From an uncultured Pseudomonadota bacterium (GTDB lineage: Bacteria; Pseudomonadota; Gammaproteobacteria; Methylococcales; Methylomonadaceae), in NCBI GenBank assembly GCA_903870545.1, contig CAIQDI010000006.1:124001-188000 (forward strand): DNA of 64,000 bases, in the 5' to 3' direction. Of the stretch, positions 1 through 64,000 are shown piece by piece. The translations under genes were made by a program, and so were the position numbers. The notes under the pieces were generated by a model. The model ran no database searches. It saw nothing but the letters and a program-made list of their open reading frames with translations, and was not told where the DNA came from. How positions within the stretch are numbered: the first letter of the stretch is position 1; the number at the start of each line of letters is the position of its first letter.

Positions 1-79
1 TAAGCAAAGTAATATGTTAATGACTGTCTTGGTAAAAACGTATCGTGAAAACGGAAATAGTCAAAATGATATTAAATAG
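1..79 (+). CDS. pilO: Type IV pilus inner-membrane protein PilO, C-terminal end only
   Basis: The reading frame that starts at base 2 runs to a TAG stop at 77-79 and gives a tail containing MLMTVLVKTYRE. This resembles the end of PilO, which usually finishes in a beta strand followed by a TYRY-like motif. PilO forms, with PilN and PilP, the inner-membrane alignment complex of the type IV pilus machine. The gene is cut by the window edge. Its end overlaps the preferred pilP start by 14 bases, as expected in a pilMNOPQ operon. The call rests mainly on position, since only about 25 residues are visible. Confidence 0.6.
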   Translation, partial: KQSNMLMTVLVKTYRENGNSQNDIK

Positions 80-626
80 TCCGCCGATATTTTCGCGCAT
101 TCGTTTTTCACTGATTATTGTTATAACACTTCAGTTAACCGGTTGCGATAACCATAACTTTAGCGATTTGCAGAATTACATTGCCAGCATTAAAGTGAGT
201 CCTCAGGCACCTATTAAACCGCTGCCTGACTTCAAAATAGTCGAACCATTTGTTTTCAAATTCACTGAAAATTTACGCGATCCATTTAAACCGGTCGAAA
301 AAATTAAAACCGCTGCCGAACAAGAGGTTGAAATAGAAGAGCCTGACAACGGAATACACCCAGATGCGAGTCGTATCAAAGAGCCACTCGAAGCCTTTAC
401 AATTAGCGGCATCAGAATGGTTGGCACGGTAAACATGAAATCCGTTTTGTGGGGCTTGGTCAAAAATGAAAATACTATTTATCGCGTCAAAATTGGTAAT
501 TATCTCGGAAAAAATGACGGCATAATCACTCATATCTACAAAGATAAAATCGACATAATCGAAATTATGCCAAATAAACCAGGGCGTTTCGTCGAACAGC
601 CTACGACTTTAACTTTAGCGGAGTAG
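66..626 (+). CDS. pilP: Type IV pilus assembly lipoprotein PilP
   Basis: PilP is an inner-membrane lipoprotein that links the PilM-N-O platform to the PilQ secretin. The protein has a hydrophobic leader ending in the lipobox LTGC, a proline-rich linker, and a C-terminal beta domain with the family signature around GTVNMKSVLWGLVKN and YRVKIGNYLGKNDG. I chose the ATG at 66 (186 residues) because it leaves a normal-length lipoprotein signal and has GGAAA about nine bases upstream. An in-frame GTG at 45 would add seven residues. The gene lies four bases before pilQ and is certainly co-transcribed with it. Confidence 0.92.
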   Translation: MILNSPPIFSRIRFSLIIVITLQLTGCDNHNFSDLQNYIASIKVSPQAPIKPLPDFKIVEPFVFKFTENLRDPFKPVEKIKTAAEQEVEIEEPDNGIHPDASRIKEPLEAFTISGIRMVGTVNMKSVLWGLVKNENTIYRVKIGNYLGKNDGIITHIYKDKIDIIEIMPNKPGRFVEQPTTLTLAE

Positions 627-629
627 TTA

Positions 630-2999
630 ATGATTTTGAAAAAAAGTTCAAAGTTGAATACCTTAATAATAACTTGGCTGCTACTTTTTCTGCCTGTTAT
701 AACATACGCAGCCATGCCAACGTTATCAGCGATTAACTTTACCTCGCAATCTAACGATAGATTACAGGTACAAATAGAATTGTCTGACACCGCTGCTGCA
801 CCCAAAGTTTTTAAAACAGACAATCCGACGCAAGTAGTACTGGACTTTACCGGTGTGAAAAATGGGTTGCCGAAAAAAATCTACCCCATCAATCAAGGTC
901 CCGCTTTGAATGCTTATGTGATTGAAGCAGATGGTCGAGTGCGTGTAATTTTAAATTTACTTGAGCCGATTCCATTCGATATAAAAACCGAAGGCAACAA
1001 AGTTTTTCTGACTTTAACACCCGCTCTTGATACGAAATCCGCTCTTGCTACTAAACCAGTCACAAAACCAATAACCAAATTGAACACGCCCCCAACGACT
1101 AAAGCTATGAATGCTGTGGTAGCGGCATTCATTCCAGAACAGAGGATTAGCGGTTTTGATTTTAAGCGCGGGGACAAAGGTGAAGGACGAATTGTCGTGT
1201 CGTTGGCAAACCCGAATACTATCGTCAATTCTAAAAAAGAAGACGGAAAAGTCATTATCAATTTTTTAAATACGCAATTACCACAAAATTTGGCGAAGCG
1301 TTTAGATGTATCAGAATTTGCCACACCCGTTAAATTTATTGACACCACTTCCGTAAAAAAAGAAACCACTTTGACGATTACAACAGTAAATGATCTTTAT
1401 GATTATTCGGTGTTTCAAATCGATGGTTTGTTGACAGTTGAATTCCGTCCGTTGACCGATGAAGAAAAAGAAAAGCAGGAAAAAGAGCGGGTGAAATACA
1501 CCGGTGATCGATTGTCGCTTAATTTTCAGGATATTGAAATTCGCCACATTATTTCCATTCTGGCAGAATTTACCGGGCAAAACATGGTTGCCGGCGATGA
1601 TGTGGCGGGAAATATTACCTTAAAACTCGATGATTTACCTTGGGATGAAGCCCTTGATTTTATTATGATGACTAAGGATTTGGGTAAATATCAAACTAGC
1701 AACGTAACGTTAATTTCACCGCTCGACAAAATTAAAGATTACAAAGAAAAGCAGCAAAAAATGGAAGAGGTTGTCGAAAAGTCGGACGTGCTGGTAACGG
1801 AATATCTTAAAATCAATTATGCGAAAGCGGAGAGCTTTAAAAATTTATTGAATGGTTTGGATACCGGTGCGTTTGGAAGTTGTGGTGCGAATAACGAAAT
1901 GAACAGCAGCAATATGAGTGTGAGTTCAAGTGGTAGTTCGTCTATCAATAAGGCAGAGCGGCAACAGCAGCCACAAACCCCACAAAATAATGAACCCGCT
2001 CCCATGATTGAACCCAGCATGGGCATGGGGATGAAAGAAAATACAAATGGTGCTAACAATATAGAAGCTAATCGCTTGTTATCGACACGCGGCTCGGCAA
2101 TTGTTGATTCACGCACCAATACGTTAATTGTTAAAGATACCACCAAAAAATTGGAGGAAGTCCGAAAACTGGTTCACAAATTAGACGTACCTGTACAACA
2201 AGTGATGATTGAATCACGCATTGTCATCGCGGATGATACATTCGCGAAAAATCTAGGTGTTAAATTTGGCGCGGCTAAACAAGGGGTAGTCGGTGGTGAC
2301 ACCGGTTATGCGATTGGGGGTACTGGCACAAAAGGTTCCACCACCTCGAATGCTGACGGCTCGGTCGGTGTATTAAATGATTCATCACTGGTCGATTTAG
2401 GCGCAGGTGCGATTGGCTCAACTCCTGTCGGTGCCTTAGGTATGACGTTAGCCAAAGGCGCAGATTATGTTTTAAACTTAGAAGTACAAGCTCTGCAATC
2501 GGATGGTCGCGGTGAAAGTATTTCAAATCCGCGCGTCATGACTATGAATCGCTGTACCGCGCACATTGTGCAAGGTGTGCAAGTTCCATATAGTGCGGCG
2601 ACGGCTCTTGGCTCAACAGCCATACCGCAAACACAGTTTAAAGATGCCACGTTAGCGTTAAATGTTACGCCGCAAATTACACCAAGTGGTTCCGTGCTAA
2701 TGAATTTAGTGATTAAAAAAGACAACGTGAACGAAGCGGCTAGTGTGGGTTTAAATGGCAACAAAGTATTAGATAAACGTGAAATTCAAACGTCAGTGTT
2801 AGTCAAAGACGGTGAAACGATTGTGCTAGGCGGTGTCTACGAAGACAACGATTCGCAGAGTAAAAACAAAATTCCGTTTTTTGCGGATTTACCGTGGGTG
2901 GGTTATTTATTCACCAATAGTCAAAACAAAAATAGTAAAAAAGAACTATTGATTTTCGTTACGCCCAAAATTGTCAAAGACAACGTGGCGGCTCAATAA
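630..2999 (+). CDS. pilQ: Type IV pilus secretin PilQ
   Basis: PilQ forms the outer-membrane ring through which the type IV pilus passes. The 789-residue protein has a signal peptide ending near TYAAM, then two AMIN-type beta domains (about residues 30-130 and 170-275) that in homologues bind peptidoglycan. An STN domain follows near 293-350, then secretin N-domains near 385-530 and the C-terminal secretin barrel near 625-785, ending with the typical LLIFVTPKIV. A Ser/Gln/Pro/Met-rich low-complexity insert at about 415-480 interrupts the N-domain and is common in PilQ. Length and domain order match the family. It is the last pilus gene before aroK. Confidence 0.96.
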   Translation: MILKKSSKLNTLIITWLLLFLPVITYAAMPTLSAINFTSQSNDRLQVQIELSDTAAAPKVFKTDNPTQVVLDFTGVKNGLPKKIYPINQGPALNAYVIEADGRVRVILNLLEPIPFDIKTEGNKVFLTLTPALDTKSALATKPVTKPITKLNTPPTTKAMNAVVAAFIPEQRISGFDFKRGDKGEGRIVVSLANPNTIVNSKKEDGKVIINFLNTQLPQNLAKRLDVSEFATPVKFIDTTSVKKETTLTITTVNDLYDYSVFQIDGLLTVEFRPLTDEEKEKQEKERVKYTGDRLSLNFQDIEIRHIISILAEFTGQNMVAGDDVAGNITLKLDDLPWDEALDFIMMTKDLGKYQTSNVTLISPLDKIKDYKEKQQKMEEVVEKSDVLVTEYLKINYAKAESFKNLLNGLDTGAFGSCGANNEMNSSNMSVSSSGSSSINKAERQQQPQTPQNNEPAPMIEPSMGMGMKENTNGANNIEANRLLSTRGSAIVDSRTNTLIVKDTTKKLEEVRKLVHKLDVPVQQVMIESRIVIADDTFAKNLGVKFGAAKQGVVGGDTGYAIGGTGTKGSTTSNADGSVGVLNDSSLVDLGAGAIGSTPVGALGMTLAKGADYVLNLEVQALQSDGRGESISNPRVMTMNRCTAHIVQGVQVPYSAATALGSTAIPQTQFKDATLALNVTPQITPSGSVLMNLVIKKDNVNEAASVGLNGNKVLDKREIQTSVLVKDGETIVLGGVYEDNDSQSKNKIPFFADLPWVGYLFTNSQNKNSKKELLIFVTPKIVKDNVAAQ

Positions 3000-3034
3000 A
3001 TTCACATTATGAAGTTAAAGCAAACTAGGGAAGC

Positions 3035-3562
3035 ATGAAACAATCTGAAAATATTTATTTAGTGGGTCTGATGGGTGCTGGTAAAACCACTATTGGGCGA
3101 CAACTAGCGCGTACATTGAAATTACCGTTTTACGATAGTGACAAAGCTATCGAAGAACACACCGGTGTTGATGTGGCGACCATTTTTGAATTTGAAGGCG
3201 AAGAAGGATTTCGTAACCGCGAACAAAAAATGTTGAAGCAACTCACCGAGCTTAAAGGCATTATTTTAGCGACGGGTGGCGGGGCAATTTTACGCGAAGA
3301 AAATCGGCAATTACTCATGAAAAATGGCTTTGTTGTCTATTTACATTGTGATGTCGATAATTTACTCGAACGCACACGCCGCGATTTTCATCGCCCGTTG
3401 CTGAATACGGAGGAAGATCCACGCAATCGCCTTGAAGCCTTATTGAATGAACGTAAACCGTTGTATTCAGGCTGTGCCGATTTAACGGTCGATACAGGTA
3501 TTATGCAAAGTAAAGATGTGGTGATTCAAATTTTAGATATTTACGAAGCGATTCAAAATTAA
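3035..3562 (+). CDS. aroK: Shikimate kinase
   Basis: This enzyme phosphorylates shikimate at the 3-hydroxyl with ATP, the fifth step of chorismate synthesis, in the cytoplasm. The P-loop GLMGAGKTT is at residues 11-19, the shikimate-binding DSDKAIE motif is near 34-40, and the substrate-binding GGGA lies near 80. The LID arginines fall in [11 protein letters not shown]. Its 175 residues match the family. It follows pilQ by 35 bases and precedes aroB by 14 bases. The pilQ-aroK-aroB order is conserved in gammaproteobacteria. Confidence 0.97.
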
Positions 3563-3576
3563 CATCAGGCTCCCGC

Positions 3577-4656
3577 ATGAAAACATTAACCGTCGCGTTA
3601 GGTGAACGCAGTTATCCGATTTACATTGGCGACAATTTACTTGTTGAAGCCGATTTATTAACGCGCCACATTCAATCAAAACAAGTGCTGATTGTGACGA
3701 ACGAAACGATTGCGCCTTTGTATTTAGAACCGGTGTTGCAGAATCTGAGCGCGTATCAAGTTGAAAGTGTGATTTTGCCAGACGGTGAACAATTCAAAAC
3801 ATTGGACTCGGTCAATGTTATTTTTGATCAATTACTCGCGTATAAATTTAGTCGAAATGCGACGTTGATTGCGTTGGGCGGCGGTGTTATTGGCGATATG
3901 GGCGGATTTGCGGCGGCGTGTTATCAACGTGGCATTGCGTTTATTCAAATTCCCACGACATTATTGGCGCAAGTCGATTCGTCGGTCGGCGGCAAAACCG
4001 GCGTAAATCACCCGCTCGGTAAAAATATGATTGGCGCGTTTTATCAACCAAAATCAGTCATTATTGATGTTGATGTGTTGGCGACGTTGGATAATCGCCA
4101 ATTTGCGGCGGGGTTAGCGGAAGTGATTAAATACGGCTTGATTCGAGATTTGGAATTTTTCGTTTGGTTAGAAGAAAATATCGACGCTTTATTGGCGCGA
4201 GATAAAACCGCCCTCACCTTTGCAATTGAGTATTCCTGCCGCATGAAAGCCGAAGTGGTTGCCGAAGACGAACACGAAGGCGGCGTTCGGGCGACATTGA
4301 ATTTAGGTCATACATTTGGACACGCCATTGAAACCGGCATGGGTTACGGAACCTATTTGCACGGCGAGGCGGTTGCCATTGGAACCTGTTTGGCGGCGGA
4401 TTTATCACACCGAAAAGGTTTGTTAACGGCGGAAGATGTGGCGCGAATTGTGGCTTTATTTGAACGAGCAAACTTGCCGGTGAAATCACCTGCTGAATTA
4501 AGTGCCGAGCGTTTTGTTGAGTTAATGGCGGTGGATAAAAAAAATGTAGACGGTGCAATTCGCGTGATTTTGCTCGATTCGATTGGCAAAGCAACTTTGC
4601 CAATGAATATTGATAATGTGTCTTTGATACAAACGCTACAAACTTATGGCAGATAA
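3577..4656 (+). CDS. aroB: 3-dehydroquinate synthase
   Basis: AroB converts DAHP to 3-dehydroquinate, the second step of the shikimate pathway, using NAD+ and a divalent metal. Visible motifs are the NAD-binding [13 protein letters not shown] near residue 104, the [19 protein letters not shown] segment, and the metal ligands in [11 protein letters not shown] and [10 protein letters not shown]. The 359-residue length is standard. Its 3' end overlaps the following damX-like gene by 11 bases, so the two are probably translationally coupled. Confidence 0.97.
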
Positions 4657-6376
4657 CCATCAGTTTTCGACTGGGTTAAATCACGGCTCTTTCGATGACG
4701 AAGAGCTGAATATTCTGCCGCTTATCACGAAAGAACGAACGCAAAAATTCGAGTTATTACTACATTTGATTCCGAATTTGAAACAGCATTTAATCGTGTC
4801 CGGCGCGTCGGGAATTGGCAAAACATTGTTGCTCGATATGCTTTACGATATTGACAGCGAAGCGTGGCAATGTTGTTTTGTGCAAGGTAGCGTGGAGTTG
4901 AGTTTTGAAACAATTGAAGCGCAATTAACAAAAATCATGTCGCGAAACCGGTACGCATCGCTCCATCAAGCGTTTCAAGACTTTCAAGACCAACATAAAA
5001 AAATCGTATTGATTGTGGATGATGCTGGTTTATTGGTGTCAGGCTTAATGACGACGCTAATCGATTACGCTTTAGGTCAACCCGCGTTGAAATTGATTTT
5101 TTCGTTAACGCCGGAAGCGCGGCAAAATCATCGACAAACCGATAAAGCGTTGGATAACTGCTATTTGCTCGAAATTCCCACCTTAACAAAACGCCAATGT
5201 GCGGTTTTTTTACGTCATTTAGCCGCTAAACCACGAACTTATGGCACGTTGCAAACGATGGACGCAAAGCTACTCGATAAAATCTATCGGGAAACGCAGG
5301 GCATTCCGGCACGGTTGATTAGTCATTTCGCCAAATTTTCACGCGAAAAACAAAATGATTACACCAAATGGTTATGGGCGTTTGTGGGTTTAATTATTTT
5401 GGCAATGGCAATCAATCAAAGTGTGCGTTATTTCAAAGAAAAATCCGAAAATGACGTACCTATTTTACCCGTTGAAAAAGTAGAAATCGTTGAAAAATCA
5501 CCTGTTGTTCAAGCAGAAAAACCGTCCACTGAATCACAACCCCAAACGGAACAAGATATTGTTATTCCTGAATTTCAGTTAGATATTGAAAAAAGCATTG
5601 TCTCCGCACCAACAAATCCGCCAGCAGAAATGACGGCACTGGTTGACAAAAAACCAGAAACCACGCCGATTGTTGCGTCAGAAAAAGTAGCCGAACCGAT
5701 TCAATCTATATCTGAACCCGTTAAAGTTACGCCAATAGTTGAACCGCCACTCACTGAATCCGAAACAGTCATTGTGGCACCAGCGTTACCTGTTGTAATT
5801 GAAATGGTCAAACCCATTTCTTCGCCTGTTATTGCCTTTCCAAAAATTGAACCGGCAGCTGGCATGAGAATACAAGCATTGCCCGAAAAATCAAAAATCG
5901 ACATCACGCCCATTCTCGCGCCAGAAATAAAAGCGGTCAAAGAAATCAAAATTGAACCCGTTAAAAAAGTCGAAATCAAACCGATTGAAAAACCTGCGGA
6001 AGTAAAAAAACCTGAACCGGTAAAAGTAGAACCGATACAAAAAATTGAACCGAAATCCACCAAAGAAAAAATAGTCATCAATCATCAGAAAATAAAAAAT
6101 GACACGAAAGAAAATGTTGCCGCAATCGCGCCACCTGTCGTCGGACATTACACGTTACAATTGATTACGCTTTCCAGCGATGCCGCCATTACGCAATTTC
6201 AAAAAAAACATCCCGCATTAAGCAAAAATTTTCGCGTCGTGAAATCCGGTAGCGCAGGACAAGAACGATTTGCGTTAATGTACGGCGGTTTTGAAAATAC
6301 AGAACAAGCCACTAAAGCGCGACGAACTTTACCGGCTGAATTTGCCAACGCTTTTCCACGAAAACTAAAGCCCTAA
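4646..6376 (+). CDS. damX: DamX-like AAA ATPase with C-terminal SPOR domain
   Basis: The N-terminal half (about 30-230) is an AAA/ExeA-type ATPase with a Walker A GASGIGKT near residue 52 and a Walker B-like IVLIVDDA. A single membrane segment lies near 242-262, followed by a long Pro/Glu/Lys/Val-rich linker with many KVEI and PVKVEP repeats. A SPOR domain occupies about 500-576 ([11 protein letters not shown]). SPOR domains bind denuded septal peptidoglycan, so a role in cell division is likely. Position directly after aroB is the hallmark of damX. E. coli DamX lacks an intact ATPase region, whereas the N-terminal ATPase here appears intact. Whether it hydrolyses ATP is unknown. Confidence 0.85.
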
Positions 6377-6388
6377 TTTTTAAATACT

Positions 6389-7456
6389 ATGACTACATTA
6401 AAAAACGATACCTTTATCAAAGCCTTGTTGAAACAACCCACCGAATACACACCGATTTGGATGATGCGCCAAGCCGGACGTTATTTGCCCGAATATCGCC
6501 AAGTGCGCGAACAAGCGGGAAGTTTTATGGCCGTTTGCACCAATCCCGAATTAGCCTGTGAAGTGACATTGCAACCATTACGCCGATTTGATTTTGATGC
6601 GGCGATTTTGTTTTCGGATATTTTGACCATTCCCGATGCCATGGGTTTGGGTTTATATTTCACCGAAGGCGAAGGCCCAAAATTTAAAAATCCGTTACGC
6701 ACCGCAGCCGATATTGAAAAGTTGCCCATTCCTTATCCTGAAATAGAATTGCGTTATGTGATGGATGCGGTGCGTTTAATCCGTAAAAATTTGAATGGCA
6801 GTGTGCCGTTGATTGGTTTTTCGGGCAGCCCGTGGACGTTGGCAACTTACATGATTGAAGGCGGCAGCAGCAAAAATTTCGCCAAAGTCAAAGCGTTGAT
6901 GTACAACGAACCGGCGTTAATGCACAAATTATTGGATAAATTAGCGAAATCTGTCGCGGCGTATTTGAACGCACAAATTGCAGAGGGCGCACAAGCTGTG
7001 ATGCTTTTTGATACCTGGGGCGGAATGTTAAGCGGCGACGATTACAAAGAATTTTCGCTGCATTACGCGCAACAAGTGCGTTCGTTGTTGAAAACTGAAA
7101 TCGACGGTCAACGGATTCCCACCGTTTTATTTACCAAAGGCGGCGGTTTATGGCTCGAAGACATGGCGGCAGCAGGTTATGACGCGCTGGGTTTAGATTG
7201 GCAAACCGATATTCATCATGCTCGGGCGCGAGTCGGTTCTCACGTTGCGTTGCAAGGAAATTTAGACCCGCTCGCGTTGTATGCCAAACCTGAAATCATT
7301 ACGGAAAAAGTAAAAACGATTTTACAAAAATACGGTCACGGCTCGGGTCACGTTTTCAATTTGGGACACGGAATTTTGCCCGACATCAATCCTGAACACG
7401 TTAAAACGATGGTGGATGCGGTGCATGAACATAGTCGCGTTTATCACCAAGGTTAA
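6389..7456 (+). CDS. hemE: Uroporphyrinogen decarboxylase
   Basis: HemE removes four carboxyl groups from uroporphyrinogen III to give coproporphyrinogen III in heme synthesis. The signature [16 protein letters not shown] is near residue 22, with the catalytic Asp in [14 protein letters not shown] near 72-85. The family segments [17 protein letters not shown] and GLDWQTDI are intact. The 355-residue length is normal. It begins 13 bases after the damX-like gene and ends just before glk, so it is probably in the same transcript. Confidence 0.97.
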
Positions 7457-7462
7457 AATAAG

Positions 7463-8449
7463 ATGATTTTAGCAGGCGATATTGGCGGTACAAAAACATT
7501 ATTAGCCCTTTTTGAGGGTGACATTTGCGTGGCAAAACACCGTTTTGAAAGTGCGAATTACGCGACATTTCATGAATTGTTGACGGATTTTTTAGCGTTA
7601 ATTCCCACCGTAAAAATTGACACCGTTTGTTTGGGTGTCGCCGGAGCGATTGTAAACGGTGATTGCGAAACAACCAATTTACCGTGGCGATTAACCTGCC
7701 TTGAAATTGCGAAACAATTAAACGCGCAAAAAGTTTCATTACTGAATGATTTAGAAGCGGCGGCGTGGGGCGTTTTATCGTTGCCAGAAAGTGATTTTGT
7801 CGCGCTGAATCCAAACGCTAAAACGCAACGTGGAAATTGTGCGGTTTTGGCGGCGGGAACCGGTTTGGGCGAAGCGATTATTTTTCACAATGGGAAGCAA
7901 CATTTTGTCATTGCGAATGAAGGCGGGCATTGTGATTTTGCCCCGACAGACGCGCAACAGATTGAATTACTTTCGTTTATGCACGCGCGTTATCCTGATC
8001 ACGTTAGTTATGAACGATTAGTTTCTGGTGTGGGCATCGTGGCTATTTATGATTTTTTGAAACAATCGGGCGATTACGCACTTTCCACGGAGTTGGAAAC
8101 GCGATTGCAAATAGCGGACGATTCGGCAGCGATTATTAGCGCGGCAGCAATCGCGAAAAGCGACGAATTAGGTGTGGCAACGTTACAACTATTTGCGAAA
8201 ATTTACGGTGCTGAAGCCGGAAATTTAGCGTTGAAATGTTTGCCTTATGGAGGCGTGTATTTAGCGGGTGGAATTGCGGCAAAATGTTTGCCGGCATTGC
8301 AAGAAGGCGCATTTTTGGAAGGATTTTTAGCCAAAGGACGTTTTCAGCATACGCTTGAAAAAATCGCCGTGAATGTTTGTACTCAGCCAGAAGTTGGCTT
8401 ATTGGGTGCGTTGTATTTTGCACAGAATGAAAAATATGCCGATGGTTAA
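7463..8449 (+). CDS. glk: Glucokinase
   Basis: This cytoplasmic kinase makes glucose 6-phosphate from glucose and ATP. The N-terminal phosphate motif LAGDIGGTKTLLALF, the catalytic Asp segment SLLNDLEAAAWG, the ATP-binding AAGTGLGEAII and the NEGGHCDFAP motif place it in the non-ROK Glk family (Pfam Glucokinase, PF02685). The 328 residues match. It starts six bases after hemE. Methanotrophs use glucokinase for glycogen or sucrose turnover; that role is inferred. Confidence 0.93.
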   Translation: MILAGDIGGTKTLLALFEGDICVAKHRFESANYATFHELLTDFLALIPTVKIDTVCLGVAGAIVNGDCETTNLPWRLTCLEIAKQLNAQKVSLLNDLEAAAWGVLSLPESDFVALNPNAKTQRGNCAVLAAGTGLGEAIIFHNGKQHFVIANEGGHCDFAPTDAQQIELLSFMHARYPDHVSYERLVSGVGIVAIYDFLKQSGDYALSTELETRLQIADDSAAIISAAAIAKSDELGVATLQLFAKIYGAEAGNLALKCLPYGGVYLAGGIAAKCLPALQEGAFLEGFLAKGRFQHTLEKIAVNVCTQPEVGLLGALYFAQNEKYADG

Positions 8450-8489
8450 CGATACTTTTTTGTGGCATTATATAAAACCGAAAAAGGAC

Positions 8490-8520
8490 GAAACCAAGCC
8501 TACTGTGCTAGTCTGGTTTC
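8490..8520 (+). terminator. Weak hairpin after glucokinase
   Basis: GAAACCA at 8490-8496 pairs with TGGTTTC at 8514-8520, around a loop with a further partial stem. There is no T-tract, only AAAA a few bases downstream, so this may be an inefficient terminator or a leader structure in front of the heme oxygenase gene. Confidence 0.3.
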
Positions 8521-8539
8521 CAGATTAAAAACAGCGTAA

Positions 8540-9202
8540 TTGGAAGCTAAATTGACATTGTTAAACAAGCATCAACAGCCCAACACAAATTCAGACCTAC
8601 GCACGCTGCTGCGTAGTGCCACTCACACTTTTCATGTACAGCTCAATCAACATCCTTTACTCACAGGTTTAACAAAACCAGACTACCCACTGGCAAACTA
8701 TCGAAAACTACTGCTTGTTTATTTTCATCTTTATCAGGCATTGGAAGATCGGATTAGCCAATTTTTTTCAACACAATCTTGTGCATTTGATTACAGTGCG
8801 CGTTACAAGTTGCCATGGTTATTAAAAGATATTACTTTCTTCAAGGATGATCCTCATGCCGCTGGCAATGTGCCATGTCCGGCGATGATTTTGCCAGAAA
8901 TCGTTAATATGGGTCAATTGATAGGTGTACTTTATGTTCTTGAAGGGTCAACCCTCGGCGGACAATTGGTTTTCCGCAGTTTAGTTGATTATCAGAGTCT
9001 CAATCGTAACGAAGGTGCGTGTTTTTTTAACGGATATAGTGAGCGCACTCCATTACTGTGGCAGGATTTTTTGTCCTTCTCAGATATTATTTCCGGAGAT
9101 GATGCCCAGTGCCAAGCCGCTAAAGTAGCTGCCTGCCAAACTTTTCAATTATTTAAACAGATGCTCGATGATCAAGCCAATCAGGAAAAAGTACATTTAT
9201 GA
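8540..9202 (+). CDS. bphO: Biliverdin-producing heme oxygenase (BphO type)
   Basis: The enzyme opens heme to give biliverdin IX-alpha, the chromophore of bacteriophytochromes, with release of CO and iron. The probable proximal histidine lies in RSATHTFHVQLNQHPLL, and the distal helix glycines lie in LYVLEGSTLGGQLVFR. The 220 residues are close to bacterial heme oxygenases. The longest frame begins with TTG at 8540 and no ATG occurs nearby. Other in-frame TTGs at 8552 and 8558 are possible, so the start is uncertain. The stop overlaps the phytochrome start by four bases (ATGA), so chromophore maker and photoreceptor are translationally coupled. Confidence 0.9.
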   Translation: MEAKLTLLNKHQQPNTNSDLRTLLRSATHTFHVQLNQHPLLTGLTKPDYPLANYRKLLLVYFHLYQALEDRISQFFSTQSCAFDYSARYKLPWLLKDITFFKDDPHAAGNVPCPAMILPEIVNMGQLIGVLYVLEGSTLGGQLVFRSLVDYQSLNRNEGACFFNGYSERTPLLWQDFLSFSDIISGDDAQCQAAKVAACQTFQLFKQMLDDQANQEKVHL

Positions 9203-12200
9203 GCCACTATAACGAAGAGCAACTGCAACAAGCACTGCGCCAATGCGAGAGAGAACCTATTCATCAAATAAGTCAAATTCAGTCTCACGGTGCCTTACTG
9301 GTGTTGAGTGCCGACAGCCAACATATCGTGTTGCAGGCAAGTGAAAATCTCTCCAATTTTTTTGACTCTCCTATCGATGGAGCGTTAGGCAAGTCGCTTG
9401 TCGAACTACTAGGCATAAAATCCGCCATGCAGATCGAGCAGCTAATTCACAATATCGACAAAGAAAATAGCACAAACAGGTTAGTGCGTGTCGTCCTGCA
9501 CCAACAGCCAGTGAACTTACAGGTACGCTTGTTTGTTTCAGGTGGGATGTTTGTTTTGGAGTTGTTTCATGATGACACCCATCAGACTAAACACCTGCAA
9601 GAGTTGCTTGTGTTAATGAAGCAGGCATTACCTGATTTAGATGTCGATACTGACAGCAACTACTTTGCTCAGATAGTGACGCTGGTGCGGGAGTTCACCG
9701 GATTCGACAGAGTCATGGTTTATCGTTTTGATACCAATTGGGATGGTGAAGTCATCGCTGAAAGTCGTGAGGAGACAACCACATCTTATCTGGGGTTACA
9801 CTTTCCGGCCAGTGATATTCCACCGCAAGCGCGTCGGCTTTATACCTGTAATCTGGTTCGTGAAGTAGCCGATATTGAAGGTCAATCTGTCTCCATATTG
9901 CCAGCACTGAACCCTGTTTCCAAAGAGCCACTGGATATGACTTATTCGATCTTGCGGAGTTTTTCTCCCGTGCATATCGAATATCTGAAAAATATGGGTG
10001 TGCAAGCCACGATGTCAATTTCACTGCTACAAGATGGGCGGCTTTGGGGGTTGATCGTTTGCCATCACATGACGGCAAAACGAGTATCCAATACGCTGCA
10101 TGACATGGCAGAATTTATTAGCCGAATGGTTAGTGTAAAGCTCACTTCGATTATGTCGCTAGAGCATAGCAATCAGCTCAATAAGGCACTCCATATTATT
10201 GGAGAATTACTTGAATATATTACTGTTGATGACGAAGCAACGATTCTGACTCGATTGCTTCCGGAACTGCTGAATCTATCGAAGGCAACGGGAATTGTTA
10301 TGCTGGTTGAAGGCAAACGTTATCAGCAGGGTGACGTACCTGATGAGAAAGCCGTCAGCGGTCTTCTGGTTTGGCTGGGTAAACAGAAGTCAGGGGTTTT
10401 TAGTAGCCATCATCTGTCGCAGCAGTTTGAGCCTGCTCGCGATTATGCAGACTGTGCGTCCGGATTGCTGGCGATGCCGATTACTGACGATATGCGAAAT
10501 TGCATTATTTGGTTACGCAAGGAAAAATTGTGTACGGTGCATTGGGCAGGCAATGCCAAGAAAATGCTTCATACAAAGTTAGATGACGGCTTGCATATTT
10601 CGCCGCGTGTATCTTTTGAAGTCTGGTCAGAAGCTGCTCGTGGATACAGTGTTCCCTGGTCTCTCGTCGAAATAAACGTCACCGAGATGCTTGGGATTAC
10701 GCTAACCGAAGCCTTGTCACAAAAAAGCCGATTAGAACAAGTGCTGAAAAAACAGCAACAGAGCGATGCCGATTTACGCATTGCTGCAATAGCCTTTGAG
10801 ACTCAGGAAGGTGCCATGATTTGTGACGATAAAGGTATCATACTTCGGGTGAATCGCGCTTTCACTCGAATCACCGGCTACTCTGCCGAAGAAGTCATCG
10901 GCAAGAACCCACGTCTACTCAAATCGGCAATCCACGACGAACACTTTTATGCCGCCATGTGGGATAAGATTAAAAATACCGGCAGCTGGTATGGTGAAGT
11001 TTGTAACCGTTGCAAACATGGCGGGCTGTATACCGAATGGTTAAACATCTCCACCGTAATCGATGCCAACGGGCAAGTTATCAATTACGTCGCAGTATTC
11101 ACCGACATTAGCGCAACCAAGAAAGCAGAAGAAATTATACACAACCTGGCTTTCTTCAACCCTTTGACCGGATTGCCTAACCGTCGTTTTCTGATGGAGC
11201 AGTTGCTGCTAGCCATGAACTCTAGCACGCAGAAACTTAATTACGGCGCATTGTTGTTTATCGATTTGGATAACTTTAAAGAATTAAATGTCAAAGGCTA
11301 CGATATTGGCGACTTGATGCTAATAGAGGTCGGCAACCGCCTACGACATTGTGCGGGACGCATCGACACGGTTGCTTGTTTGGGCGGCGATGATTTCGTG
11401 GTCATGCTGGAGGAACTCAGTGTGGAAATCGATCAGGCTGCAACTCAAGCAAACAACTTTGCTGAGAAAATCCGTCTGGCTATCAGTCAGCCTTTCGACT
11501 TGGCTGGTGTGCAATGCAATATTTCTGTCAGTATCGGCATCAGCCTGTTTAGAAACAATGAAATCAGTGTCGATAATTTGCTCGAATACGCCGATACCGC
11601 TATGTATCAAGCCAAACAATCTGGGCGTAACACCATTCGTTTCTTTGATCCCACTACGCACGCCGCGATGGAAGCGCGTATTGAACTGGAAGGAGATTTG
11701 CTCAGAGCCTTGCCGAACGGTCAATTTGAGCTGTATTACCAACTACAAGTGGATCACAGCGGAAAAACCCTGGGTGCCGAAGTGTTAATACGCTGGCATC
11801 ATCCTAAATGGGGCTTGGTATCACCGCTCCAGTTTATCCCGCTGGCTGAGGCAAGTGGTTTGATTGTGCCGATAGGTTCGTGGGTGTTGGAAACGGCTTG
11901 CGCTCAACTAAAATGCTGGGAGCAAAACGAGCATGCCCAACATTTACAGCTGGCAGTCAACGTCAGTGCGCTTCAGTTTCGTCAGCCGGACTTCGTGGCG
12001 CAGGTTTGCACGGTACTAGAAAAATACGCCATCAAGCCTGATTTGCTTAAACTGGAACTCACCGAAAGCCTGGTACTGGACAACGTTGAGGACACTATAT
12101 TTAAGATGAAAACACTGAGAGAAATCGGTGTGCATTTCTCGATGGACGATTTTGGTACTGGCTTTTCCTCGCTAGCTTATCTGTCACAACTGCCACTAGA

Positions 12201-12441
12201 TCAGCTGAAAATCGATCAGTCTTTTGTGCGTAATATCGGCGTGAAACCTACCGATGCCGTGATTGTGCAGACTATCATTGGTATGGCTAAAAATCTTGAG
12301 ATGAATGTTATTGCTGAAGGTGTAGAAACAGAGCAACAGCGTAATTTTCTCGAGCAGAATAGCTGTATTCACTATCAAGGTTACTTGTTTGGCAAGCCGG
12401 TTCCGTTAAATGAGTTTGAAGCACTGTTGAAGCTAGACTAG
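9199..12441 (+). CDS. bphP: Bacteriophytochrome with PAS, degenerate GGDEF and EAL output domains
   Basis: This is a red/far-red photoreceptor joined to cyclic-di-GMP domains. Cys16 (QCEREPIHQ) is the expected biliverdin attachment site. A PAS-GAF-PHY core fills about residues 16-510, with PASDIP near 203 and the PHY tongue motif PRVSF near 468. A PAS domain follows at about 525-645, GGDEF at about 650-815, and EAL at about 832-1075. The GGDEF motif reads GGDDF and the metal/GTP loop before it is one residue short (FKELNVKGYDIGD). The EAL motif reads EVL, but NVS, ELTES, DDFGTGFSSL, KIDQSF and AEGVE are present. I infer phosphodiesterase output and a weak or regulatory GGDEF. It is coupled to bphO. 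Confidence 0.95.
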   Translation: MSHYNEEQLQQALRQCEREPIHQISQIQSHGALLVLSADSQHIVLQASENLSNFFDSPIDGALGKSLVELLGIKSAMQIEQLIHNIDKENSTNRLVRVVLHQQPVNLQVRLFVSGGMFVLELFHDDTHQTKHLQELLVLMKQALPDLDVDTDSNYFAQIVTLVREFTGFDRVMVYRFDTNWDGEVIAESREETTTSYLGLHFPASDIPPQARRLYTCNLVREVADIEGQSVSILPALNPVSKEPLDMTYSILRSFSPVHIEYLKNMGVQATMSISLLQDGRLWGLIVCHHMTAKRVSNTLHDMAEFISRMVSVKLTSIMSLEHSNQLNKALHIIGELLEYITVDDEATILTRLLPELLNLSKATGIVMLVEGKRYQQGDVPDEKAVSGLLVWLGKQKSGVFSSHHLSQQFEPARDYADCASGLLAMPITDDMRNCIIWLRKEKLCTVHWAGNAKKMLHTKLDDGLHISPRVSFEVWSEAARGYSVPWSLVEINVTEMLGITLTEALSQKSRLEQVLKKQQQSDADLRIAAIAFETQEGAMICDDKGIILRVNRAFTRITGYSAEEVIGKNPRLLKSAIHDEHFYAAMWDKIKNTGSWYGEVCNRCKHGGLYTEWLNISTVIDANGQVINYVAVFTDISATKKAEEIIHNLAFFNPLTGLPNRRFLMEQLLLAMNSSTQKLNYGALLFIDLDNFKELNVKGYDIGDLMLIEVGNRLRHCAGRIDTVACLGGDDFVVMLEELSVEIDQAATQANNFAEKIRLAISQPFDLAGVQCNISVSIGISLFRNNEISVDNLLEYADTAMYQAKQSGRNTIRFFDPTTHAAMEARIELEGDLLRALPNGQFELYYQLQVDHSGKTLGAEVLIRWHHPKWGLVSPLQFIPLAEASGLIVPIGSWVLETACAQLKCWEQNEHAQHLQLAVNVSALQFRQPDFVAQVCTVLEKYAIKPDLLKLELTESLVLDNVEDTIFKMKTLREIGVHFSMDDFGTGFSSLAYLSQLPLDQLKIDQSFVRNIGVKPTDAVIVQTIIGMAKNLEMNVIAEGVETEQQRNFLEQNSCIHYQGYLFGKPVPLNEFEALLKLD

Positions 12442-12499
12442 CTATCACCCTTTAAACAGGCTTTAACTTTATATCAGCGAAAACTAAGCACTATCAGGA

Positions 12500-12615
12500 G
12501 CTAGTCTGTGAAGTGAACCGTGCGGCAAGGCGGTCAGCAGCAGAAACCAGCAATAATGCTGGTTTGCTCACTGACAATAAGGAATCCCCGCTTTTCAGGG
12601 CGGGGAAAATGTCAA
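12500..12615 (+). mobile_element. Probable orphan right end of an IS200/IS605-type element
   Basis: A perfect hairpin (AAACCAGCA at 12544-12552 with TGCTGGTTT at 12557-12565) is followed by GGAATCCCCGC, a short loop, GCGGGG (12586-12605) and AAAATGTCAA. The GGAATCCCC...GGGG...ATGTCAA pattern is, from memory, that of IS200/IS605 right ends, which double as the omega-RNA scaffold of TnpB. No tnpA or tnpB frame is present nearby, so only the end remains. It lies directly after the phytochrome pair. The identification rests on motif recall rather than alignment. Confidence 0.45.
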
Positions 12616-12661
12616 AAATACATTCATTTATGCTCAATGAAGTAGTCCAGGATAAATCAAA

Positions 12662-13285
12662 TTAGCTCGCGTATTTCACAGTGCAACCATAAGGTTTGGT
12701 GGTTGATTTTGAAATAGCTTTACCGGCTGCAAGTTCATTCAACGCAGCACTAATATAATTTTCTGCTTTAGGCACATCGGCTTTGTCTGCGGAAGGAATG
12801 CTGTCAATGCCACCTTTGTAAATTAATACACCTTTTGGATTGATAATGAAAAACTGCGGTGTGTTGGTTGCGCCGTAAAGTTTTCCGATTTCACCCGATG
12901 GATCAAATACGGTGTTGCTTGGCGTTGCACCACGTTCAGTATTTATTTTTTTAGCTGTTGCGGCATCGACAAAACCTTGTTTTCCTTCGGCTGAAGAAAT
13001 CACTTGTAACCAAACAATGCCTTGTGCAGCGGCTTGTTTTTGTAAATTCGGAATGTTGCTTGTTTCATAATGTTTTTTTACAAACGGACATTCATGATTT
13101 GTCCATTCTAAAATCACAGTTTTACCCAAAAAATCGGCTAAATTAACGGCGTTGCCATTTGCAGTGGCGGCATTTGAAAACACAGGTGCTGGTTGATTTA
13201 CAAGTGGTTCAGCATTCGCAATCATCGAGATAAATGCTAAAAAAAGACCTGTAAAAAACAATTTAGAAAAACGACGAACTAACAT
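12662..13285 (-). CDS. Secreted thioredoxin-fold protein (redoxin, AhpC/TSA-like)
   Basis: A signal peptide (cleavage near ISMIANA) leads into a thioredoxin fold of about 160 residues with the segment EWTNHECPFVKKHY. This carries one cysteine rather than CxxC, followed by NTPQFFIINPKGVLIYKG, the typical cis-Pro and beta-hairpin region. A second cysteine lies near the C-terminus (PYGCTVKY). These features fit periplasmic redoxins or peroxiredoxin-like proteins. AAGGAAG precedes the ATG by six bases. It lies 79 bases downstream of the DsbD-like gene, which may supply its reducing power. Confidence 0.8.
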   Translation of the reverse strand: MLVRRFSKLFFTGLFLAFISMIANAEPLVNQPAPVFSNAATANGNAVNLADFLGKTVILEWTNHECPFVKKHYETSNIPNLQKQAAAQGIVWLQVISSAEGKQGFVDAATAKKINTERGATPSNTVFDPSGEIGKLYGATNTPQFFIINPKGVLIYKGGIDSIPSADKADVPKAENYISAALNELAAGKAISKSTTKPYGCTVKYAS

Positions 13286-13363
13286 GTAACTTCCTTAAAA
13301 ATTTCGTAATTGAATACAGCGCGACGGCTGTTTAATAATTTTTTGTTACTTCAAATTAACTCG

Positions 13364-15472
13364 CTACAACATATTAACCTCCTTTGCGGCAAATGCTTGA
13401 AGCACGATTTCAGGTGTGAGAATTTGTGGCAAAATATCGGGACTGGTGTTTATTCCTGCCGGATAATACAAATAAAGCGGTACGCCACTACGTCCAAATT
13501 CAGAAAGGATTTTCGTAATTTCAGCATCACGATTTGTCCAATCGCCTTTCAAATAAGTAATGCCGCGTTTTTTAAATTCATCTTTAACGGACGATTGACT
13601 TAAAGCGACTTTTTCATTAACTAAACAGCTAATACACCACGCAGCGGTAAAATTAACAAAAACAGGTTTTCCTTCGGCACGCAAAGCGCGTAGGCGTTCT
13701 GCGCTGTAAGGTTCAACATTTTTTTCTGCGGTGTTTTCACTGTTTTCAACCGTCACCGCCGCCGAAGTTTCTATTCCAAAATAACCGCTCATTAACGCGG
13801 TCATCAAAGCAGCAATCGCCAAACCGGTGCTGATTCGTTGCGTAAAAATTCCAGAAAATTTTGTCGTTTCATAAAGCCACGCCGCGAAGCTAATTAAAAC
13901 CATACCGCCTAACGCAATCACAATTGAATTTACGCCAGCTTGTTGGACTAAAACCCAAACTAACCAAACCGCCGCCGCATACATCGGGAATGCCATCGCT
14001 TGTTTTAATCTATCCATCCACACACCTGGTTTTGGTAAATACCGTTGCAATGATGGGCTATAACTGAGTAGCAAATAAGGTAACGCTAGCCCAAATCCTA
14101 AACTGATAAAAACGGCGAGTAAGGCAAAAGGCGGTTGGCTTAATGCGAAACCTAATGCCGCGCCCATGAAAGGAGCGGTGCAAGGTGTCGCCACAATGGT
14201 GGCTAATACGCCTGTAAAAAAACTACCTGAATAACCTGATTTTTGTGTCAGTGAAGAACCCACGCCAATAATCGAACCACCAATACTAAATACACCGGAC
14301 AAACTTAGTCCGACGGCAAACATCAAATACGCCACAATCAAAACAAACAGCGGTGATTGAAATTGAAATCCCCAACCAATTTGTGCGCCGCCCGCTTTTA
14401 ACAGAATTAACAAAACACCCAGTAAAATAAAACTCACTAAAATGCCAGCGGTATACGCTAAACCTTGTAACTTAGTTTCCGTTGGGGATTGTTGCGCGTG
14501 TTTAAGTAGCGATAAGGCTTTAATCGAAAGCACGGGAAAAACACACGGCATCAAATTTAAAATAATGCCGCCCAACAATGCCAATAACATTGCCGATGAA
14601 AGCACTAAGTCCGATTGTTCAGCCGTTTTTGCATTGGGCGCAACGTCGTCCAAAACAACATCCACGCTGTAACCGCGTGTCGAAATATCACCGTTATTTT
14701 CGGTAACTGCCAAAATACCTTTTAACGCATTACCTGTTGTAATGGGCGAATCGCCTGATTTTAATTGCAGTTCAATAGCATTCCCGACAATTTTTTGCGA
14801 TTGTTCTGCACTGTGGTTAATACGTCCCCATTCTTCAGGATAAAAAGCGATGTTTTGAATTGAAGGCGATTTTAATTCGTCGCCAACAATTCGCAGTGTG
14901 AGAAAGTGGTCGTGTTGTTCGAGCGTTATTTTCCAAGGACTTGGAATGGGTAAATTGGCGCGAGCTTGCTCAATCAAAAGACTGCCGCGCCCTGTGTCGG
15001 TATTTAAATCAACGACTGGTAATTCCAACGCCAATTCTACTTCTTGAGGAATACAGGTTTCTTCGCAAACTAACCAATTCACTTTTGCTTTAATCGGAAA
15101 TTGACTCCCCACAACGGCATCTTTTGAAATTTTCAAACTCGATAACAACGTGATTTCGTGGTCATAACCAAAATTTACAACAGGTCCCGAGCGAATCAAA
15201 TTAGGCGTTGCCCATTGAATTTCACCTGCTAACGAACCCGCTGGCAAATCATAGTTAATGGTCGTTGGTAAACCCGAATCACCTGGATTTTTCCAATAAG
15301 TGTGCCAATGCGGAATGATGCGTTGATTAACGCCGATTAGAATTTCATCACCTGCATGAACTGCATTTACTGAGGCAATAAGTTGTGCTTTAACCTGTTC
15401 TGTCGCCGCTTCATAAGATGCGGCATGAACATCAAACGCAATCAGTGAAAGCAAAAAAAATAACTGTCTCAT
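13364..15472 (-). CDS. dsbD: DsbD/ScsB-like thiol:disulfide interchange protein
   Basis: This protein moves electrons from cytoplasmic thioredoxin to periplasmic partners. It has a signal peptide, an N-terminal periplasmic beta domain (to about residue 260) of the DsbD-alpha type, and a polytopic core with the two redox cysteines in NLMPCVFPVLS and VATPCTAPFMG. A C-terminal thioredoxin domain carries WCISC. I prefer the ATG at 15472, which fits the signal peptide MRQLFFLLSLIAF; the longest frame uses a GTG at 15490. It starts about 20 bases after the HbpS-like gene and is followed by the redoxin, suggesting one operon for periplasmic thiol and heme-protein maintenance. Confidence 0.9.
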   Translation of the reverse strand: MRQLFFLLSLIAFDVHAASYEAATEQVKAQLIASVNAVHAGDEILIGVNQRIIPHWHTYWKNPGDSGLPTTINYDLPAGSLAGEIQWATPNLIRSGPVVNFGYDHEITLLSSLKISKDAVVGSQFPIKAKVNWLVCEETCIPQEVELALELPVVDLNTDTGRGSLLIEQARANLPIPSPWKITLEQHDHFLTLRIVGDELKSPSIQNIAFYPEEWGRINHSAEQSQKIVGNAIELQLKSGDSPITTGNALKGILAVTENNGDISTRGYSVDVVLDDVAPNAKTAEQSDLVLSSAMLLALLGGIILNLMPCVFPVLSIKALSLLKHAQQSPTETKLQGLAYTAGILVSFILLGVLLILLKAGGAQIGWGFQFQSPLFVLIVAYLMFAVGLSLSGVFSIGGSIIGVGSSLTQKSGYSGSFFTGVLATIVATPCTAPFMGAALGFALSQPPFALLAVFISLGFGLALPYLLLSYSPSLQRYLPKPGVWMDRLKQAMAFPMYAAAVWLVWVLVQQAGVNSIVIALGGMVLISFAAWLYETTKFSGIFTQRISTGLAIAALMTALMSGYFGIETSAAVTVENSENTAEKNVEPYSAERLRALRAEGKPVFVNFTAAWCISCLVNEKVALSQSSVKDEFKKRGITYLKGDWTNRDAEITKILSEFGRSGVPLYLYYPAGINTSPDILPQILTPEIVLQAFAAKEVNML

Positions 15473-15492
15473 AACGTTTACGATAGCCACGT

Positions 15493-16020
15493 TTATTTTT
15501 GACGTGCTTCAAATTTATCAATGCCCGCTAACGCACATTCTTCGTCAGTTTTTGCACCACCCACACCGATTGCGCCAATAATTTCATCTCCGTTTTTAAT
15601 TAACACGCCACCAGGGCGAGCATTAAAATTGGGATTGGCGGCAATTTTTGCAGCCAGTTCTTTATCTGTGCCAATTTTGGCAAACAATTCACTGGTTGCC
15701 GCTTTGAAATGCAATGCCGTGATGGCTTTATTGGTGCTGGATAAAACACCTCTTTCTGACGCGCCATCTGAGGCGAGCAACACTTTGAGTACGCCAGCAG
15801 AATCGACAACACTCACACCACTAGATTGTCCGCCTTTGTCCAAACAGGCTTCAATTGCAGCTTGGGCGGCTTCAATTGACGATTCTAATGTGGGACCATG
15901 TGCAGCAGGTTGAGGTGGTTTTTTTGCAGCATCATTTGCAGGCGGTGGTGCTGCGTATGTTAACGAAGCCGCGACAACAAGAAAAAGAGCAGCAATATAT
16001 TCAATCGTTTTGTTTATCAT
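15493..16020 (-). CDS. Secreted GlcG/HbpS family heme-binding protein
   Basis: After a signal peptide and a Pro/Ala-rich linker, the protein shows the GlcG/HbpS (DUF336) fold: an N-terminal helix, GVSVVDSAGVLKVLLASDGA, a middle segment on helix turnover, and NARPGGVLIKNGDEIIGAIGVGGAKTDEE. HbpS of Streptomyces binds heme and degrades it under redox stress; other members are of unknown role. The length (175) suits a single domain with an export signal. It sits between a haloperoxidase-like gene and dsbD, so a periplasmic heme or redox function is plausible but unproven. Confidence 0.87.
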   Translation of the reverse strand: MINKTIEYIAALFLVVAASLTYAAPPPANDAAKKPPQPAAHGPTLESSIEAAQAAIEACLDKGGQSSGVSVVDSAGVLKVLLASDGASERGVLSSTNKAITALHFKAATSELFAKIGTDKELAAKIAANPNFNARPGGVLIKNGDEIIGAIGVGGAKTDEECALAGIDKFEARQK

Positions 16021-16044
16021 TTATATGTTTGTATCTTTGATAAT

Positions 16045-16078
16045 AAAAAATGGGACAAGAAAAAACGAACTTATCCCA
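16045..16078 (-). terminator. Rho-independent terminator after the haloperoxidase-like gene
   Basis: On the minus strand TGGGATAAG (16078-16070) pairs with CTTGTCCCA (16059-16051), with one G-T wobble, and is followed by six T. It separates the TonB-receptor/PAP2 transcript from the HbpS-dsbD genes. Confidence 0.75.
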
Positions 16079-16096
16079 ATGAGGAGGTGCAAAAAA

Positions 16097-17689
16097 TTAC
16101 AGCCCAAAGAATCCAGATTTATCTGAATTAGACGTGAAAATAGATTTTAGGTTTTTAGCATTTGCTACGTTAGCATTTGAATATAGACCTAACTTTGCAG
16201 CGGCGGGATCTTTTTGGTCTTTAATGATGGCATCCGCAACACTTAAGCCAAGCGTTTGTCCTTGGTAATCATCATTGGCAAAATGAACACCTAAATAAAT
16301 ACGGCTGCGACCGTTTTCAAGTTGCAATTGCGAAAAAGTATCTACGCGGCGGGTTGTGGCATCATTGCCTTTTATGGGAACGCTGAGTTTACCCGTACCG
16401 TTATTTGTACCGATTAACCACGGTAATGTAGTGAGCGTAATCGCAGTGCCTTTTTTATCGATTTTGTCTGATTTGAAAAAGGCTCTGAGTATTTCTGTTC
16501 CCGCTGCAATGGTTGTACTATGCCCGCCTGTACTTGATGGATGGGATGGCGTTGTTCCCAATGGTTTCCATTTGTACTCCGTCACACTGCCGTCTGCATT
16601 GGCGTTAATCGCCGTAATGGGTCGCCAAAATGTTAAATCGTATTTAGATTGCCACGCTGCAATCCGCGCATCTGCCAACGCATTATCCAAAACGGCGAAT
16701 AATTTTGCATTTTCATCGACCGTTAAACCGCGACTAGAGGATGCAATTCGCGCCGTTTCGTTAATAAATAGTTCCGCGTCAGATTTGTAATAAAGAGCTT
16801 GTAAGATTTCGTCATCGGTTCGACTATTTGGATTTGCTGAATCTTGACCGTGCGTTTTTACAAAGTCTAATTCCGCTTTATATTCATCGCTGCCAACGAC
16901 AAGAGAGGGCGGAACAGCGGCTACCAGTTGTTGTTTTTTCAAAGTAGTTAAACTAAATGGCGTGACATTTTTCCAATTAAAATCAATGGCTGCCGCAGGT
17001 TTAATGGTTCCTGTTTCATCGAACCCGGTCGGCGCACCTGTAATGGGATCAACAGCACCCGCCGCGCCATTACTTGGTCGCCACAAACCAACACCTGGAT
17101 TGCCAGCAGCATTAGGAACAACCGTTCCATCTGCGGCAACGGAAAGATTCGTTGACGGTGTATAAGTCGTTCTAATGGCTGAAAAATCATTCGTCCGTGC
17201 AGCTAATGCTGCTTTTGCAGCGGCTTGACCAATTGCAATCACTGGATCGGTTGCGCTAACTCCTAACGCCGCTAAATCATTGGCTAATTGTGAATCCAAC
17301 CAAGTGCGTGTGGGTGTCCATGTTCCCGTTGCTGGATTGGGTAATAAACCCAGCAAAACATCATGCGCGGCTTGTGCAGCAGCGGCTTCGGCGGCAACAG
17401 AATTTCCTTTAATAGCGGCGGGCGAATCGTTGTGATAGTAATAACTACCTGAACTGAAATGATCGATGGCATTCACGGCATCAAATACCGCCCGCGCTTC
17501 AATCGCTTCAATGCGTGTTGCGACGTTGGAATTTTGAGCAATGCTTGCTGTTCCAGTTGTAGGCGACGTTGCCCCTTTCGTTGCCCAAATGGTGTACTTA
17601 TTCCAATCAGTCACCGCATCAGCCAATGCGTTATGACTTAAAAAAGACGCAGCTATTGCAATCGTAAGCACTGATAAATTATTTTTCAT
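16097..17689 (-). CDS. Secreted vanadium-haloperoxidase-like PAP2 protein
   Basis: The 530-residue protein has a signal peptide and the three-part PAP2/vanadium haloperoxidase signature. KYDLTFWRP near residue 345 fits KxxxxxxRP, HPSSTGGHST near 385 stands in place of PSGH, and SRIYLGVHFANDD near 457 fits SRxxxxxHxxxD. In homologues these residues hold vanadate or phosphate. The usual Ser before Gly-His appears as Gly here, so halide-oxidising activity should not be assumed. The gene follows the TonB receptor by 31 bases and ends before a terminator, so the two form a unit. This suggests that the enzyme acts on the receptor's ligand or a product of it. Confidence 0.85.
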   Translation of the reverse strand: MKNNLSVLTIAIAASFLSHNALADAVTDWNKYTIWATKGATSPTTGTASIAQNSNVATRIEAIEARAVFDAVNAIDHFSSGSYYYHNDSPAAIKGNSVAAEAAAAQAAHDVLLGLLPNPATGTWTPTRTWLDSQLANDLAALGVSATDPVIAIGQAAAKAALAARTNDFSAIRTTYTPSTNLSVAADGTVVPNAAGNPGVGLWRPSNGAAGAVDPITGAPTGFDETGTIKPAAAIDFNWKNVTPFSLTTLKKQQLVAAVPPSLVVGSDEYKAELDFVKTHGQDSANPNSRTDDEILQALYYKSDAELFINETARIASSSRGLTVDENAKLFAVLDNALADARIAAWQSKYDLTFWRPITAINANADGSVTEYKWKPLGTTPSHPSSTGGHSTTIAAGTEILRAFFKSDKIDKKGTAITLTTLPWLIGTNNGTGKLSVPIKGNDATTRRVDTFSQLQLENGRSRIYLGVHFANDDYQGQTLGLSVADAIIKDQKDPAAAKLGLYSNANVANAKNLKSIFTSNSDKSGFFGL

Positions 17690-17720
17690 ATAAATCTCGT
17701 TAAAATCAAATTGTTAAAAT

Positions 17721-20399
17721 TTAGAAAGTAGAACGTAAAACTAAGCCAACGTAACGACGCGCTCCAATGCCGTCATAACCGACCGCTCCCGTGTTACTAA
17801 AATTGTTAATGCTGGTTGTGTAATGGGTATCAAAAACGTTGGTCGTAATCAAATTGACTTCGTATTTATTTTTCTGACCTGTGAAGAGACCAATACCTAA
17901 ATCAGTCACTTGGTAAGCATCTTGTTTGCCCCACGATGATAATTGCGCCTCGAGATTTTGCGCGGAACGCACAACGGTGTTTGCCCACGCATGACCAGTC
18001 AAACCACCAAATCCCATAGGTTTATGCAAATCAACCCCAAAAATTCCTGTTAATTCAGGCGCACCGACAACTTGTTTGCCTGTGTTATCACAAACTTTTG
18101 CAATATCTGAGGTGATTTCTGTTGGGCAAGTCGCCGTATGCCAATCGGTATATGTCGCATGATTGAACGCGCCACCCGCATTAAAGGTTAAATAAGAGGT
18201 TGGATAATAGGCAGAATCGACTTCAAGACCCATTGCGGTGATTTCAGGAATGTTACCTAATTGAGAGCGATAACCTGTTGATGTAGTTGGATCAACAACA
18301 CTGGTGGTTGCTTGATAATCGGTGACGGTCGTGTGGTAAAGATTCACGTTTAACATGACTTTTTTATTTAAGAACAAACTTTTTGCGCCTAATTCAAAGT
18401 CGAGTGATTTTTCGGGTTTAACGTTAATCGTTGAGCCATCAGAACTGTTGAACTGAATGGAACCTGATTTTTGACCGCCAGCGGCTGAGGTATAAACCAT
18501 CAGATTATCATTGATTTTGTAGCTAGGATTTGCGAGCCATGACGTTGAAAATGCGTCAAGACTATCCGCTTCTTTGTAAGCGTAACTATTTTTTAATTGC
18601 CCGCTACGAATTGCATCAGCATTTTTATCACCGGTTGCTTTCAATTCTGAACCATCGTAATAATTTGCTGATTTTGCTGTTGCGGCGGTTTTGCTTTCAA
18701 ATGTTTCGCGCACGCCTAATGTCAACGTTGCTTTATCAGTGAGGTGGATATTTGCTTGATCGAAAAGAGCATAGCTGTCGGTTGCGGGCGAGGTCAATGT
18801 GGTTGAATAGACATTATTTAGCGATGACGTTAATAAACTGCGGCTCGCTGCCGTATTTAACGCCGCATATTGCTTGTTACTCGCATAAAATGCACCCGCA
18901 TCTTGTCCGTACAAAGTACGAGATAATGAATCCGTTTCGGTGTGCATAAAGAATGCTCCCGTTTGATTGTCTAACCATTTTGTTGGCGACCACGCATAAC
19001 GTAATTCTTCAGAATACTGCGACGTATCAACAAGCGTACCGCCTCTGTTGATGTCGAATTTTGTTTCATCACTGTCATTTTTTGCATCAAAATGTAATTG
19101 GCGATAAGCGGTAATGGACGTTAATGTTCCAGGGCCGACATCCCAATCTAATTTGCCTGAAATTCCTCCATTTTTAGTAATCAGCGGTTGCGCTTGCCCT
19201 AAATCATCTTGATTCCAGGATTGCGCCCCAATAATCGGTTTGTAACCACCAAAAGAATCGCGTTGCAGTCGTGAAGAAAAAGTGAGTCCGTCGTTTGCCG
19301 TTCTTGATACACCGTTTGCAAAATTTGCTGGATCATACATAGCAGGTTTTACGTTACTACTTTCCCGTCCTTCGGCATAATCGGTTGTCACTCTGAACTT
19401 TATGTTGTCTGTCGGTGTGAATAAAAATTGTAATTTTCCACCATAACGATTTCGTTCGTTAATTGTGCCGCCAACTGGATTGATATTATGAATATCACCA
19501 TCCTGTTTATTGATGAACATCGACCCACGAAAAGCGAGTAAATTATCCACAATGGCATTGCTGTAGGACGATTTGATTTTGAACGCACCAGGTAATATGC
19601 CAGTTTGTTGATTACCGCCAACTTCGCCTTCAATCGTGCCTTGCTGTGTAAAACTCGGAGCTTTGCTGACATAGTTAAGCACACCGATGGTGGTATTTTT
19701 CCCCATCAACGTACCTTGAGGGCCACGCAATACTTCCACACGATCTAAGTCCGTAAAATCTTGATAAGTCATGCCGACGTGACTCATGAAAACGTCATCA
19801 ATCATGACACCCACAGCCGCTTCCATGCTGTCGTTTCCGCTTGATTTACCAATGCCGCGCAACGAAACACCTGTTCGACGGGCGTTTGGCGTGGTTGCGG
19901 TTAAACCAGGAGCGCGTCTGGTTAAATCTTGAATATCTACGGTTCTATCACGCTCCATATTTTTTCCACCAATAACACTAATTGGAATAGGAACGTCTTG
20001 TAATTTTTCTTCACGACGACGCGAAGTCACCACGACTTCGGATAAGTTTTTTGCTTCTACTTCAGGAGCTTTGGTTTCAATGGCTGCCGCCACATTGTTG
20101 CTTTCTATTGGGATTGTTGTCGCGGCATCCGCTGGTGAATTTTCACTTACAGGCTTATTTTTCAGTTTCTTTTCAGCTTCGACTAATTTTTGTTTTAACT
20201 CAGCAACTTCAGCGGCGGGATCTTGATAAGCCTCTTCAGCAGCAACGCTATAACCCGAACCCAATAAGCAAGCTCCCACGACAATCAGCGCACTACTGCT
20301 TTTTTTACCTAAAATATGCAAGATCTCAGTGGAGAGTGACCGTGTATTTTTTACATTGTTTATTATCGACAACGGCTTTTTTATTCCATTGATACTCAT
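17721..20399 (-). CDS. TonB-dependent outer-membrane receptor
   Basis: The protein has an extended N-terminus with a signal peptide (near GYSVAAEEA), a short coiled coil (AEVAELKQKLVEAEKK), a TonB box (SEVVVTSRRREEKLQDVP), a plug at about 125-235 with IDDVFMSHVG and VEVLRGPQGTLMGKN, and a 22-strand-type barrel ending in a terminal Phe. It belongs with the large receptors that follow the RGIGKSS/RGPQGTLxGKNTTxGxxN pattern, many of them annotated for siderophores or complex organic ligands. The ligand is unknown. A sigma-54-like promoter lies 39-54 bases upstream of the start. The PAP2 gene is downstream in the same transcript. Confidence 0.93.
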   Translation of the reverse strand: MSINGIKKPLSIINNVKNTRSLSTEILHILGKKSSSALIVVGACLLGSGYSVAAEEAYQDPAAEVAELKQKLVEAEKKLKNKPVSENSPADAATTIPIESNNVAAAIETKAPEVEAKNLSEVVVTSRRREEKLQDVPIPISVIGGKNMERDRTVDIQDLTRRAPGLTATTPNARRTGVSLRGIGKSSGNDSMEAAVGVMIDDVFMSHVGMTYQDFTDLDRVEVLRGPQGTLMGKNTTIGVLNYVSKAPSFTQQGTIEGEVGGNQQTGILPGAFKIKSSYSNAIVDNLLAFRGSMFINKQDGDIHNINPVGGTINERNRYGGKLQFLFTPTDNIKFRVTTDYAEGRESSNVKPAMYDPANFANGVSRTANDGLTFSSRLQRDSFGGYKPIIGAQSWNQDDLGQAQPLITKNGGISGKLDWDVGPGTLTSITAYRQLHFDAKNDSDETKFDINRGGTLVDTSQYSEELRYAWSPTKWLDNQTGAFFMHTETDSLSRTLYGQDAGAFYASNKQYAALNTAASRSLLTSSLNNVYSTTLTSPATDSYALFDQANIHLTDKATLTLGVRETFESKTAATAKSANYYDGSELKATGDKNADAIRSGQLKNSYAYKEADSLDAFSTSWLANPSYKINDNLMVYTSAAGGQKSGSIQFNSSDGSTINVKPEKSLDFELGAKSLFLNKKVMLNVNLYHTTVTDYQATTSVVDPTTSTGYRSQLGNIPEITAMGLEVDSAYYPTSYLTFNAGGAFNHATYTDWHTATCPTEITSDIAKVCDNTGKQVVGAPELTGIFGVDLHKPMGFGGLTGHAWANTVVRSAQNLEAQLSSWGKQDAYQVTDLGIGLFTGQKNKYEVNLITTNVFDTHYTTSINNFSNTGAVGYDGIGARRYVGLVLRSTF

Positions 20400-20437
20400 T
20401 CAATTTCCTCTTTTTAGAATTAAAGTTAACTAACTTT

Positions 20438-20453
20438 TGCAGGTTCTATACCA
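20438..20453 (-). promoter_or_regulatory. Sigma-54-type promoter of the TonB receptor gene
   Basis: On the minus strand TGGTATAGAACCTGCA has GG and GC separated by ten bases, as required at -24/-12, and ends in TGCA. The fourth base is T instead of C. It lies about 40 bases before the receptor ATG. Confidence 0.6.
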
Positions 20454-20630
20454 GATAAATTTTTGTGAGGAAAACAAGAATAAAAAATTGATAATAGATT
20501 GTTTTTAAAGTAAATAAAAATAGAAAAAATTTTTATAATTCTATTTTCAGACTAAAAATAACAATCTGTTGTTTGTGGAGAACCACTTTAAAGGTGATTC
20601 TGTTTAAGAGGTGTTTTTATATCAACAGTT

Positions 20631-20669
20631 GAAAAAAAGGGCTTGTAAACGAATTTATCAAGCCCCTTT
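20631..20669 (-). terminator. Rho-independent terminator after cytochrome c'
   Basis: GGGCTTG and CAAGCCC form the stem (20639-20645 with 20659-20665) and seven T follow on the minus strand. It closes the dienelactone hydrolase-cytochrome b-cytochrome c' transcript. Confidence 0.8.
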
Positions 20670-20690
20670 CATATTTGATTGCGTGGTTTT

Positions 20691-21152
20691 TTATTCTCGA
20701 ATACGCGCTAAATCATGGCAACTTTTACACGCCGCTCCGACTTTTCCAAATTGATTTTTTATCTCTGCAACATCACCGGTTGCCGCTACTTTTTGTAATT
20801 CATTAGCTTCTTTGATGAACGTTGCATCAATTTCATTTACTTCAGCTTGTTTTTGAAAATACTCAGGCTTCAAATGAGAGGCTCTCCAGCCTGTGCCTTG
20901 GTCTGTCCCGACACCATATAATTCGTTTAAACCTGAATTTGCCACGGCGGCAATCGCATTCGCGGCGGCAATGACTTGTTCTTTGTTATAGGTTTCAGGA
21001 TGGTCAGCCACTTGCGCTTTAATTTTCCCCGTGTTCCAACCTAAAAATTCATACGCTGATTGACGAAATTTAATTTGTTTTTCAACGGTTTCAGAAAATG
21101 CTGTGGTTGCAACCGTAGCAAGTATGAAACTGAGTAAAAGTTTTGTTTTCAT
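20691..21152 (-). CDS. Secreted class II cytochrome c (cytochrome c' family)
   Basis: A 153-residue protein with a signal peptide (LATVATTAFSE) and a single heme site CKSCH close to the C-terminus, the layout of four-helix cytochromes c'. The conserved N-terminal IKFRQSAYEFLGWNTGKI is also typical. These bind CO or NO or carry electrons. I chose the ATG at 21152, with GAGG about nine bases upstream. The longer frame from 21194 would add an odd basic leader and run into the upstream gene. It follows the frameshifted cytochrome b gene, a usual partner. Confidence 0.9.
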   Translation of the reverse strand: MKTKLLLSFILATVATTAFSETVEKQIKFRQSAYEFLGWNTGKIKAQVADHPETYNKEQVIAAANAIAAVANSGLNELYGVGTDQGTGWRASHLKPEYFQKQAEVNEIDATFIKEANELQKVAATGDVAEIKNQFGKVGAACKSCHDLARIRE

Positions 21153-21186
21153 TATTTTTAACCTCGATGATTTAAAAAGTGTGTGA

Positions 21187-21838
21187 TTAACCAATATGCC
21201 AAACGCCCCAAACGATTAACGTTGCGGCAAGTAGCGTAAAAATAAAATGTGATGTTTTGACGGGAACGGTTGAAGAGAATGTGAAATTATCAGGCAGTTG
21301 TTTTTTGCCAGTCAGCATGGGTAAAACGAGATTTGTTTTTTTAACGACTTGATAAAAAAATAAGCGCGGCAAGATGCGAAACAACCAAGCCAAGCAACAC
21401 GTCAAAAGCCAAACTGTGCCAATTACTTAATTTGTCGCTCAGTTCTTTTGAAATAAGGTGAAACCATGCGCCTTCAAAAGCAATATCATCATTGGCGAAT
21501 AAACCTGTTATGACTAAAAACAAAAGTGTCATCAACAACGCAATCACCGCTAATGCACCGGCTGGATTATGTCCAACGCCTTGCCAATCGCCGTTGAAAT
21601 AAGCGGTCAATTTAGAAAAATTAGGCATGAAATTGATAAAACGGGCGTGCGTTGTGCCAACAAATCCCCAAATGAATCGAAACACCAATAACGCCAAAAT
21701 AAAACCGCCTAAACGGTCATGCCAATCGGTGAGATTACCGCCTAATTTTCCTGTGACATAAGCTCCAATCACAGCCAAAACAAGCAACCAATGAAACAAG
21801 CGCAAAGGTAAATCCCAAACAGTGATAGTTGTTTTCAT
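21187..21838 (-). pseudogene. Cytochrome b561-type membrane protein, frameshifted at an A7 tract
   Basis: The frame from 21838 encodes WDLPLRLFHWLLV, DWHDRLGGFILALLVFRFIWGF and SDKLSNWHSLAFDVLLG, with several membrane helices and paired His, as in Ni/Fe-hydrogenase-like b-type cytochromes. It stops early at 21341. The expected ending (FFYQVVKKTNLVLPMLTG and a final helix) continues in another frame down to 21187. The two frames join if one base is added to the A7 run at 21354-21360 on the plus strand. The gene is either truly broken, phase-variable, or carries an assembly error. It should pass electrons from quinol to the cytochrome c' next door. Confidence 0.85.
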
Positions 21839-21851
21839 AGCGTTTTAATCA

Positions 21852-22745
21852 TTAACCATCACGCAAATAAACATTAAAGAAACTAATCGTTCTATCCCAC
21901 GCCAATTTTGCTGTCGCGGCATCGTAACGTGGCGTGGTGTCATTATTGAAACCATGTTGCACCGCAGGATAAACGTGGGCTTCATAATTCACATTTGCCG
22001 CTTTTAAAGCCGTTTCATACGCAGACCAACCCGCATTGATACGCTCATCCGCGCCTGCATAATGCAACAATAACGGAGCTTTAATTTTTGCCGCTTCTTC
22101 GGCGGTAGGTTGATTCCCATAAAAGGCGACCGCCGCACCTAAATCTGGAATTTTTGTTGCCAGAAAATTCACAATACCACCACCGTAGCAAAACCCAACC
22201 GCTCCGACTTTGCCATTACTGTGCGGTAATTTTTTCAAAATGTGTGCGGCAGTTAAAAAATCGGCTTTGGTTTTATCTTGGTCTAAATTTTTGAATAGTT
22301 CGCGGGCTTTGTCTTCATCGTTCGGATAACCGCCAACAGGAAATAACGCATCCGGTGCAAACGCAATGAAATTATCCAATGCAATCCGTCGCGCAATGTC
22401 TTCGATGTGTGGATTCAAACCCCGATTTTCATGAATAACCAAAACGGTTGGCAATTTACCTTTGAATTGCGCGGGCTGAACTAAATAACCGCGAATTTTA
22501 CCGTTACCTTGCGGTGATGGATATTCAACATATTCCGCTTTAAGGCGCGGGTCATTTCCTAAAATTTGTTGTGCTTCGGCAAATTTTGGACTTAATGCTT
22601 CTAGCACGCCTTCTGCCGTTAAACCCAATAGCGCGTATTTAGCGATTGAGGATAAAAAATCCCGTCGTGAAATATCGCCATGAACGTATTTATCAAATAC
22701 TTTGAGTGTTTCGGGATGAAAATCATCTGTGGTTTTTCGTGTCAT
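21852..22745 (-). CDS. Tat-exported dienelactone hydrolase family protein
   Basis: The N-terminus carries a twin-arginine motif (SRRDFLSSIAKYA) followed by a hydrophobic stretch, so export in a folded state is likely. The alpha/beta hydrolase core shows the nucleophile Cys in GAVGFCYGGG, the Asp in YAGADERINAG and the His in VQHGFNND, the Cys-Asp-His triad of dienelactone hydrolase. The natural substrate is unknown; exported members are not tied to chlorocatechol degradation. It is 14 bases upstream of the cytochrome b gene. Its own promoter must lie in the 90 bases after the SMP-30 terminator or the transcript reads through. Confidence 0.88.
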   Translation of the reverse strand: MTRKTTDDFHPETLKVFDKYVHGDISRRDFLSSIAKYALLGLTAEGVLEALSPKFAEAQQILGNDPRLKAEYVEYPSPQGNGKIRGYLVQPAQFKGKLPTVLVIHENRGLNPHIEDIARRIALDNFIAFAPDALFPVGGYPNDEDKARELFKNLDQDKTKADFLTAAHILKKLPHSNGKVGAVGFCYGGGIVNFLATKIPDLGAAVAFYGNQPTAEEAAKIKAPLLLHYAGADERINAGWSAYETALKAANVNYEAHVYPAVQHGFNNDTTPRYDAATAKLAWDRTISFFNVYLRDG

Positions 22746-22769
22746 TAAAAATCTCCAAATTTATGAGTA

Positions 22770-22814
22770 AACAAAACAAACCCCACAATCACAACGCCGT
22801 GTGTTTGTGGGGTT
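22770..22814 (-). terminator. Rho-independent terminator after the SMP-30 gene
   Basis: AACCCCACAA (22779-22788) and TTGTGGGGTT (22805-22814) form a perfect ten-base-pair stem, followed on the minus strand by TGTTTTGTTT. Confidence 0.75.
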
Positions 22815-22834
22815 ATTTGTAATCGAATCAAAAT

Positions 22835-23803
22835 TTATTTGGCTCGACCCGCGTAGCCTGCTGTTTTAAGTGCCACTTTGTAAGCATCACCACGCCCGAC
22901 AACATAAAGTGTTTTTTTGTCTTTGCCTGCGAAGGCTAAATTTTGCGGTTTTTTAGGAATCGGAATTACACCGAGTTCTTTGCCAGCATCGTCAAACACC
23001 TCAACCCCCGCGCTAGATGCCACATAAAGCCGTCCTTTTTCGTCAACGGCTAATCCGTCTGCGCCACTAGACCAAATAGCATCTGTTTGACTCCAACCTT
23101 TCAGTTTTGCGAAGTCTTTTTTGTGACTGATTGAACCATCGTCAGCGATTTTGTAAGACAAAATATATTCGCCAGCGGTATTTGCCACAAATAACGTTTT
23201 TTCATCGATACTTAACTGCACGCCATTTGGACGTTCCAAATCACTCACAATACGTTTTAATTCCCCTTTTGGCGTAATGTAAAAAACGCCTGCCGTTGAA
23301 GGCGGTGGATTTGGATTTTCTGGAGTGGCGCGGGTGCCAATATCGGTGAAATAAATCCCGCCGTTTTTAGCCAATACTAAATCATTAAGGCGTTGAAACG
23401 GTGCGCCCTCAAAGTTTTCAGCCAAGACTTTTTCTTTGCCTTGCGGATAAATAATGCCGACTTTTGCGGGTGCCGCTTGTTGAACGGCGTACAAATCGCC
23501 ATTTTTCGCAAACGCTAACCCATTTGCACCGCCTGTATTTTCTAAAAAGGTAGAAGTGGTATTGTCGGGTGCAATGCGTGTAATCCGATTGACTTTGGTT
23601 TCAGTAAAAATGGCACTGCCATCCGGCAACGCGATTGGACCTTCTGTTCCTTCAAAACCGTCTTTAATAAATTCAACTTTTGTTCCCGCATCAACAACGC
23701 CCGCAATTTTTGGCGTGACCGCATCTTCTGCATGAACGGTGGAAAACATGCCTAACGCAATAGCGAAAGGAACCATTTTTTTCTGAAAAGCGTTTAATGA
23801 CAT
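22835..23803 (-). CDS. Secreted SMP-30/gluconolactonase-like beta-propeller protein
   Basis: A signal peptide (GMFSTVHAED) precedes a six-bladed propeller with repeated motifs such as GGANGLAFAKNGDLYAVQ, RLNDLVLAKNGGIYFTDIG, RPNGVQLSIDEKTLFVAN and ADGLAVDEKGRLYVASS. The metal-binding Glu, Asn and Asp of the SMP-30 family fall in EGPIALPDG, LNDLV and DGLAV. Family members hydrolyse lactones or phosphotriesters; the substrate here cannot be told. It begins 14 bases after exbD, so this exported enzyme is made with the TonB energy system. Confidence 0.9.
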   Translation of the reverse strand: MSLNAFQKKMVPFAIALGMFSTVHAEDAVTPKIAGVVDAGTKVEFIKDGFEGTEGPIALPDGSAIFTETKVNRITRIAPDNTTSTFLENTGGANGLAFAKNGDLYAVQQAAPAKVGIIYPQGKEKVLAENFEGAPFQRLNDLVLAKNGGIYFTDIGTRATPENPNPPPSTAGVFYITPKGELKRIVSDLERPNGVQLSIDEKTLFVANTAGEYILSYKIADDGSISHKKDFAKLKGWSQTDAIWSSGADGLAVDEKGRLYVASSAGVEVFDDAGKELGVIPIPKKPQNLAFAGKDKKTLYVVGRGDAYKVALKTAGYAGRAK

Positions 23804-23817
23804 GGAGTTCTCCGTTT

Positions 23818-24225
23818 TTAATTTGAAAGAGTTAAAACTGATAATTTGGTTACGCCCGCCCGTTCAATCGATGACATCACTTTTGCGACCGTTCCATATT
23901 GAACCCCATCATCCGCATTGAGATTTAATGCCAATTCAGGGTCGGCGGCTTTACGACTTTTTAATTCGCTTTCGATGGTCTCAATGGCAATTTCTTTTTT
24001 ATCGATAAAAATTTTACCTTGAGCATCCACGCTTAAATAAACCGCTTCTTTTTCTTCAGGTGGCGCAGTTTCTTCGGTTTTGGGTAAATTGACGTGAACG
24101 GCATTCGTCAATAATGGGGCGGTTACGATAAATACCACGAGCAACACCAACATTACGTCTACAAGTGGCGTAACGTTGATTTCGCCCATGATGTCATCGC
24201 CATCATCTTTGGTATTAAAAGCCAT
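23818..24225 (-). CDS. exbD: Biopolymer transport protein ExbD
   Basis: ExbD couples the proton gradient to TonB together with ExbB. The 135-residue protein has a short cytoplasmic N-terminus, one membrane helix containing the essential Asp in EINVTPLVDVMLVLLVVF, and a small periplasmic domain with the usual KRAADPELALNLNAD-type segment. Its start codon shares a base with the stop codon of exbB (TAATG), so it is translationally coupled. Confidence 0.95.
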   Translation of the reverse strand: MAFNTKDDGDDIMGEINVTPLVDVMLVLLVVFIVTAPLLTNAVHVNLPKTEETAPPEEKEAVYLSVDAQGKIFIDKKEIAIETIESELKSRKAADPELALNLNADDGVQYGTVAKVMSSIERAGVTKLSVLTLSN

Positions 24226-24977
24226 TAGGCGTGCGCCTCTGCCGCGAGTAATTCTTCGTCAGAATTAAATTTCTGTTTTTTAACAATGTTAAGTGCAGTG
24301 ATGCTTGCTTGTTTGCCTTGACGTTCGATGAGGAAAGAACTTTTCAATGCTAAATGAATAAAATCAATGGCGAAATCATCTAAGAAAGCCCAGACCACTT
24401 TGTTGCGACGAATAAAGAAGTTGTAGCCAACCACCGCTGGGACGGAGACGGCGATACCAACGGCTGTTGCAATCAAGGCTTCACCAATCGGTCCCGCGAC
24501 AACATCTAAACTTGCTGAACCGCTTTTGCTGATGCTGGTTAATGCGCCCATAATTCCCCAAACTGTGCCGAACAAGCCTACAAACGGTGAAATACTGCCG
24601 ACCGTTGCAAGAATCGCTAATCCACTTTCTAATGCTCCTTTTTCTTTTTGCATTTGTTGACGCAAACGGCGTTCTAAAAGTTCTTGGCGGTCGCCGGTAT
24701 GTTCCAAATCGTGAGTCGTTGTTCCGCCGTCCGCTTCAATCAACGTGGTAAATCCAACACCGGCAACACGCGCCGCTGGTCCATTTGTTTCTTCAAGACA
24801 TGAAGCTGCTAAGATATTTGAGGCTCCCCAAAATTGTTGACCAAAAACACGATTGTGATGGGAAATGCGTATGTGTTGGATGCCTTTGATTAAAATCAAA
24901 GCCCATGTCACAACAGATGCGCCGATTAAAATGGAAAGTGTGCCATTAACGATGGCACTGGTTGCAATGTCAGACAT
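24225..24977 (-). CDS. exbB: Biopolymer transport protein ExbB
   Basis: ExbB is the MotA/TolQ/ExbB-type proton channel scaffold with three membrane helices. Typical segments are SGLAILATVGSISPFVGLFG, WGIMGALTSI and AVGIAVSVPAVVGYNFF. I chose the ATG at 24977 (250 residues), which has GAGG upstream and removes an implausible 28-residue leader that would overlap tonB. It begins 11 bases after tonB and overlaps exbD by one base. Confidence 0.95.
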   Translation of the reverse strand: MSDIATSAIVNGTLSILIGASVVTWALILIKGIQHIRISHHNRVFGQQFWGASNILAASCLEETNGPAARVAGVGFTTLIEADGGTTTHDLEHTGDRQELLERRLRQQMQKEKGALESGLAILATVGSISPFVGLFGTVWGIMGALTSISKSGSASLDVVAGPIGEALIATAVGIAVSVPAVVGYNFFIRRNKVVWAFLDDFAIDFIHLALKSSFLIERQGKQASITALNIVKKQKFNSDEELLAAEAHA

Positions 24978-24987
24978 TAGAATAACC

Positions 24988-25839
24988 TCAAGATAAATTA
25001 AAAGTAATTGGAACTGTGACCCAACCTGCGACTGGCGTATCGCCACGCATCGCAGGGACAAAAGACCATTTGTGAACTGTTTTCACTGCTGCATCATCTA
25101 AAACTTTTTGACCGCTACTTTTACTGACTGTAATCGTGTCTGGTTTGCCGTCAGGTTGAACGTGAACTTTCATCAGCACTTTGCCTTCCCAGCCGTTATC
25201 CATCGCAATATCAGGATATTCAGGTTCGGGATTATTTAAGTAATCCGCGCCTGCTGTTGGCGCAGTTACTTTTTCAGAAACAACAGGAGCTGGCGGCGGT
25301 GCAGCTGGAGCAGCGGGTGCAGGTGTTGTTGAAACAGGCACTGTCGATTGGATAACAGGTGTCGGTTCAAATGTCGGAATGGGTTCCGCTACTCGTTCAA
25401 CCGATTTAGTCGCTTGGGGTTTTAAAGGCACCGCGTTATGGGCAACAGGTTTAGGTGCAGCCGCTTTGGGCGGTGGTGCTTTTTTAGGTATTGTCGGTTG
25501 TTTAACTTGCGCGACAGGAGGTGGCGGCGGTGGGGGAATAACAATGGGTTTAGGCTTTGGTTTTGTAAATGAAATTTCAACTTTAGAAGGTTGTTTCGCA
25601 GGCGTAATAATTTTTTGTTCCAATGATGAACTGTCAAAATGACTAACCACCGTCGTGTGTACAAAAATGGAAAGTACACCTAATAACAAATAATCGGCAA
25701 GTTTGTGGTCACGATTTTCGTTGTCGTATTTAAAACTTCTTATTGTGGCAGCAACAGACGCGGAACTACTCGGTTTGATTTCTGCTGTTGATTTAAACTG
25801 CCAGTCAGTTCTATTCAATGTTACTGATGGACTGCTCAT
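24988..25839 (-). CDS. tonB: Energy transducer TonB
   Basis: TonB spans the periplasm and energises outer-membrane receptors. The protein has a 45-residue cytoplasmic N-terminus, one membrane helix (YLLLGVLSIFVHTTVVSHF), a long Pro/Lys/Ala-rich spacer, and a C-terminal TonB domain with YPDIAMDNGWEGKVLMKVHV and the closing WVTVPITFNL. It is the first gene of the tonB-exbB-exbD-SMP-30 transcript. A sigma-54-like promoter lies 61-76 bases upstream. The nearby TonB receptor is the likely client. Confidence 0.95.
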   Translation of the reverse strand: MSSPSVTLNRTDWQFKSTAEIKPSSSASVAATIRSFKYDNENRDHKLADYLLLGVLSIFVHTTVVSHFDSSSLEQKIITPAKQPSKVEISFTKPKPKPIVIPPPPPPPVAQVKQPTIPKKAPPPKAAAPKPVAHNAVPLKPQATKSVERVAEPIPTFEPTPVIQSTVPVSTTPAPAAPAAPPPAPVVSEKVTAPTAGADYLNNPEPEYPDIAMDNGWEGKVLMKVHVQPDGKPDTITVSKSSGQKVLDDAAVKTVHKWSFVPAMRGDTPVAGWVTVPITFNLS

Positions 25840-25899
25840 GATTTATTCCCCTAATTTATAAAACAATCACAAAATTGTTCGTGCTATGACTTACGTCAT

Positions 25900-25915
25900 T
25901 GCACCCAACATGCCA
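25900..25915 (-). promoter_or_regulatory. Sigma-54-type promoter of the tonB operon
   Basis: Minus-strand TGGCATGTTGGGTGCA matches the -24 TGGCAYR element fully and the -12 element as GTGCA, with GG and GC ten bases apart. It lies about 60 bases before the tonB start. Confidence 0.7.
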
Positions 25916-26280
25916 TGATTGAATAAAAGTATTGAAATATCAGAAGTAGAACTTTTTTAGTTTATAACCGATTGATTAAAATAATTATTTTTATTTTATA
26001 TTTGAGATTGTTCGATTGAATAAAGCGGCAAAGTGCATCATTTAAAAATTGGAAGATGTTTATGTAACATCAACTTTCAAAAAATTTGTTTATTAAGTGT
26101 TTAATTATCAACACTTCTATTTTTAGATAACAATAACGACCTGTTCTGATTTCCATAAAAACCTTAATGAACCAAATTAAAAAATGCTAGCATAGCAGCC
26201 ATCGTGAAACCGATAATTATGCCCGCGTGTTTTGAATCGCGTTAAAATTGCTGTTGATTAAGAAGCAATACTCCGACAGT

Positions 26281-26302
26281 TACTGTGTTTTTTTAAACAG
26301 TA
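26281..26302. promoter_or_regulatory. Inverted repeat upstream of the mdtA promoter
   Basis: TACTGTGTTT and AAACAGTA form a near-perfect inverted repeat about 50 bases upstream of the mdtA -24/-12 element. The distance suits a site for a sigma-54 activator, but no other copy was found to support this. Confidence 0.3.
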
Positions 26303-26350
26303 GTCATTTGTCAGAAAATAAAAATCAAATTAAAACAATAAGTTATTTTC

Positions 26351-26366
26351 AGGCATAGTATTTGCT
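26351..26366 (+). promoter_or_regulatory. Sigma-54-type promoter of mdtAB
   Basis: AGGCATAGTATTTGCT has GG and GC ten bases apart, GGCATA at -24 and TTTGCT at -12. It ends about 100 bases before the mdtA ATG. The sigma-54 activator gene at 40751-41809 adjoins the other half of this efflux system. Confidence 0.6.
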
Positions 26367-26469
26367 GTTTAACTCAATATAAGCCTTACAATGTATTTTC
26401 AAAGTTCAAGCTATTAAACTTTTTAAACGCGCGTTTTTAGGCAACCAAATTTTTAATCCTAACCATCGA

Positions 26470-27741
26470 ATGAAAAAAGACAATCGTGCCGAATTACCCA
26501 AAACCCATTCTAAACTTCGCAATTTTACAATATCGAGTTTGCTGCTTCTTTTAATTATCGGCGGAATATTTTTTTATTTTCAACATTCATCAGCAACTTC
26601 AGGCGATTCAAAACAGAATAAGTCTAAAAATGGCGGTAAACATAAACATGACGATGATGATAAACCTACTGTCGTTTCTGTTGAAACAGCCACAAAAACA
26701 GATTTTCCTTTATATTTAAACGGGTTAGGAACTGTTACCGCATTACGAACCGTAACGGTTCGACCGCGTGTTGATGGTGAACTGATGCGCGTGGCATTTA
26801 GTGAGGGTCAAACGGTAAAAGAAGGCGATTTGCTCGCTGAAATCGATCCACGCCCTTTTCAAATTCAGCTTCAACAAGCCGAAGGTCAATTATTGCGTGA
26901 CGAAGCATTGTTGAAAAATGCAGAAATCGATTACACCCGTTATAAAACGCTGCTTTCTCAAGATTCCATTGCAGCCCAACAAACCGCGACGCAAGAATCT
27001 CAAGTTAAACAATATCGCGGCATTGTGGAAATGGACAAAGCCCAAGTCAATAACGCGAAATTACAACTCAATTACGCCCATTTAACTGCGCCGATTTCTG
27101 GACGAGTCGGCTTGCGACAAATTGATCAAGGCAATATCGTTCACGCTAACGATACCAATGGCTTAGTCGTGATTACGCAATTACAACCGATTAACGTGGT
27201 ATTTACCTTGCCCGAAGACACCATCCAAGCGGTGATACAACGCAAGCGCAGCAATGAATCAATCGGTATTACCGCGTATGACCGCGCTGGAAAAACGAAA
27301 TTAGCCGAAGGAAAATTACTCGCTATCGATAATCAAATTGACTCCACCACAGGCACATTAAAACTCAAGGCACAATTTGATAATAATTCTGAAATTTTGT
27401 TTGCGAATCAATTTGTAAATATAAAAGTACATTTAGAAACGCTCAAAGGTGTGACTCAAATTTCCAGTGCTGCCATCCAAAATGATACGCAAGGTGCATT
27501 CGTTTATGTGGCAACGCCTGAAAAAATCGTACAAGTTCGCCGCGTCACATTAGGCGCAACCGAAGGCGATAAAGTTGCCGTGACAAACAATCTCGCGCCA
27601 AATGAAATTGTTGTATTAGAAGGCGTTGACCGATTACACGAAGGCAGCCAAGTTGATATTGCCAAAAAAGACGGTCAATCCATCGCAGAAAGCTCAGATA
27701 AAAAATCTAAATCTGACGACAAATCACCTAAACACGAATGA
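26470..27741 (+). CDS. mdtA: RND efflux periplasmic adaptor (MdtA/MuxA-like)
   Basis: This membrane fusion protein bridges an RND pump and an outer-membrane channel. It has one N-terminal membrane helix (residues about 19-38), a His/Asp/Lys-rich stretch ([11 protein letters not shown]), and the lipoyl halves around [19 protein letters not shown] and [15 protein letters not shown]. An alpha-hairpin lies between them, and beta-barrel and membrane-proximal domains follow. The charged His-rich segment is unusual and could bind metal, but this is speculative. The stop overlaps the mdtB start (ATGA). Confidence 0.92.
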
Positions 27742-30700
27742 ATTCAACCAATAGTTTTAATCCGTCACGGCTTTTTATTCTGCGTCCTGTCGCCACATCG
27801 CTATTGATGCTGGCATTGTTATTGATTGGCGTTTTGGCGTATCGATTGTTGCCCGTTTCTGCTTTGCCACAAGTTGATTATCCGACGATTCAAGTGGTGA
27901 CGTTGTATCCAGGCGCAAGTCCTGACGTAATGACTTCGGTAATTACCGCGCCATTGGAACGGCAATTCGGACAAATGCCAGGATTGACGCAAATGTCTTC
28001 GACCAGTTCGGGCGGCGCGTCCGTGGTTACATTGCAATTTAATCTGAATTTAGATTTGGATATTGCCGAACAAAATGTGCAAGCGGCTATCAATGCGGCA
28101 ATGAATTTTTTACCGAATGATTTACCGCAAGCCCCGATTTATAGCAAAGTGAATCCCGCCGACACGCCGATTATGACGTTAGCGGTCAGTTCGGAATCGT
28201 TGCCATTATTCAAAGTGGAAGATTTAGTGGATACTCGCGTGGCGCAAAAAATCGCACAATTATCTGGCGTGGGCATGGTCAGTATTAGCGGTGGTCAACG
28301 TCCCGCCGTCCGAATTCAAGCCAATCATAATGCGTTAGCGGCTTACGGATTAAGTTTGGAAAATGTACGAACGGCGATTGCGGCGGCGAATGTTAATCAA
28401 CCGAAAGGGATGTTTAATGGCGCGTTGCGTTCCGCCATTATCGACAGCAACGACCAATTGCGTTCAGCGGCAGAATACCGCGATTTAGTGGTGACGTATC
28501 GCAACGGTGCGCCGGTCAAATTATCCGATGTCGCCAAGGTGATTGATGACGTGGAAAATAAACGACTTGCCGCGTGGGCAAACGAAAAATCTGCCGTGAT
28601 TATCAATATCCAACGCCAGCCAGGCGCAAACGTGATTGAAGTGGTCAATCGAATTAAAGAATTGCTGCCCAAATTACAAGCTGCGTTGCCTGTCAATATC
28701 GAAGTTTTACCGCTGACCGACCGAACCGTCACGATTCGCGCGTCGATACATGACGTGCAATTTGAATTATTGTTGTCGGTGGCGTTAGTGGTGATGGTGA
28801 TTTTTCTCTTTTTACGCAACATTCCTGCCACGATTATTCCCGCCGTCGCCGTGCCGTTGTCGCTAATTGGCACGTTTGCCGTCATGTACACGCTAAATTT
28901 TAGTATCAATAATTTAACGTTGATGGCTTTGACGATTGCGACAGGATTTGTGGTGGATGATGCGATTGTTGTCATTGAAAACATTTCGCGTTATACCGAA
29001 AAAGGCGAATCGCCTTTGCAAGCCGCGTTAAAAGGTTCGGAACAAATTGGTTTTACGATTATTTCACTGACGTTTTCGTTGATTGCGGTGTTGATTCCGT
29101 TGTTATTTATGAGCGATGTGGTCGGGCGATTATTCCGTGAATTTGCGATGACGTTGGCGGTGGCGATTCTAATTTCAGCAATCGTTTCGTTGACGCTCAC
29201 GCCGATGATGTGCGCGAAATTTCTGCGTTCGCACAATTCTGTTGAACTCCGAAAAGATTGGTTTGATGGTGTTATTTCAGGTTACGGGCGCACGCTGGAA
29301 TGGGTTTTGCGTCATCAAATTCTTACGATGTTGGTATTTTCGGCAACCGTAGCGTTGACAGTTATGTTGTATATTTTTATTCCAAAAGGTTTTTTTCCGA
29401 CGCAAGACACGGGCATCATTCAAGGTTTTTCGGAAGCTCCACAAAATGTGTCTTTTGCGGCGATGAGCGATTATCAACAAAAATTAGCGAAAGAGATTTT
29501 GGAAGAGCCGGCGGTGGAAAGTTTATCGTCATTCATTGGCGTAGACGGTATTAACACCACGCCGAATGCCGGACGTTTTCTTATCAATTTAAAACCACAA
29601 TCTGAGCGAAACGTCAGCGCAACGGAAGTGATTGAACGATTAAAACCCAAATTAGCCGAATTGACAGGCGTAAAACTGTATTTGCAATCGGTGCAAGATT
29701 TGACGATGGAAACCAGCGTCAGCCGCACACAATATCAATTCACTTTAGAATCCGCAGAGGTAGAAGAATTAAACCGTTGGACGCATAAATTGGTGGACGA
29801 ATTGTCTAATCAATCCGAATTAAGTGAAGTGACCAGCGACGTGCAAGACAAAGGGCAACAAGTTTATGTCAATATCGACCGCAGTACCGCCAGTCGGCTC
29901 GGTGTCACGACTGCCGCGATTGATAACGCGCTTTACAGTGCTTACGGTCAACGTTTGGTTTCGACGATTTTCACCCAATCAAACCAATATCGTGTCGTGC
30001 TTGAAGTGGATCCAGCGGCGCAAATTCGTCCTGAATCGCTCAATGATTTGCGAATTCCATCGAGTAACGGCACACAGGTTTCGTTGTCTACGATTGCCGA
30101 ATTATCCGAACGCGCCACGCCGCTTTCTATCAATCATCTCAACCAATTTCCTGTCGCTACGCTGTCGTTTAATTTAGCTCCGAATGCGTCATTAGGTGAT
30201 GCGGTCGCCGCAATTGAGCGTGTGAAACAAGAGATGGATTTGCCGTTAAGTATTCGCACCAGTTACCAAGGCGCGGCGTGGGCGTTTAAAGCCTCGCTCG
30301 ATAATACGTTGTGGCTGATTTTGGCGGCGATTGTCACGGTTTATATTGTGTTGGGCGTGTTGTACGAAAGCTATATTCATCCGATTACCATTCTTTCCAC
30401 GCTACCGTCGGCGGGCGTGGGTGCATTGCTTGCGTTGATGATGTCAAAAAATGATTTAGGCATCATCGGCATTATTGGGATTATTTTGTTAATCGGTATC
30501 GTCAAGAAAAACGCCATTATGATGATTGATTTCGCGTTGGAAGCGGAACGCAAACAAGGCATGTCGCCAGCGGATGCGATTTTTCAAGCGTGTTTATTGC
30601 GTTTTCGTCCGATTTTAATGACAACTTTGGCGGCATTATTAGGCGCGTTGCCGTTGATGTTAGGCAGTGGCGTGGGTTCAGAATTACGTCATCCGTTAGG

Positions 30701-30815
30701 CATTACGATGGTGGGCGGTTTGTTGCTCAGTCAATTACTAACGCTCTACACCACGCCCGTAATTTATTTGTGGATGGACAGCTTGGCGAAGCGATTTACA
30801 CGTCTGTCACTTTGA
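27738..30815 (+). CDS. mdtB: RND efflux permease, MdtB/MuxB-like
   Basis: A 1025-residue proton-driven exporter of the HAE1 family with twelve membrane helices and two large periplasmic loops. [17 protein letters not shown] and [19 protein letters not shown] resemble MdtB of E. coli closely, as does the proton-relay segment [18 protein letters not shown]. In MdtABC-type systems two different permeases work as a heteromultimer. Here the MdtC-like partner is not next but about 5.3 kb downstream, beyond the pyruvate formate-lyase block. It is translationally coupled to mdtA. Confidence 0.93.
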
Positions 30816-30993
30816 CGAATAAATTTCAATTTCATTGCCGCAACTTCAGCAATCTTAATTGCTATTTCAATCACTCGTTTTGCAAACTTTAATAACGTTT
30901 CGTTTTTAGCTTTGAGCGCGAAACTTTGTTGAATTTACTCGGCGATTTTTGTTTGAGTTTCTATTTAAACAATTGGAAAAAGATAAATTTCAG

Positions 30994-31884
30994 CTAGGAT
31001 TTACCGCGTAAATAAGCAAACCAATATACAAAACCTACGAATCCCGCGCCACCTACGATATTGCCCAAGGTCACGGGAATCAAGTTATTCAGCACAAAAT
31101 TTGACCACGATAAAGTCGCGTAAGTGTCAATCTGGTGTCCTGACATAACGTCAAAAGCCCAAAATTCAGGCGACGCAAACTGCTTAATCCATAAGCCCAA
31201 TGGAATGAAATACATATTCGCCACGCAATGTTCAAATCCAGCGGCGACAAAAGCGGTCGTGGGAAAAATAATTGCGAGAATTTTATCGGTCACGGTATGA
31301 CCGCTATAACAAAGCCACATCGCCATACAAACTAGCGCGTTACACATTACGCCTAAAAAGAAAGACTGCACGGGATCGTAATTTGCTTTCGTGGTGGCAA
31401 TATACAACGCGGTGAAACCAATCAAGCCTTTACCAAACAAGTATTGTTTCGTGAGTAGCATAATCACAACGGTGCCTAACGCGCCCACAAAATTGCCGAT
31501 GTACACAATGAACCAATTACGAAGCACCTGTTTAACAGTAACTTTTTTATTCGCGCACGCCATGACAATCAAAATGTTGCCCGTGAATAATTCTGCGCCC
31601 GCCACCGCCACTAAAATCAAACCGACACAGAAAACTAGCCCGCCTAATAAACGATTTACACCGAAAGGTAACGCCGAACCGCCCGCCCAAACGGTAGTTG
31701 CAAACATCGATCCAATCGCAACAAAAGCTCCTGCCAGAATCGCCAACACAAATATCGTGAGCGTATCCATTTGCGCTTTTTTAATGCCGATGCTTTCCGC
31801 TTTATTTGCAATCTCCGCTGGCATAAGCGAGTCGAGTGAAAATTCCGCGTGATGCACTTTTTGATTATTTTGTGTTTCGTTCAT
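30994..31884 (-). CDS. focA: Formate/nitrite transporter FocA
   Basis: FocA is a pentameric inner-membrane channel that exports and re-imports formate. The 296-residue protein has six membrane segments with family motifs such as AGAFVAIGSMFATTVW, AELFTGNILIVMACA, NFVGALGTV, GVMCNALVCMAMWLCYS and GFEHCVANMYFIPLG. The last of these holds the gating His. It is the last gene of the block and follows pflA by 17 bases, so formate made by PflB is the likely substrate. Confidence 0.94.
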   Translation of the reverse strand: MNETQNNQKVHHAEFSLDSLMPAEIANKAESIGIKKAQMDTLTIFVLAILAGAFVAIGSMFATTVWAGGSALPFGVNRLLGGLVFCVGLILVAVAGAELFTGNILIVMACANKKVTVKQVLRNWFIVYIGNFVGALGTVVIMLLTKQYLFGKGLIGFTALYIATTKANYDPVQSFFLGVMCNALVCMAMWLCYSGHTVTDKILAIIFPTTAFVAAGFEHCVANMYFIPLGLWIKQFASPEFWAFDVMSGHQIDTYATLSWSNFVLNNLIPVTLGNIVGGAGFVGFVYWFAYLRGKS

Positions 31885-31901
31885 GGTGTCTGGCTCGTTT
31901 T

Positions 31902-32690
31902 TCAGCAGGTAAATAATCCGCGTTTTTGAAATTGTCCGATGACACGATTAAGTAATTCGGGCGAGGGCGGTGAAATGTCTTTTAAGTGAAAATTTAAGCC
32001 TAAATCATCCCATTTATGTTCGCCCATTTTGTGAAACGGCAATACTTCCACCCGTTCCACGCCTTGAAGCGTGCCAATAAAATCAGCTAACTTTTCCACA
32101 TCGTCAACATCATCGGTGTAACCTGGCACTAAAACATACCGTATCCACATCGGCTTTTTCATTGCCGACAATCGCCGCGCAAAATCCAACGTCGGTTGCA
32201 ACGGTTTTGAAGTCAACGCCTCGTATTTTTCGGGGTTAATATGTTTGATGTCGAGCAACACTAAATCGACATTTTCAAACCAATCATCTTCCAAATGTTC
32301 CGCTAAAAATCCTTGCGTATCGAGCGCGGTGTGCAATTTCAATTCATGTTTCACACGATAAAATATCTCGCCAATGAAATAGGCTTGCATCAAAGGTTCG
32401 CCGCCCGAAATGGTTAAACCGCCGGCAAAACGTAGAAAATGCGCGTATTTCTCAATCTCCGCCACAATGTCATCGACGTGCGTCATTTTGCCGTTGTGCA
32501 TTTTCCAGGTGTCGGGGTTGTGGCAATACAAACATTGAAATTGACAGCCCGACACAAATAACACGAAACGCATTCCAGGGCCATCGACTGCACCGCCCGT
32601 ATCGAATGAATGAACAAAACCCGACAGTTTGCCACTCTCATCGACACACGCGGGCGAGATAATACCTTGTGATTTCACATGATGTAGCAT
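31902..32690 (-). CDS. pflA: Pyruvate formate-lyase activating enzyme
   Basis: PflA is a radical SAM enzyme that puts the glycyl radical on PflB. The [4Fe-4S] motif CxxxCxxC appears as CQFQCLYCHNPDTW, followed by the SAM-binding GGLTISGGEPLMQ. The 262 residues are slightly longer than E. coli PflA because of the N-terminus. It starts three bases after pflB ends, so the two are co-translated. Confidence 0.95.
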   Translation of the reverse strand: MLHHVKSQGIISPACVDESGKLSGFVHSFDTGGAVDGPGMRFVLFVSGCQFQCLYCHNPDTWKMHNGKMTHVDDIVAEIEKYAHFLRFAGGLTISGGEPLMQAYFIGEIFYRVKHELKLHTALDTQGFLAEHLEDDWFENVDLVLLDIKHINPEKYEALTSKPLQPTLDFARRLSAMKKPMWIRYVLVPGYTDDVDDVEKLADFIGTLQGVERVEVLPFHKMGEHKWDDLGLNFHLKDISPPSPELLNRVIGQFQKRGLFTC

Positions 32691-32693
32691 TGA

Positions 32694-34946
32694 CTAACTG
32701 TGAATGTGAAACGTACGATTGATAACATCCAGCTGTTGTTCGTGCGAGAGTTTGACGAAATTGACGGCGTAACCCGAAACGCGAATGGTAAGTTGCGGAT
32801 AATTTTCAGGGTGATTCATCGCATCCAATAATGTGTCTTTATTCAGTACATTGACGTTGACGTGAAAACCGTTTGCGCCACAAAAACCGTCTAAACAATT
32901 GGTTAAATTAGTCACGCGATCTGCAATGGAATGACCCAAAGAATCCGGTGTAGACGTTGCCGTCCAAGAAATTCCATCTAATGCCGCTTCATAAGGTAAT
33001 TTTGCTACCGACGCGCCCGAAGCGACAAAACCATTGGTATCGCGTCCGCTCATTGGATTTGCACCGGGTGCAAACGGTTCGCCCGAACGCCGACCATCGG
33101 GTGTATTGCCTGTTTTTTTGCCGTAAACCACGTTCGAGGTAATTGTTAAAACGGATTGCGTCGGTGTGCTGTCACGATAGGTTTTGTGTTGGCGGATTTT
33201 GTCCATAAATGTTTCAACTAACCAAACGGCAAGTTGATCAACACGGTCATCATCGTTGCCATAAGCGGGATATTCGCCGTCGATTTCAAAGTCCATTGCG
33301 ATGCCATTTTCATCTCGAATAACTTTCACTTTTGCATATTTGATTGCCGATAATGAATCAGCGGCAACCGATAAACCTGCAATGCCACACGCCATCGTTC
33401 GTAAAATATCACGGTCATGCAACGCCATTTCAATACGTTCATAATGGTATTTGTCGTGCATATAATGAATGGCATTCAAGGCTTTGACGTAAGTGGTCGC
33501 CAACCAATCCATCATGGCATCGAATTTTGAAATCACTTCGTCGTAATCGAGATATTCCGACGTAATCGGCGTGAAACCGTGGGCGATTTTCACGCCTGAT
33601 TTTTCATCCACGCCACCATTGATAGCATAAAGCATCGTTTTGGCAAGATTGCAGCGTGCGCCGAAAAATTGCATTTGTTTTCCGACTCGCATCGCCGAAA
33701 CGCAACACGCAATCGCATAATCGTCGCCCCAATGTTCACGCATTAAATCGTCGGATTCGTATTGAATTGCACTGGTTTCAATCGACACTTTGGAGCAAAA
33801 TTCTTTGAAACCTTGTGGCATTTCCACTGACCACAAAACCGTTAAATTGGGTTCGGGAGCAGCACCCAAATTGTACAACGTGTTTAAAACACGGAAGCTG
33901 TTTTTGGTCACTAATGTTCGACCATCTTCACTCATGCCACCGATGGATTCTGTCACCCAAGTGGGATCGCCTGAAAATAATTGATCATATTCTGGCGTGC
34001 GTAAAAAACGAACCATGCGAAGTTTAATCACTAAATCATCAATCAATTCTTGCGCGGCGGTTTCATTCAACCGACCTTCTTGAATGTCGCGCTCGATGTA
34101 AATATCCAAAAAGGATGAAATGCGCCCAATCGACATGGCGGCACCATTTTGTTCTTTTATCGCCGCTAAATAACCAAAATACGTCCATTGAATGGCTTCT
34201 TGCGCGGTTTTTGCCGATTGAGAAATATCAAAACCGTATTTCAATGCCATTTGTTTTAATTCAGCTAACGCTCTGATTTGTTCAGAAAGTTCTTCGCGCG
34301 TGCGTAAAATAGTTTCACTAAATTCGCCCACATCCAATTCAGATTTTTCGCGTTTTTTGTCTTTAATTAAAAAATCCACGCCATAAAGTGCAACACGGCG
34401 ATAATCGCCAACAATACGTCCGCGTCCATAAGCATCTGGCAAACCTGTGATAATGCCCGATTTGCGACACGCTAAAATGTCAGGACTGTAAACATCGAAA
34501 ACGCCTTGATTGTGGTCTTTGCGATAGAGAGCAAAAGCATTTTCGACGTTAGCATCGAGCTTGAAACCATAGGCTTCCAAACCCGCTTGCACCATTCGCA
34601 ACCCGCCATTTGGCACAATCGCCCGTTTTAACGGCGCATCGGTTTGTAAGCCGACGATTAACTCCAAACTTTGGTCAATGTAACCGGCATCGTGAGCAAT
34701 GATAGACGTACCAATATCTGCCGAAACATCTAATACCCCTTTAATTCGTTCCGCAGCGACTAACGTAGTTACTTTGTCCCACAATTTCTGTGTACGCGGT
34801 GTACTTGAAACCAGAAAACTGCTGTCCCCCGCATAAGGGGTGTAATTCGCTTGGATAAAATCCCTTACCGCTACACCATTTTTCCATTCATCCCCAACAA
34901 ACCCGCGCCACGCCTCTAAACTTAAATCCGTTTCGTGTATTTTCAT
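32694..34946 (-). CDS. pflB: Formate C-acetyltransferase (pyruvate formate-lyase)
   Basis: PflB splits pyruvate with CoA into acetyl-CoA and formate without oxygen. The two active cysteines are in [14 protein letters not shown], and the glycyl radical site is in [17 protein letters not shown] near the C-terminus. The 750 residues match the family. The Arg usually found just after the radical loop (GYAVRF) is Asn here. In an aerobic methanotroph this enzyme would serve fermentation under oxygen starvation; the formate could then be oxidised for NADH. I found no clear FNR site upstream. Confidence 0.95.
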
Positions 34947-34977
34947 GTAATTTTTCGCCTGCCAATTTTTTTGGATT

Positions 34978-35391
34978 TTAGTTTAAATAAATGGCTTCAA
35001 AACGGCTTTTCACTTCAGTTAACGAAGTATCTTTAACCAGAATAATATGTGCCGTTCTACCGTTTTCGTTAATGAATCCTAAATCTTCTGTTTCCAAACC
35101 TTGTAAGGAGCGATTTATTATCGGGGCTTGAACATTGCCACAACCACTCCAAACAATTTCAACGCTATTTTCATCACCATGCAAAACAACGTTCGAACAC
35201 GAACCACAGCCATGTTCAATTGAAGAAACAAAATTGAACGCGGCTTGACGCGATTCAACCGTGTGTAAATTACTGGGTACAAAAACGCACTGATGAATGG
35301 GCGCAGCATCTTGAAAGGCAAGTCCCCCTGCATTAAATGGGCAGGATCCCGTTACAATCGTAATGTTTTCTAGTTTTGTTTGTGCAGACAT
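34978..35391 (-). CDS. Uncharacterised Cys-containing protein, first gene of the pfl block
   Basis: I do not recognise this 137-residue soluble protein. It has no signal peptide or membrane segment. Five cysteines stand out: C17 (TGSCPFN), C35 (HQCVF), a CGSC pair at 62-65, and C84 (SGCGN). This spacing could bind a metal or iron-sulfur cluster, or take part in thiol chemistry. It lies 31 bases upstream of pflB on the same strand and is probably the first gene of the pfl operon. A role in protecting, tuning or repairing PFL is a guess from position alone. Confidence 0.65.
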
Positions 35392-35657
35392 AATTGAGTG
35401 TACCTATAGTTGAGTGACTTGAATTTGTACCATTAGCTACCACGGCAATTTAAATTCGTGTAGAGATGACCCTAAATTTGTTATGATAGTAATCAGAAAA
35501 TGTTACATTTTTGCGTACGTGTCCTGAAATTGGCGTTGGTGTCTAAAATAAATAATGTAGTATTCAGTCATTTTTAATTCATCGGTAAAGTTGGCGAAAT
35601 TTTGCTACTGCTTTACGATGCAATTCAAGAACTTTGATTTAGGTATAATTTTATACA

Positions 35658-35993
35658 TTGGGGCTAAAAGCTGTAAGTGCCAATAGATACGGACACGGTG
35701 GACATCAGGGACACGGCAATAGTTGGATTGCCCCAGCCATTATTACTGGTGTAATTGTTAGGTCTGCAATATACGGCGTAACGAAAGATGATGAATCTGA
35801 TAACAGACAGTATCGCCGTGAACTGACTCGACATGAAATTCAAGAAGAACAATTAAGGCAGCGTGAGTGTGAAATCGAACGCCGCGAAAATGATTATTAC
35901 GAGCGGCAAGGTCGCGGAAATAACGATGATAATTTCAGAGAGTATTATCGTGATGATGGGCGTTCAAGCTATTATTCAAAAAATTGTTGGTAG
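35658..35993 (+). CDS. Small Gly/His and Arg/Glu-rich protein, start unclear, possibly truncated
   Basis: The frame opens after a stop at 35646 and the first usable start is TTG at 35658. The product begins GLKAVSANRYGHGGHQGHG, which looks like the end of a signal peptide and the Gly/His-rich start of a small envelope protein. It continues with a hydrophobic stretch (WIAPAIITGVIV) and a charged Arg/Glu/Tyr-rich tail. The missing hydrophobic leader suggests 5' truncation or a frameshift. It lies between the pfl block and mdtC. Whether it is expressed is uncertain. Confidence 0.4.
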   Translation: MGLKAVSANRYGHGGHQGHGNSWIAPAIITGVIVRSAIYGVTKDDESDNRQYRRELTRHEIQEEQLRQRECEIERRENDYYERQGRGNNDDNFREYYRDDGRSSYYSKNCW

Positions 35994-36168
35994 TGATTCA
36001 AAAACTCTACATTTCGCGCCGGACTTGTGATTCTTGAAAAATCTGTTCGCGTATCAACCCCGCTGAATTATTGACGATGGCTTTTATCATCATCGGACGG
36101 TGTCTGTCGTTAATGTGCTACTTTAACGCAATGCTCCCCAAATTATTATCGACCGTGAAAAAAATCGA

Positions 36169-39100
36169 ATGAATTTATCGGCACTTTTTATTTACCGCCC
36201 CGTTGCAACGAGTTTATTAACGTTAGCGATTGCCTTGAGCGGTATTTTAGCATTTTTGAATTTGCCCGTTGCGTCATTGCCGCAAGTGGATTTTCCCACG
36301 ATTACGGTGCAAGCCCAATTACCTGGTGCCAGTGCAGAAACGATGGCGGCAACGGTCGCCACGCCGCTAGAACGCGCATTAGGTCGGATTGCAGGTGTGG
36401 CTGAAATGACATCGAGTAGCAACGCAGGTTCAACGCGAATCACATTGCAATTTGATTTAGACCGCGACATTAACGGCGCATCGCGTGACGTGCAAGCGGC
36501 GATCAATTCAGCGACCAGTTTATTGCCGACGATGCCGAACCGTCCGAATTATCGGCGTGATAATCCTGCCGATGCGCCGATTATGATTTTGGCATTAACG
36601 TCAGATAAGCTCAATCGCGGACAAATGTACGACAAAGCCTCAACTATTTTGATGCAAAAAATCTCGCAAGTTTCGGGCGTGGGTCAAGTTCAACTGGGTG
36701 GCGCAACATTGCCAGCCGTGCGGGTTGAATTAAACCCGAACGCGCTGAATAAATACGGCATTAGTCTTGAAGAAGTGCGCGTGGCGATTACGCAAACGAA
36801 TGTTAATCGCCCAAAAGGCGTGATTGAAAATAATGAACAACGTTGGCAAGTTCAAGCGAATGACCAAGCGCGAACGGCAGCGGATTATTCGCCAATCATT
36901 GTGAGTTATCGGAATGGTGCAGCGGTCAGAATTTCGGATTTAGGAAAAGTTGAAGATTCAGTTGAAGATTTGCGTAACACCGGTTTGAAAGATGGCAAAC
37001 CTTCGGTGGTATTGATTATCCGCAAACAACCGACTGCAAATGTTGTCGAAACGGTTAATCAAATTAAAGCGTTATTGCCCGAAGTTCGTGCGTCGATGAA
37101 TAACGAAATTGATGTGTCGATAGCCGTTGATCGGTCGCTAACTATTCGTGCATCGATTGATGAAGTTGAACACAGTTTGCTGATTTCAATCGTGTTGGTG
37201 ATTTTGGTGGTGCTGGTATTTTTACGGAATTTTCGTTCCGCACTTATTCCGATTATTACGGTGCCGGTTTCACTAATTGGCGCGTGTACGGTGATGTATT
37301 TTTTCAATTACAGCCTGAATAATTTATCGTTGATGGCGTTGACGATTGCGACAGGATTTGTGGTGGATGACACGATTGTGGTTTTGGAAAACACCAGCCG
37401 CCACATTGAAAAAGGCGTTTCACCGTTTAAAGCCGCTTTACTTGCCACCAAAGAAGTGAGTTTTACTGTTTTAGCGATGAGCATTTCATTGGTCGCGGTA
37501 TTTATTCCAATTTTGTTAATGGGCGGCATCGTGGGTCGCTTATTTCGTGAATTTGCGGTCACGTTATCCGCCGCCGTTTTGGTGTCGTTGATTATTTCTC
37601 TAACCACTGCGCCTATGTTATGCGCCCGATGGTTGCACAAAGAAACACCAAATCATGGGCGTGTTTATTTAGGCATTGGACATTTTTTCGATGTGGTGCA
37701 AACAGGTTATGAACATTCGTTGCAGTGGGCGATACGCCACAGCCGAATTACGATGCTGATTTTATTTAGCACGATTGGTTTGAATTTTTATTTGTATGGC
37801 GTGATTGATAAAGGTTTTTTTCCGACTCAAGATGGTGGACGATTAAACGGTGGCATTCAAGCAGACCAAAGCACGTCTTTTTGGGCATTACAAAAAAAAT
37901 TATTCGAGTTCACCGAGTTAATTGGAAAAGACCCCGCCGTCAGTAATGTGGTGGGATTTGCGGGTAATGATGCCAATAATGCGACGGTTTTTGTGGGTTT
38001 AAAACCGCATGATGAACGTGAATCCGTTGATAAAGTGATGTCACGTTTACGCGAAAATCTTAGTCGCATTGCCGGAGCAAAAATCTTTCTACATCCTTCG
38101 CAAGAATTACGCATTGGTGGGCGACCTTCCTCGACAATGTATGATTTTAGTTTGCAATCCGACGATTTGAATTTGTTGCGCGAATGGACACCCAAAATGC
38201 TTGCTGCCTTGTCTAAATTGCCCGAACTAAAAGACGTAAATACTAACCAGCAAGACAAAGGACAACAGATTAGTTTGGTGGTAAATCGAGAAATGGCGGC
38301 GCGATACGGTATCAATCAAGGCATGATTGATAGTAGTTTGAATGATGCGTTTGGACAACGACAAGTTTCGGTGATTTATAATCCGCTCAATCAATATCGC
38401 GTGGTGATGGAACTCGCGCCCGAATACTGGCAAAGTCCCGAAGCCTTAAAACAACTTTATATTAGTGTACCGCCTGCAACCGTTGGGCAACTGGGCGGCG
38501 ATGCACAAGTTCCGTTATCGAGTGTGGCGAATTTCACCGCGACCAACACCGCGCTTACCGTGAATCATCAAGGACAATTTGCGGCAGCAACCCTGTCGTT
38601 TAATCTTAAAACGGGAACGTCATTATCGACCGCCACCGAAATCATTGAAAAATCCATGCGCGAAATTGGCGCGCCTTCTGAAATTCAAGGCAGTTTTCAA
38701 GGTTCAGCCAAAGCGTTTCAAGAATCGTTAAAAAACCAGCCGTGGCTGATTTTAGGCGCGTTGATAAGTATTTATATTGTCTTGGGCGTTTTGTATGAAA
38801 GTTATATTCATCCGCTGACGATTTTATCGACCTTGCCTTCGGCTGGCGTGGGAGCATTAGTCGCGTTGATGGTCACAGGCGGCGAGTTGGGCATTATTGG
38901 CATTATCGGCATTATTTTGTTAATTGGTATTGTGAAGAAAAACGCCATTATGATGATTGATTTCGCGCTCGATGCAGAACGCAAACAAGGTTTATCGGCT
39001 GATGAAGCCATTTTCAAAGCCTGTTCGATGCGTTTTAGACCGATTTTAATGACCACATTAGCGGCGTTATTTGGCGCGTTGCCGTTGGCTTTTGGAACAG

Positions 39101-39258
39101 GTTACGGTGCAGAATTACGTCAACCGTTAGGCATTTCGATTGTCGGCGGTTTAATTTTTAGCCAAATGCTCACGTTATACACCACGCCTGTGGTTTATCT
39201 GTACCTCGATCGTTTGCGATTGTGGTTTCATCGCCCATTTTTTAACCGTACCGTTTAA
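36169..39258 (+). CDS. mdtC: RND efflux permease, MdtC/MuxC-like
   Basis: A second HAE1 permease (1029 residues), different from the one at 27738. It begins [21 protein letters not shown] and has PQVDFPTITVQAQLPGASAETMA, ATPLERALGRIAGVAEMTSS and VDDTIVVLENTSRH, the pattern of MdtC/MuxC. In the proton-relay helix the usual VVDDAIV is VVDDTIV. It is followed after six bases by the outer-membrane channel gene. With mdtAB upstream, the genes form an A-B-C-channel set, split by the pfl block. Confidence 0.93.
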   Translation: MNLSALFIYRPVATSLLTLAIALSGILAFLNLPVASLPQVDFPTITVQAQLPGASAETMAATVATPLERALGRIAGVAEMTSSSNAGSTRITLQFDLDRDINGASRDVQAAINSATSLLPTMPNRPNYRRDNPADAPIMILALTSDKLNRGQMYDKASTILMQKISQVSGVGQVQLGGATLPAVRVELNPNALNKYGISLEEVRVAITQTNVNRPKGVIENNEQRWQVQANDQARTAADYSPIIVSYRNGAAVRISDLGKVEDSVEDLRNTGLKDGKPSVVLIIRKQPTANVVETVNQIKALLPEVRASMNNEIDVSIAVDRSLTIRASIDEVEHSLLISIVLVILVVLVFLRNFRSALIPIITVPVSLIGACTVMYFFNYSLNNLSLMALTIATGFVVDDTIVVLENTSRHIEKGVSPFKAALLATKEVSFTVLAMSISLVAVFIPILLMGGIVGRLFREFAVTLSAAVLVSLIISLTTAPMLCARWLHKETPNHGRVYLGIGHFFDVVQTGYEHSLQWAIRHSRITMLILFSTIGLNFYLYGVIDKGFFPTQDGGRLNGGIQADQSTSFWALQKKLFEFTELIGKDPAVSNVVGFAGNDANNATVFVGLKPHDERESVDKVMSRLRENLSRIAGAKIFLHPSQELRIGGRPSSTMYDFSLQSDDLNLLREWTPKMLAALSKLPELKDVNTNQQDKGQQISLVVNREMAARYGINQGMIDSSLNDAFGQRQVSVIYNPLNQYRVVMELAPEYWQSPEALKQLYISVPPATVGQLGGDAQVPLSSVANFTATNTALTVNHQGQFAAATLSFNLKTGTSLSTATEIIEKSMREIGAPSEIQGSFQGSAKAFQESLKNQPWLILGALISIYIVLGVLYESYIHPLTILSTLPSAGVGALVALMVTGGELGIIGIIGIILLIGIVKKNAIMMIDFALDAERKQGLSADEAIFKACSMRFRPILMTTLAALFGALPLAFGTGYGAELRQPLGISIVGGLIFSQMLTLYTTPVVYLYLDRLRLWFHRPFFNRTV

Positions 39259-39264
39259 GGTTTT

Positions 39265-40740
39265 ATGAATTTTCGCACTCAAAAACGACTCATTTATACG
39301 TTGTTAACCACTCAATTAACGGGCTGCATGGTCGGACCTGATTACGTTAAGCCGCCAGCCATCACGTCCAATGAATTTAAAGAAGCCAAAAGTTGGAAAC
39401 AAGCCCAACCGCGTGACACATTGCCGAGTAAATGGTGGGAGATTTTTAATGACGCGCGTCTTAATGTTTTAGAAGAACAGGTTGCGAGCGCGAATCAATC
39501 AATTATTCAAGCCGAAGCGCAATATCGCCAAGCCCAACATTTAGTGCAAGCCGCGCAATCGTCTTTTTTACCGATTCTAACCATGACGGGGACAACCAGT
39601 CGTTTTCAAGCAGCGACAGGTCAAAGTGTAGCGGTGCCTGGAATTCGGAATTTATTTGGCACAGCGGCAAGCATTGCATGGGAACCTGATTTGTGGGGCA
39701 GCGTGGCGCGACAAGTTGAAGCGAATACCGGAAATGCTCAAGCCAGTGCCGCCACATTGCAAGCGTTACAACTTTCAACACAAGCCACACTTGCCCAAAA
39801 TTATTTTCAAATCAACGTATTAGATACACAAAAAGCGTTGCTCGATGAAACCGCGCTTGCTTACAGTAAAACCTTAGACATTATCAAAAATCGTTACGCC
39901 GTCGGTATTGTTGGAAAAAACGATGTCATGCAAGCACAAACGCAACTCGAATCTATCCACGCTCAATCGATAAATTTGGGCATCGCTCGGGCGAAATTAG
40001 AACACGCAATTGCCGTTTTAATTGGCAAAACGCCCGCAGAATTATCGTTAAATCCGTCACCTTTATATGTAAAACCGCCTGTCATTCCGGTTGTTTTATC
40101 GTCGGAATTATTGGAACGTCGCCCCGATATTGCTGCCGCCGAACGTAAAATGGCAGCGGCTAATGCTCAAATTGGCGTGGCGAAAGCGGCTTATTTTCCA
40201 ACGTTAAATTTAGCCGCTACCAATGGATTTCAAACCACTGATATAACGACTTTATTCACAATGGCGCGACGTTATTGGGCATTAGGCCCAGCGGGAGCCG
40301 CAATGACGGTGTTTGATGGTGGAACTAAAAATGCTCAATACAAACAAGCCATTGACGGTTTTGATGCCAGTGTTGCGGCGTATCGACAAACCGTTTTAAC
40401 GGGTTTTCAAGAAGTGGAAGACAATTTAGCTGCATTACGAATTTTGGAAGAAGAAACCGACGTGCAACATAAAGCGGTTGAAGCGGCAAATCAGGCATTG
40501 ACGCTGACAACCAATCAATATCAAGCGGGAACAATTAGTTATTTGAATGTGATGACCGCACAAACCGCCACGTTATCCAATCGGCAAACGGCGGTGTTAT
40601 TGCACGGTGAACAACTCATGGCTTCTGTGTTACTGATAAAAGCATTGGGCGGTGGCTGGAATGAAAAATTGCTACCCACGCCCGAAGATGCGACTGGTGA
40701 AAGAAAATGGACAGATTATTTAATTTTTCCGACTGAATAA
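39265..40740 (+). CDS. Outer-membrane efflux lipoprotein, NodT/OprM family
   Basis: The leader ends in LTGC (LLTTQLTGCMVGPDYVKP), so the protein is lipidated, and the family start GPDYxxPP follows. Two repeats of about 200 residues hold the coiled-coil alpha-barrel: AQYRQAQHLVQAAQSSFLPIL in the first and ANAQIGVAKAAYFPTLNL in the second. In MuxABC-OpmB systems this channel is encoded last, as here. It completes the tripartite pump. The gene ends ten bases before the convergent activator gene. Confidence 0.92.
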   Translation: MNFRTQKRLIYTLLTTQLTGCMVGPDYVKPPAITSNEFKEAKSWKQAQPRDTLPSKWWEIFNDARLNVLEEQVASANQSIIQAEAQYRQAQHLVQAAQSSFLPILTMTGTTSRFQAATGQSVAVPGIRNLFGTAASIAWEPDLWGSVARQVEANTGNAQASAATLQALQLSTQATLAQNYFQINVLDTQKALLDETALAYSKTLDIIKNRYAVGIVGKNDVMQAQTQLESIHAQSINLGIARAKLEHAIAVLIGKTPAELSLNPSPLYVKPPVIPVVLSSELLERRPDIAAAERKMAAANAQIGVAKAAYFPTLNLAATNGFQTTDITTLFTMARRYWALGPAGAAMTVFDGGTKNAQYKQAIDGFDASVAAYRQTVLTGFQEVEDNLAALRILEEETDVQHKAVEAANQALTLTTNQYQAGTISYLNVMTAQTATLSNRQTAVLLHGEQLMASVLLIKALGGGWNEKLLPTPEDATGERKWTDYLIFPTE

Positions 40741-40750
40741 ATGACGAATG

Positions 40751-41809
40751 CTAGCTGTTAATTAAACCCTGATTTTTGTTGTTTAACATTCCATACGTTG
40801 CCAGTTTATGCCTCAGTACATTGCGGCTAATATCCAATAATTTTGCGGTTTGAACCTGATTTTTATCGCAGAAATCAAAGGCTGAACGAATAATGCTTTC
40901 TTCTATTATTTGATAAAGTTTAGGCGGTGTTTGCTCGAACAAATTAAGCAATGTATTTTCCAGTGAATTAGTTGATACCGTCGGTGTATTTTGAGAAACT
41001 CTTGCCCCCGATAATTTAAAATCTTCTGGTCGTAAATAATTATTTGGGCAAATCAATAACGCACGATGCACCGCGTTTTCTAATTCTCGAATGTTTCCTG
41101 GCCAGTCATAATTCAGTAAAGTTGTTTCTGCTGCTGGCGATAATTTTACTTCGCTATATCCCAATCTTTCGGAATAAATTTTTAAGAAATGTTGTGTCAG
41201 TGGCAAAATGTCGCGCGGTCTATCGCGTAATGGGGAAAGTTCAATTTTAGCCACATTAAAACGGTAATATAAATCAGCGCGAAAATGGGATGCCGCAACG
41301 GCTTCTTCAAGATTTACATTGGTAGCGGCAATAATTCTCACATCGATGGGTACAGGTTTCCTTGAACCCACTCTGACCACTTCCCTTTCTTGTAAAACGC
41401 GCAATAATTTTACTTGCAAAGCCATTGGTAAATCGCCGACTTCGTCAAGAAAAAGACTGCCTTTATGGGCTGTTTCAAACCAACCGAGTTTGTCCGTTAA
41501 CGCGCCGGTAAATGCGCCCTTTTCATGTCCAAACAATTCACTTTCGATTAAATTTTCGTTGAGCGCGGCGCAATTTAACGCACCAAAAGTATTGTTGCTA
41601 CGTTTGCTTAGTTCATGAATGTGTCGGGCAACCAGTTCTTTACCCGTTCCGGTTTCACCGACAATCAGCACAGTTGCGTCACTGGGCGCAATTCGTTCAA
41701 TTTGCTTCAGTAACCGTTGTGAAACAGGGTCTTCAAATACTAATGCGGTGGCTCGAACGGAAAGCACCAGTGAACGAGATTTCTGTTCATTAAACGCTAA
41801 TAAAGTCAT
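40751..41809 (-). CDS. Sigma-54-dependent activator without N-terminal sensor domain
   Basis: The 352-residue protein consists of the AAA+ domain (about 22-265) and a C-terminal Fis-type helix-turn-helix. Walker A is GETGTGKE, the sigma-54-contacting loop is EKGAFTGALTDK, Walker B is GSLFLDEVGDLP, and the arginine finger region is DLYYRFNVAKIELSPLRDRP. The helix-turn-helix is QVQTAKLLDISRNVLRHKL. Only about 20 residues precede the AAA+ core, so there is no receiver or ligand domain, as in PspF. Activity may then be set by a partner protein or by expression level. It is convergent with the efflux channel gene and is the only sigma-54 activator in the window. Confidence 0.93.
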   Translation of the reverse strand: MTLLAFNEQKSRSLVLSVRATALVFEDPVSQRLLKQIERIAPSDATVLIVGETGTGKELVARHIHELSKRSNNTFGALNCAALNENLIESELFGHEKGAFTGALTDKLGWFETAHKGSLFLDEVGDLPMALQVKLLRVLQEREVVRVGSRKPVPIDVRIIAATNVNLEEAVAASHFRADLYYRFNVAKIELSPLRDRPRDILPLTQHFLKIYSERLGYSEVKLSPAAETTLLNYDWPGNIRELENAVHRALLICPNNYLRPEDFKLSGARVSQNTPTVSTNSLENTLLNLFEQTPPKLYQIIEESIIRSAFDFCDKNQVQTAKLLDISRNVLRHKLATYGMLNNKNQGLINS

Positions 41810-41850
41810 TATTTTTCCTTTAATTACTACGACTAGCCCAATTGCTATCG

Positions 41851-41877
41851 TAAGCGCAATACCAATCGATGCGCTTA
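41851..41877. promoter_or_regulatory. Inverted repeat upstream of the activator gene
   Basis: TAAGCGCA (41851-41858) and TGCGCTTA (41870-41877) form a perfect eight-base inverted repeat, centred 55 bases upstream of the activator start. It could be an autoregulatory site. No second copy was noticed. Confidence 0.35.
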
Positions 41878-41951
41878 TTGGTCAATAATAAAGAAATTTT
41901 TTATCGTAATAAAACGGTATTATTCGATAAGGTTATGTGCAAATTAGATAA

Positions 41952-41999
41952 CAAAAAAGATCAACAATTGCCACTACTTAACGCATTAGCAATTGTTGA
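41952..41999 (-). terminator. Rho-independent terminator after the sulfate-binding protein gene
   Basis: TCAACAATTGC (41961-41971) and GCAATTGTTGA (41989-41999) make a perfect eleven-base-pair stem, followed on the minus strand by TCTTTTTTGTT. Confidence 0.8.
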
Positions 42000-42023
42000 T
42001 TGAGAGGTAGGCACAAGGAGAAT

Positions 42024-43049
42024 TTATTTGGTTTCAGCGGCATTATTTGCCGTGATAATCTGGTCAAAAATACCGTTATCGGCAAAATGTTTTTTCTGGG
42101 CGTTTGTCCAACCGCCCAATGCGTTAATGTTTGTTAATTCAATTTTAGGAAATTGTTTCGCATATTTCGCCGCTATTTCTGGATCTGTTGGACGATAAAA
42201 ATTCTTAGCAATAATTTCTTGCCCTTCTTTTGAATAAAGATGTTTTAAATACTCCGTAGCCACTTCTGTTGTGCCATGTTTTTTTACCACTGAATCCACA
42301 ACAGCAACAGGTGGTTCCGCTAAAATACTAAAAGAAGGCGCGACAATTTGGTATTTATCCGCGCCAAATTCACCCAAAACTAAAAACGCTTCGTTTTCCC
42401 AAGTGATTAACACATCGCCAATTTCACGTTCAGCAAACGTTGTCGTGGAGCCGCGTGCGCCCGTGTCCAATACTGCCGTATTTTTGTACAACTGTGAAAT
42501 GAACGTTTTTGCCGCTGCTTCATCATTGTTACTGTGTTTTAACGCATACGCCCAACCCGCCAAATAATTCCAACGTGCGCCGCCTGAGGTTTTAGGGTTT
42601 GGCGTAATCACGCTGATGTTTGGTTTCACTAAATCATTCCAATCTTTAATGTTTTTTGGATTGCCCTTTCGAACTAAAAACACAATCGTTGACGTGTAAG
42701 GCGAACTGTTATTTGGCAAAATTGATTGCCAATTTTCGGGAATCAATTGGCGTTGCAAGTGTAATTGGTCAATATCAGAAGCCAGTGCAAGAGTGACAAC
42801 ATCCGCTTCCATGCCATCCAAAACGGCGCGGGTTTGTTTACCACTACCGCCATGAGATTGATCGACCTGAACGTTATCACCGGTTTTTGCTTTCCAGTAT
42901 TTAGCAAAAGCATTGTTGTAATCTTTATACAATTCACGAGTTGGATCGTAAGACACATTGAGCAATTTCACATCTGCCGCGTTGACATTATGTACAGCGG
43001 CAATCGTCAATGCAGCGGTAAAAAGAAGATGTTTAAAATGGTTATTCAT
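42024..43049 (-). CDS. sbp: Periplasmic sulfate-binding protein (Sbp/CysP family)
   Basis: A 341-residue extracytoplasmic solute-binding protein with a signal peptide ([11 protein letters not shown]). The family signatures [47 protein letters not shown] and ITWENEAFL surround the sulfate pocket. It would deliver sulfate to a CysTWA transporter, but none is encoded nearby, so this is an orphan subunit. A strong terminator follows. It is placed between the sigma-54 activator and the cytochrome cluster. Confidence 0.94.
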
Positions 43050-43099
43050 TTTATATCCTGTAATTGAGTGGTCATTAAAATTTGAATTAAGTGTGTAAA

Positions 43100-43642
43100 T
43101 TATTTTGATTTATGAATCGGATACCAAAATTGTAAATGGCAATTCTCGCAGGCTTGGTCAACCAGCCCACCCGTCCGGATAAGTTCTTCGGTGTCTTTTT
43201 TATCAATCGCATTGACCACCAGTTGCATTGCATCATGCAAGCCTAACGCTCTTTGATTAAATTCGGATTTATGCGTTTTGATTAGCTTTTGAATTTCTGC
43301 TGCTTGTAATTCAGTGCTGCCAATCGATGACGTATTGGCACCGTCTTCAGCCACTTTGCGCCCATCAATGACTAATAAATTACTCACTTCCAAAACCGTC
43401 AAAGCGTGTTTTTTCACTTCTGCCCATTCTTCATCTGTATGCGGACTTTTTTCTTCAACGCCACTTTTAGTGGAAATCGTGGCAACCGAATTCCAAACGA
43501 AATCGATGTTGGGATCAACAATCGACGACATAATTTGTTGTATCGTTGCCGTTGGTTTAAAAGATGTTGCGTCTTTTGCTTGTGAAGCGAAAGACAACAT
43601 AAAGCCAGCGATGGCAAGGGTAATAACGGCTGATTTTTTCAA
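43100..43642 (-). CDS. Secreted class II cytochrome c
   Basis: The protein has a signal peptide ([18 protein letters not shown]) and one heme motif CENCH near the C-terminus ([13 protein letters not shown]). Its predicted helices fit cytochrome c'-like four-helix proteins. I chose the TTG at 43642 (about 180 residues) because AAGGAG lies six bases upstream and the leader then starts LKKSAVIT. The longer frame to 43693 would overlap the upstream gene and add a basic, non-signal leader. It is the last gene of the eight-gene minus-strand cluster. Confidence 0.85.
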
Positions 43643-43652
43643 CGTAAACTCC

Positions 43653-44129
43653 TTAAACAAAACCAATAAATCGCGCGGAAAACGCCACCGCAAGCCATAA
43701 AAACATAACCAATCCCGCCGTAAATCTTGCCGCTAACAAATGCGGTGATTCGATGGAGGTTAGTTTTTTATACAGCGTGACGTGGACAATTAGCGCAATC
43801 GCTAAAAACAGGAACTTTGCCCAGAATGCAAAATTAGGATAGTAATTTGTCGCGGCGGGTATAAAAATAAAAATTCCCGAAAAAACTAATAACCCTAAAC
43901 CGACCCAAATAAATTTCGCCGTAGATTGGGCAATATCGACTAAGGATTGTTCGCGCAAACCACTCAAACCGGCTAAACGCAAACTGACTAACGTCACGGG
44001 CGATAAAATCAGAATCAACCCGACAATGTGAATAAGCTGAAAAATTGCACCGAATAAATGATTTTGACCGCCGACAAATCGGCTTAATTCGCTCGTTTGA
44101 ATATCTTTAAATAATTCAAGCACTGACAT
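43653..44129 (-). CDS. Four-helix membrane protein, DUF6644-like
   Basis: A 158-residue integral membrane protein with about four helices: IFQLIHIVGLILILSPVTLV, FIWVGLGLLVFSGIFIFI, FAFWAKFLFLAIALIVHV and FTAGLVMFLWLAVAFSARF. The HxxG in the first helix and its paralogy with the next gene suggest the same family; from memory such pairs are labelled DUF6644. The function is unknown; conserved His could bind heme but this is unproven. ATG at 44129 has AGGAG seven bases upstream; the longer frame overlaps its neighbour. Confidence 0.75.
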   Translation of the reverse strand: MSVLELFKDIQTSELSRFVGGQNHLFGAIFQLIHIVGLILILSPVTLVSLRLAGLSGLREQSLVDIAQSTAKFIWVGLGLLVFSGIFIFIPAATNYYPNFAFWAKFLFLAIALIVHVTLYKKLTSIESPHLLAARFTAGLVMFLWLAVAFSARFIGFV

Positions 44130-44143
44130 AAAAACGCTCCTGT

Positions 44144-44641
44144 TTATTTGTAATTCAAATAGGGAATCAATCGCCCAGAAATCAGCACTAAACTCCATAA
44201 GAATAGTGAGATTCCGCCGGCATACTGAACACTTTTGGGTAATAATTTTTCAAATTCCCAATGATCAACGTGTTTTCCCCATTTCAACTCAAACCAAAGC
44301 GCATTAACGCCTGCTAACACTATAAATATCAGTTTGTAGAAGAACACATCGAGCAAAATAATTTTAGATGCTGAAGCCACAAACAGTAAAATTCCTGTCA
44401 CCATCGTCACGGCAAAACTGCCTAATATCAACGGTCTCAACGGATGCAATAATGCCGAAACTGAAATGTTCGGTAAAAACAAACCCAATAATCGTAAATC
44501 AACAAAAAACAGCAATCCGACTGAAAACGCTAATCCAATTAAATGAATACCTTCTACAATCGGATAGGCGTAAATGGATTCCCGAAGCGATGTACCTAAT
44601 TCTGAATCGTAAAGTAATTCAGCAAATTCGATTAACGTCAT
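44144..44641 (-). CDS. Four-helix membrane protein, DUF6644-like
   Basis: A 165-residue membrane protein related in layout to the downstream one. The N-terminus (LRESIYAYPIVEGIHLIGLAFSVG) has a conserved His in the first helix, followed by SFAVTMVTGILLFVAS, VFFYKLIFIVLAGVNALWF and SLFLWSLVLISGRLI. Together the pair may form a membrane anchor or quinol-facing module for the periplasmic cytochromes of the cluster. That is inference from context. AAGGAAAAGAG precedes the ATG. Confidence 0.75.
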   Translation of the reverse strand: MTLIEFAELLYDSELGTSLRESIYAYPIVEGIHLIGLAFSVGLLFFVDLRLLGLFLPNISVSALLHPLRPLILGSFAVTMVTGILLFVASASKIILLDVFFYKLIFIVLAGVNALWFELKWGKHVDHWEFEKLLPKSVQYAGGISLFLWSLVLISGRLIPYLNYK

Positions 44642-44669
44642 CTCTTTTCCTTAAACATTTTGTAATTGA

Positions 44670-45665
44670 TTAAACTGCGCCTAAACCGAAACCACCGTTA
44701 TTTTCGGTGCAAATTCTTTCTTCATGTTCGATAGTGGTTTTGCCTGCTGCGTCTTTGGCGAACCACACATCAAAATTCCAACCGTCTGGCTTATCGGCAA
44801 TTGTCCATTTTCTTGCTGGAATCGTGACCGTAAAGGGTTTGGTATAAACCGTTGGGTCAGTAAAAACGGCTTCGTAGTTGTAGCGCGTGTTTTCTTTGTT
44901 GAAAATGTAATGCTCTTCAATGTGACCATTTTCACTAATGAATTCGCCCGAACGTCCGAAAAGGGCTTTGCCGTTGTGATTGTTTACATCGACAACCAAC
45001 GTATTTCCTTCCCAATGACCGCGCGAATCGCCGTTCCAAAGTTTGATTTTGCTAGGCAAATGCGCTTTATCATCCAAATGAATAATGCGCGTACCCGAAT
45101 CAAAAAAGAACACCACATAATTCGGATATTGCTTGATTTCATAACCGTGCCAATACAGCGATTTTGGCACGCCACCTGGCGCACATCGCGCTAACGGCTC
45201 AACAAAATTTGGCGTGGTCGGGTCGTGAAATTTAACCTGAAATTCTTTTACCTTTTCCAAAGCCCAAGGTTGAAAAGGCACTTGTCCATCGACGGAATCA
45301 CTGACACGACTAGGAGCGCGATCTGCCCGCGCACCTTTTGGAATGCGGTTTGGATTGGGGTCGTTGATAATGCCGCCTTGTGGGTCGGTAAAATTCCCAT
45401 GATTGCCAATCGTATTCGACCAAAAACCCGAAACGTCAGGTTGACCATCTGCCAGTCTTTCGCCTGTCCATTTCTCAGATGAAATTTTTGGAAAACTTTT
45501 CTCGCGTGGCAAACCACCACCGCCATTAGCTTGTGCGGCAGGTTTTTTTTGTTCGGTTTGTTGTTTATCGGTATCAGCCGCTTGTCCAATTTGCGGAATA
45601 AATGCCATTCCGACAAGTAGCAATCCCGATACGCCAACATAATGTTTCAACACATTTTTTTTCAT
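44670..45665 (-). CDS. Secreted protein of unknown function with GDSRGHWEG motif (paralogue 1)
   Basis: A 331-residue exported protein: signal peptide (GMAFIPQIGQAAD), a Gln/Lys/Gly-rich linker, then PDVSGFWSN and the strongly conserved WNGDSRGHWEGNTLVVDVNN. Near the C-terminus lies a possible disulfide or metal residue in EERICTENNGG. I know no established function for this family, which is common in soil bacteria. I chose the ATG at 45665 because it gives a proper signal peptide and leaves a 20-base gap to the upstream paralogue. Confidence 0.75.
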   Translation of the reverse strand: MKKNVLKHYVGVSGLLLVGMAFIPQIGQAADTDKQQTEQKKPAAQANGGGGLPREKSFPKISSEKWTGERLADGQPDVSGFWSNTIGNHGNFTDPQGGIINDPNPNRIPKGARADRAPSRVSDSVDGQVPFQPWALEKVKEFQVKFHDPTTPNFVEPLARCAPGGVPKSLYWHGYEIKQYPNYVVFFFDSGTRIIHLDDKAHLPSKIKLWNGDSRGHWEGNTLVVDVNNHNGKALFGRSGEFISENGHIEEHYIFNKENTRYNYEAVFTDPTVYTKPFTVTIPARKWTIADKPDGWNFDVWFAKDAAGKTTIEHEERICTENNGGFGLGAV

Positions 45666-45685
45666 AACATTCTCACTTAATGGCG

Positions 45686-46456
45686 TTACTGTTTTGGTGG
45701 ATAAAATTCGTCGTAATCCAAGGTAAAACGATAATCTTCGATTAACTGAAAATCTTTTTCCCGATGTCGATACAAAATGACATCGATATTCCACGGACGA
45801 CTGTACACTTTGGGATCTTCGATAGTGGCTTTATATTCGATAGTATTGGCATCCAGAAACGCCCATTTTTCAACAACATGAAGTGCATCGCTGTGAAAAT
45901 TCCCCGCTTTGTCCAACCATGTTTTGTCGTTAAAATGCTTTGCGTCAACAACCAGCGTATCACCTTCCCAATGTCCTCTGGAATCACCCAACCACCAATC
46001 ATTAGCATCTTCAGGATGCGGCGTGCCATTGGTGTAAATGGTGCGAACCGAATGACCCAATTGATGCACCAACGTCAAATCTTGTTTACGCTGAAAAATT
46101 TGAAAGGGTTCTGGATAATAAACACTTCGCGGCACACCCAGCGTGTAGCCTTTTAAAGCAGGATCTAATGTTGCGCTGGTTTCAAAATTCTTTTGTTTTT
46201 TTGCAAAGGCTTCGGGCAGATAAGGAATCGAACCGCCTTCGACAATTCCCGCGCTAGGTGGCGTATTTTTACGATTTGAATGCGGTTCGAGGTCATAATC
46301 CGCCGCGCTGGTGGTTTGCCAAATTCCCGAAAAATCAGGTTTTCCACCTAGACGCGGAATTTTTTTATCGGTAGCAACGGCTGAAAAAGAAAATGCTAAC
46401 AGCAAACCCAATGACACCGCTGATTTAGAGGATTTTGTTATCAATAGTGTATTCAA
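45686..46456 (-). CDS. Secreted protein of unknown function with GDSRGHWEG motif (paralogue 2)
   Basis: A 256-residue paralogue of the next gene, sharing KPDFSGIWQT, YPEPFQIFQR and WWLGDSRGHWEGDTLVVDAKHF. The signal peptide ends near SAVATDKK. The start is TTG at 46456, supported by AAGGAG six bases upstream; there is no better ATG. The two paralogues in tandem suggest a two-part periplasmic complex or enzymes for related substrates. No function can be assigned. Confidence 0.75.
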   Translation of the reverse strand: MNTLLITKSSKSAVSLGLLLAFSFSAVATDKKIPRLGGKPDFSGIWQTTSAADYDLEPHSNRKNTPPSAGIVEGGSIPYLPEAFAKKQKNFETSATLDPALKGYTLGVPRSVYYPEPFQIFQRKQDLTLVHQLGHSVRTIYTNGTPHPEDANDWWLGDSRGHWEGDTLVVDAKHFNDKTWLDKAGNFHSDALHVVEKWAFLDANTIEYKATIEDPKVYSRPWNIDVILYRHREKDFQLIEDYRFTLDYDEFYPPKQ

Positions 46457-46498
46457 AAAAGTCTCCTTAAAGTTCAGTTAAGCAAAGCCACAAATTTA

Positions 46499-46957
46499 TT
46501 ACGGTGCGGCGGATGCGGTTGAAGTCGCTGGCTCAACTGAAGCCGCCGGTTTGGGTGTTTCGGGTGCATCTTGTGCGCCGCCTGTTTTGACACTGCTACC
46601 ATCAGGCAATGTCGTTGTGACGGCGTAACCAAAATTTTGTCCATTCTTCGCTTTGAATCCGTTAATGGTAATTTCTGTACCAGGTGTTAAGGTTTTTTTG
46701 GTAATGCCTTTTTCTTTCAAATTAAACGGTGCGCCGAATTCAAATCCCCAATTTGCAACGGTGCCATCGGCTTGTTTAACATCCAAATAAAGCCAACTGT
46801 GCGGATTAACCAATTCAAATTTAGTGACCACGCCTTTCACTTCAACGGGTTTTTCTGCATCAAACTCGGCAGAAAATGCGTGATGAGCATTCGCAGGAAT
46901 CGCCATCGCACAACCTATAATGGCTAAAATTGGGAGTAACTTATTTCTCGTTTTCAT
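46499..46957 (-). CDS. Secreted DUF6152-like protein
   Basis: A 152-residue exported protein with a signal peptide ending in NAHHAFSAEFD, followed by KPVEVKGVVTKFELVNPHSWLYLDV, the signature of the family I recall as DUF6152. A Pro/Ala/Ser/Thr-rich tail ends the protein. The HH after cleavage and NPHSW could be metal ligands. In other genomes such proteins often accompany the GDSRGHWEG proteins, as here. The function is unknown. Confidence 0.75.
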   Translation of the reverse strand: MKTRNKLLPILAIIGCAMAIPANAHHAFSAEFDAEKPVEVKGVVTKFELVNPHSWLYLDVKQADGTVANWGFEFGAPFNLKEKGITKKTLTPGTEITINGFKAKNGQNFGYAVTTTLPDGSSVKTGGAQDAPETPKPAASVEPATSTASAAP

Positions 46958-46967
46958 AAAATTCTCA

Positions 46968-47393
46968 TTATTTTGTTGAAGCAGATTTGTTTAAATAGAC
47001 GGCGTGACACGCTTCGCAAGCCGCATAAAGTGCATCACCTGCTTCAATGGCTTTTTCAGTGTCTTTAATTTCAGTGGCTTTTGCGACAGATTTTGCGGCG
47101 ATCATCATTTGTTCTGTGGCTTGCTTCCAAATGGGTTGATTTTCAAAAGGCGTTTTTAAAAGCCATTTCCCGGATTCAACTAATGCCAAAGCGTTTGCTT
47201 TGACTTTGCGCCATTCTTCATTATTTTTGGGTGTTTCGTTCGCTACCGCAAAAACCGTGTTTGAAGCGGGTACGGTCACTTCTTGCATCTGTGTTTTAAC
47301 TTCTGCGTTTGTTTCAGTTGGACTAGCTGCGATGCCAACTTTCATGATTGAAAAAAACAAAACGGCGACACCCAACGTTTTTCCTACTTGCAT
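46968..47393 (-). CDS. Secreted class II cytochrome c
   Basis: A 141-residue protein with a signal peptide (VAVLFFSIMKVGIAAS) and one heme motif CEACH near the C-terminus (AACEACHAVYL). NNEEWRKVKANALALVESG resembles the [19 protein letters not shown] of the cytochrome at 43100, so the two are homologues within one operon. The ATG at 47393, with AGAGG nine bases upstream, is preferred to a TTG nine bases earlier. Confidence 0.87.
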   Translation of the reverse strand: MQVGKTLGVAVLFFSIMKVGIAASPTETNAEVKTQMQEVTVPASNTVFAVANETPKNNEEWRKVKANALALVESGKWLLKTPFENQPIWKQATEQMMIAAKSVAKATEIKDTEKAIEAGDALYAACEACHAVYLNKSASTK

Positions 47394-47457
47394 TAGACAC
47401 AACCTCTAACCCATAAAATCGATAGCACGACGTTAAAAATCGCGCTATTTAAAATTT

Positions 47458-47925
47458 TTAATGTGCGCCTTCGGCTTCTGGTTTGGGTGGTGGCACAGCG
47501 ATTTTTGTTAAGGTACCGCCCTCAGCTTCATAGTCTTGTGCGCCAACTGCCCCCGCGACTTTAAAGCCTTTTGATGCTAATAAATCCGCGCCTTTTCCAC
47601 CACGTCCGGCGTGATTTGATACCGTGATGACAGAACGGTCTTTCGGAATAAAGGCTAAACTTTTTTCAAGTTCATTGATTTGAATGTTGAGATAAACGGG
47701 GAACCCCCCGATTTTGCTGATTTCATCAGGACGACGTAAATCAATAACCGTTAATTTTTCAGGTTTTGCTAACAACGCATCGACTTGGGCGCGGCTCAAT
47801 TTGGGGGCTTTCGCTGTGTAAGGATGTGCTTCTGCGGCAGCAGGTTTTGGTGCTTCTTCAACAGCAAATACCGCTGAACTGGTAAGAACCATTGCTAAAA
47901 CTGCCAAACTGGTAAATTTCTTCAT
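47458..47925 (-). CDS. Secreted rhodanese-like protein lacking the catalytic cysteine
   Basis: After a signal peptide (TSSAVFAVEEAP), a single rhodanese fold shows LSRAQVDALLAKPEKLTVIDLRRPDEISKIGGF and the loop ITVSNHAGRGGKGADLL. In active rhodaneses the loop begins with Cys; here Ser or Asn stands there and the mature protein has no cysteine. It cannot be a normal sulfurtransferase and may bind a ligand or partner. It is the first gene of the cytochrome cluster, 114 bases downstream of a sigma-54-like promoter. ATG at 47925 fits the signal peptide; a longer frame to 47997 does not. Confidence 0.85.
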   Translation of the reverse strand: MKKFTSLAVLAMVLTSSAVFAVEEAPKPAAAEAHPYTAKAPKLSRAQVDALLAKPEKLTVIDLRRPDEISKIGGFPVYLNIQINELEKSLAFIPKDRSVITVSNHAGRGGKGADLLASKGFKVAGAVGAQDYEAEGGTLTKIAVPPPKPEAEGAH

Positions 47926-48269
47926 ATTTTGAATCTCAATCGTTAAAAAACTAGGATGCACGGTTTTGAAGTGCGTTAAAATTTTTTGCATTAACATGAA
48001 TGAGTTACGTTAATTCATGTTCCTTACGAATAGAGAATTGCACGGTTTGTGCCAATAAAATTAGAGAATTGCCAACAGAAAAATTATTTTTATAATTATT
48101 TGATAAATAAAGAATTTAATTTTTATTTCTGTGAAAAATTTCTTTTTGTGAGCGTTTTTTAAGAGAATTTTCTTTAGAACGAGGAATTAGCTGTTGCTAA
48201 AGCAACAACTCATAATCAGGTGTTGACCGTGTGCTAGCATCGGTTTGAGGAATTGTTTAGAGGGCAAAT
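47926..48269. other. Intergenic region upstream of the cytochrome cluster
   Basis: No gene is seen. It holds the sigma-54-like promoter at 48039-48054 and an AT-rich stretch. A small inverted repeat (GTTGCT AA AGCAAC, about 48193-48206) lies about 150 bases upstream of the promoter. The right edge borders the decayed antitoxin gene. Confidence 0.55.
48039..48054 (-). promoter_or_regulatory. Sigma-54-type promoter of the rhodanese/cytochrome cluster
   Basis: Minus-strand TGGCACAAACCGTGCA has a full TGGCAC at -24 and GTGCA at -12, with GG and GC ten bases apart. It is the best match of the four in this window. It lies 114-129 bases before the rhodanese-like gene. Confidence 0.75.
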
Positions 48270-48483
48270 CTATAAATCATCGAGCGAAACCTTAATTGTC
48301 GGTTCGTTTTCACGCGCTTTCACAATTGCTAAAAGTTCCGCGTCTTCCAATGCTTCATCAAAATAATCATTGATGATATTTTGCCAAAACGTTATTCACA
48401 ACTTCATCAACAGACGCTAGCGTTTGTTGTGCAATCACGCTAATTTGCTGGTTTAAATTTTCGTTCAGTGTGATGGTTGTCAT
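48270..48483 (-). pseudogene. Frameshifted copy of the antitoxin at 50756
   Basis: The DNA is nearly identical to the intact antitoxin gene at 50756-50968, starting MTTITLNENLNQQISVIAQQ and ending NEPTIKVSLDDL. One extra base near 48371-48376 (TGATGATA against TGAGATA) breaks the frame after NNVLAKY. The cognate toxin, which follows the intact copy, is absent here. This is a decayed partial duplicate. It is preceded by leader repeat copy A, in frame with it. Confidence 0.85.
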
Positions 48484-48499
48484 GTTATTTACCTTTGAT

Positions 48500-48549
48500 T
48501 GTGAAATTGCCGCTTGGGCTAATGGTTCTGAAATAGTGACTGAAATCAT
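48500..48549 (-). repeat. Leader repeat, copy A (short form)
   Basis: Reads on the minus strand as a start codon and MISVTISEPLAQAAIS, about 50 bases. It matches the first half of copies B and C and lies upstream of the decayed antitoxin. Confidence 0.85.
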
Positions 48550-48552
48550 AAA

Positions 48553-48795
48553 TTACTCGCAATAAAAATAGGCAGAAAGTTCAGCCGAACTTATGTAACG
48601 ACTGGCTTGCCGCAAAATTGCTTTGCACGTTCCCGTGTCGAGCGATGAATGATTCGGTATCGTTAAAACTTGTTTTTCATTCGCAATTTGACGCACCAGT
48701 TTGATGTGACTACCTTTTTGAGAAGCTACAACAAAACCAAAACTTGCCAAAATCGCTAAAACTTCTCGCGCGGTTAGACGTTTTAACTTTGGCAT
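48553..48795 (-). CDS. hicA: HicA-family mRNA interferase toxin
   Basis: An 80-residue protein with the HicA/YcfA double-stranded RNA-binding fold: LTAREVLAILASFGFVVASQ, then KGSHIKLV with the catalytic His, and LTIPNHSSLDTGTCKAILRQA. It would cleave mRNA when free of HicB. The start overlaps the 3' end of hicB by 13 bases. The antitoxin-first order is less common for hicAB but known. Confidence 0.88.
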   Translation of the reverse strand: MPKLKRLTAREVLAILASFGFVVASQKGSHIKLVRQIANEKQVLTIPNHSSLDTGTCKAILRQASRYISSAELSAYFYCE

Positions 48796-49013
48796 ATTGC
48801 AGCCATTTCGTAATTCACCACGATGGGCGGATGTTGTGAAAATCCCAGCGTTTCTAAATCTTCATCCTCCAAATGTAACTCGATAGCTTCTCGCAAATTT
48901 CGTACAACGTCATCGAGCGTTTGACCTTGTGTGACAACAGGTAAATCCAAACATTCCGCGACAAAACCTGATTCTTCACCGACATAAATTTGTGCTTTGA
49001 TTGTGTAACGCAT
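48783..49013 (-). CDS. hicB: HicB-family antitoxin
   Basis: A 76-residue protein with the HicB N-terminal fold (MRYTIKAQIYVGEESGFVAECLDLP, then VTQGQTLDDVVRNLREAIEL). No C-terminal DNA-binding domain is visible, so autoregulation may work otherwise. Its first codons lie inside leader repeat copy B and reappear as remnants in the other copies, so hicB seems to be the original gene behind this leader. Confidence 0.88.
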   Translation of the reverse strand: MRYTIKAQIYVGEESGFVAECLDLPVVTQGQTLDDVVRNLREAIELHLEDEDLETLGFSQHPPIVVNYEMAAICQS

Positions 49014-49081
49014 TAGTTGAAATCTCCAGTTTGTGAAATTGCCGCTTGGGCTAATGGTTCGGAAGTGGTGACTGAAATCAT
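48986..49081 (-). repeat. Leader repeat, copy B (full, contains the hicB start)
   Basis: A 96-base unit. On the minus strand it encodes a 22-residue peptide (MISVTTSEPLAQAAISQTGD...) whose TAA overlaps the ATG of hicB (TAATG). It is nearly identical to copy C. Confidence 0.9.
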
Positions 49082-49088
49082 AAGCACC

Positions 49089-49616
49089 TCAAGAATCAGG
49101 TTTTACAGTTTTAAGGTCAAAATACATCAACCGCGTCGAATCATTCTCACCGTCACTACTCAAAAATGAAAATCCGTTTTTCTCATAAAACCGTTGAGCC
49201 TCTTTCAACGCATCAACAACAATAAACCGACAGCCTGTTTTGTTGCGGGTTACAAACCAGATTTTGATGAAGTCCATAATCTTCGAGCCATAACCGTGTT
49301 TGCTGAAATTTTTATGCACCGCAAAACGCCCAATTTTTACCGCTGGCATCGTTTTATAACGTTTTCCCCAGGGTAAAATTCGACGAAATCGATTGAAGTT
49401 TTCAACATTTTGGCTCGTGATGGCATCGTTTGAAACACTGAAAAAGGCAATCGTTTTACCGTGCAAATTCCACGCATACGTCACCGCCAACAATTCACGA
49501 AAATTCGCTTTTGAATCGACAAAAAAGAATTCGTTTAAATCGTCGTTGCCACAATCAAAATCTGAATCCCTTGAATCGTCAGAACTCAGACGAACAAATT
49601 CCAATTCATCCATCAC
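49089..49616 (-). CDS. GNAT-family acetyltransferase, probable TacT-like toxin
   Basis: The 175-residue protein has the GNAT acetyl-CoA motif (KIGRFAVHKNFSKHGYGSKIMDFI) and the ending ALKEAQRFYEKNGFSFL, and begins with FDCGNDDLNEFF as in TacT/AtaT-like toxins. Such toxins acetylate aminoacyl-tRNA and stop translation. Its start overlaps the small upstream gene by four bases, the layout of a toxin-antitoxin pair. An ordinary acetyltransferase cannot be excluded. Confidence 0.8.
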   Translation of the reverse strand: MMDELEFVRLSSDDSRDSDFDCGNDDLNEFFFVDSKANFRELLAVTYAWNLHGKTIAFFSVSNDAITSQNVENFNRFRRILPWGKRYKTMPAVKIGRFAVHKNFSKHGYGSKIMDFIKIWFVTRNKTGCRFIVVDALKEAQRFYEKNGFSFLSSDGENDSTRLMYFDLKTVKPDS

Positions 49617-49771
49617 GGTGTTTCAACAATACGAACGCTGTTAAACACATTCATCATTCGCTCATATTCTTTTTTAGGAATGGTATTTTTATCGGCTTCA
49701 CGCATTTTGAAATTGAAACGTTCCGCGTCTTTGCCGCGTAATATCGGCGTATCTTTTACTTTTGATGCCAT
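49613..49771 (-). CDS. Small partner of the GNAT protein, putative antitoxin
   Basis: A 52-residue basic protein (VKDTPILRGKDAERFNFKMREAD and KKEYERMMNVF). Unlike the usual TacA antitoxins it does not look like a ribbon-helix-helix protein. I chose the ATG at 49771, with GGAGA about eight bases upstream. The longer frame to 49828 reads through leader repeat copy C. Antitoxin function is inferred from the ATGA overlap with the GNAT gene. Confidence 0.65.
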   Translation of the reverse strand: MASKVKDTPILRGKDAERFNFKMREADKNTIPKKEYERMMNVFNSVRIVETP

Positions 49772-49784
49772 TTTTATTCTCCGT

Positions 49785-49880
49785 AAATTTGTGCTTTGAT
49801 TGTGTAACGCATTAGTTGAAATCTCCAATTTGTGAAATTGCCGCTTGGGCTAATGGTTCGGAAGTGGTGACTAAAATCAT
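49785..49880 (-). repeat. Leader repeat, copy C (full)
   Basis: Ninety-six bases, near-identical to copy B. After the leader peptide the hicB start appears as a remnant that ends quickly (MRYTIKAQIYGE, stop), then the small antitoxin gene begins. Confidence 0.9.
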
Positions 49881-49892
49881 GATTGCTTTCGC

Positions 49893-50162
49893 TTATGGAA
49901 ACTTTTTGTAAAAACTTTCACGGCTACCCACACGCAAAAATTGGATGGTTTCATTTTCAAGATAAATTCCAATCCGATAACGGTAATCAAATTTGATGCG
50001 GTAAAAATTTGGATAACCCGACATTTCTTCTAAATCATTCATGCAAATCAAATTTTCAATTTTCTGTGCATCAAGCAAAACCTGCTGAATTTTTAACAGA
50101 ATCCGTTTGTCGGTGATTTTTTGCGTATCTTTGACAAATCGCTTCGTGATTTCGATTTTCAT
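49893..50162 (-). CDS. RelE/ParE-family toxin
   Basis: An 89-residue protein with the RelE fold: MKIEITKRFVKDTQKITDK, NDLEEMSGYPNFYRIKFDYRYRIGIY and FLRVGSRESFYKKFP. RelE proteins cut mRNA in the ribosome; ParE relatives poison gyrase. It overlaps its upstream antitoxin by four bases. Confidence 0.85.
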   Translation of the reverse strand: MKIEITKRFVKDTQKITDKRILLKIQQVLLDAQKIENLICMNDLEEMSGYPNFYRIKFDYRYRIGIYLENETIQFLRVGSRESFYKKFP

Positions 50163-50383
50163 TGCGCCAAACTTTTAATAAACGCTTGCGCTTCGTTTTC
50201 GCTTAAAAATTCGTTTTCGTCTTTGGCTTGTTTGCAATCCAAATAAAACGCGAGGTCTTCAAGTTCTTGGCGTTTCTTTTGCCATAATTCTTCAAGAAAG
50301 GCGCGTTGAATCATGTCGGGCAACGTTTCGTAAAGTGCGTAAAGGCTGTGAGCGGTATTTGCGTTAGATTGTTGTGTGTTCAT
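50159..50383 (-). CDS. Antitoxin partner of the RelE-type toxin
   Basis: A 74-residue acidic protein (LYALYETLPDMIQRAFLEELWQK, ending ENEAQAFIKSLAQ). No classical DNA-binding motif is obvious. The ATGA overlap with the following relE-type gene and the leader repeat upstream mark it as the antitoxin. Confidence 0.75.
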   Translation of the reverse strand: MNTQQSNANTAHSLYALYETLPDMIQRAFLEELWQKKRQELEDLAFYLDCKQAKDENEFLSENEAQAFIKSLAQ

Positions 50384-50400
50384 AATTTTCCCGCATTTGT

Positions 50401-50476
50401 TGTGTTTTGATTGTGTAACGCATTAGTTGAAATCTCCAGTTTGTGAAATCACCGCTTGGGCTAATGGTTCGGAGGT
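50401..50476 (-). repeat. Leader repeat, copy D (partial)
   Basis: About 76 bases of the repeat, lacking the leader start codon and carrying small changes. The hicB remnant reads MRYTIKTQQMRENYEH and runs across the antitoxin start in another frame. Confidence 0.85.
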
Positions 50477-50766
50477 CTTGACTGCAAACGCTGCAACGCA
50501 ATTTTATAAACATCATTGCGTTCACGTTTGCCAATTGCAATCACCGTAACGGTGACAACATCATCAAAAACTTGATAGACCAAGCGATAACCCGATTTTT
50601 TAAGTTTGATTTTGTACAAATTTGAACCACCCGACAATTTCGCTTTTGGAATGTGCGGCATTTTCAAAATTTCAGCGAGTTTCTTTTTCAATTGCACTCG
50701 CAAAGTCTCATCTAATTTTTGCCATTCCTTCCATGCGCTGTCTTTAAATTCCAACTCATAAATCAT
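50461..50766 (-). CDS. RelE/StbE-family toxin
   Basis: A 101-residue protein: YELEFKDSAWKEWQKLDETLR, PKAKLSGGSNLYKIKLKKSGYRLVYQV and IAIGKRERNDVYKIA, the conserved RelE/StbE pattern. I chose the ATG at 50766, which overlaps the antitoxin by 11 bases; the longer frame adds a non-family leader. The 3' end runs into leader repeat copy D. This is the intact partner missing from the decayed copy at 48270. Confidence 0.87.
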   Translation of the reverse strand: MIYELEFKDSAWKEWQKLDETLRVQLKKKLAEILKMPHIPKAKLSGGSNLYKIKLKKSGYRLVYQVFDDVVTVTVIAIGKRERNDVYKIALQRLQSRPPNH

Positions 50767-50968
50767 CAAGCGAAACCTTAATTGTCGGTTCGTTTTCACG
50801 CGCTTTCACAATTGCTAAAAGTTCTGCGTCTTCTAATGCTTCATCGACATAATCATTGAGATATTTTGCCAAAACGTTATTTACAATTTCATCAACAGAA
50901 GCGAGTGTTTGTTGTGCAATCACGCTAATTTGTTGGTTTAAATTTTCGTTTAGTGTGATGGTTGTCAT
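50756..50968 (-). CDS. RelB/StbD-like antitoxin
   Basis: A 70-residue protein (TLNENLNQQISVIAQQTLAS, ending PTIKVSLDDL) with an N-terminal ribbon-helix-helix-like stretch and an acidic C-terminus that would wrap the toxin. A frameshifted duplicate lies at 48270-48483. Leader repeat copy E ends 13 bases upstream. Confidence 0.82.
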   Translation of the reverse strand: MTTITLNENLNQQISVIAQQTLASVDEIVNNVLAKYLNDYVDEALEDAELLAIVKARENEPTIKVSLDDL

Positions 50969-50980
50969 GTTATTTAACTC

Positions 50981-51020
50981 CGATTGTGTAACGCATTAGT
51001 TGAAATCTCCAGTTTGTGAA
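50981..51020 (-). repeat. Leader repeat, copy E (partial)
   Basis: Forty bases of the repeat around the hicB start codon, upstream of the last antitoxin gene. It marks the outer edge of the array. Confidence 0.8.
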
Positions 51021-51071
51021 TAGGAAATCATGACGAGCGACGAAATTTATCGCTCGCCAAAAAATTTGTTA

Positions 51072-51446
51072 TTACAATTTATTAGCAACAAACAAGGTTG
51101 AGTCGCCATCATAAACGACGAACCCACCCAAACTGTCTTTACCCTTGCTGATGTATCCGTCCAATGTTGTTGAACTCCCCAATATCCCCGTAACATGGCA
51201 GTTTTTGTCTACGCTTAATGTAACTTGCTGAGGTTCGGGTAACGCACCATTGTATGAGCAGGTTGAGTTTTGTAATATCGTTCCTTTCGCTGGTATCTTC
51301 AAAGTACAAATTACTGCTGTCGGTGCGTAAGCTGCGGCTAAATTTGTATAAAATGACCATGTCCCACTCAAATCAGCATTCGAACAAGTTGCAAATGAAC
51401 CCGTGCTAAAAACTGAAACAGCTACTGCTAAAACTAATTTTTTCAT
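51072..51446 (-). CDS. Small secreted protein of unknown function
   Basis: A 124-residue protein with a signal peptide (LVLAVAVSVFSTGSFA) and a mature part starting CSNADLSGTWSFY, with four further cysteine-bearing or glycine-rich strands (AVICTLKI, NSTCSYNG, KNCHVTG, GKDSLGGFVVYDGD). The LSGTWSFY start suggests a small lipocalin-like beta barrel. The mature protein holds four Cys, enough for two disulfides. ATG at 51446 with AAGGGTG upstream is preferred over a GTG nine bases earlier. The function is unknown. Confidence 0.7.
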   Translation of the reverse strand: MKKLVLAVAVSVFSTGSFATCSNADLSGTWSFYTNLAAAYAPTAVICTLKIPAKGTILQNSTCSYNGALPEPQQVTLSVDKNCHVTGILGSSTTLDGYISKGKDSLGGFVVYDGDSTLFVANKL

Positions 51447-51472
51447 AAATTTCACCCTTCTGTTAATTACGA

Positions 51473-51505
51473 AAAAGGTTCAAAGCATGAAACTTTGAAC
51501 CTTTT
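51473..51505 (-). terminator. Rho-independent terminator after mtkB
   Basis: AAAAGGTTCAAAG (51473-51485) and CTTTGAACCTTTT (51493-51505) pair perfectly over 13 bases with a seven-base loop. On the minus strand the second arm ends in a run of T. It ends the mtk transcript. Confidence 0.85.
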
Positions 51506-51512
51506 AAAAAAC

Positions 51513-52403
51513 CTACTTCAACCCAGCCAAAACCTTAACCACCGTTTCACCCATCGCCGCAGGCGTTGGGCAAATCGTCACGCCTAAATCAAGCAACATC
51601 GCGACTTTTTCTGCCGCACTTTCACCCGCCGACGAAATAATCGCCCCCGCGTGACCCATGCGACGACCTTCTGGCGCAGTCAAACCTGCAATGTACGCAA
51701 TCACAGGTTTTTTCATATTCGCTTGAGCAAAAATCCCCGCATCGACTTCTTGCGGGCCACCGATTTCACCAATCATCAAAATGACTTTGGTTTCGTCGTC
51801 TTGCTCGAATTGTTCAAAAATATCACGGTGCGAACTGCCGTTAATCGGGTCGCCACCAATGCCCACAGACGTTGAAATACCAATGCCTAAACGTTTCATT
51901 TGGTCGGCGGCTTCATAACCCAACGTGCCTGAACGTCCAACAACACCCACGTTGCCACGCATATAAATATGACCAGGCATAATACCGAGCATTGCACGTT
52001 CTGGACTAATTGTTCCCGCACAATTTGGGCCTGTTAAAATCATGCGCTTTTCGACAGGGAAACGGCGCAAATAACTTTTCACGGTCATCATGTCTTGGGT
52101 CGGAATGCCGTCGGTAATCGCCACGCAGTATTTAATTCCCGCGTCCGCCGCTTCCATAATTGAATCTGCTGCAAACGCGGGTGGCACGAAAATAATGCTC
52201 GCTTCTGCGCCTGCTAATTCAACCGCTTCTTTGACGGTATTGAAAACGGGGCGGTCTAAATGTCTTTGTCCGCCTTTGCCTGGCGTTACGCCGCCAACCA
52301 CGTTTGAACCGTAGTTAATCATGTCTTGGGCGTGGAATGTGCCGATTTTGCCCGTAAAACCTTGAACAATAATGCGGGTGGTTTCGTTAATAAAAATTGC
52401 CAT
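51513..52403 (-). CDS. mtkB: Malate-CoA ligase, alpha subunit
   Basis: A SucD-like subunit of 296 residues. The CoA-binding domain starts RIIVQGFTGKIGTFHAQDM, and the phosphohistidine site is in GRRMGHAGAIIS. With mtkA it forms malyl-CoA from malate, CoA and ATP in the serine cycle. The alternative, succinyl-CoA synthetase, is less likely because malyl-CoA lyase is the neighbouring gene and these are the known mtk partners. It starts four bases after mtkA. Confidence 0.92.
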   Translation of the reverse strand: MAIFINETTRIIVQGFTGKIGTFHAQDMINYGSNVVGGVTPGKGGQRHLDRPVFNTVKEAVELAGAEASIIFVPPAFAADSIMEAADAGIKYCVAITDGIPTQDMMTVKSYLRRFPVEKRMILTGPNCAGTISPERAMLGIMPGHIYMRGNVGVVGRSGTLGYEAADQMKRLGIGISTSVGIGGDPINGSSHRDIFEQFEQDDETKVILMIGEIGGPQEVDAGIFAQANMKKPVIAYIAGLTAPEGRRMGHAGAIISSAGESAAEKVAMLLDLGVTICPTPAAMGETVVKVLAGLK

Positions 52404-52406
52404 TGT

Positions 52407-53597
52407 TTATGCTCCTGCGGCTTGGTTGGCGACAACTTGATTGCGTGCGGCAACCGCTTTTTCAGCGGCTTCGGCTAACGTTTCGGCGGTGATAATTGGC
52501 AAACCACTTTCGGCAATAATCCGACGACCTTCTTCAACGTTCGTACCTGATAAACGCACAATTAACGGCACTTTCATGTCGATTTTTCTGACCGCTTGCA
52601 CCACACCTTCCGCAATCCAATCGCAACGGTTAATCCCAGCGAAAATGTTGACCAACATTGCTTTAACATTGGTATCGGCTAACACCAAACGGAACGCTTT
52701 TTCAGTTCGTTCAGCCGACGCGCCACCGCCCACATCTAGGAAATTCGCAGGTTCACCGCCCGCCAATTTAATCATGTCCATCGTTGCCATTGCTAAACCC
52801 GCGCCGTTAATCATGCAACCGATGTCGCCGTCTAAACCAACGTAACTCAAACCACGGTCAGCCGCCGCCGTTTCGCGTGGGTCTTCTTGCGTTTTATCAC
52901 GCAATTCCGCGATTTTTTGACGACGGAATAACGCATTTTCATCAAAACCCATTTTCGCATCGAGCGCAATCAATTCGCCGCTGCCAGTGATTGTTAACGG
53001 ATTGATTTCAATCATATTCGCATCTAAATCACGCAATGCACGGTAACAACCTTTCATGGTTTTGACCGCGTGGCTGATTAACGACGCATCCAAACCTAAC
53101 GCAAACGCCATTTCACGCGCTTGAAAATCCTGTAAACCCACAGCCGGTTCGATTTCAATTTTTACAATTGCATCAGGATTTGTCGCGGCGATTTCTTCGA
53201 TGTCCATACCGCCTTCTTGTGAACCAACCATGACGATTTTTTCAGAAACGCGGTCTACCAAAAAGCAAAAATACAATTCTTTCGCAATGTCCGTTCCGGC
53301 TTCGATGTACAAACGGTTGCAAATTTTTCCCGCCGCGCCAGTTTGATGCGTAACTAATTTTTTGCCGAGTAAGACTTCAGCCGCCGCTTCAACTTCGTCG
53401 TGCGTTTTACAAACTTTGATGCCGCCTGCTTTGCCGCGTGCGCCGGAATGAATTTGCGCTTTTACCACCCAAATATTTCCGCCGATTTCTCTGGCGCGTT
53501 GTACTGCATCTTCGGGGCTGTAAGCTAAACCACCTTCAGCGATTTTTACACCGTAACCACTTAATAATTCTTTGGCTTGATATTCATGAATATCCAT
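52407..53597 (-). CDS. mtkA: Malate-CoA ligase, beta subunit
   Basis: A SucC-like ATP-grasp subunit of 396 residues: [36 protein letters not shown], and [21 protein letters not shown] with metal ligands. The C-terminal ligase domain shows [11 protein letters not shown] and [16 protein letters not shown]. It works with mtkB. It lies downstream of mcl, separated by an inverted-repeat element, so it may have its own promoter or be read through. Confidence 0.92.
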
Positions 53598-53623
53598 TTT
53601 TTTCCCTTAACATTCAAATGTAC

Positions 53624-53707
53624 GGGCGGGTTCTAAACCCGCCCTCATAAACGCAACTTTATAAATATAAATTTGCGTGAATTATAGGGCGGGTTTAGAA
53701 CCCGCCC
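53624..53707. repeat. Near-palindromic intergenic element between mcl and mtkA
   Basis: Two 21-base palindromes, each GGGCGGGTT..AACCCGCCC in form (53624-53644 and 53687-53707), flank an inner pair ACGCAA (53651-53656) and TTGCGT (53673-53678). The whole 84 bases are an imperfect inverted repeat. It looks like a REP- or MITE-type dispersed element and could fold into a strong hairpin in the transcript between the two genes. Confidence 0.85.
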
Positions 53708-53712
53708 CTACG

Positions 53713-54666
53713 TTATTTTGTTTTTGCCGCAATCGCTTCAGCCGCACGCACCACGTTATTTGCCATTCGTTCCGAAGCGGCATCAATCAAACGACCGTCT
53801 AACGCCGCCGCGCCTTTACCTTGTGCAGCCGCTTCTTTTAAGGCTTCCAAAATACGTTTGGCTTTCGTGACTTCGGATTCGGGTGGCGTGAAAACGTCGT
53901 TTGCCAACGCAATTTGTGACGGATGAATTGCCCATTTACCTTCGCAACCCAACGCTGCCGCACGTTTCGCGCCTAAAATGTAACCTTCGGGATCTTTAAT
54001 GTCGCCAAACGGGCCATCGATGGGACGCAAACCGTAAGCACGACACGCCACCGTCATTCTGCTCAAGGCAAAATGCCATTGATCGCCAGGATAATCAGGA
54101 TTTAAACCGCCAATGTTCACGGTTCTGGCGCGATTACTCGCCGCATAATCCGCCACGCCAAAATGCAACGCTTCTAAACGTCCACCCAACGCGCCTTGTT
54201 TCGCAATATCTTCCACATTCGCCATGCCCAACGCGGTTTCAATTAACGCTTCAATGCCGATTTTGTTTTTCAAACCTTGTTGCGTTTCCAATTGGTTCAG
54301 CATCGCTTCAACCATATAAACGTCCGAATAAACACCGACTTTTGGAATCAAAATCGTGTCAATTTTACTGCCCGCTTGTTCAACCAAATCGACTACGTCA
54401 CGCACCATATATTGCGTGTCCAAACCGTTGATGCGAACTGAAACCGTGATGCCGTGACCTTTCCAATCTAAATCGTTAATCGCTTGAATCACGTTTTTGC
54501 GAGCGCGTAATTTATCATCGGGCGCAACGGCATCTTCTAAATCTAAAAAGATAAAATCCACGCCGCTTTTTAATGCTTTTTCAAACATTTCTGGACTGGT
54601 GCCGGGAACAGCTAATTCACAACGTTGCACGCGCGAAACTGACGCACTGTATAAAGTATGGCTCAT
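53713..54666 (-). CDS. mcl: Malyl-CoA lyase
   Basis: The 317-residue protein belongs to the HpcH/CitE-like lyases: RCELAVPGTSPEMFEKAL, DFIFLDLEDAVAPDDKLRAR, TILIPKVG and IGIEALIETALGMANV, with LHFGVADYAAS near the metal site. It splits malyl-CoA into acetyl-CoA and glyoxylate, closing the serine cycle with the mtk genes. Citrate lyase beta subunit is the alternative, but length and context favour mcl. Confidence 0.92.
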   Translation of the reverse strand: MSHTLYSASVSRVQRCELAVPGTSPEMFEKALKSGVDFIFLDLEDAVAPDDKLRARKNVIQAINDLDWKGHGITVSVRINGLDTQYMVRDVVDLVEQAGSKIDTILIPKVGVYSDVYMVEAMLNQLETQQGLKNKIGIEALIETALGMANVEDIAKQGALGGRLEALHFGVADYAASNRARTVNIGGLNPDYPGDQWHFALSRMTVACRAYGLRPIDGPFGDIKDPEGYILGAKRAAALGCEGKWAIHPSQIALANDVFTPPESEVTKAKRILEALKEAAAQGKGAAALDGRLIDAASERMANNVVRAAEAIAAKTK

Positions 54667-54729
54667 GGAATTTTTCCTATGTGTAATGAAATAAAAATTT
54701 TGTGATAAAAAAACGATTCATTCTACTTT

Positions 54730-54773
54730 TCAAGCCAACAAAGTCAACATCAAACGCGACTTAACTGGCTTGA
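54730..54773. terminator. Hairpin between mcl and pgaB
   Basis: TCAAGCCA (54730-54737) pairs with TGGCTTGA (54766-54773), with an inner AAGTC/GACTT stem. TTTTGTT follows on the plus strand only. It may still stop pgaB transcripts on the minus strand, though without a clear T-tract there. Confidence 0.45.
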
Positions 54774-54784
54774 TTTTGTTCAGA

Positions 54785-56710
54785 CTATTGCAGTTCTGGT
54801 AACGAAAAATGTTGCTTCAAATCCTCCAAACGGGGCTGATTTTCGTACACGTTATCGGGATAATAACCGATATGTTTTACGCCCAATTTTTTCAATAAAT
54901 TCAACTGTTCGACAAAGATATTGCTCGGAATTTTTTGCTGATTTTTCCAATTTACGGCTTGCAATTCAAACACGGTTTTATTCAAACCGCTCGGTTCTTT
55001 TGCCGCCGCTTTTACCAAGTCCGTCAGCCATTGATTCGGATTTTTCGCTTCTTCCATAAACGGCATCGCTTCAATCGCCACATAATCGTAATGCGTCAAA
55101 AACGATTTAAACGATTGCGCGTACCACTCTTCGCTGTACGGTTCGAGCAAAGGCAGCGCGTAAAAATTGCGAGCCGTTTGAACAGCAGGACGATAAAAAC
55201 GCACGCGATTGGTTAATTCGTCAGTGAATTGCGCCATCAATTCGGTTTTATGTTTTGCCCATTCCAACCGATTTTTACTGGTCGCCCGCAATTGATTTAC
55301 GTCATCCGAAATCCCCCAAACTTGTTTCCCGTACGCCAACGCTTTCGGCGAAACATCTTCAAAATCAGACAAAATGCCATCATCATGAAAAAGTATGCCG
55401 TCAAAATTGCAGTATTTACTTAAATCTTCATAAATTTCAGCGACAAATTGACGCGCTTCCGAATTGAATGGCGATAACCGTTTGTAAATATGGGTCGATT
55501 CTTGTGCTTTTCCGTCGCGCCATTCTTGAACGTACCACGATTCGTCAATGTCGTCGCCTTGATACGCCATCATCGGCAACCACGCATAAACATGAACGGC
55601 AGCGCGTTTTTTCAATTGCCACGCGACGCGATTAAATAAATCCTGTTTAACCGGCAAATGACGATTCGGAAAATACAACGCTTCGGCATTTCCGTCACCG
55701 TCTGGGTCGGCGTAGGCTTGCAAATACACGGTGTTGATGTGCATATCTTTAATGCGCTGCACCAAACTGCCGATGTTTTTTTCCGTTTGTTCGGGGTCTT
55801 TGTCGTACAAATAATCCATATCAACATGAGCCACTCGAAGATGCTGTTCCACGCGCAACCCCGTCACAATTTCAGCAAATTTTTCAACTTTAGGATCATC
55901 GACAATAATCAATCGGTGCAAAACATCTAAATTCGCCAAGGTATTAAAACCATCGACCAAACCCATGGTAATCGGCATTCCCGCTTCTTTTGCCTCGGCA
56001 ATGGAAATTTCGTTGTATTCGCCATAAGGCCAAACCATGACGCGCGGACGAATGCCCGCGTGTTGGAAAATAAACTCGGTACTTTTAGACATCGCGGCGT
56101 GAATTCGCGCTTGATATTGCGCGTCGGTTTCATACACCAACATCGGGTCATCGTATAAACGTGTCACGGCGGCAGCTTGCGTGTTACCTTGCGGATTGCC
56201 AACAATGCCGTTGTGTAAATCGTAAGTGTGCGACGCAATTTCAACCAAACCCGATTGCGCCACTTCACGGACTTGATCCCAATTCATTAACGGTTTACCC
56301 GGTTCGTCAGCGGTAACGTGTCCATCCATCCACGTTCCCACCAGCGCAACCGTTGCAGGATAATGATATTTTTTCAGCAGCGGAAAAACTTTGCTGTAAA
56401 AACTCAAATAACCATCGTCGAACGTTAACAAAACGGCTTTTTCTGGTAACGGCGATTTTCCCGCTGCTGCATCTAAAACAGCTTGAACGCTCACAACGCT
56501 GTAATCATTTTTTTTCAGCCAAAGGAATTGGTCTTCCAAAAAATGTTTATTGACTTCCATTCGGTCAAACGGCGCGACGATGTCTTCTTCGTCAATAATA
56601 TCGTGATAATTTAAAACTAAAAAATGCCCGTCTTTGCTGTGTGCGACAGAACTAAACGCCAATAATGCAAAGAGCAAGGCGGCGAATTTCAAACGGGAAA
56701 ACGTGTTCAT
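54785..56710 (-). CDS. pgaB: Poly-beta-1,6-N-acetylglucosamine N-deacetylase (PgaB-like)
   Basis: The 641-residue protein has a signal peptide (ALLAFSSVAHSKDG), an N-terminal polysaccharide deacetylase domain (LNYHDII, VLLTFDDGYLSFY, MVWPYGEY) and a C-terminal glycosyl-hydrolase-like barrel (VDMDYLYDKDPEQTEKNI, LFHDDGIL). PgaB deacetylates the biofilm polymer in the periplasm. No pgaA, pgaC or pgaD is near; the gene is instead coupled to mlaA by a four-base overlap. Confidence 0.92.
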   Translation of the reverse strand: MNTFSRLKFAALLFALLAFSSVAHSKDGHFLVLNYHDIIDEEDIVAPFDRMEVNKHFLEDQFLWLKKNDYSVVSVQAVLDAAAGKSPLPEKAVLLTFDDGYLSFYSKVFPLLKKYHYPATVALVGTWMDGHVTADEPGKPLMNWDQVREVAQSGLVEIASHTYDLHNGIVGNPQGNTQAAAVTRLYDDPMLVYETDAQYQARIHAAMSKSTEFIFQHAGIRPRVMVWPYGEYNEISIAEAKEAGMPITMGLVDGFNTLANLDVLHRLIIVDDPKVEKFAEIVTGLRVEQHLRVAHVDMDYLYDKDPEQTEKNIGSLVQRIKDMHINTVYLQAYADPDGDGNAEALYFPNRHLPVKQDLFNRVAWQLKKRAAVHVYAWLPMMAYQGDDIDESWYVQEWRDGKAQESTHIYKRLSPFNSEARQFVAEIYEDLSKYCNFDGILFHDDGILSDFEDVSPKALAYGKQVWGISDDVNQLRATSKNRLEWAKHKTELMAQFTDELTNRVRFYRPAVQTARNFYALPLLEPYSEEWYAQSFKSFLTHYDYVAIEAMPFMEEAKNPNQWLTDLVKAAAKEPSGLNKTVFELQAVNWKNQQKIPSNIFVEQLNLLKKLGVKHIGYYPDNVYENQPRLEDLKQHFSLPELQ

Positions 56711-57618
56711 TTAGGTGCGCTCAATTCTAAGAAATGACGAGAATTATTGATGACAGGTGGCAAACCGCCCGTTTTTGGTGGAGAAGACAATGGTAATTTT
56801 GATGCCGGAGAATTTTTTGACGGAGCAGTATTTTTCGGCGCAGACGTGGAACCCGTTGACGATTCGTCATCATCCATCAAATCAATATCATCTTCAGCAG
56901 GAACATTGCCATCGTGAACCAAATAATCGCGGCGTTGCTGATAAGCATTTTTGATGAAGCTGTATTTGTCGGTCGCGGCTTCGTTAATCATTTTTTCCGT
57001 TCCCATCAAATTCGCCCGCGTATTCGTCGCATCCAGCGCATTCAGACTGGAAGTCGCCGCCGTCATTGCAATGCCGCCGCCAAAAAGAAATGTGTAACTA
57101 AAGGGATTCAACAGCGCGTCACCCAACAAACCGACCGCTTCACGCGGTGAACTGGGCCCTAAAAGTGGCAACATTAAATAATCACCGGACGGTACGCCCC
57201 AAAATCCCAACGTTTGCCCAAAATCTTCGTTATGTTTCGGCAAATCAATCATTTCAGCGACATCGAAAACGCCCAAACCGCCCGCCGTGGTATTCACAAT
57301 AAAACGGCTCGCGTCCATGCCGCCTTGCGTCATTTTGAATTGTAATAAATCATTCACCGTCACGCCGATGTCGTCGATATTATTGAAAAAATTAGTCACG
57401 CCTTTTTCAACAATGGCCGGTGCGATCCACTGATAACCTTTGGCAACAGGTTTTAAAATCGCTTTGTCTAAACCTTCGTTAAACGATTGCACGCCGCGAT
57501 TCCAACCTTCAAAAGAATCTTTGTTTTTAGAAACAGAAGTTTCTGGTTTAATCGGCGTAGTTGAACAAGCGACGCTTAACAGCACGCACGTTGTGGTGAA
57601 AATTTTCCGTAAAGTCAT
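56707..57618 (-). CDS. mlaA: MlaA/VacJ family outer-membrane lipoprotein
   Basis: MlaA removes phospholipids from the outer leaflet of the outer membrane. The leader ends in LLSVACSTT (lipobox SVAC). The core shows FEGWNRGVQSFNEGLDK, RFIVNTTAGGLGVFDVA and GFWGVPSGDYLMLPLLGPSSPRE. A C-terminal Ser/Pro/Lys-rich tail of about 60 residues is longer than in E. coli. It overlaps pgaB by four bases, an odd pairing. The other mla genes are not here. Confidence 0.92.
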   Translation of the reverse strand: MTLRKIFTTTCVLLSVACSTTPIKPETSVSKNKDSFEGWNRGVQSFNEGLDKAILKPVAKGYQWIAPAIVEKGVTNFFNNIDDIGVTVNDLLQFKMTQGGMDASRFIVNTTAGGLGVFDVAEMIDLPKHNEDFGQTLGFWGVPSGDYLMLPLLGPSSPREAVGLLGDALLNPFSYTFLFGGGIAMTAATSSLNALDATNTRANLMGTEKMINEAATDKYSFIKNAYQQRRDYLVHDGNVPAEDDIDLMDDDESSTGSTSAPKNTAPSKNSPASKLPLSSPPKTGGLPPVINNSRHFLELSAPK

Positions 57619-57667
57619 AAGTTAGAAAGTCATCAATGGAAGTTTTTAGTTGTTGTGGCTCTTACTG

Positions 57668-59566
57668 TTAATCCACGTTGTCAGCGTAAGCATCCACTTG
57701 TTCTTGTAAATCTAACCACTTTAATTCCGCGTCTTCTAAGGCTTTGTCGATGTGTACTTTTCGCTCTAAAACGGTTCGTAAACGGGCTTTTTCGTGGTCG
57801 GCGTAAATTTCTGGGTCGGCGAGTTGCGCTTCTAAATCACGTTGTTCGACGTGATATTTTTCCATGGTCGCTTCGGATTTTTTCAGCGCGTCGAGCAACG
57901 GTTTTTGTTTTTGGCGACGTTCGGCATCGAGTTTGCGTTGATCTTTGCGCGATACATTTTCAGCTTTATCGGGTAAATTCGTCACGTCATTATTGCGTTT
58001 TTGTTCGGTCAACCACGCGCGGTAATCGTCCAAATCGCCATCGAACGGCACGACTTTTTCGTTCGCCACCAGCAATAACGTATCTGTAACGGAACGCAAT
58101 AAATGTCTATCGTGCGACACCACCACCATCGCACCCTGAAAATCCTGCAACGCCACGCTCAACGCATGACACATATCCAAATCCAAATGATTGGTCGGTT
58201 CGTCGAGCAACAATAAATTCGGATTTTTATAAACCAATATCGCCAAAACTAAACGCGCTTTTTCACCGCCTGAAAACGGTTTCACCGCTTCCACGACTTT
58301 GTCGCCACAAAAATCAAAACCGCCTAAAAAATTGCGGAATTCTTTTTCAGTGGCTTGCTTGTCAATTTGTTGAAAATGCCACAACGGATTTTCATCCAGA
58401 TGCAATTGTTCAAGTTGATGTTGCGCGAAATAGCCGATATTTAACGCATCGGCTTCCAAACGCTTGCCCAATAACGGCGGCAATTCACCTGCCAACGTTT
58501 TCAACAAACTGGACTTTCCCGCGCCATTTGAACCGAGCAAACCAATTCTATCGCCCGCCGCAATCGACAAACTAATGTTCGGCAAAATGATTTTATGTTC
58601 ATAACCAATCGTCACCTCGTCGAGTGTCAACAACGGATTCGGCATTTTTTTCGGTGCGGGAAAGGTGAAATTGAACGGCGAATCAACGTGCGCCATCGAA
58701 ATCAATTCCATCCGTTCCAACGCTTTAATGCGACTTTGCGCCTGCCGCGCTTTCGTGGCTTGCGCTTTGAATCGGGTCACAAAACTTTGAATGTGAGCAA
58801 TTTCGCGCTGTTGTTTTTGATAAGACGATTGTTGTTGCGCTAATTTCTCCGCTCGCATTCGCTCAAATGCAGAATAATTTCCCGTATAAATTTCGGCTTG
58901 ACCTTGTTCAATATGAACGATGTGATCGGTAATTGTGTCGAGGAAATCGCGGTCGTGCGAAATCAACAACAACGTGCCGGCATAATGTCCGAGCCAATCT
59001 TGCAACCACAAAACCGCGTCTAAATCCAAATGGTTCGTGGGTTCGTCGAGCAACAAAACATCCGAGCGACACATTAACGCTTGCGCCAAATTCAAACGCA
59101 TTCGCCAGCCGCCCGAAAATGAACTGACGGAATCTTGCATTTTTGGCGCGGTGAAACCCAAGCCGTCCAACAATCGCGCCGCGCGTGAAGCCGCGCTGTA
59201 ACCGCTAATCACGTCTAACGCGGCGTGCAATTCGGCTTGTTTCAAACCGTCGTGATTTTCTTCGGCGATTTTTAATTGTTGTTCTAATTGGCGCAATTCC
59301 ACGTCGCCATCCATGACGTAATCGAGAGCGGAACATTCGACCGCTGGCATTTCTTGGGCAACGTGAGCAATTGCCAAATTCGGTGGCATGGTGAAATCGC
59401 CTTCGTCAGCGTGCAATTCACCTTTCACCATCGCAAATAAACTGGATTTTCCCGCGCCATTTGCGCCAGTGAAACCGACTTTTTGCCCGTTGTGCAACGT
59501 GAATGAAGCGTTGGAAAATAAAACTCGTGTGCCACGTCGAAGCGTGATGTTTCTGAAATTTAACAT
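57668..59566 (-). CDS. yheS: ABC-F family ATPase, YheS-like
   Basis: Two ATP-binding cassettes without membrane segments: Walker A GANGAGKSS and GSNGAGKSS, signatures FSGGWRMRL and FSGGEKARL, Walker B LLLDEPTNHLDLD in both. An arm linker lies between them, and a C-terminal coiled coil (KKSEATMEKYHVEQRDLEAQL) follows. The start MLNFRNITLRRGTRVLFSNA and the length (632) match YheS. ABC-F proteins act on the ribosome. It ends 49 bases before mlaA starts. Confidence 0.93.
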   Translation of the reverse strand: MLNFRNITLRRGTRVLFSNASFTLHNGQKVGFTGANGAGKSSLFAMVKGELHADEGDFTMPPNLAIAHVAQEMPAVECSALDYVMDGDVELRQLEQQLKIAEENHDGLKQAELHAALDVISGYSAASRAARLLDGLGFTAPKMQDSVSSFSGGWRMRLNLAQALMCRSDVLLLDEPTNHLDLDAVLWLQDWLGHYAGTLLLISHDRDFLDTITDHIVHIEQGQAEIYTGNYSAFERMRAEKLAQQQSSYQKQQREIAHIQSFVTRFKAQATKARQAQSRIKALERMELISMAHVDSPFNFTFPAPKKMPNPLLTLDEVTIGYEHKIILPNISLSIAAGDRIGLLGSNGAGKSSLLKTLAGELPPLLGKRLEADALNIGYFAQHQLEQLHLDENPLWHFQQIDKQATEKEFRNFLGGFDFCGDKVVEAVKPFSGGEKARLVLAILVYKNPNLLLLDEPTNHLDLDMCHALSVALQDFQGAMVVVSHDRHLLRSVTDTLLLVANEKVVPFDGDLDDYRAWLTEQKRNNDVTNLPDKAENVSRKDQRKLDAERRQKQKPLLDALKKSEATMEKYHVEQRDLEAQLADPEIYADHEKARLRTVLERKVHIDKALEDAELKWLDLQEQVDAYADNVD

Positions 59567-59572
59567 TTTCGA

Positions 59573-60103
59573 TTACGCCGCTCGTTCAATCATTTGTTCG
59601 GCTTGTTTGGCAAATGCGTCTAAATCGCCACTTTTTACGGTTTCGCGTGGAATCACTAACGCTGTCGCCAAACTGATATAAATGTAAATGTAATGTTTGC
59701 TGTATTCGACCCGCACTAAATCTGACCACAACATTTTATGTTTGCCGCTGGGAGATTTTTCCAACAAATACTGCGGTTGTTCGGGGTCAATCGTCAGCGT
59801 GTAAGTGCCGAACATGGCATTTTTTTCTTTGTAAGAATAGTTGGCAAGAATTTGACGGCGCAAATCTAACATCATCACTTTGGGCGATAACCAACCCCAC
59901 AATCCAGCAATCGCAATAATATACGCCGCAGAATTGATGTCGTTATAGTAAAAATAATAAAAGCTCCCAATTAACGCCATCACCGCCGGTACTAGCCAGC
60001 GATTTTTGCGAATGTTGCTTTGGATGTCTTCGTTTCGAGTGAACTGCACTTCATTAAAGTGGATTAAATCTTCTTCGCGGAATTCGTATTCTATTTCAAA
60101 CAT
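59573..60103 (-). CDS. Membrane protein with YcxB-like domain
   Basis: A 176-residue protein with an N-terminal FEIEYEFREEDLIHF stretch, two adjacent membrane helices (WLVPAVMALIGSFYYFYY and SAAYIIAIAGLWGWLSP), and a C-terminal domain (GTYTLTIDPEQPQYLLEKSPSGKH, then LWSDLVRVEYSKHYIYIYIS and LVIPRETV) of the YcxB-like type. The function is unknown. It lies six bases upstream of yheS and is probably co-transcribed. Confidence 0.8.
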   Translation of the reverse strand: MFEIEYEFREEDLIHFNEVQFTRNEDIQSNIRKNRWLVPAVMALIGSFYYFYYNDINSAAYIIAIAGLWGWLSPKVMMLDLRRQILANYSYKEKNAMFGTYTLTIDPEQPQYLLEKSPSGKHKMLWSDLVRVEYSKHYIYIYISLATALVIPRETVKSGDLDAFAKQAEQMIERAA

Positions 60104-60909
60104 TTTTTTATTCTTATAAGTTGGTGAAAGGATTTTAGTGTATTTTTATTCTGACGTGCGGGGCATTATAACGAATCATTGATGCTGTGACTGATTTTGC
60201 ATTGCCAAATTAAATTTTCCGAAATGACATTGCCCCTCCGCAACGGCATTTAAATCTTGGCTCTATTATGAAATCAAACAGCTTCAGGAATCGAAATTTC
60301 AAGACCTTTGAGCATGAATTCTAGCATCTGTCGCTAATTGTCAAGGCAGATATATCGAGTTAATGCTCGAATATCATCGAAAAATGTTTTTCGAGTCGGA
60401 AGTGCAGCTGCTTGCCCCTGAAATAAATGGCTGGCAGATTGGTAGTATGTCACGGCTTTCTCATAAAAAATTAACTTGACGGAGTATCGATTCTAAAAAA
60501 CGTGGTACATCGGAAAATTTTCAATGCGAGCTTGAAAATTTGCGTTTTATTCACCGAAGTGGATTATTTGCTTGATCTTCAACAAACGGTGAAAACGGAT
60601 TCCGAGGGAAAATGGATTTTTATTTCTGACCCGTTGAATACTCACAAATCCGCTTCGGTGGTAGAAATTGAAGAAGATTTAGGGGGAGTAATAGTGCGTA
60701 GCAATCTATGATTATCAATATAATCTATTGTTTTGTATTAAGTTATTGTTCAGGTATAATGCTTTTCGTGGAGCGGAAACTGAGTTTCACGTTAAAAACT
60801 CAATTGCATTTTTAGTAACTTTAAAAACAGTCGGGACACGTTATAGCCGGACTTTAAACGTACACAAAAGCAGACTAAGACTTTTCTAGCATCTGTGTTG
60901 ATGGTGTGA
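60104..60909. other. Long intergenic stretch with no clear gene
   Basis: About 800 bases between the YcxB-like gene and the decayed IS607 element. A possible short frame (60502-60711) is listed separately. The rest shows no protein homology or repeat that I recognise. It may contain more remnants of mobile DNA, because the next segment is one. Confidence 0.5.
60502..60711 (+). CDS. Short frame of unknown nature
   Basis: Sixty-nine codons from a GTG at 60502. The product (VLFTEVDYLLDLQQTVKTD, then GKWIFISDPLNTHKSASVVE) is not one that I recognise. No good ribosome site precedes it. It could be a fragment or chance. Confidence 0.25.
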   Translation: MVHRKIFNASLKICVLFTEVDYLLDLQQTVKTDSEGKWIFISDPLNTHKSASVVEIEEDLGGVIVRSNL

Positions 60910-61324
60910 ATAGATTTAGGCATAACTAGATTATCCAAGATTTTTAGTAATGGTAAAAGGCAAATCAGGAATTTTGGAAAATATGTAGTTGCCCACCAAG
61001 ACAGATTGGTACGATTTGGACAATATCTTATCAAGTATGTAATCGAATTCAATGGCGGAAAACTCGTGGTTCTCGACCAATCTGCTTGTTCGCCCAACGA
61101 AGAACTCACCAAAGACTTGCTCAATATCTTACACATCTTCAGTTACCGAATACACGGGCTTGGAAATTACAAAAAGCAAGTTGCACAAGCCACGTCCAAC
61201 AACGCAGAACAAAGTACAATTCAACCGGTGGCTGAAAGTGAGTCGTTTTGTTTACACCGCTACGGTTTATTCTCATCTGAATTACGCAAACTGCACGAAA
61301 TTATCCAAAAAAATCAACTGTTAA
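60910..61324 (+). mobile_element. Decayed IS607-type element (tnpA end and tnpB beginning)
   Basis: The frame from 60982 reads YVVAHQDRLVRFGQYLIKY, LVVLDQSACSPNEELTKDLL and HIFSYRIHGLGNYKK, the catalytic part of IS607-type serine transposases, with no intact N-terminus. Overlapping it in another frame (about 61180-61321), PTTQNKVQFNRWLKVSRFVY is the start of TnpB. The rest of tnpB is missing. The remnant ends 16 bases before gckA, so it may once have affected that gene's promoter. Confidence 0.8.
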
Positions 61325-61339
61325 TCGAGAGAACATGGC

Positions 61340-62659
61340 ATGACTATTTTGAACTTTAAACCGCTGGCGAAAAAAATTAAATTCGACGACAACGTGAACG
61401 TGTTGCGTCCAAACGCCCACCAAATTTTTCAAGCGGGAATTGCAGCGGCAAATCCTTACGACGCGGTGAAACAGCATTTTGTTTTGGATGAAAATTATTC
61501 AAAAATTCACATTATCGCTTTCGGAAAAGCCGCGTGTGCAATGGCGAATGCCGCGCAAGAATTGATTCCTCCCAATTTATTGGGCGAAACGATTGCGGTG
61601 ACAAATTATGAAAATGTGGTGGCTGTTGAAAATATCGAAATGATTGGCGCGTCGCATCCGCTGCCTGATTCTGCTGGTTTTGAAGCCGCGAAACGCATTG
61701 CTGAAATCGCCAAAAATGCCAAATTCGACGAATTAGTTTTGGTGTTAATTAGCGGCGGCGGGTCGGCGTTAATTCCGTATCCGGTCGATTCCATTTCGCT
61801 CGACGAAAAAATTGCTACGACAAATTTATTGCTGTCGTGTGGCGCGACCATTCACGAAATCAATTGTATTCGTAAACATTTGTCCCAATTAAAGGGCGGG
61901 AATTTAGCGAAAATAATTTCGCCGGCAAAGTGTCACGCGCTGATTTTGTCGGATGTTTTAGGCGACGATTTAAGCGTGATTGCAAGCGGCACGACGGTTG
62001 CGGATAAATCCACATTTGCCGAAGCCATCGCCATTTTGAAAAGTAAAAACGTGTGGCATGACGCGCCACAATCGGTGAAAAATTATTTAGAAAAAGCGAT
62101 TTCAGAAACACCAAAAGTGATTGAAAATGTCACGAATACGTTAATTGGCAGCAACGAAATGAGCGTTGAAACAGCGGTAAAAGCCGCGCAATTATTGGGT
62201 TACGAAGTCATTCGTTATGATTATCCGTTGTGCGGCGAAGCGCGTGAGGTGGCGGAAGAGTTTGTTTTAGCAGCAAAAAATACGCGCTTTGAAAATGAAA
62301 AAATTGCTTTAATAACAGGCGGCGAAACCACCGTCACATTGCGCGGAAATGGTAAAGGCGGACGCAATCAAGAAATGGCATTCGCGTTCGCCATCGCCGC
62401 AGAAAAACACGGTTTAACAAACGAATGGGTATTTCTAAGCGGCGGCACAGATGGCATTGACGGTGTAAGTCCTGCGGCAGGCGGAATTGTTGACGCGGGA
62501 ACATTGCAGCGTATGAAAAATGCAGGCGTAATTCCAGACGAATTATTGGAAAATAACGATTCTTACCACGCCTTAAAAAGTTCAAACGATTTATTGATGA
62601 CGGGCGCGACCGGAACAAATGTTGCGGATTTACAGATTTTATTGATTCACACAAAATAA
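61340..62659 (+). CDS. gckA: Glycerate 2-kinase, MOFRL family
   Basis: This enzyme makes 2-phosphoglycerate from glycerate and ATP. The 439-residue protein has an N-terminal DUF4147 domain (IIAFGKAACAMANAAQEL, VLISGGGSALIPYP, CIRKHLSQLKGG) and a C-terminal MOFRL domain (ALITGGETTVTLRGNGKGGR, SGGTDGIDGVSPAAGG). In the serine cycle this is the step after hydroxypyruvate reductase, which fits the mtk and mcl genes upstream. Its ATG lies inside the tail of the IS607 remnant, with GAGAG nine to thirteen bases upstream. Confidence 0.9.
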   Translation: MTILNFKPLAKKIKFDDNVNVLRPNAHQIFQAGIAAANPYDAVKQHFVLDENYSKIHIIAFGKAACAMANAAQELIPPNLLGETIAVTNYENVVAVENIEMIGASHPLPDSAGFEAAKRIAEIAKNAKFDELVLVLISGGGSALIPYPVDSISLDEKIATTNLLLSCGATIHEINCIRKHLSQLKGGNLAKIISPAKCHALILSDVLGDDLSVIASGTTVADKSTFAEAIAILKSKNVWHDAPQSVKNYLEKAISETPKVIENVTNTLIGSNEMSVETAVKAAQLLGYEVIRYDYPLCGEAREVAEEFVLAAKNTRFENEKIALITGGETTVTLRGNGKGGRNQEMAFAFAIAAEKHGLTNEWVFLSGGTDGIDGVSPAAGGIVDAGTLQRMKNAGVIPDELLENNDSYHALKSSNDLLMTGATGTNVADLQILLIHTK

Positions 62660-62675
62660 CCACAGAGAGAAATTT

Positions 62676-63497
62676 ATGAATACACAAAAAATTGGTTTTA
62701 TCGGAGGCGGGAATATGGCGGCGAGTTTGCTCAACGGTTTGATTGCAAGCGGTCATCCCGCGCAACAACTGTGGGTTTCTGACACGAATGCCGAAACACT
62801 TTCGCATCTAGCACTGGCTCACAACGTGAATACTTCGTTGGACAATTTGGCTATTGTGAATGCTGTAGACGTGATTGTTTTAGCCGTTAAACCGCAAATT
62901 TTAAAAAGCGTCGCGCAAACGCTCGCCGCCGCCATTCACGCCAAAAAATTACTCGTGGTTTCGATTGCCGCTGGAATTTCACAAGCGAGTTTAAGCGTTT
63001 GGTTGGGTGATGAAACGGCGATTGTGCGTTGCATGCCCAACACGCCAGCGTTGGTTTTGACGGGCGCAACGGGTTTACACGCCAATTCAAATGTCACCGA
63101 CGAACAAATTGATTTAGCTGAAAGCATTTTGCGTTCGGTCGGAATTGCGTTGTGGGTGAAAACAGAAAGTGAACTTGATGCTGTGACCGCTGTGTCAGGA
63201 AGTGGTCCCGCGTATTATTTTTTGTTGATGGAAGCGATGGAAAAAGCCGCGTTGGAAATGGGATTAAGCGCAAATGTGGCGCAATTACTGGTTCAACAAA
63301 CAGCGTTAGGCGCGGCGAAAATCGCACTCGAATCTGCCGAATCGCCCGAAAGTTTGCGTCAGCGTGTCACGTCGCCAAATGGCACCACACAAAAAGCCAT
63401 TGAAACATTTCAAGCAGGCGGTTTTGTCGAATTAGTCGCCAAAGCCTTGCACGCGGCGCGTGATCGTTCCATCGAATTATCTAAACAGGAGGCTTAA
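62676..63497 (+). CDS. proC: Pyrroline-5-carboxylate reductase
   Basis: ProC reduces pyrroline-5-carboxylate to proline with NAD(P)H. The Rossmann start KIGFIGGGNMAASLL is at residues 5-19, VDVIVLAVKPQ near 67, and the dimerisation and substrate segment TAVSGSGPAYYFLLMEAM near 170. The 273 residues are normal. It starts 16 bases after gckA and precedes yggT, a common pair in proteobacteria. Confidence 0.96.
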   Translation: MNTQKIGFIGGGNMAASLLNGLIASGHPAQQLWVSDTNAETLSHLALAHNVNTSLDNLAIVNAVDVIVLAVKPQILKSVAQTLAAAIHAKKLLVVSIAAGISQASLSVWLGDETAIVRCMPNTPALVLTGATGLHANSNVTDEQIDLAESILRSVGIALWVKTESELDAVTAVSGSGPAYYFLLMEAMEKAALEMGLSANVAQLLVQQTALGAAKIALESAESPESLRQRVTSPNGTTQKAIETFQAGGFVELVAKALHAARDRSIELSKQEA

Positions 63498-63500
63498 ATC

Positions 63501-64000
63501 ATGGGCATGAATTATTTTTCCAATCCAGTTGTGTTGATTTTGGACACGGTTTTTTCGTTGTATATCGGTGTGTTGATGCTGCGTTTTTTGTTGCAATGGT
63601 GTCGGGCAGATGTTCGTAATCCAATTTCAAAATTGCTCATTACTATCACGCATCCGCCGTTGAAAATTTTACGCCGATTTATTCCAGCGATGGGCAACAT
63701 TGACACGTCGTCGTTGGTGTTAATGTTTGCGTTGCAACTGCTCGCAGGTGGCGCGTTAGGATTGTTGCAAGGCGTATCGTTAAGCATTGGTGGTTTGATT
63801 TTGACGACGTTCGCGCAACTTATCGCGTTGTTATTAAACGTGATGTTTTACGCCGTTTTCGCTCGCGCTTTATTGAGTTGGTTTAATCAAGGCACATTCA
63901 GCGACATCTCGAAGTTGCTTTATAGTTTGACCGAGCCAGTATTATCGAATTGCCGCAATATTTTACCGAATTTGGGCGGCTTGGATTTGTCGGTAATTTT
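63501..64000 (+). CDS. yggT: YggT family membrane protein, 3' end outside the window
   Basis: The frame runs from the ATG at 63501 to the window edge, giving about 166 residues. It shows two copies of the YggT unit: LRFLLQWCRADVRNP with ITHPPLKILRRFIPAMG, and FARALLSWFNQGTFSD with LYSLTEPVLSNCRNILP, each with membrane helices. The function is poorly known (envelope stress, osmotic tolerance). CAGGAGG precedes the start. It follows proC by three bases. Confidence 0.92.
   Translation, partial: MGMNYFSNPVVLILDTVFSLYIGVLMLRFLLQWCRADVRNPISKLLITITHPPLKILRRFIPAMGNIDTSSLVLMFALQLLAGGALGLLQGVSLSIGGLILTTFAQLIALLLNVMFYAVFARALLSWFNQGTFSDISKLLYSLTEPVLSNCRNILPNLGGLDLSVI

Follow-up and report, generated by a model that had tools for sequence, protein, structure and literature searches.

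We propose that a cluster of eight adjacent genes in the window (the whole 64,000-nucleotide stretch of DNA analysed here) is the core of a TonB-powered cell-envelope system that is controlled by sulfate starvation and acquires sulfur from an organosulfur compound; judging from sequence, we give this reading a probability of about 60%. The compound is probably lipophilic or bulky, and the gene set is probably switched on upon sulfate depletion, capturing and processing the sulfur compound in the periplasm. The first-pass annotation had read the set as a membrane-to-periplasm electron-transfer or oxidation system without an assigned substrate; that reading has to be revised, and a role in electron transfer or oxidation is hypothetical. 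Because the regulator, the sulfate-binding protein gene sbp, SorA and CysB neighbours and the promoter sites point there, the role can be narrowed to sulfur acquisition under sulfate starvation.

Bacteria are known to scavenge organosulfur compounds mostly in the cytoplasm and with flavin-dependent enzymes. A second organosulfur route would be provided by a conserved cell-envelope system that contains cytochromes and answers to a regulator of the same type. For DUF6152, DUF6644 and the GDSRGHWEG family, none of which is discussed in the literature searched, such a system would mean a first role open to testing, and it bears on the sulfur supply of methanotrophs and methylotrophs under sulfate scarcity.

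The gene set and its products

Eight minus-strand open reading frames were confirmed as co-directional and closely packed, and the gene content named in the first-pass annotation was confirmed, with several of the family matches weak (Table 1). The unit had been taken to end at position 43100, but it continues for two more genes, with sbp following cyt2 after a 50-nt gap and then a sigma-54 activator gene. Hydrophobic N-termini and AxA-type cleavage sites, judged by inspection only, agree with signal peptides on all soluble products. The gene order is kept in sister genomes from the rhodanese through sbp and the activator (locus L016), from the rhodanese to gds2 (L017), and as mem2-cyt2-sbp-activator (L177 and L178); sbp lies directly after cyt2 in sister genomes too.

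Table 1. Features of the cluster and of the second region of the window, in descending order of position
Feature	Position	Strand	Remarks
sigma-54 -24/-12 promoter-like site	48039..48055	-	TTGGCACAAACCGTGCA; score 27.5 of 30
rhod	47458..47925	-	periplasmic rhodanese-like, no Cys, VSNHAGR at active-site loop; PF00581 E 0.003
cyt1	46968..47393	-	probable class-II (c'-like) cytochrome, CxxCH at 126
DUF6152 protein	46499..46957	-	PF19649 E 1.5e-29; predicted OB fold
gds1	45686..46456	-	GDSRGHWEG-family secreted protein, TTG start; no Pfam match; calycin-like barrel model
gds2	44670..45665	-	gds1 paralogue; Cys161, Cys319; no Pfam match
mem1	44144..44641	-	DUF6644-like small membrane protein; PF20349 E 2e-5, under cut-off
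mem2	43653..44129	-	DUF6644 small membrane protein; PF20349 E 4e-7, over cut-off
cyt2	43100..43642	-	probable class-II cytochrome c, cyt1 homologue, CxxCH at 165, TTG start
sbp	42024..43049	-	substrate-binding protein of a sulfate ABC transporter; PRK10752 (NCBIfam), 506 bits against a cut-off of 288
SfnR-type sigma-54 activator	40751..41809	-	enhancer-binding, without N-terminal sensor domain
sigma-54 promoter-like site before tonB	25900..25916	-	score 26; weak alone
TonB energy transducer	24988..25839	-	PF03544
ExbB	24225..24977	-	PF01618; start inferred at internal ATG
ExbD-like protein	23818..24225	-	family f11, common to homologous loci
SMP-30/gluconolactonase-like secreted protein	22835..23803	-	PF08450 E 3e-36
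dienelactone-hydrolase (DLH) family, Tat-like signal	21852..22745	-	PF01738 E 7e-49; in 9/44 homologous loci
cytochrome b561	21341..21838	-	PF01292; 165 aa vs 216-250 in relatives
cytochrome c'	20691..21194	-	PF01322 E 4e-28
TonB-dependent outer-membrane receptor	17721..20399	-	PF00593, PF07715
HbpS/GlcG-like secreted protein	15493..16020	-	PF03928
DsbD-like thiol:disulfide electron carrier	13364..15490	-	PF11412, PF02683, PF13899
periplasmic redoxin	12662..13285	-	PF08534

The rhodanese-like protein is, as first annotated, free of cysteine throughout and lacks the catalytic Cys of a rhodanese sulfurtransferase; the VSNHAGR at its active-site loop is conserved in the four aligned homologues. 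Cyt1 and Cyt2 each have one C-terminal CxxCH, and their matches to Cytochrom_C_2 (PF01322) are weak (E 0.0027 and 0.0005, both under the cut-off). Mem2 passes the PF20349 cut-off of 27 with 30.9 bits, whereas Mem1 fails it with 25.2 bits and yet is homologous to Mem2; His33, Gly83, Lys103, Trp149 and Arg157 of Mem1 are invariant. The idea that a DUF6152-DUF6644 pairing is unique to this gene set was rejected, as a shorter DUF6152-DUF6644 pair stands alone in many Proteobacteria.

The two tandem GDSRGHWEG proteins are indeed paralogues, with 34% identity over about 190 residues. In structure prediction the GDS proteins model as calycin-like (lipocalin/FABP-like) beta-barrels; the Gds1 model (AF2, pLDDT 86) has a best Foldseek E of 1.4e-3 and a VIA-align Z of 9.6 (rmsd 3.1, 121 residues) to CRBP1. 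The DUF6152 protein models as an OB fold; invariant in it are NPH, Glu73 and an Ala-His-His with which the mature protein is predicted to begin. Solved structures searched with profiles of the GDS, DUF6152 and DUF6644 alignments gave no convincing relatives, and a plasmid search with gds2 returned weak Novosphingobium matches only.

CopC and LPMO are copper proteins with an N-terminal histidine. The DUF6152 protein resembles them in that it is predicted to start with His-His after signal cleavage, and differs in its predicted OB fold.

Homologous loci and the second region of the window

When the same gene set was sought in other genomes, its genes were found to be inherited together, DUF6152-gds1-gds2 being present in 43 of 44 homologous loci. 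The DUF6644 pair occurs in 31, the cytochrome family in 26 and the rhodanese in 14 of these 44, and a TonB-dependent receptor of the same family as that of the window in 30 of the 37 whose contigs reach 12 kb or more. Conservation of the gene set is well supported by sequence comparison. Homologous clusters come from Methylobacillus, Methylotenera, Methylomonas, Cellvibrio, Azoarcus and sphingomonads, and in some of them a TonB motor, hydrolases, b561 and DsbD are present as well.

These parts are also encoded in the window, at 12.6-25.8 kb. The cluster had been described as a complete system, and this did not hold, because homologous clusters often add the TonB-dependent receptor, and less often other parts, that lie 15-30 kb away in this genome. 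Within the genus, gds1 was found in 4 of 18 genomes (operon carriers G000, G004, G007 and G009), and the second-region DLH in three of these four and in none of the 14 others. The exception, G004, is 94% complete and has the operon with no DLH detected, while G020 has the second region and lacks gds. The carriers of ssuD (G003 and G008) do not overlap with the operon carriers, which is not significant with 18 genomes.

Nearly all tested members of the host genus have pmoA, and the host is a methanotroph. This setting, together with the Ala-His-His terminus and NPH of DUF6152, the c- and b-type cytochromes, the HbpS-like protein and a receptor whose best NCBIfam scores are to siderophore/heme models (far below the cut-offs), would fit acquisition or handling of a metal (copper, iron or heme), in which DUF6152 would be a copper protein of the N-terminal-histidine kind that supplies methane monooxygenase or the maturation of cytochromes. 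We regard this as quite unlikely: many carriers of the homologous cluster are non-methanotrophs, the set occurs in so few genomes of a genus with near-universal pmoA among tested members, and sulfur genes make up the regulator, sbp and the neighbours of SorA, CysB and alkanesulfonate type.

The cluster could instead serve catabolism of a lipophilic or aromatic compound as a carbon source, with GDS, DUF6152 and DUF6644 as binding and redox partners and the sulfur genes as incidental neighbours. Hydrolases, TonB receptors and RND pumps adjoin homologous clusters, the GDS proteins model as calycin-like barrels, and the occurrence of the GDS, DUF6152 and DUF6644 proteins in Steroidobacteraceae, sphingomonads and Acidobacteria might point the same way. 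In these searches no sulfur markers were found beside distant Acidobacteria gds homologues or with Steroidobacteraceae homologues, and the protein families are wider than the sulfur role because the Acidobacteria homologues showed none. However, the set is carried by specialised C1 users (methanotrophs, Methylotenera and Methylobacillus), which would gain no carbon from such a compound, and the SfnR-type activator and sigma-54 sites recur; this alternative is unlikely.

Promoter sites, activator and sulfur genes

A sigma-54-like promoter had been noted, and the site TTGGCACAAACCGTGCA is present before rhod, as is a sigma-54-like site at the same 113 bp distance in sister-genome loci L102 and L104. 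The window's site is not significant by itself, a shuffled window being expected to yield about 1.2 sites with such a score. Across homologous loci such sites are enriched, in 39 of 114 system units compared to 5 of 99 units of other kinds. The Fisher p of 5.6e-8 is optimistic because related species contributed the units, and a recognisable site is absent from many system units.

The activator (352 aa) consists of a sigma-54 activator core without a sensor domain (PF00158 at residues 24-190 and an AAA lid), as in SfnR-type activators; close to the C-terminus a fragment of HTH_8 matches below the cut-off. It is 57% identical to the activator of the P. aeruginosa msuEDC locus, and its best matches in a plasmid collection belong to msuEDC, sfnG/msuE and ssu loci. 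In a tree, 19 activators from the system and from sulfur loci form one group apart from NorR and PspF (98/99 support; inner order unresolved), and same-genus orthologues adjoin ssuA-ssuD-ssuC-ssuB and cysT-cysW(-cysA) with LysR genes. Assignment of the window activator as SfnR-type, a sulfur-type regulator, is well supported by these sequence comparisons. An SfnR-type activator is present in 10 of the 44 homologous loci.

A recognised sulfur marker was seen in only 18 of the 44 loci, within the stretch available (several contigs are short). Independent sulfur neighbours include sbp together with cysT-cysW at the Dechloromonas locus L123, sbp at L131, an alkanesulfonate-monooxygenase-type (SsuD-like) fragment at L134, a regulator of the CysB family at six loci, sphingomonad copies among them, and SorA sulfite dehydrogenase in five sphingomonad loci (NF052245 665 bits, cut-off 600). 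SorA was not a neighbour in the gamma- and betaproteobacterial loci and gave only a marginal match in the host's own genome. The window locus has no FMN-dependent monooxygenase of the SsuD/MsuD/SfnG type; SsuD had no match in the host's own genome at E 0.001, with a query that finds it in G003 and G008. The conserved set contains no sulfatase or oxygenase, and an alkylsulfatase was rejected as a member since the metallo-beta-lactamase-fold protein of the Cellvibrio loci matches only PF00753.

With two c-type cytochromes, a rhodanese fold and SorA beside the sphingomonad versions, the cluster might also be read as a chain in the periplasm for electron transfer from, or oxidation of, inorganic sulfur (sulfite or thiosulfate), serving energy or detoxification and not assimilation. 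That is very unlikely, as the starvation-type activator and sbp indicate assimilation, small ions need no TonB receptor, the rhodanese has no catalytic Cys, and SorA is absent from the gamma/beta clusters.

Proposed mechanism and known systems

For the organosulfur-acquisition system, regulator kinship and promoter sites suggest that under sulfate scarcity the SfnR-type activator and sigma-54 RNA polymerase would turn on several units. A TonB-dependent receptor would carry the compound over the outer membrane, the predicted barrels of Gds1 and Gds2 may bind and present it, and the hydrolases (SMP-30-like and DLH) and DUF6152 may act on it. The class-II cytochromes, DUF6644 pair, cytochrome b561 and DsbD/redoxin would pass electrons to the inner membrane or take them from it. 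SorA, where present, would oxidise sulfite released in the periplasm, and Sbp would capture released sulfite or sulfate for import by the sulfate ABC transporter. A more specific version is a novel periplasmic desulfurisation, in which the TonB receptor imports the compound for the GDS proteins to hold. Cleavage of the sulfur bond, still outside the cytoplasm, would then fall to DUF6152 as a redox protein with an N-terminal histidine (and copper), coupled through the class-II cytochromes and DUF6644 haem/quinone carriers; we consider this version speculative and doubtful.

The earlier statement that no pathway of the same content has been described agrees with our literature searches, which found none; neither the publications found for DUF6152/DUF6644 nor those for sulfur starvation with TonB, SMP-30 or rhodanese describe such an operon, and the Collimonas and P. 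aeruginosa matches were unrelated to such an operon. SorA is periplasmic and donates electrons to cytochrome c; it adjoins five sphingomonad copies of the set but is not in the methanotroph, methylotroph and betaproteobacterial clusters seen. In Pseudomonas putida S-313 the sft, ats and asf loci are sulfur-controlled, and at least one is linked to an outer-membrane receptor, whereas the conserved set has no recognised sulfatase or asf-type oxidoreductase. The Pseudomonas msuEDC, sfnG/sfnFG and ssu loci resemble the cluster in having an SfnR-type activator without a sensor domain, sigma-54-like sites and sulfate-transport neighbours. They encode cytoplasmic FMN-dependent monooxygenases and ABC importers, whereas the products of the cluster are secreted or membrane-bound, and its system includes TonB receptors, cytochromes and proteins with predicted calycin-like and OB folds.

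Gene content and co-occurrence of the operon

Matches of ORFs and families confirmed the eight-gene set of the first-pass annotation as described. In order, the genes encode a secreted rhodanese-like protein with zero cysteines, a class-II cytochrome c, DUF6152, two GDSRGHWEG paralogues (gds1 and gds2), two DUF6644-type membrane proteins (mem1 and mem2) and a second class-II cytochrome c (cyt2). Two more genes follow on the same strand, one for a sulfate-binding protein, sbp (PRK10752 match of 506 bits, cut-off 288), and one for a sigma-54 activator. The host, whose genome contains pmoA, is a methanotroph. The stretch directly upstream of the operon holds three toxin-antitoxin modules, one HicA/HicB-like and two RelE-like, as well as a gene for an acetyltransferase.

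Coordinates of the features discussed
Feature	Location	Strand
Eight-gene block	window 43100-47925	-
DUF6152 copy	window 46499-46957	-
Upstream toxin-antitoxin region	window 48553-50968	
Second-half families	window 12662-25839	
PAP2/vanadium-haloperoxidase-like gene	window 16097-17689	
Cytochrome b561 gene	window 21341-21838	
RND-type genes	window 26470-40740	
Pyruvate-formate-lyase-like region	window 30994-34946	
Rhodanese-like/SMP-30 frame	L135:4417-6249	
Activator orthologue with stop	G004:C88:425-1468	
Activator orthologue with stop	G003:C10:47414-48463	

With Gds2 as the query, a search of one genome per species (84,980 species) gave 58 loci, and the 44 that were clearly similar were kept. 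Carriers include Methylobacter, Methylomonas, Methylobacillus, Methylotenera, Cellvibrio, Saccharophagus, Azoarcus and other Rhodocyclales, as well as Novosphingobium, Croceibacterium, Porphyrobacter and Steroidobacteraceae. Joint inheritance of the set was borne out, as DUF6152-gds1-gds2 occurred in 43 of the 44 loci, the DUF6644 pair in 31, the class-II cytochrome family in 26 and the rhodanese in 14. A short DUF6152-DUF6644 pair without GDS genes occurs in many Proteobacteria (L092-L101 and further places); near one copy, at L097, sbp lies at a distance of about 4.5 kb.

Within the genus, 4/18 genomes carry the operon, and sister genomes that do so keep the order from rhodanese to activator. 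L016/L102 has the full run from rhodanese to sbp and activator, L017 the run from rhodanese up to gds2, and L177 and L178 mem2-cyt2-sbp-activator.

A second half of the system

A TonB receptor was present in 30 of the 37 longer homologous loci. Rarer parts, per 44 loci, were DLH (9), SMP-30, DsbD, redoxin and cytochrome c' (7 each), HbpS-like (6), TonB (5) and b561 (4), most of them adjacent to one another in Methylobacillus. The same families occur elsewhere in the window, so the operon makes up only half of a larger system; the second-half DLH is found in 3/4 operon carriers vs 0/14 remaining genomes of the genus. In Croceibacterium, a single open frame (L135) joins a rhodanese-like stretch to an SMP-30/gluconolactonase domain, linking two system parts.

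At 165 aa vs 216 aa in sister genome G007, the window's cytochrome b561 may be the product of a truncated or frame-shifted gene. A gene for a secreted 530-aa PAP2/vanadium-haloperoxidase-like protein (weak PF01569 match), unnoticed in other loci, sits between those for the TonB receptor and the HbpS-like protein. RND pump, membrane-fusion and outer-membrane-factor genes repeatedly adjoin the cluster in several lineages (L105, L107, L108, L110, L123, L131, L145), and in the window these separate both halves. The window of this methanotroph also encodes a pyruvate-formate-lyase-like enzyme, a radical SAM activase and a formate/nitrite channel.

Regulation and sulfur neighbours

The window activator, which is without a sensor domain, had its best plasmid-collection match at the P. 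aeruginosa msuE-ssuD-acyl-CoA-dehydrogenase locus (msuEDC operon); its other best matches, from Azospirillum, Sphingobium and Burkholderia, fell in sfnG/msuE and ssu loci. In the tree, it formed one group (98/99) with activators of homologous loci and msu/sfnG/ssu activators, and NorR and PspF fell outside. The msu genes have been grouped with sfnR (PMC8234197), and SfnR1 rises together with MsuCDE in sulfur-starved P. aeruginosa (PMC12581299). Among genomes of the genus without the operon, the activator orthologue adjoins ssuA-ssuD-ssuC-ssuB in G003 and G008, with cysT-cysW also nearby in G003, and a sulfate transporter ATPase and LysR gene in G014. In operon carrier G004, a second activator copy adjoins cysT-cysW-cysA and a LysR gene. 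An in-frame TAA stop, possibly decay or assembly error, interrupts one orthologue each in G004 and G003; G004 has a second copy free of it.

Sigma-54-like sites preceded 39/114 units of the system vs 5/99 other units of the same loci (Fisher p 5.6e-8, an optimistic value because units from related species are non-independent). SfnR-type activators are rare, at 0-2 per genome (41 relatives, E 1e-100), so ten among 44 short locus stretches are far above chance on informal expectation. At least one sulfur marker occurred in 18/44 loci within the stretch seen. Independent neighbours include sbp, cysT and cysW in Dechloromonas (L123), sbp in L131, a fragment of alkanesulfonate-monooxygenase type in Azoarcus (L134) and, in five sphingomonad loci, SorA sulfite dehydrogenase (NF052245, 665 bits in L135, cut-off 600) with a CysB-family regulator (387 bits, slightly below the cut-off of 402); L138 has a related regulator.

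Proposed function and protein folds

Sulfate starvation would switch the system on through the SfnR-type activator and sigma-54, which, from the sequence, is the best-supported part of the mechanism. The anatomy suggests that a substrate would enter by the TonB receptor, be bound by GDS proteins and undergo hydrolysis and redox processing, setting free sulfite or sulfate for capture by Sbp. Rival explanations would make the cluster a system for metal acquisition, for carbon catabolism or for inorganic sulfur oxidation. We file it as a further form of SfnR/CysB-controlled sulfur scavenging, not as a separate category, because the catalytic step is putative. The literature searched, which had few subscription journals, held no operon of such content and no mention of DUF6152 or DUF6644.

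Gds1 was modelled as a calycin-like barrel (pLDDT 86) resembling CRBP/FABP (VIA-align Z 9.6, rmsd 3.1, 121 residues; best Foldseek E 1.4e-3). Calycin-type folds often bind lipophilic ligands; no function would follow from the modelled fold alone. DUF6152 was modelled as an OB fold (pLDDT 79; Z 9.5 vs PriB), and all 44 aligned sequences keep its Ala-His-His, its NPH and one Glu. The Ala sits on the predicted signal cleavage site, so mature DUF6152 would begin His-His, a start that we take, as a lead, to resemble copper proteins with N-terminal histidine. These invariant residues are a candidate N-terminal-His metal site. In DUF6644, five alignment columns are invariant, and one of these is His.
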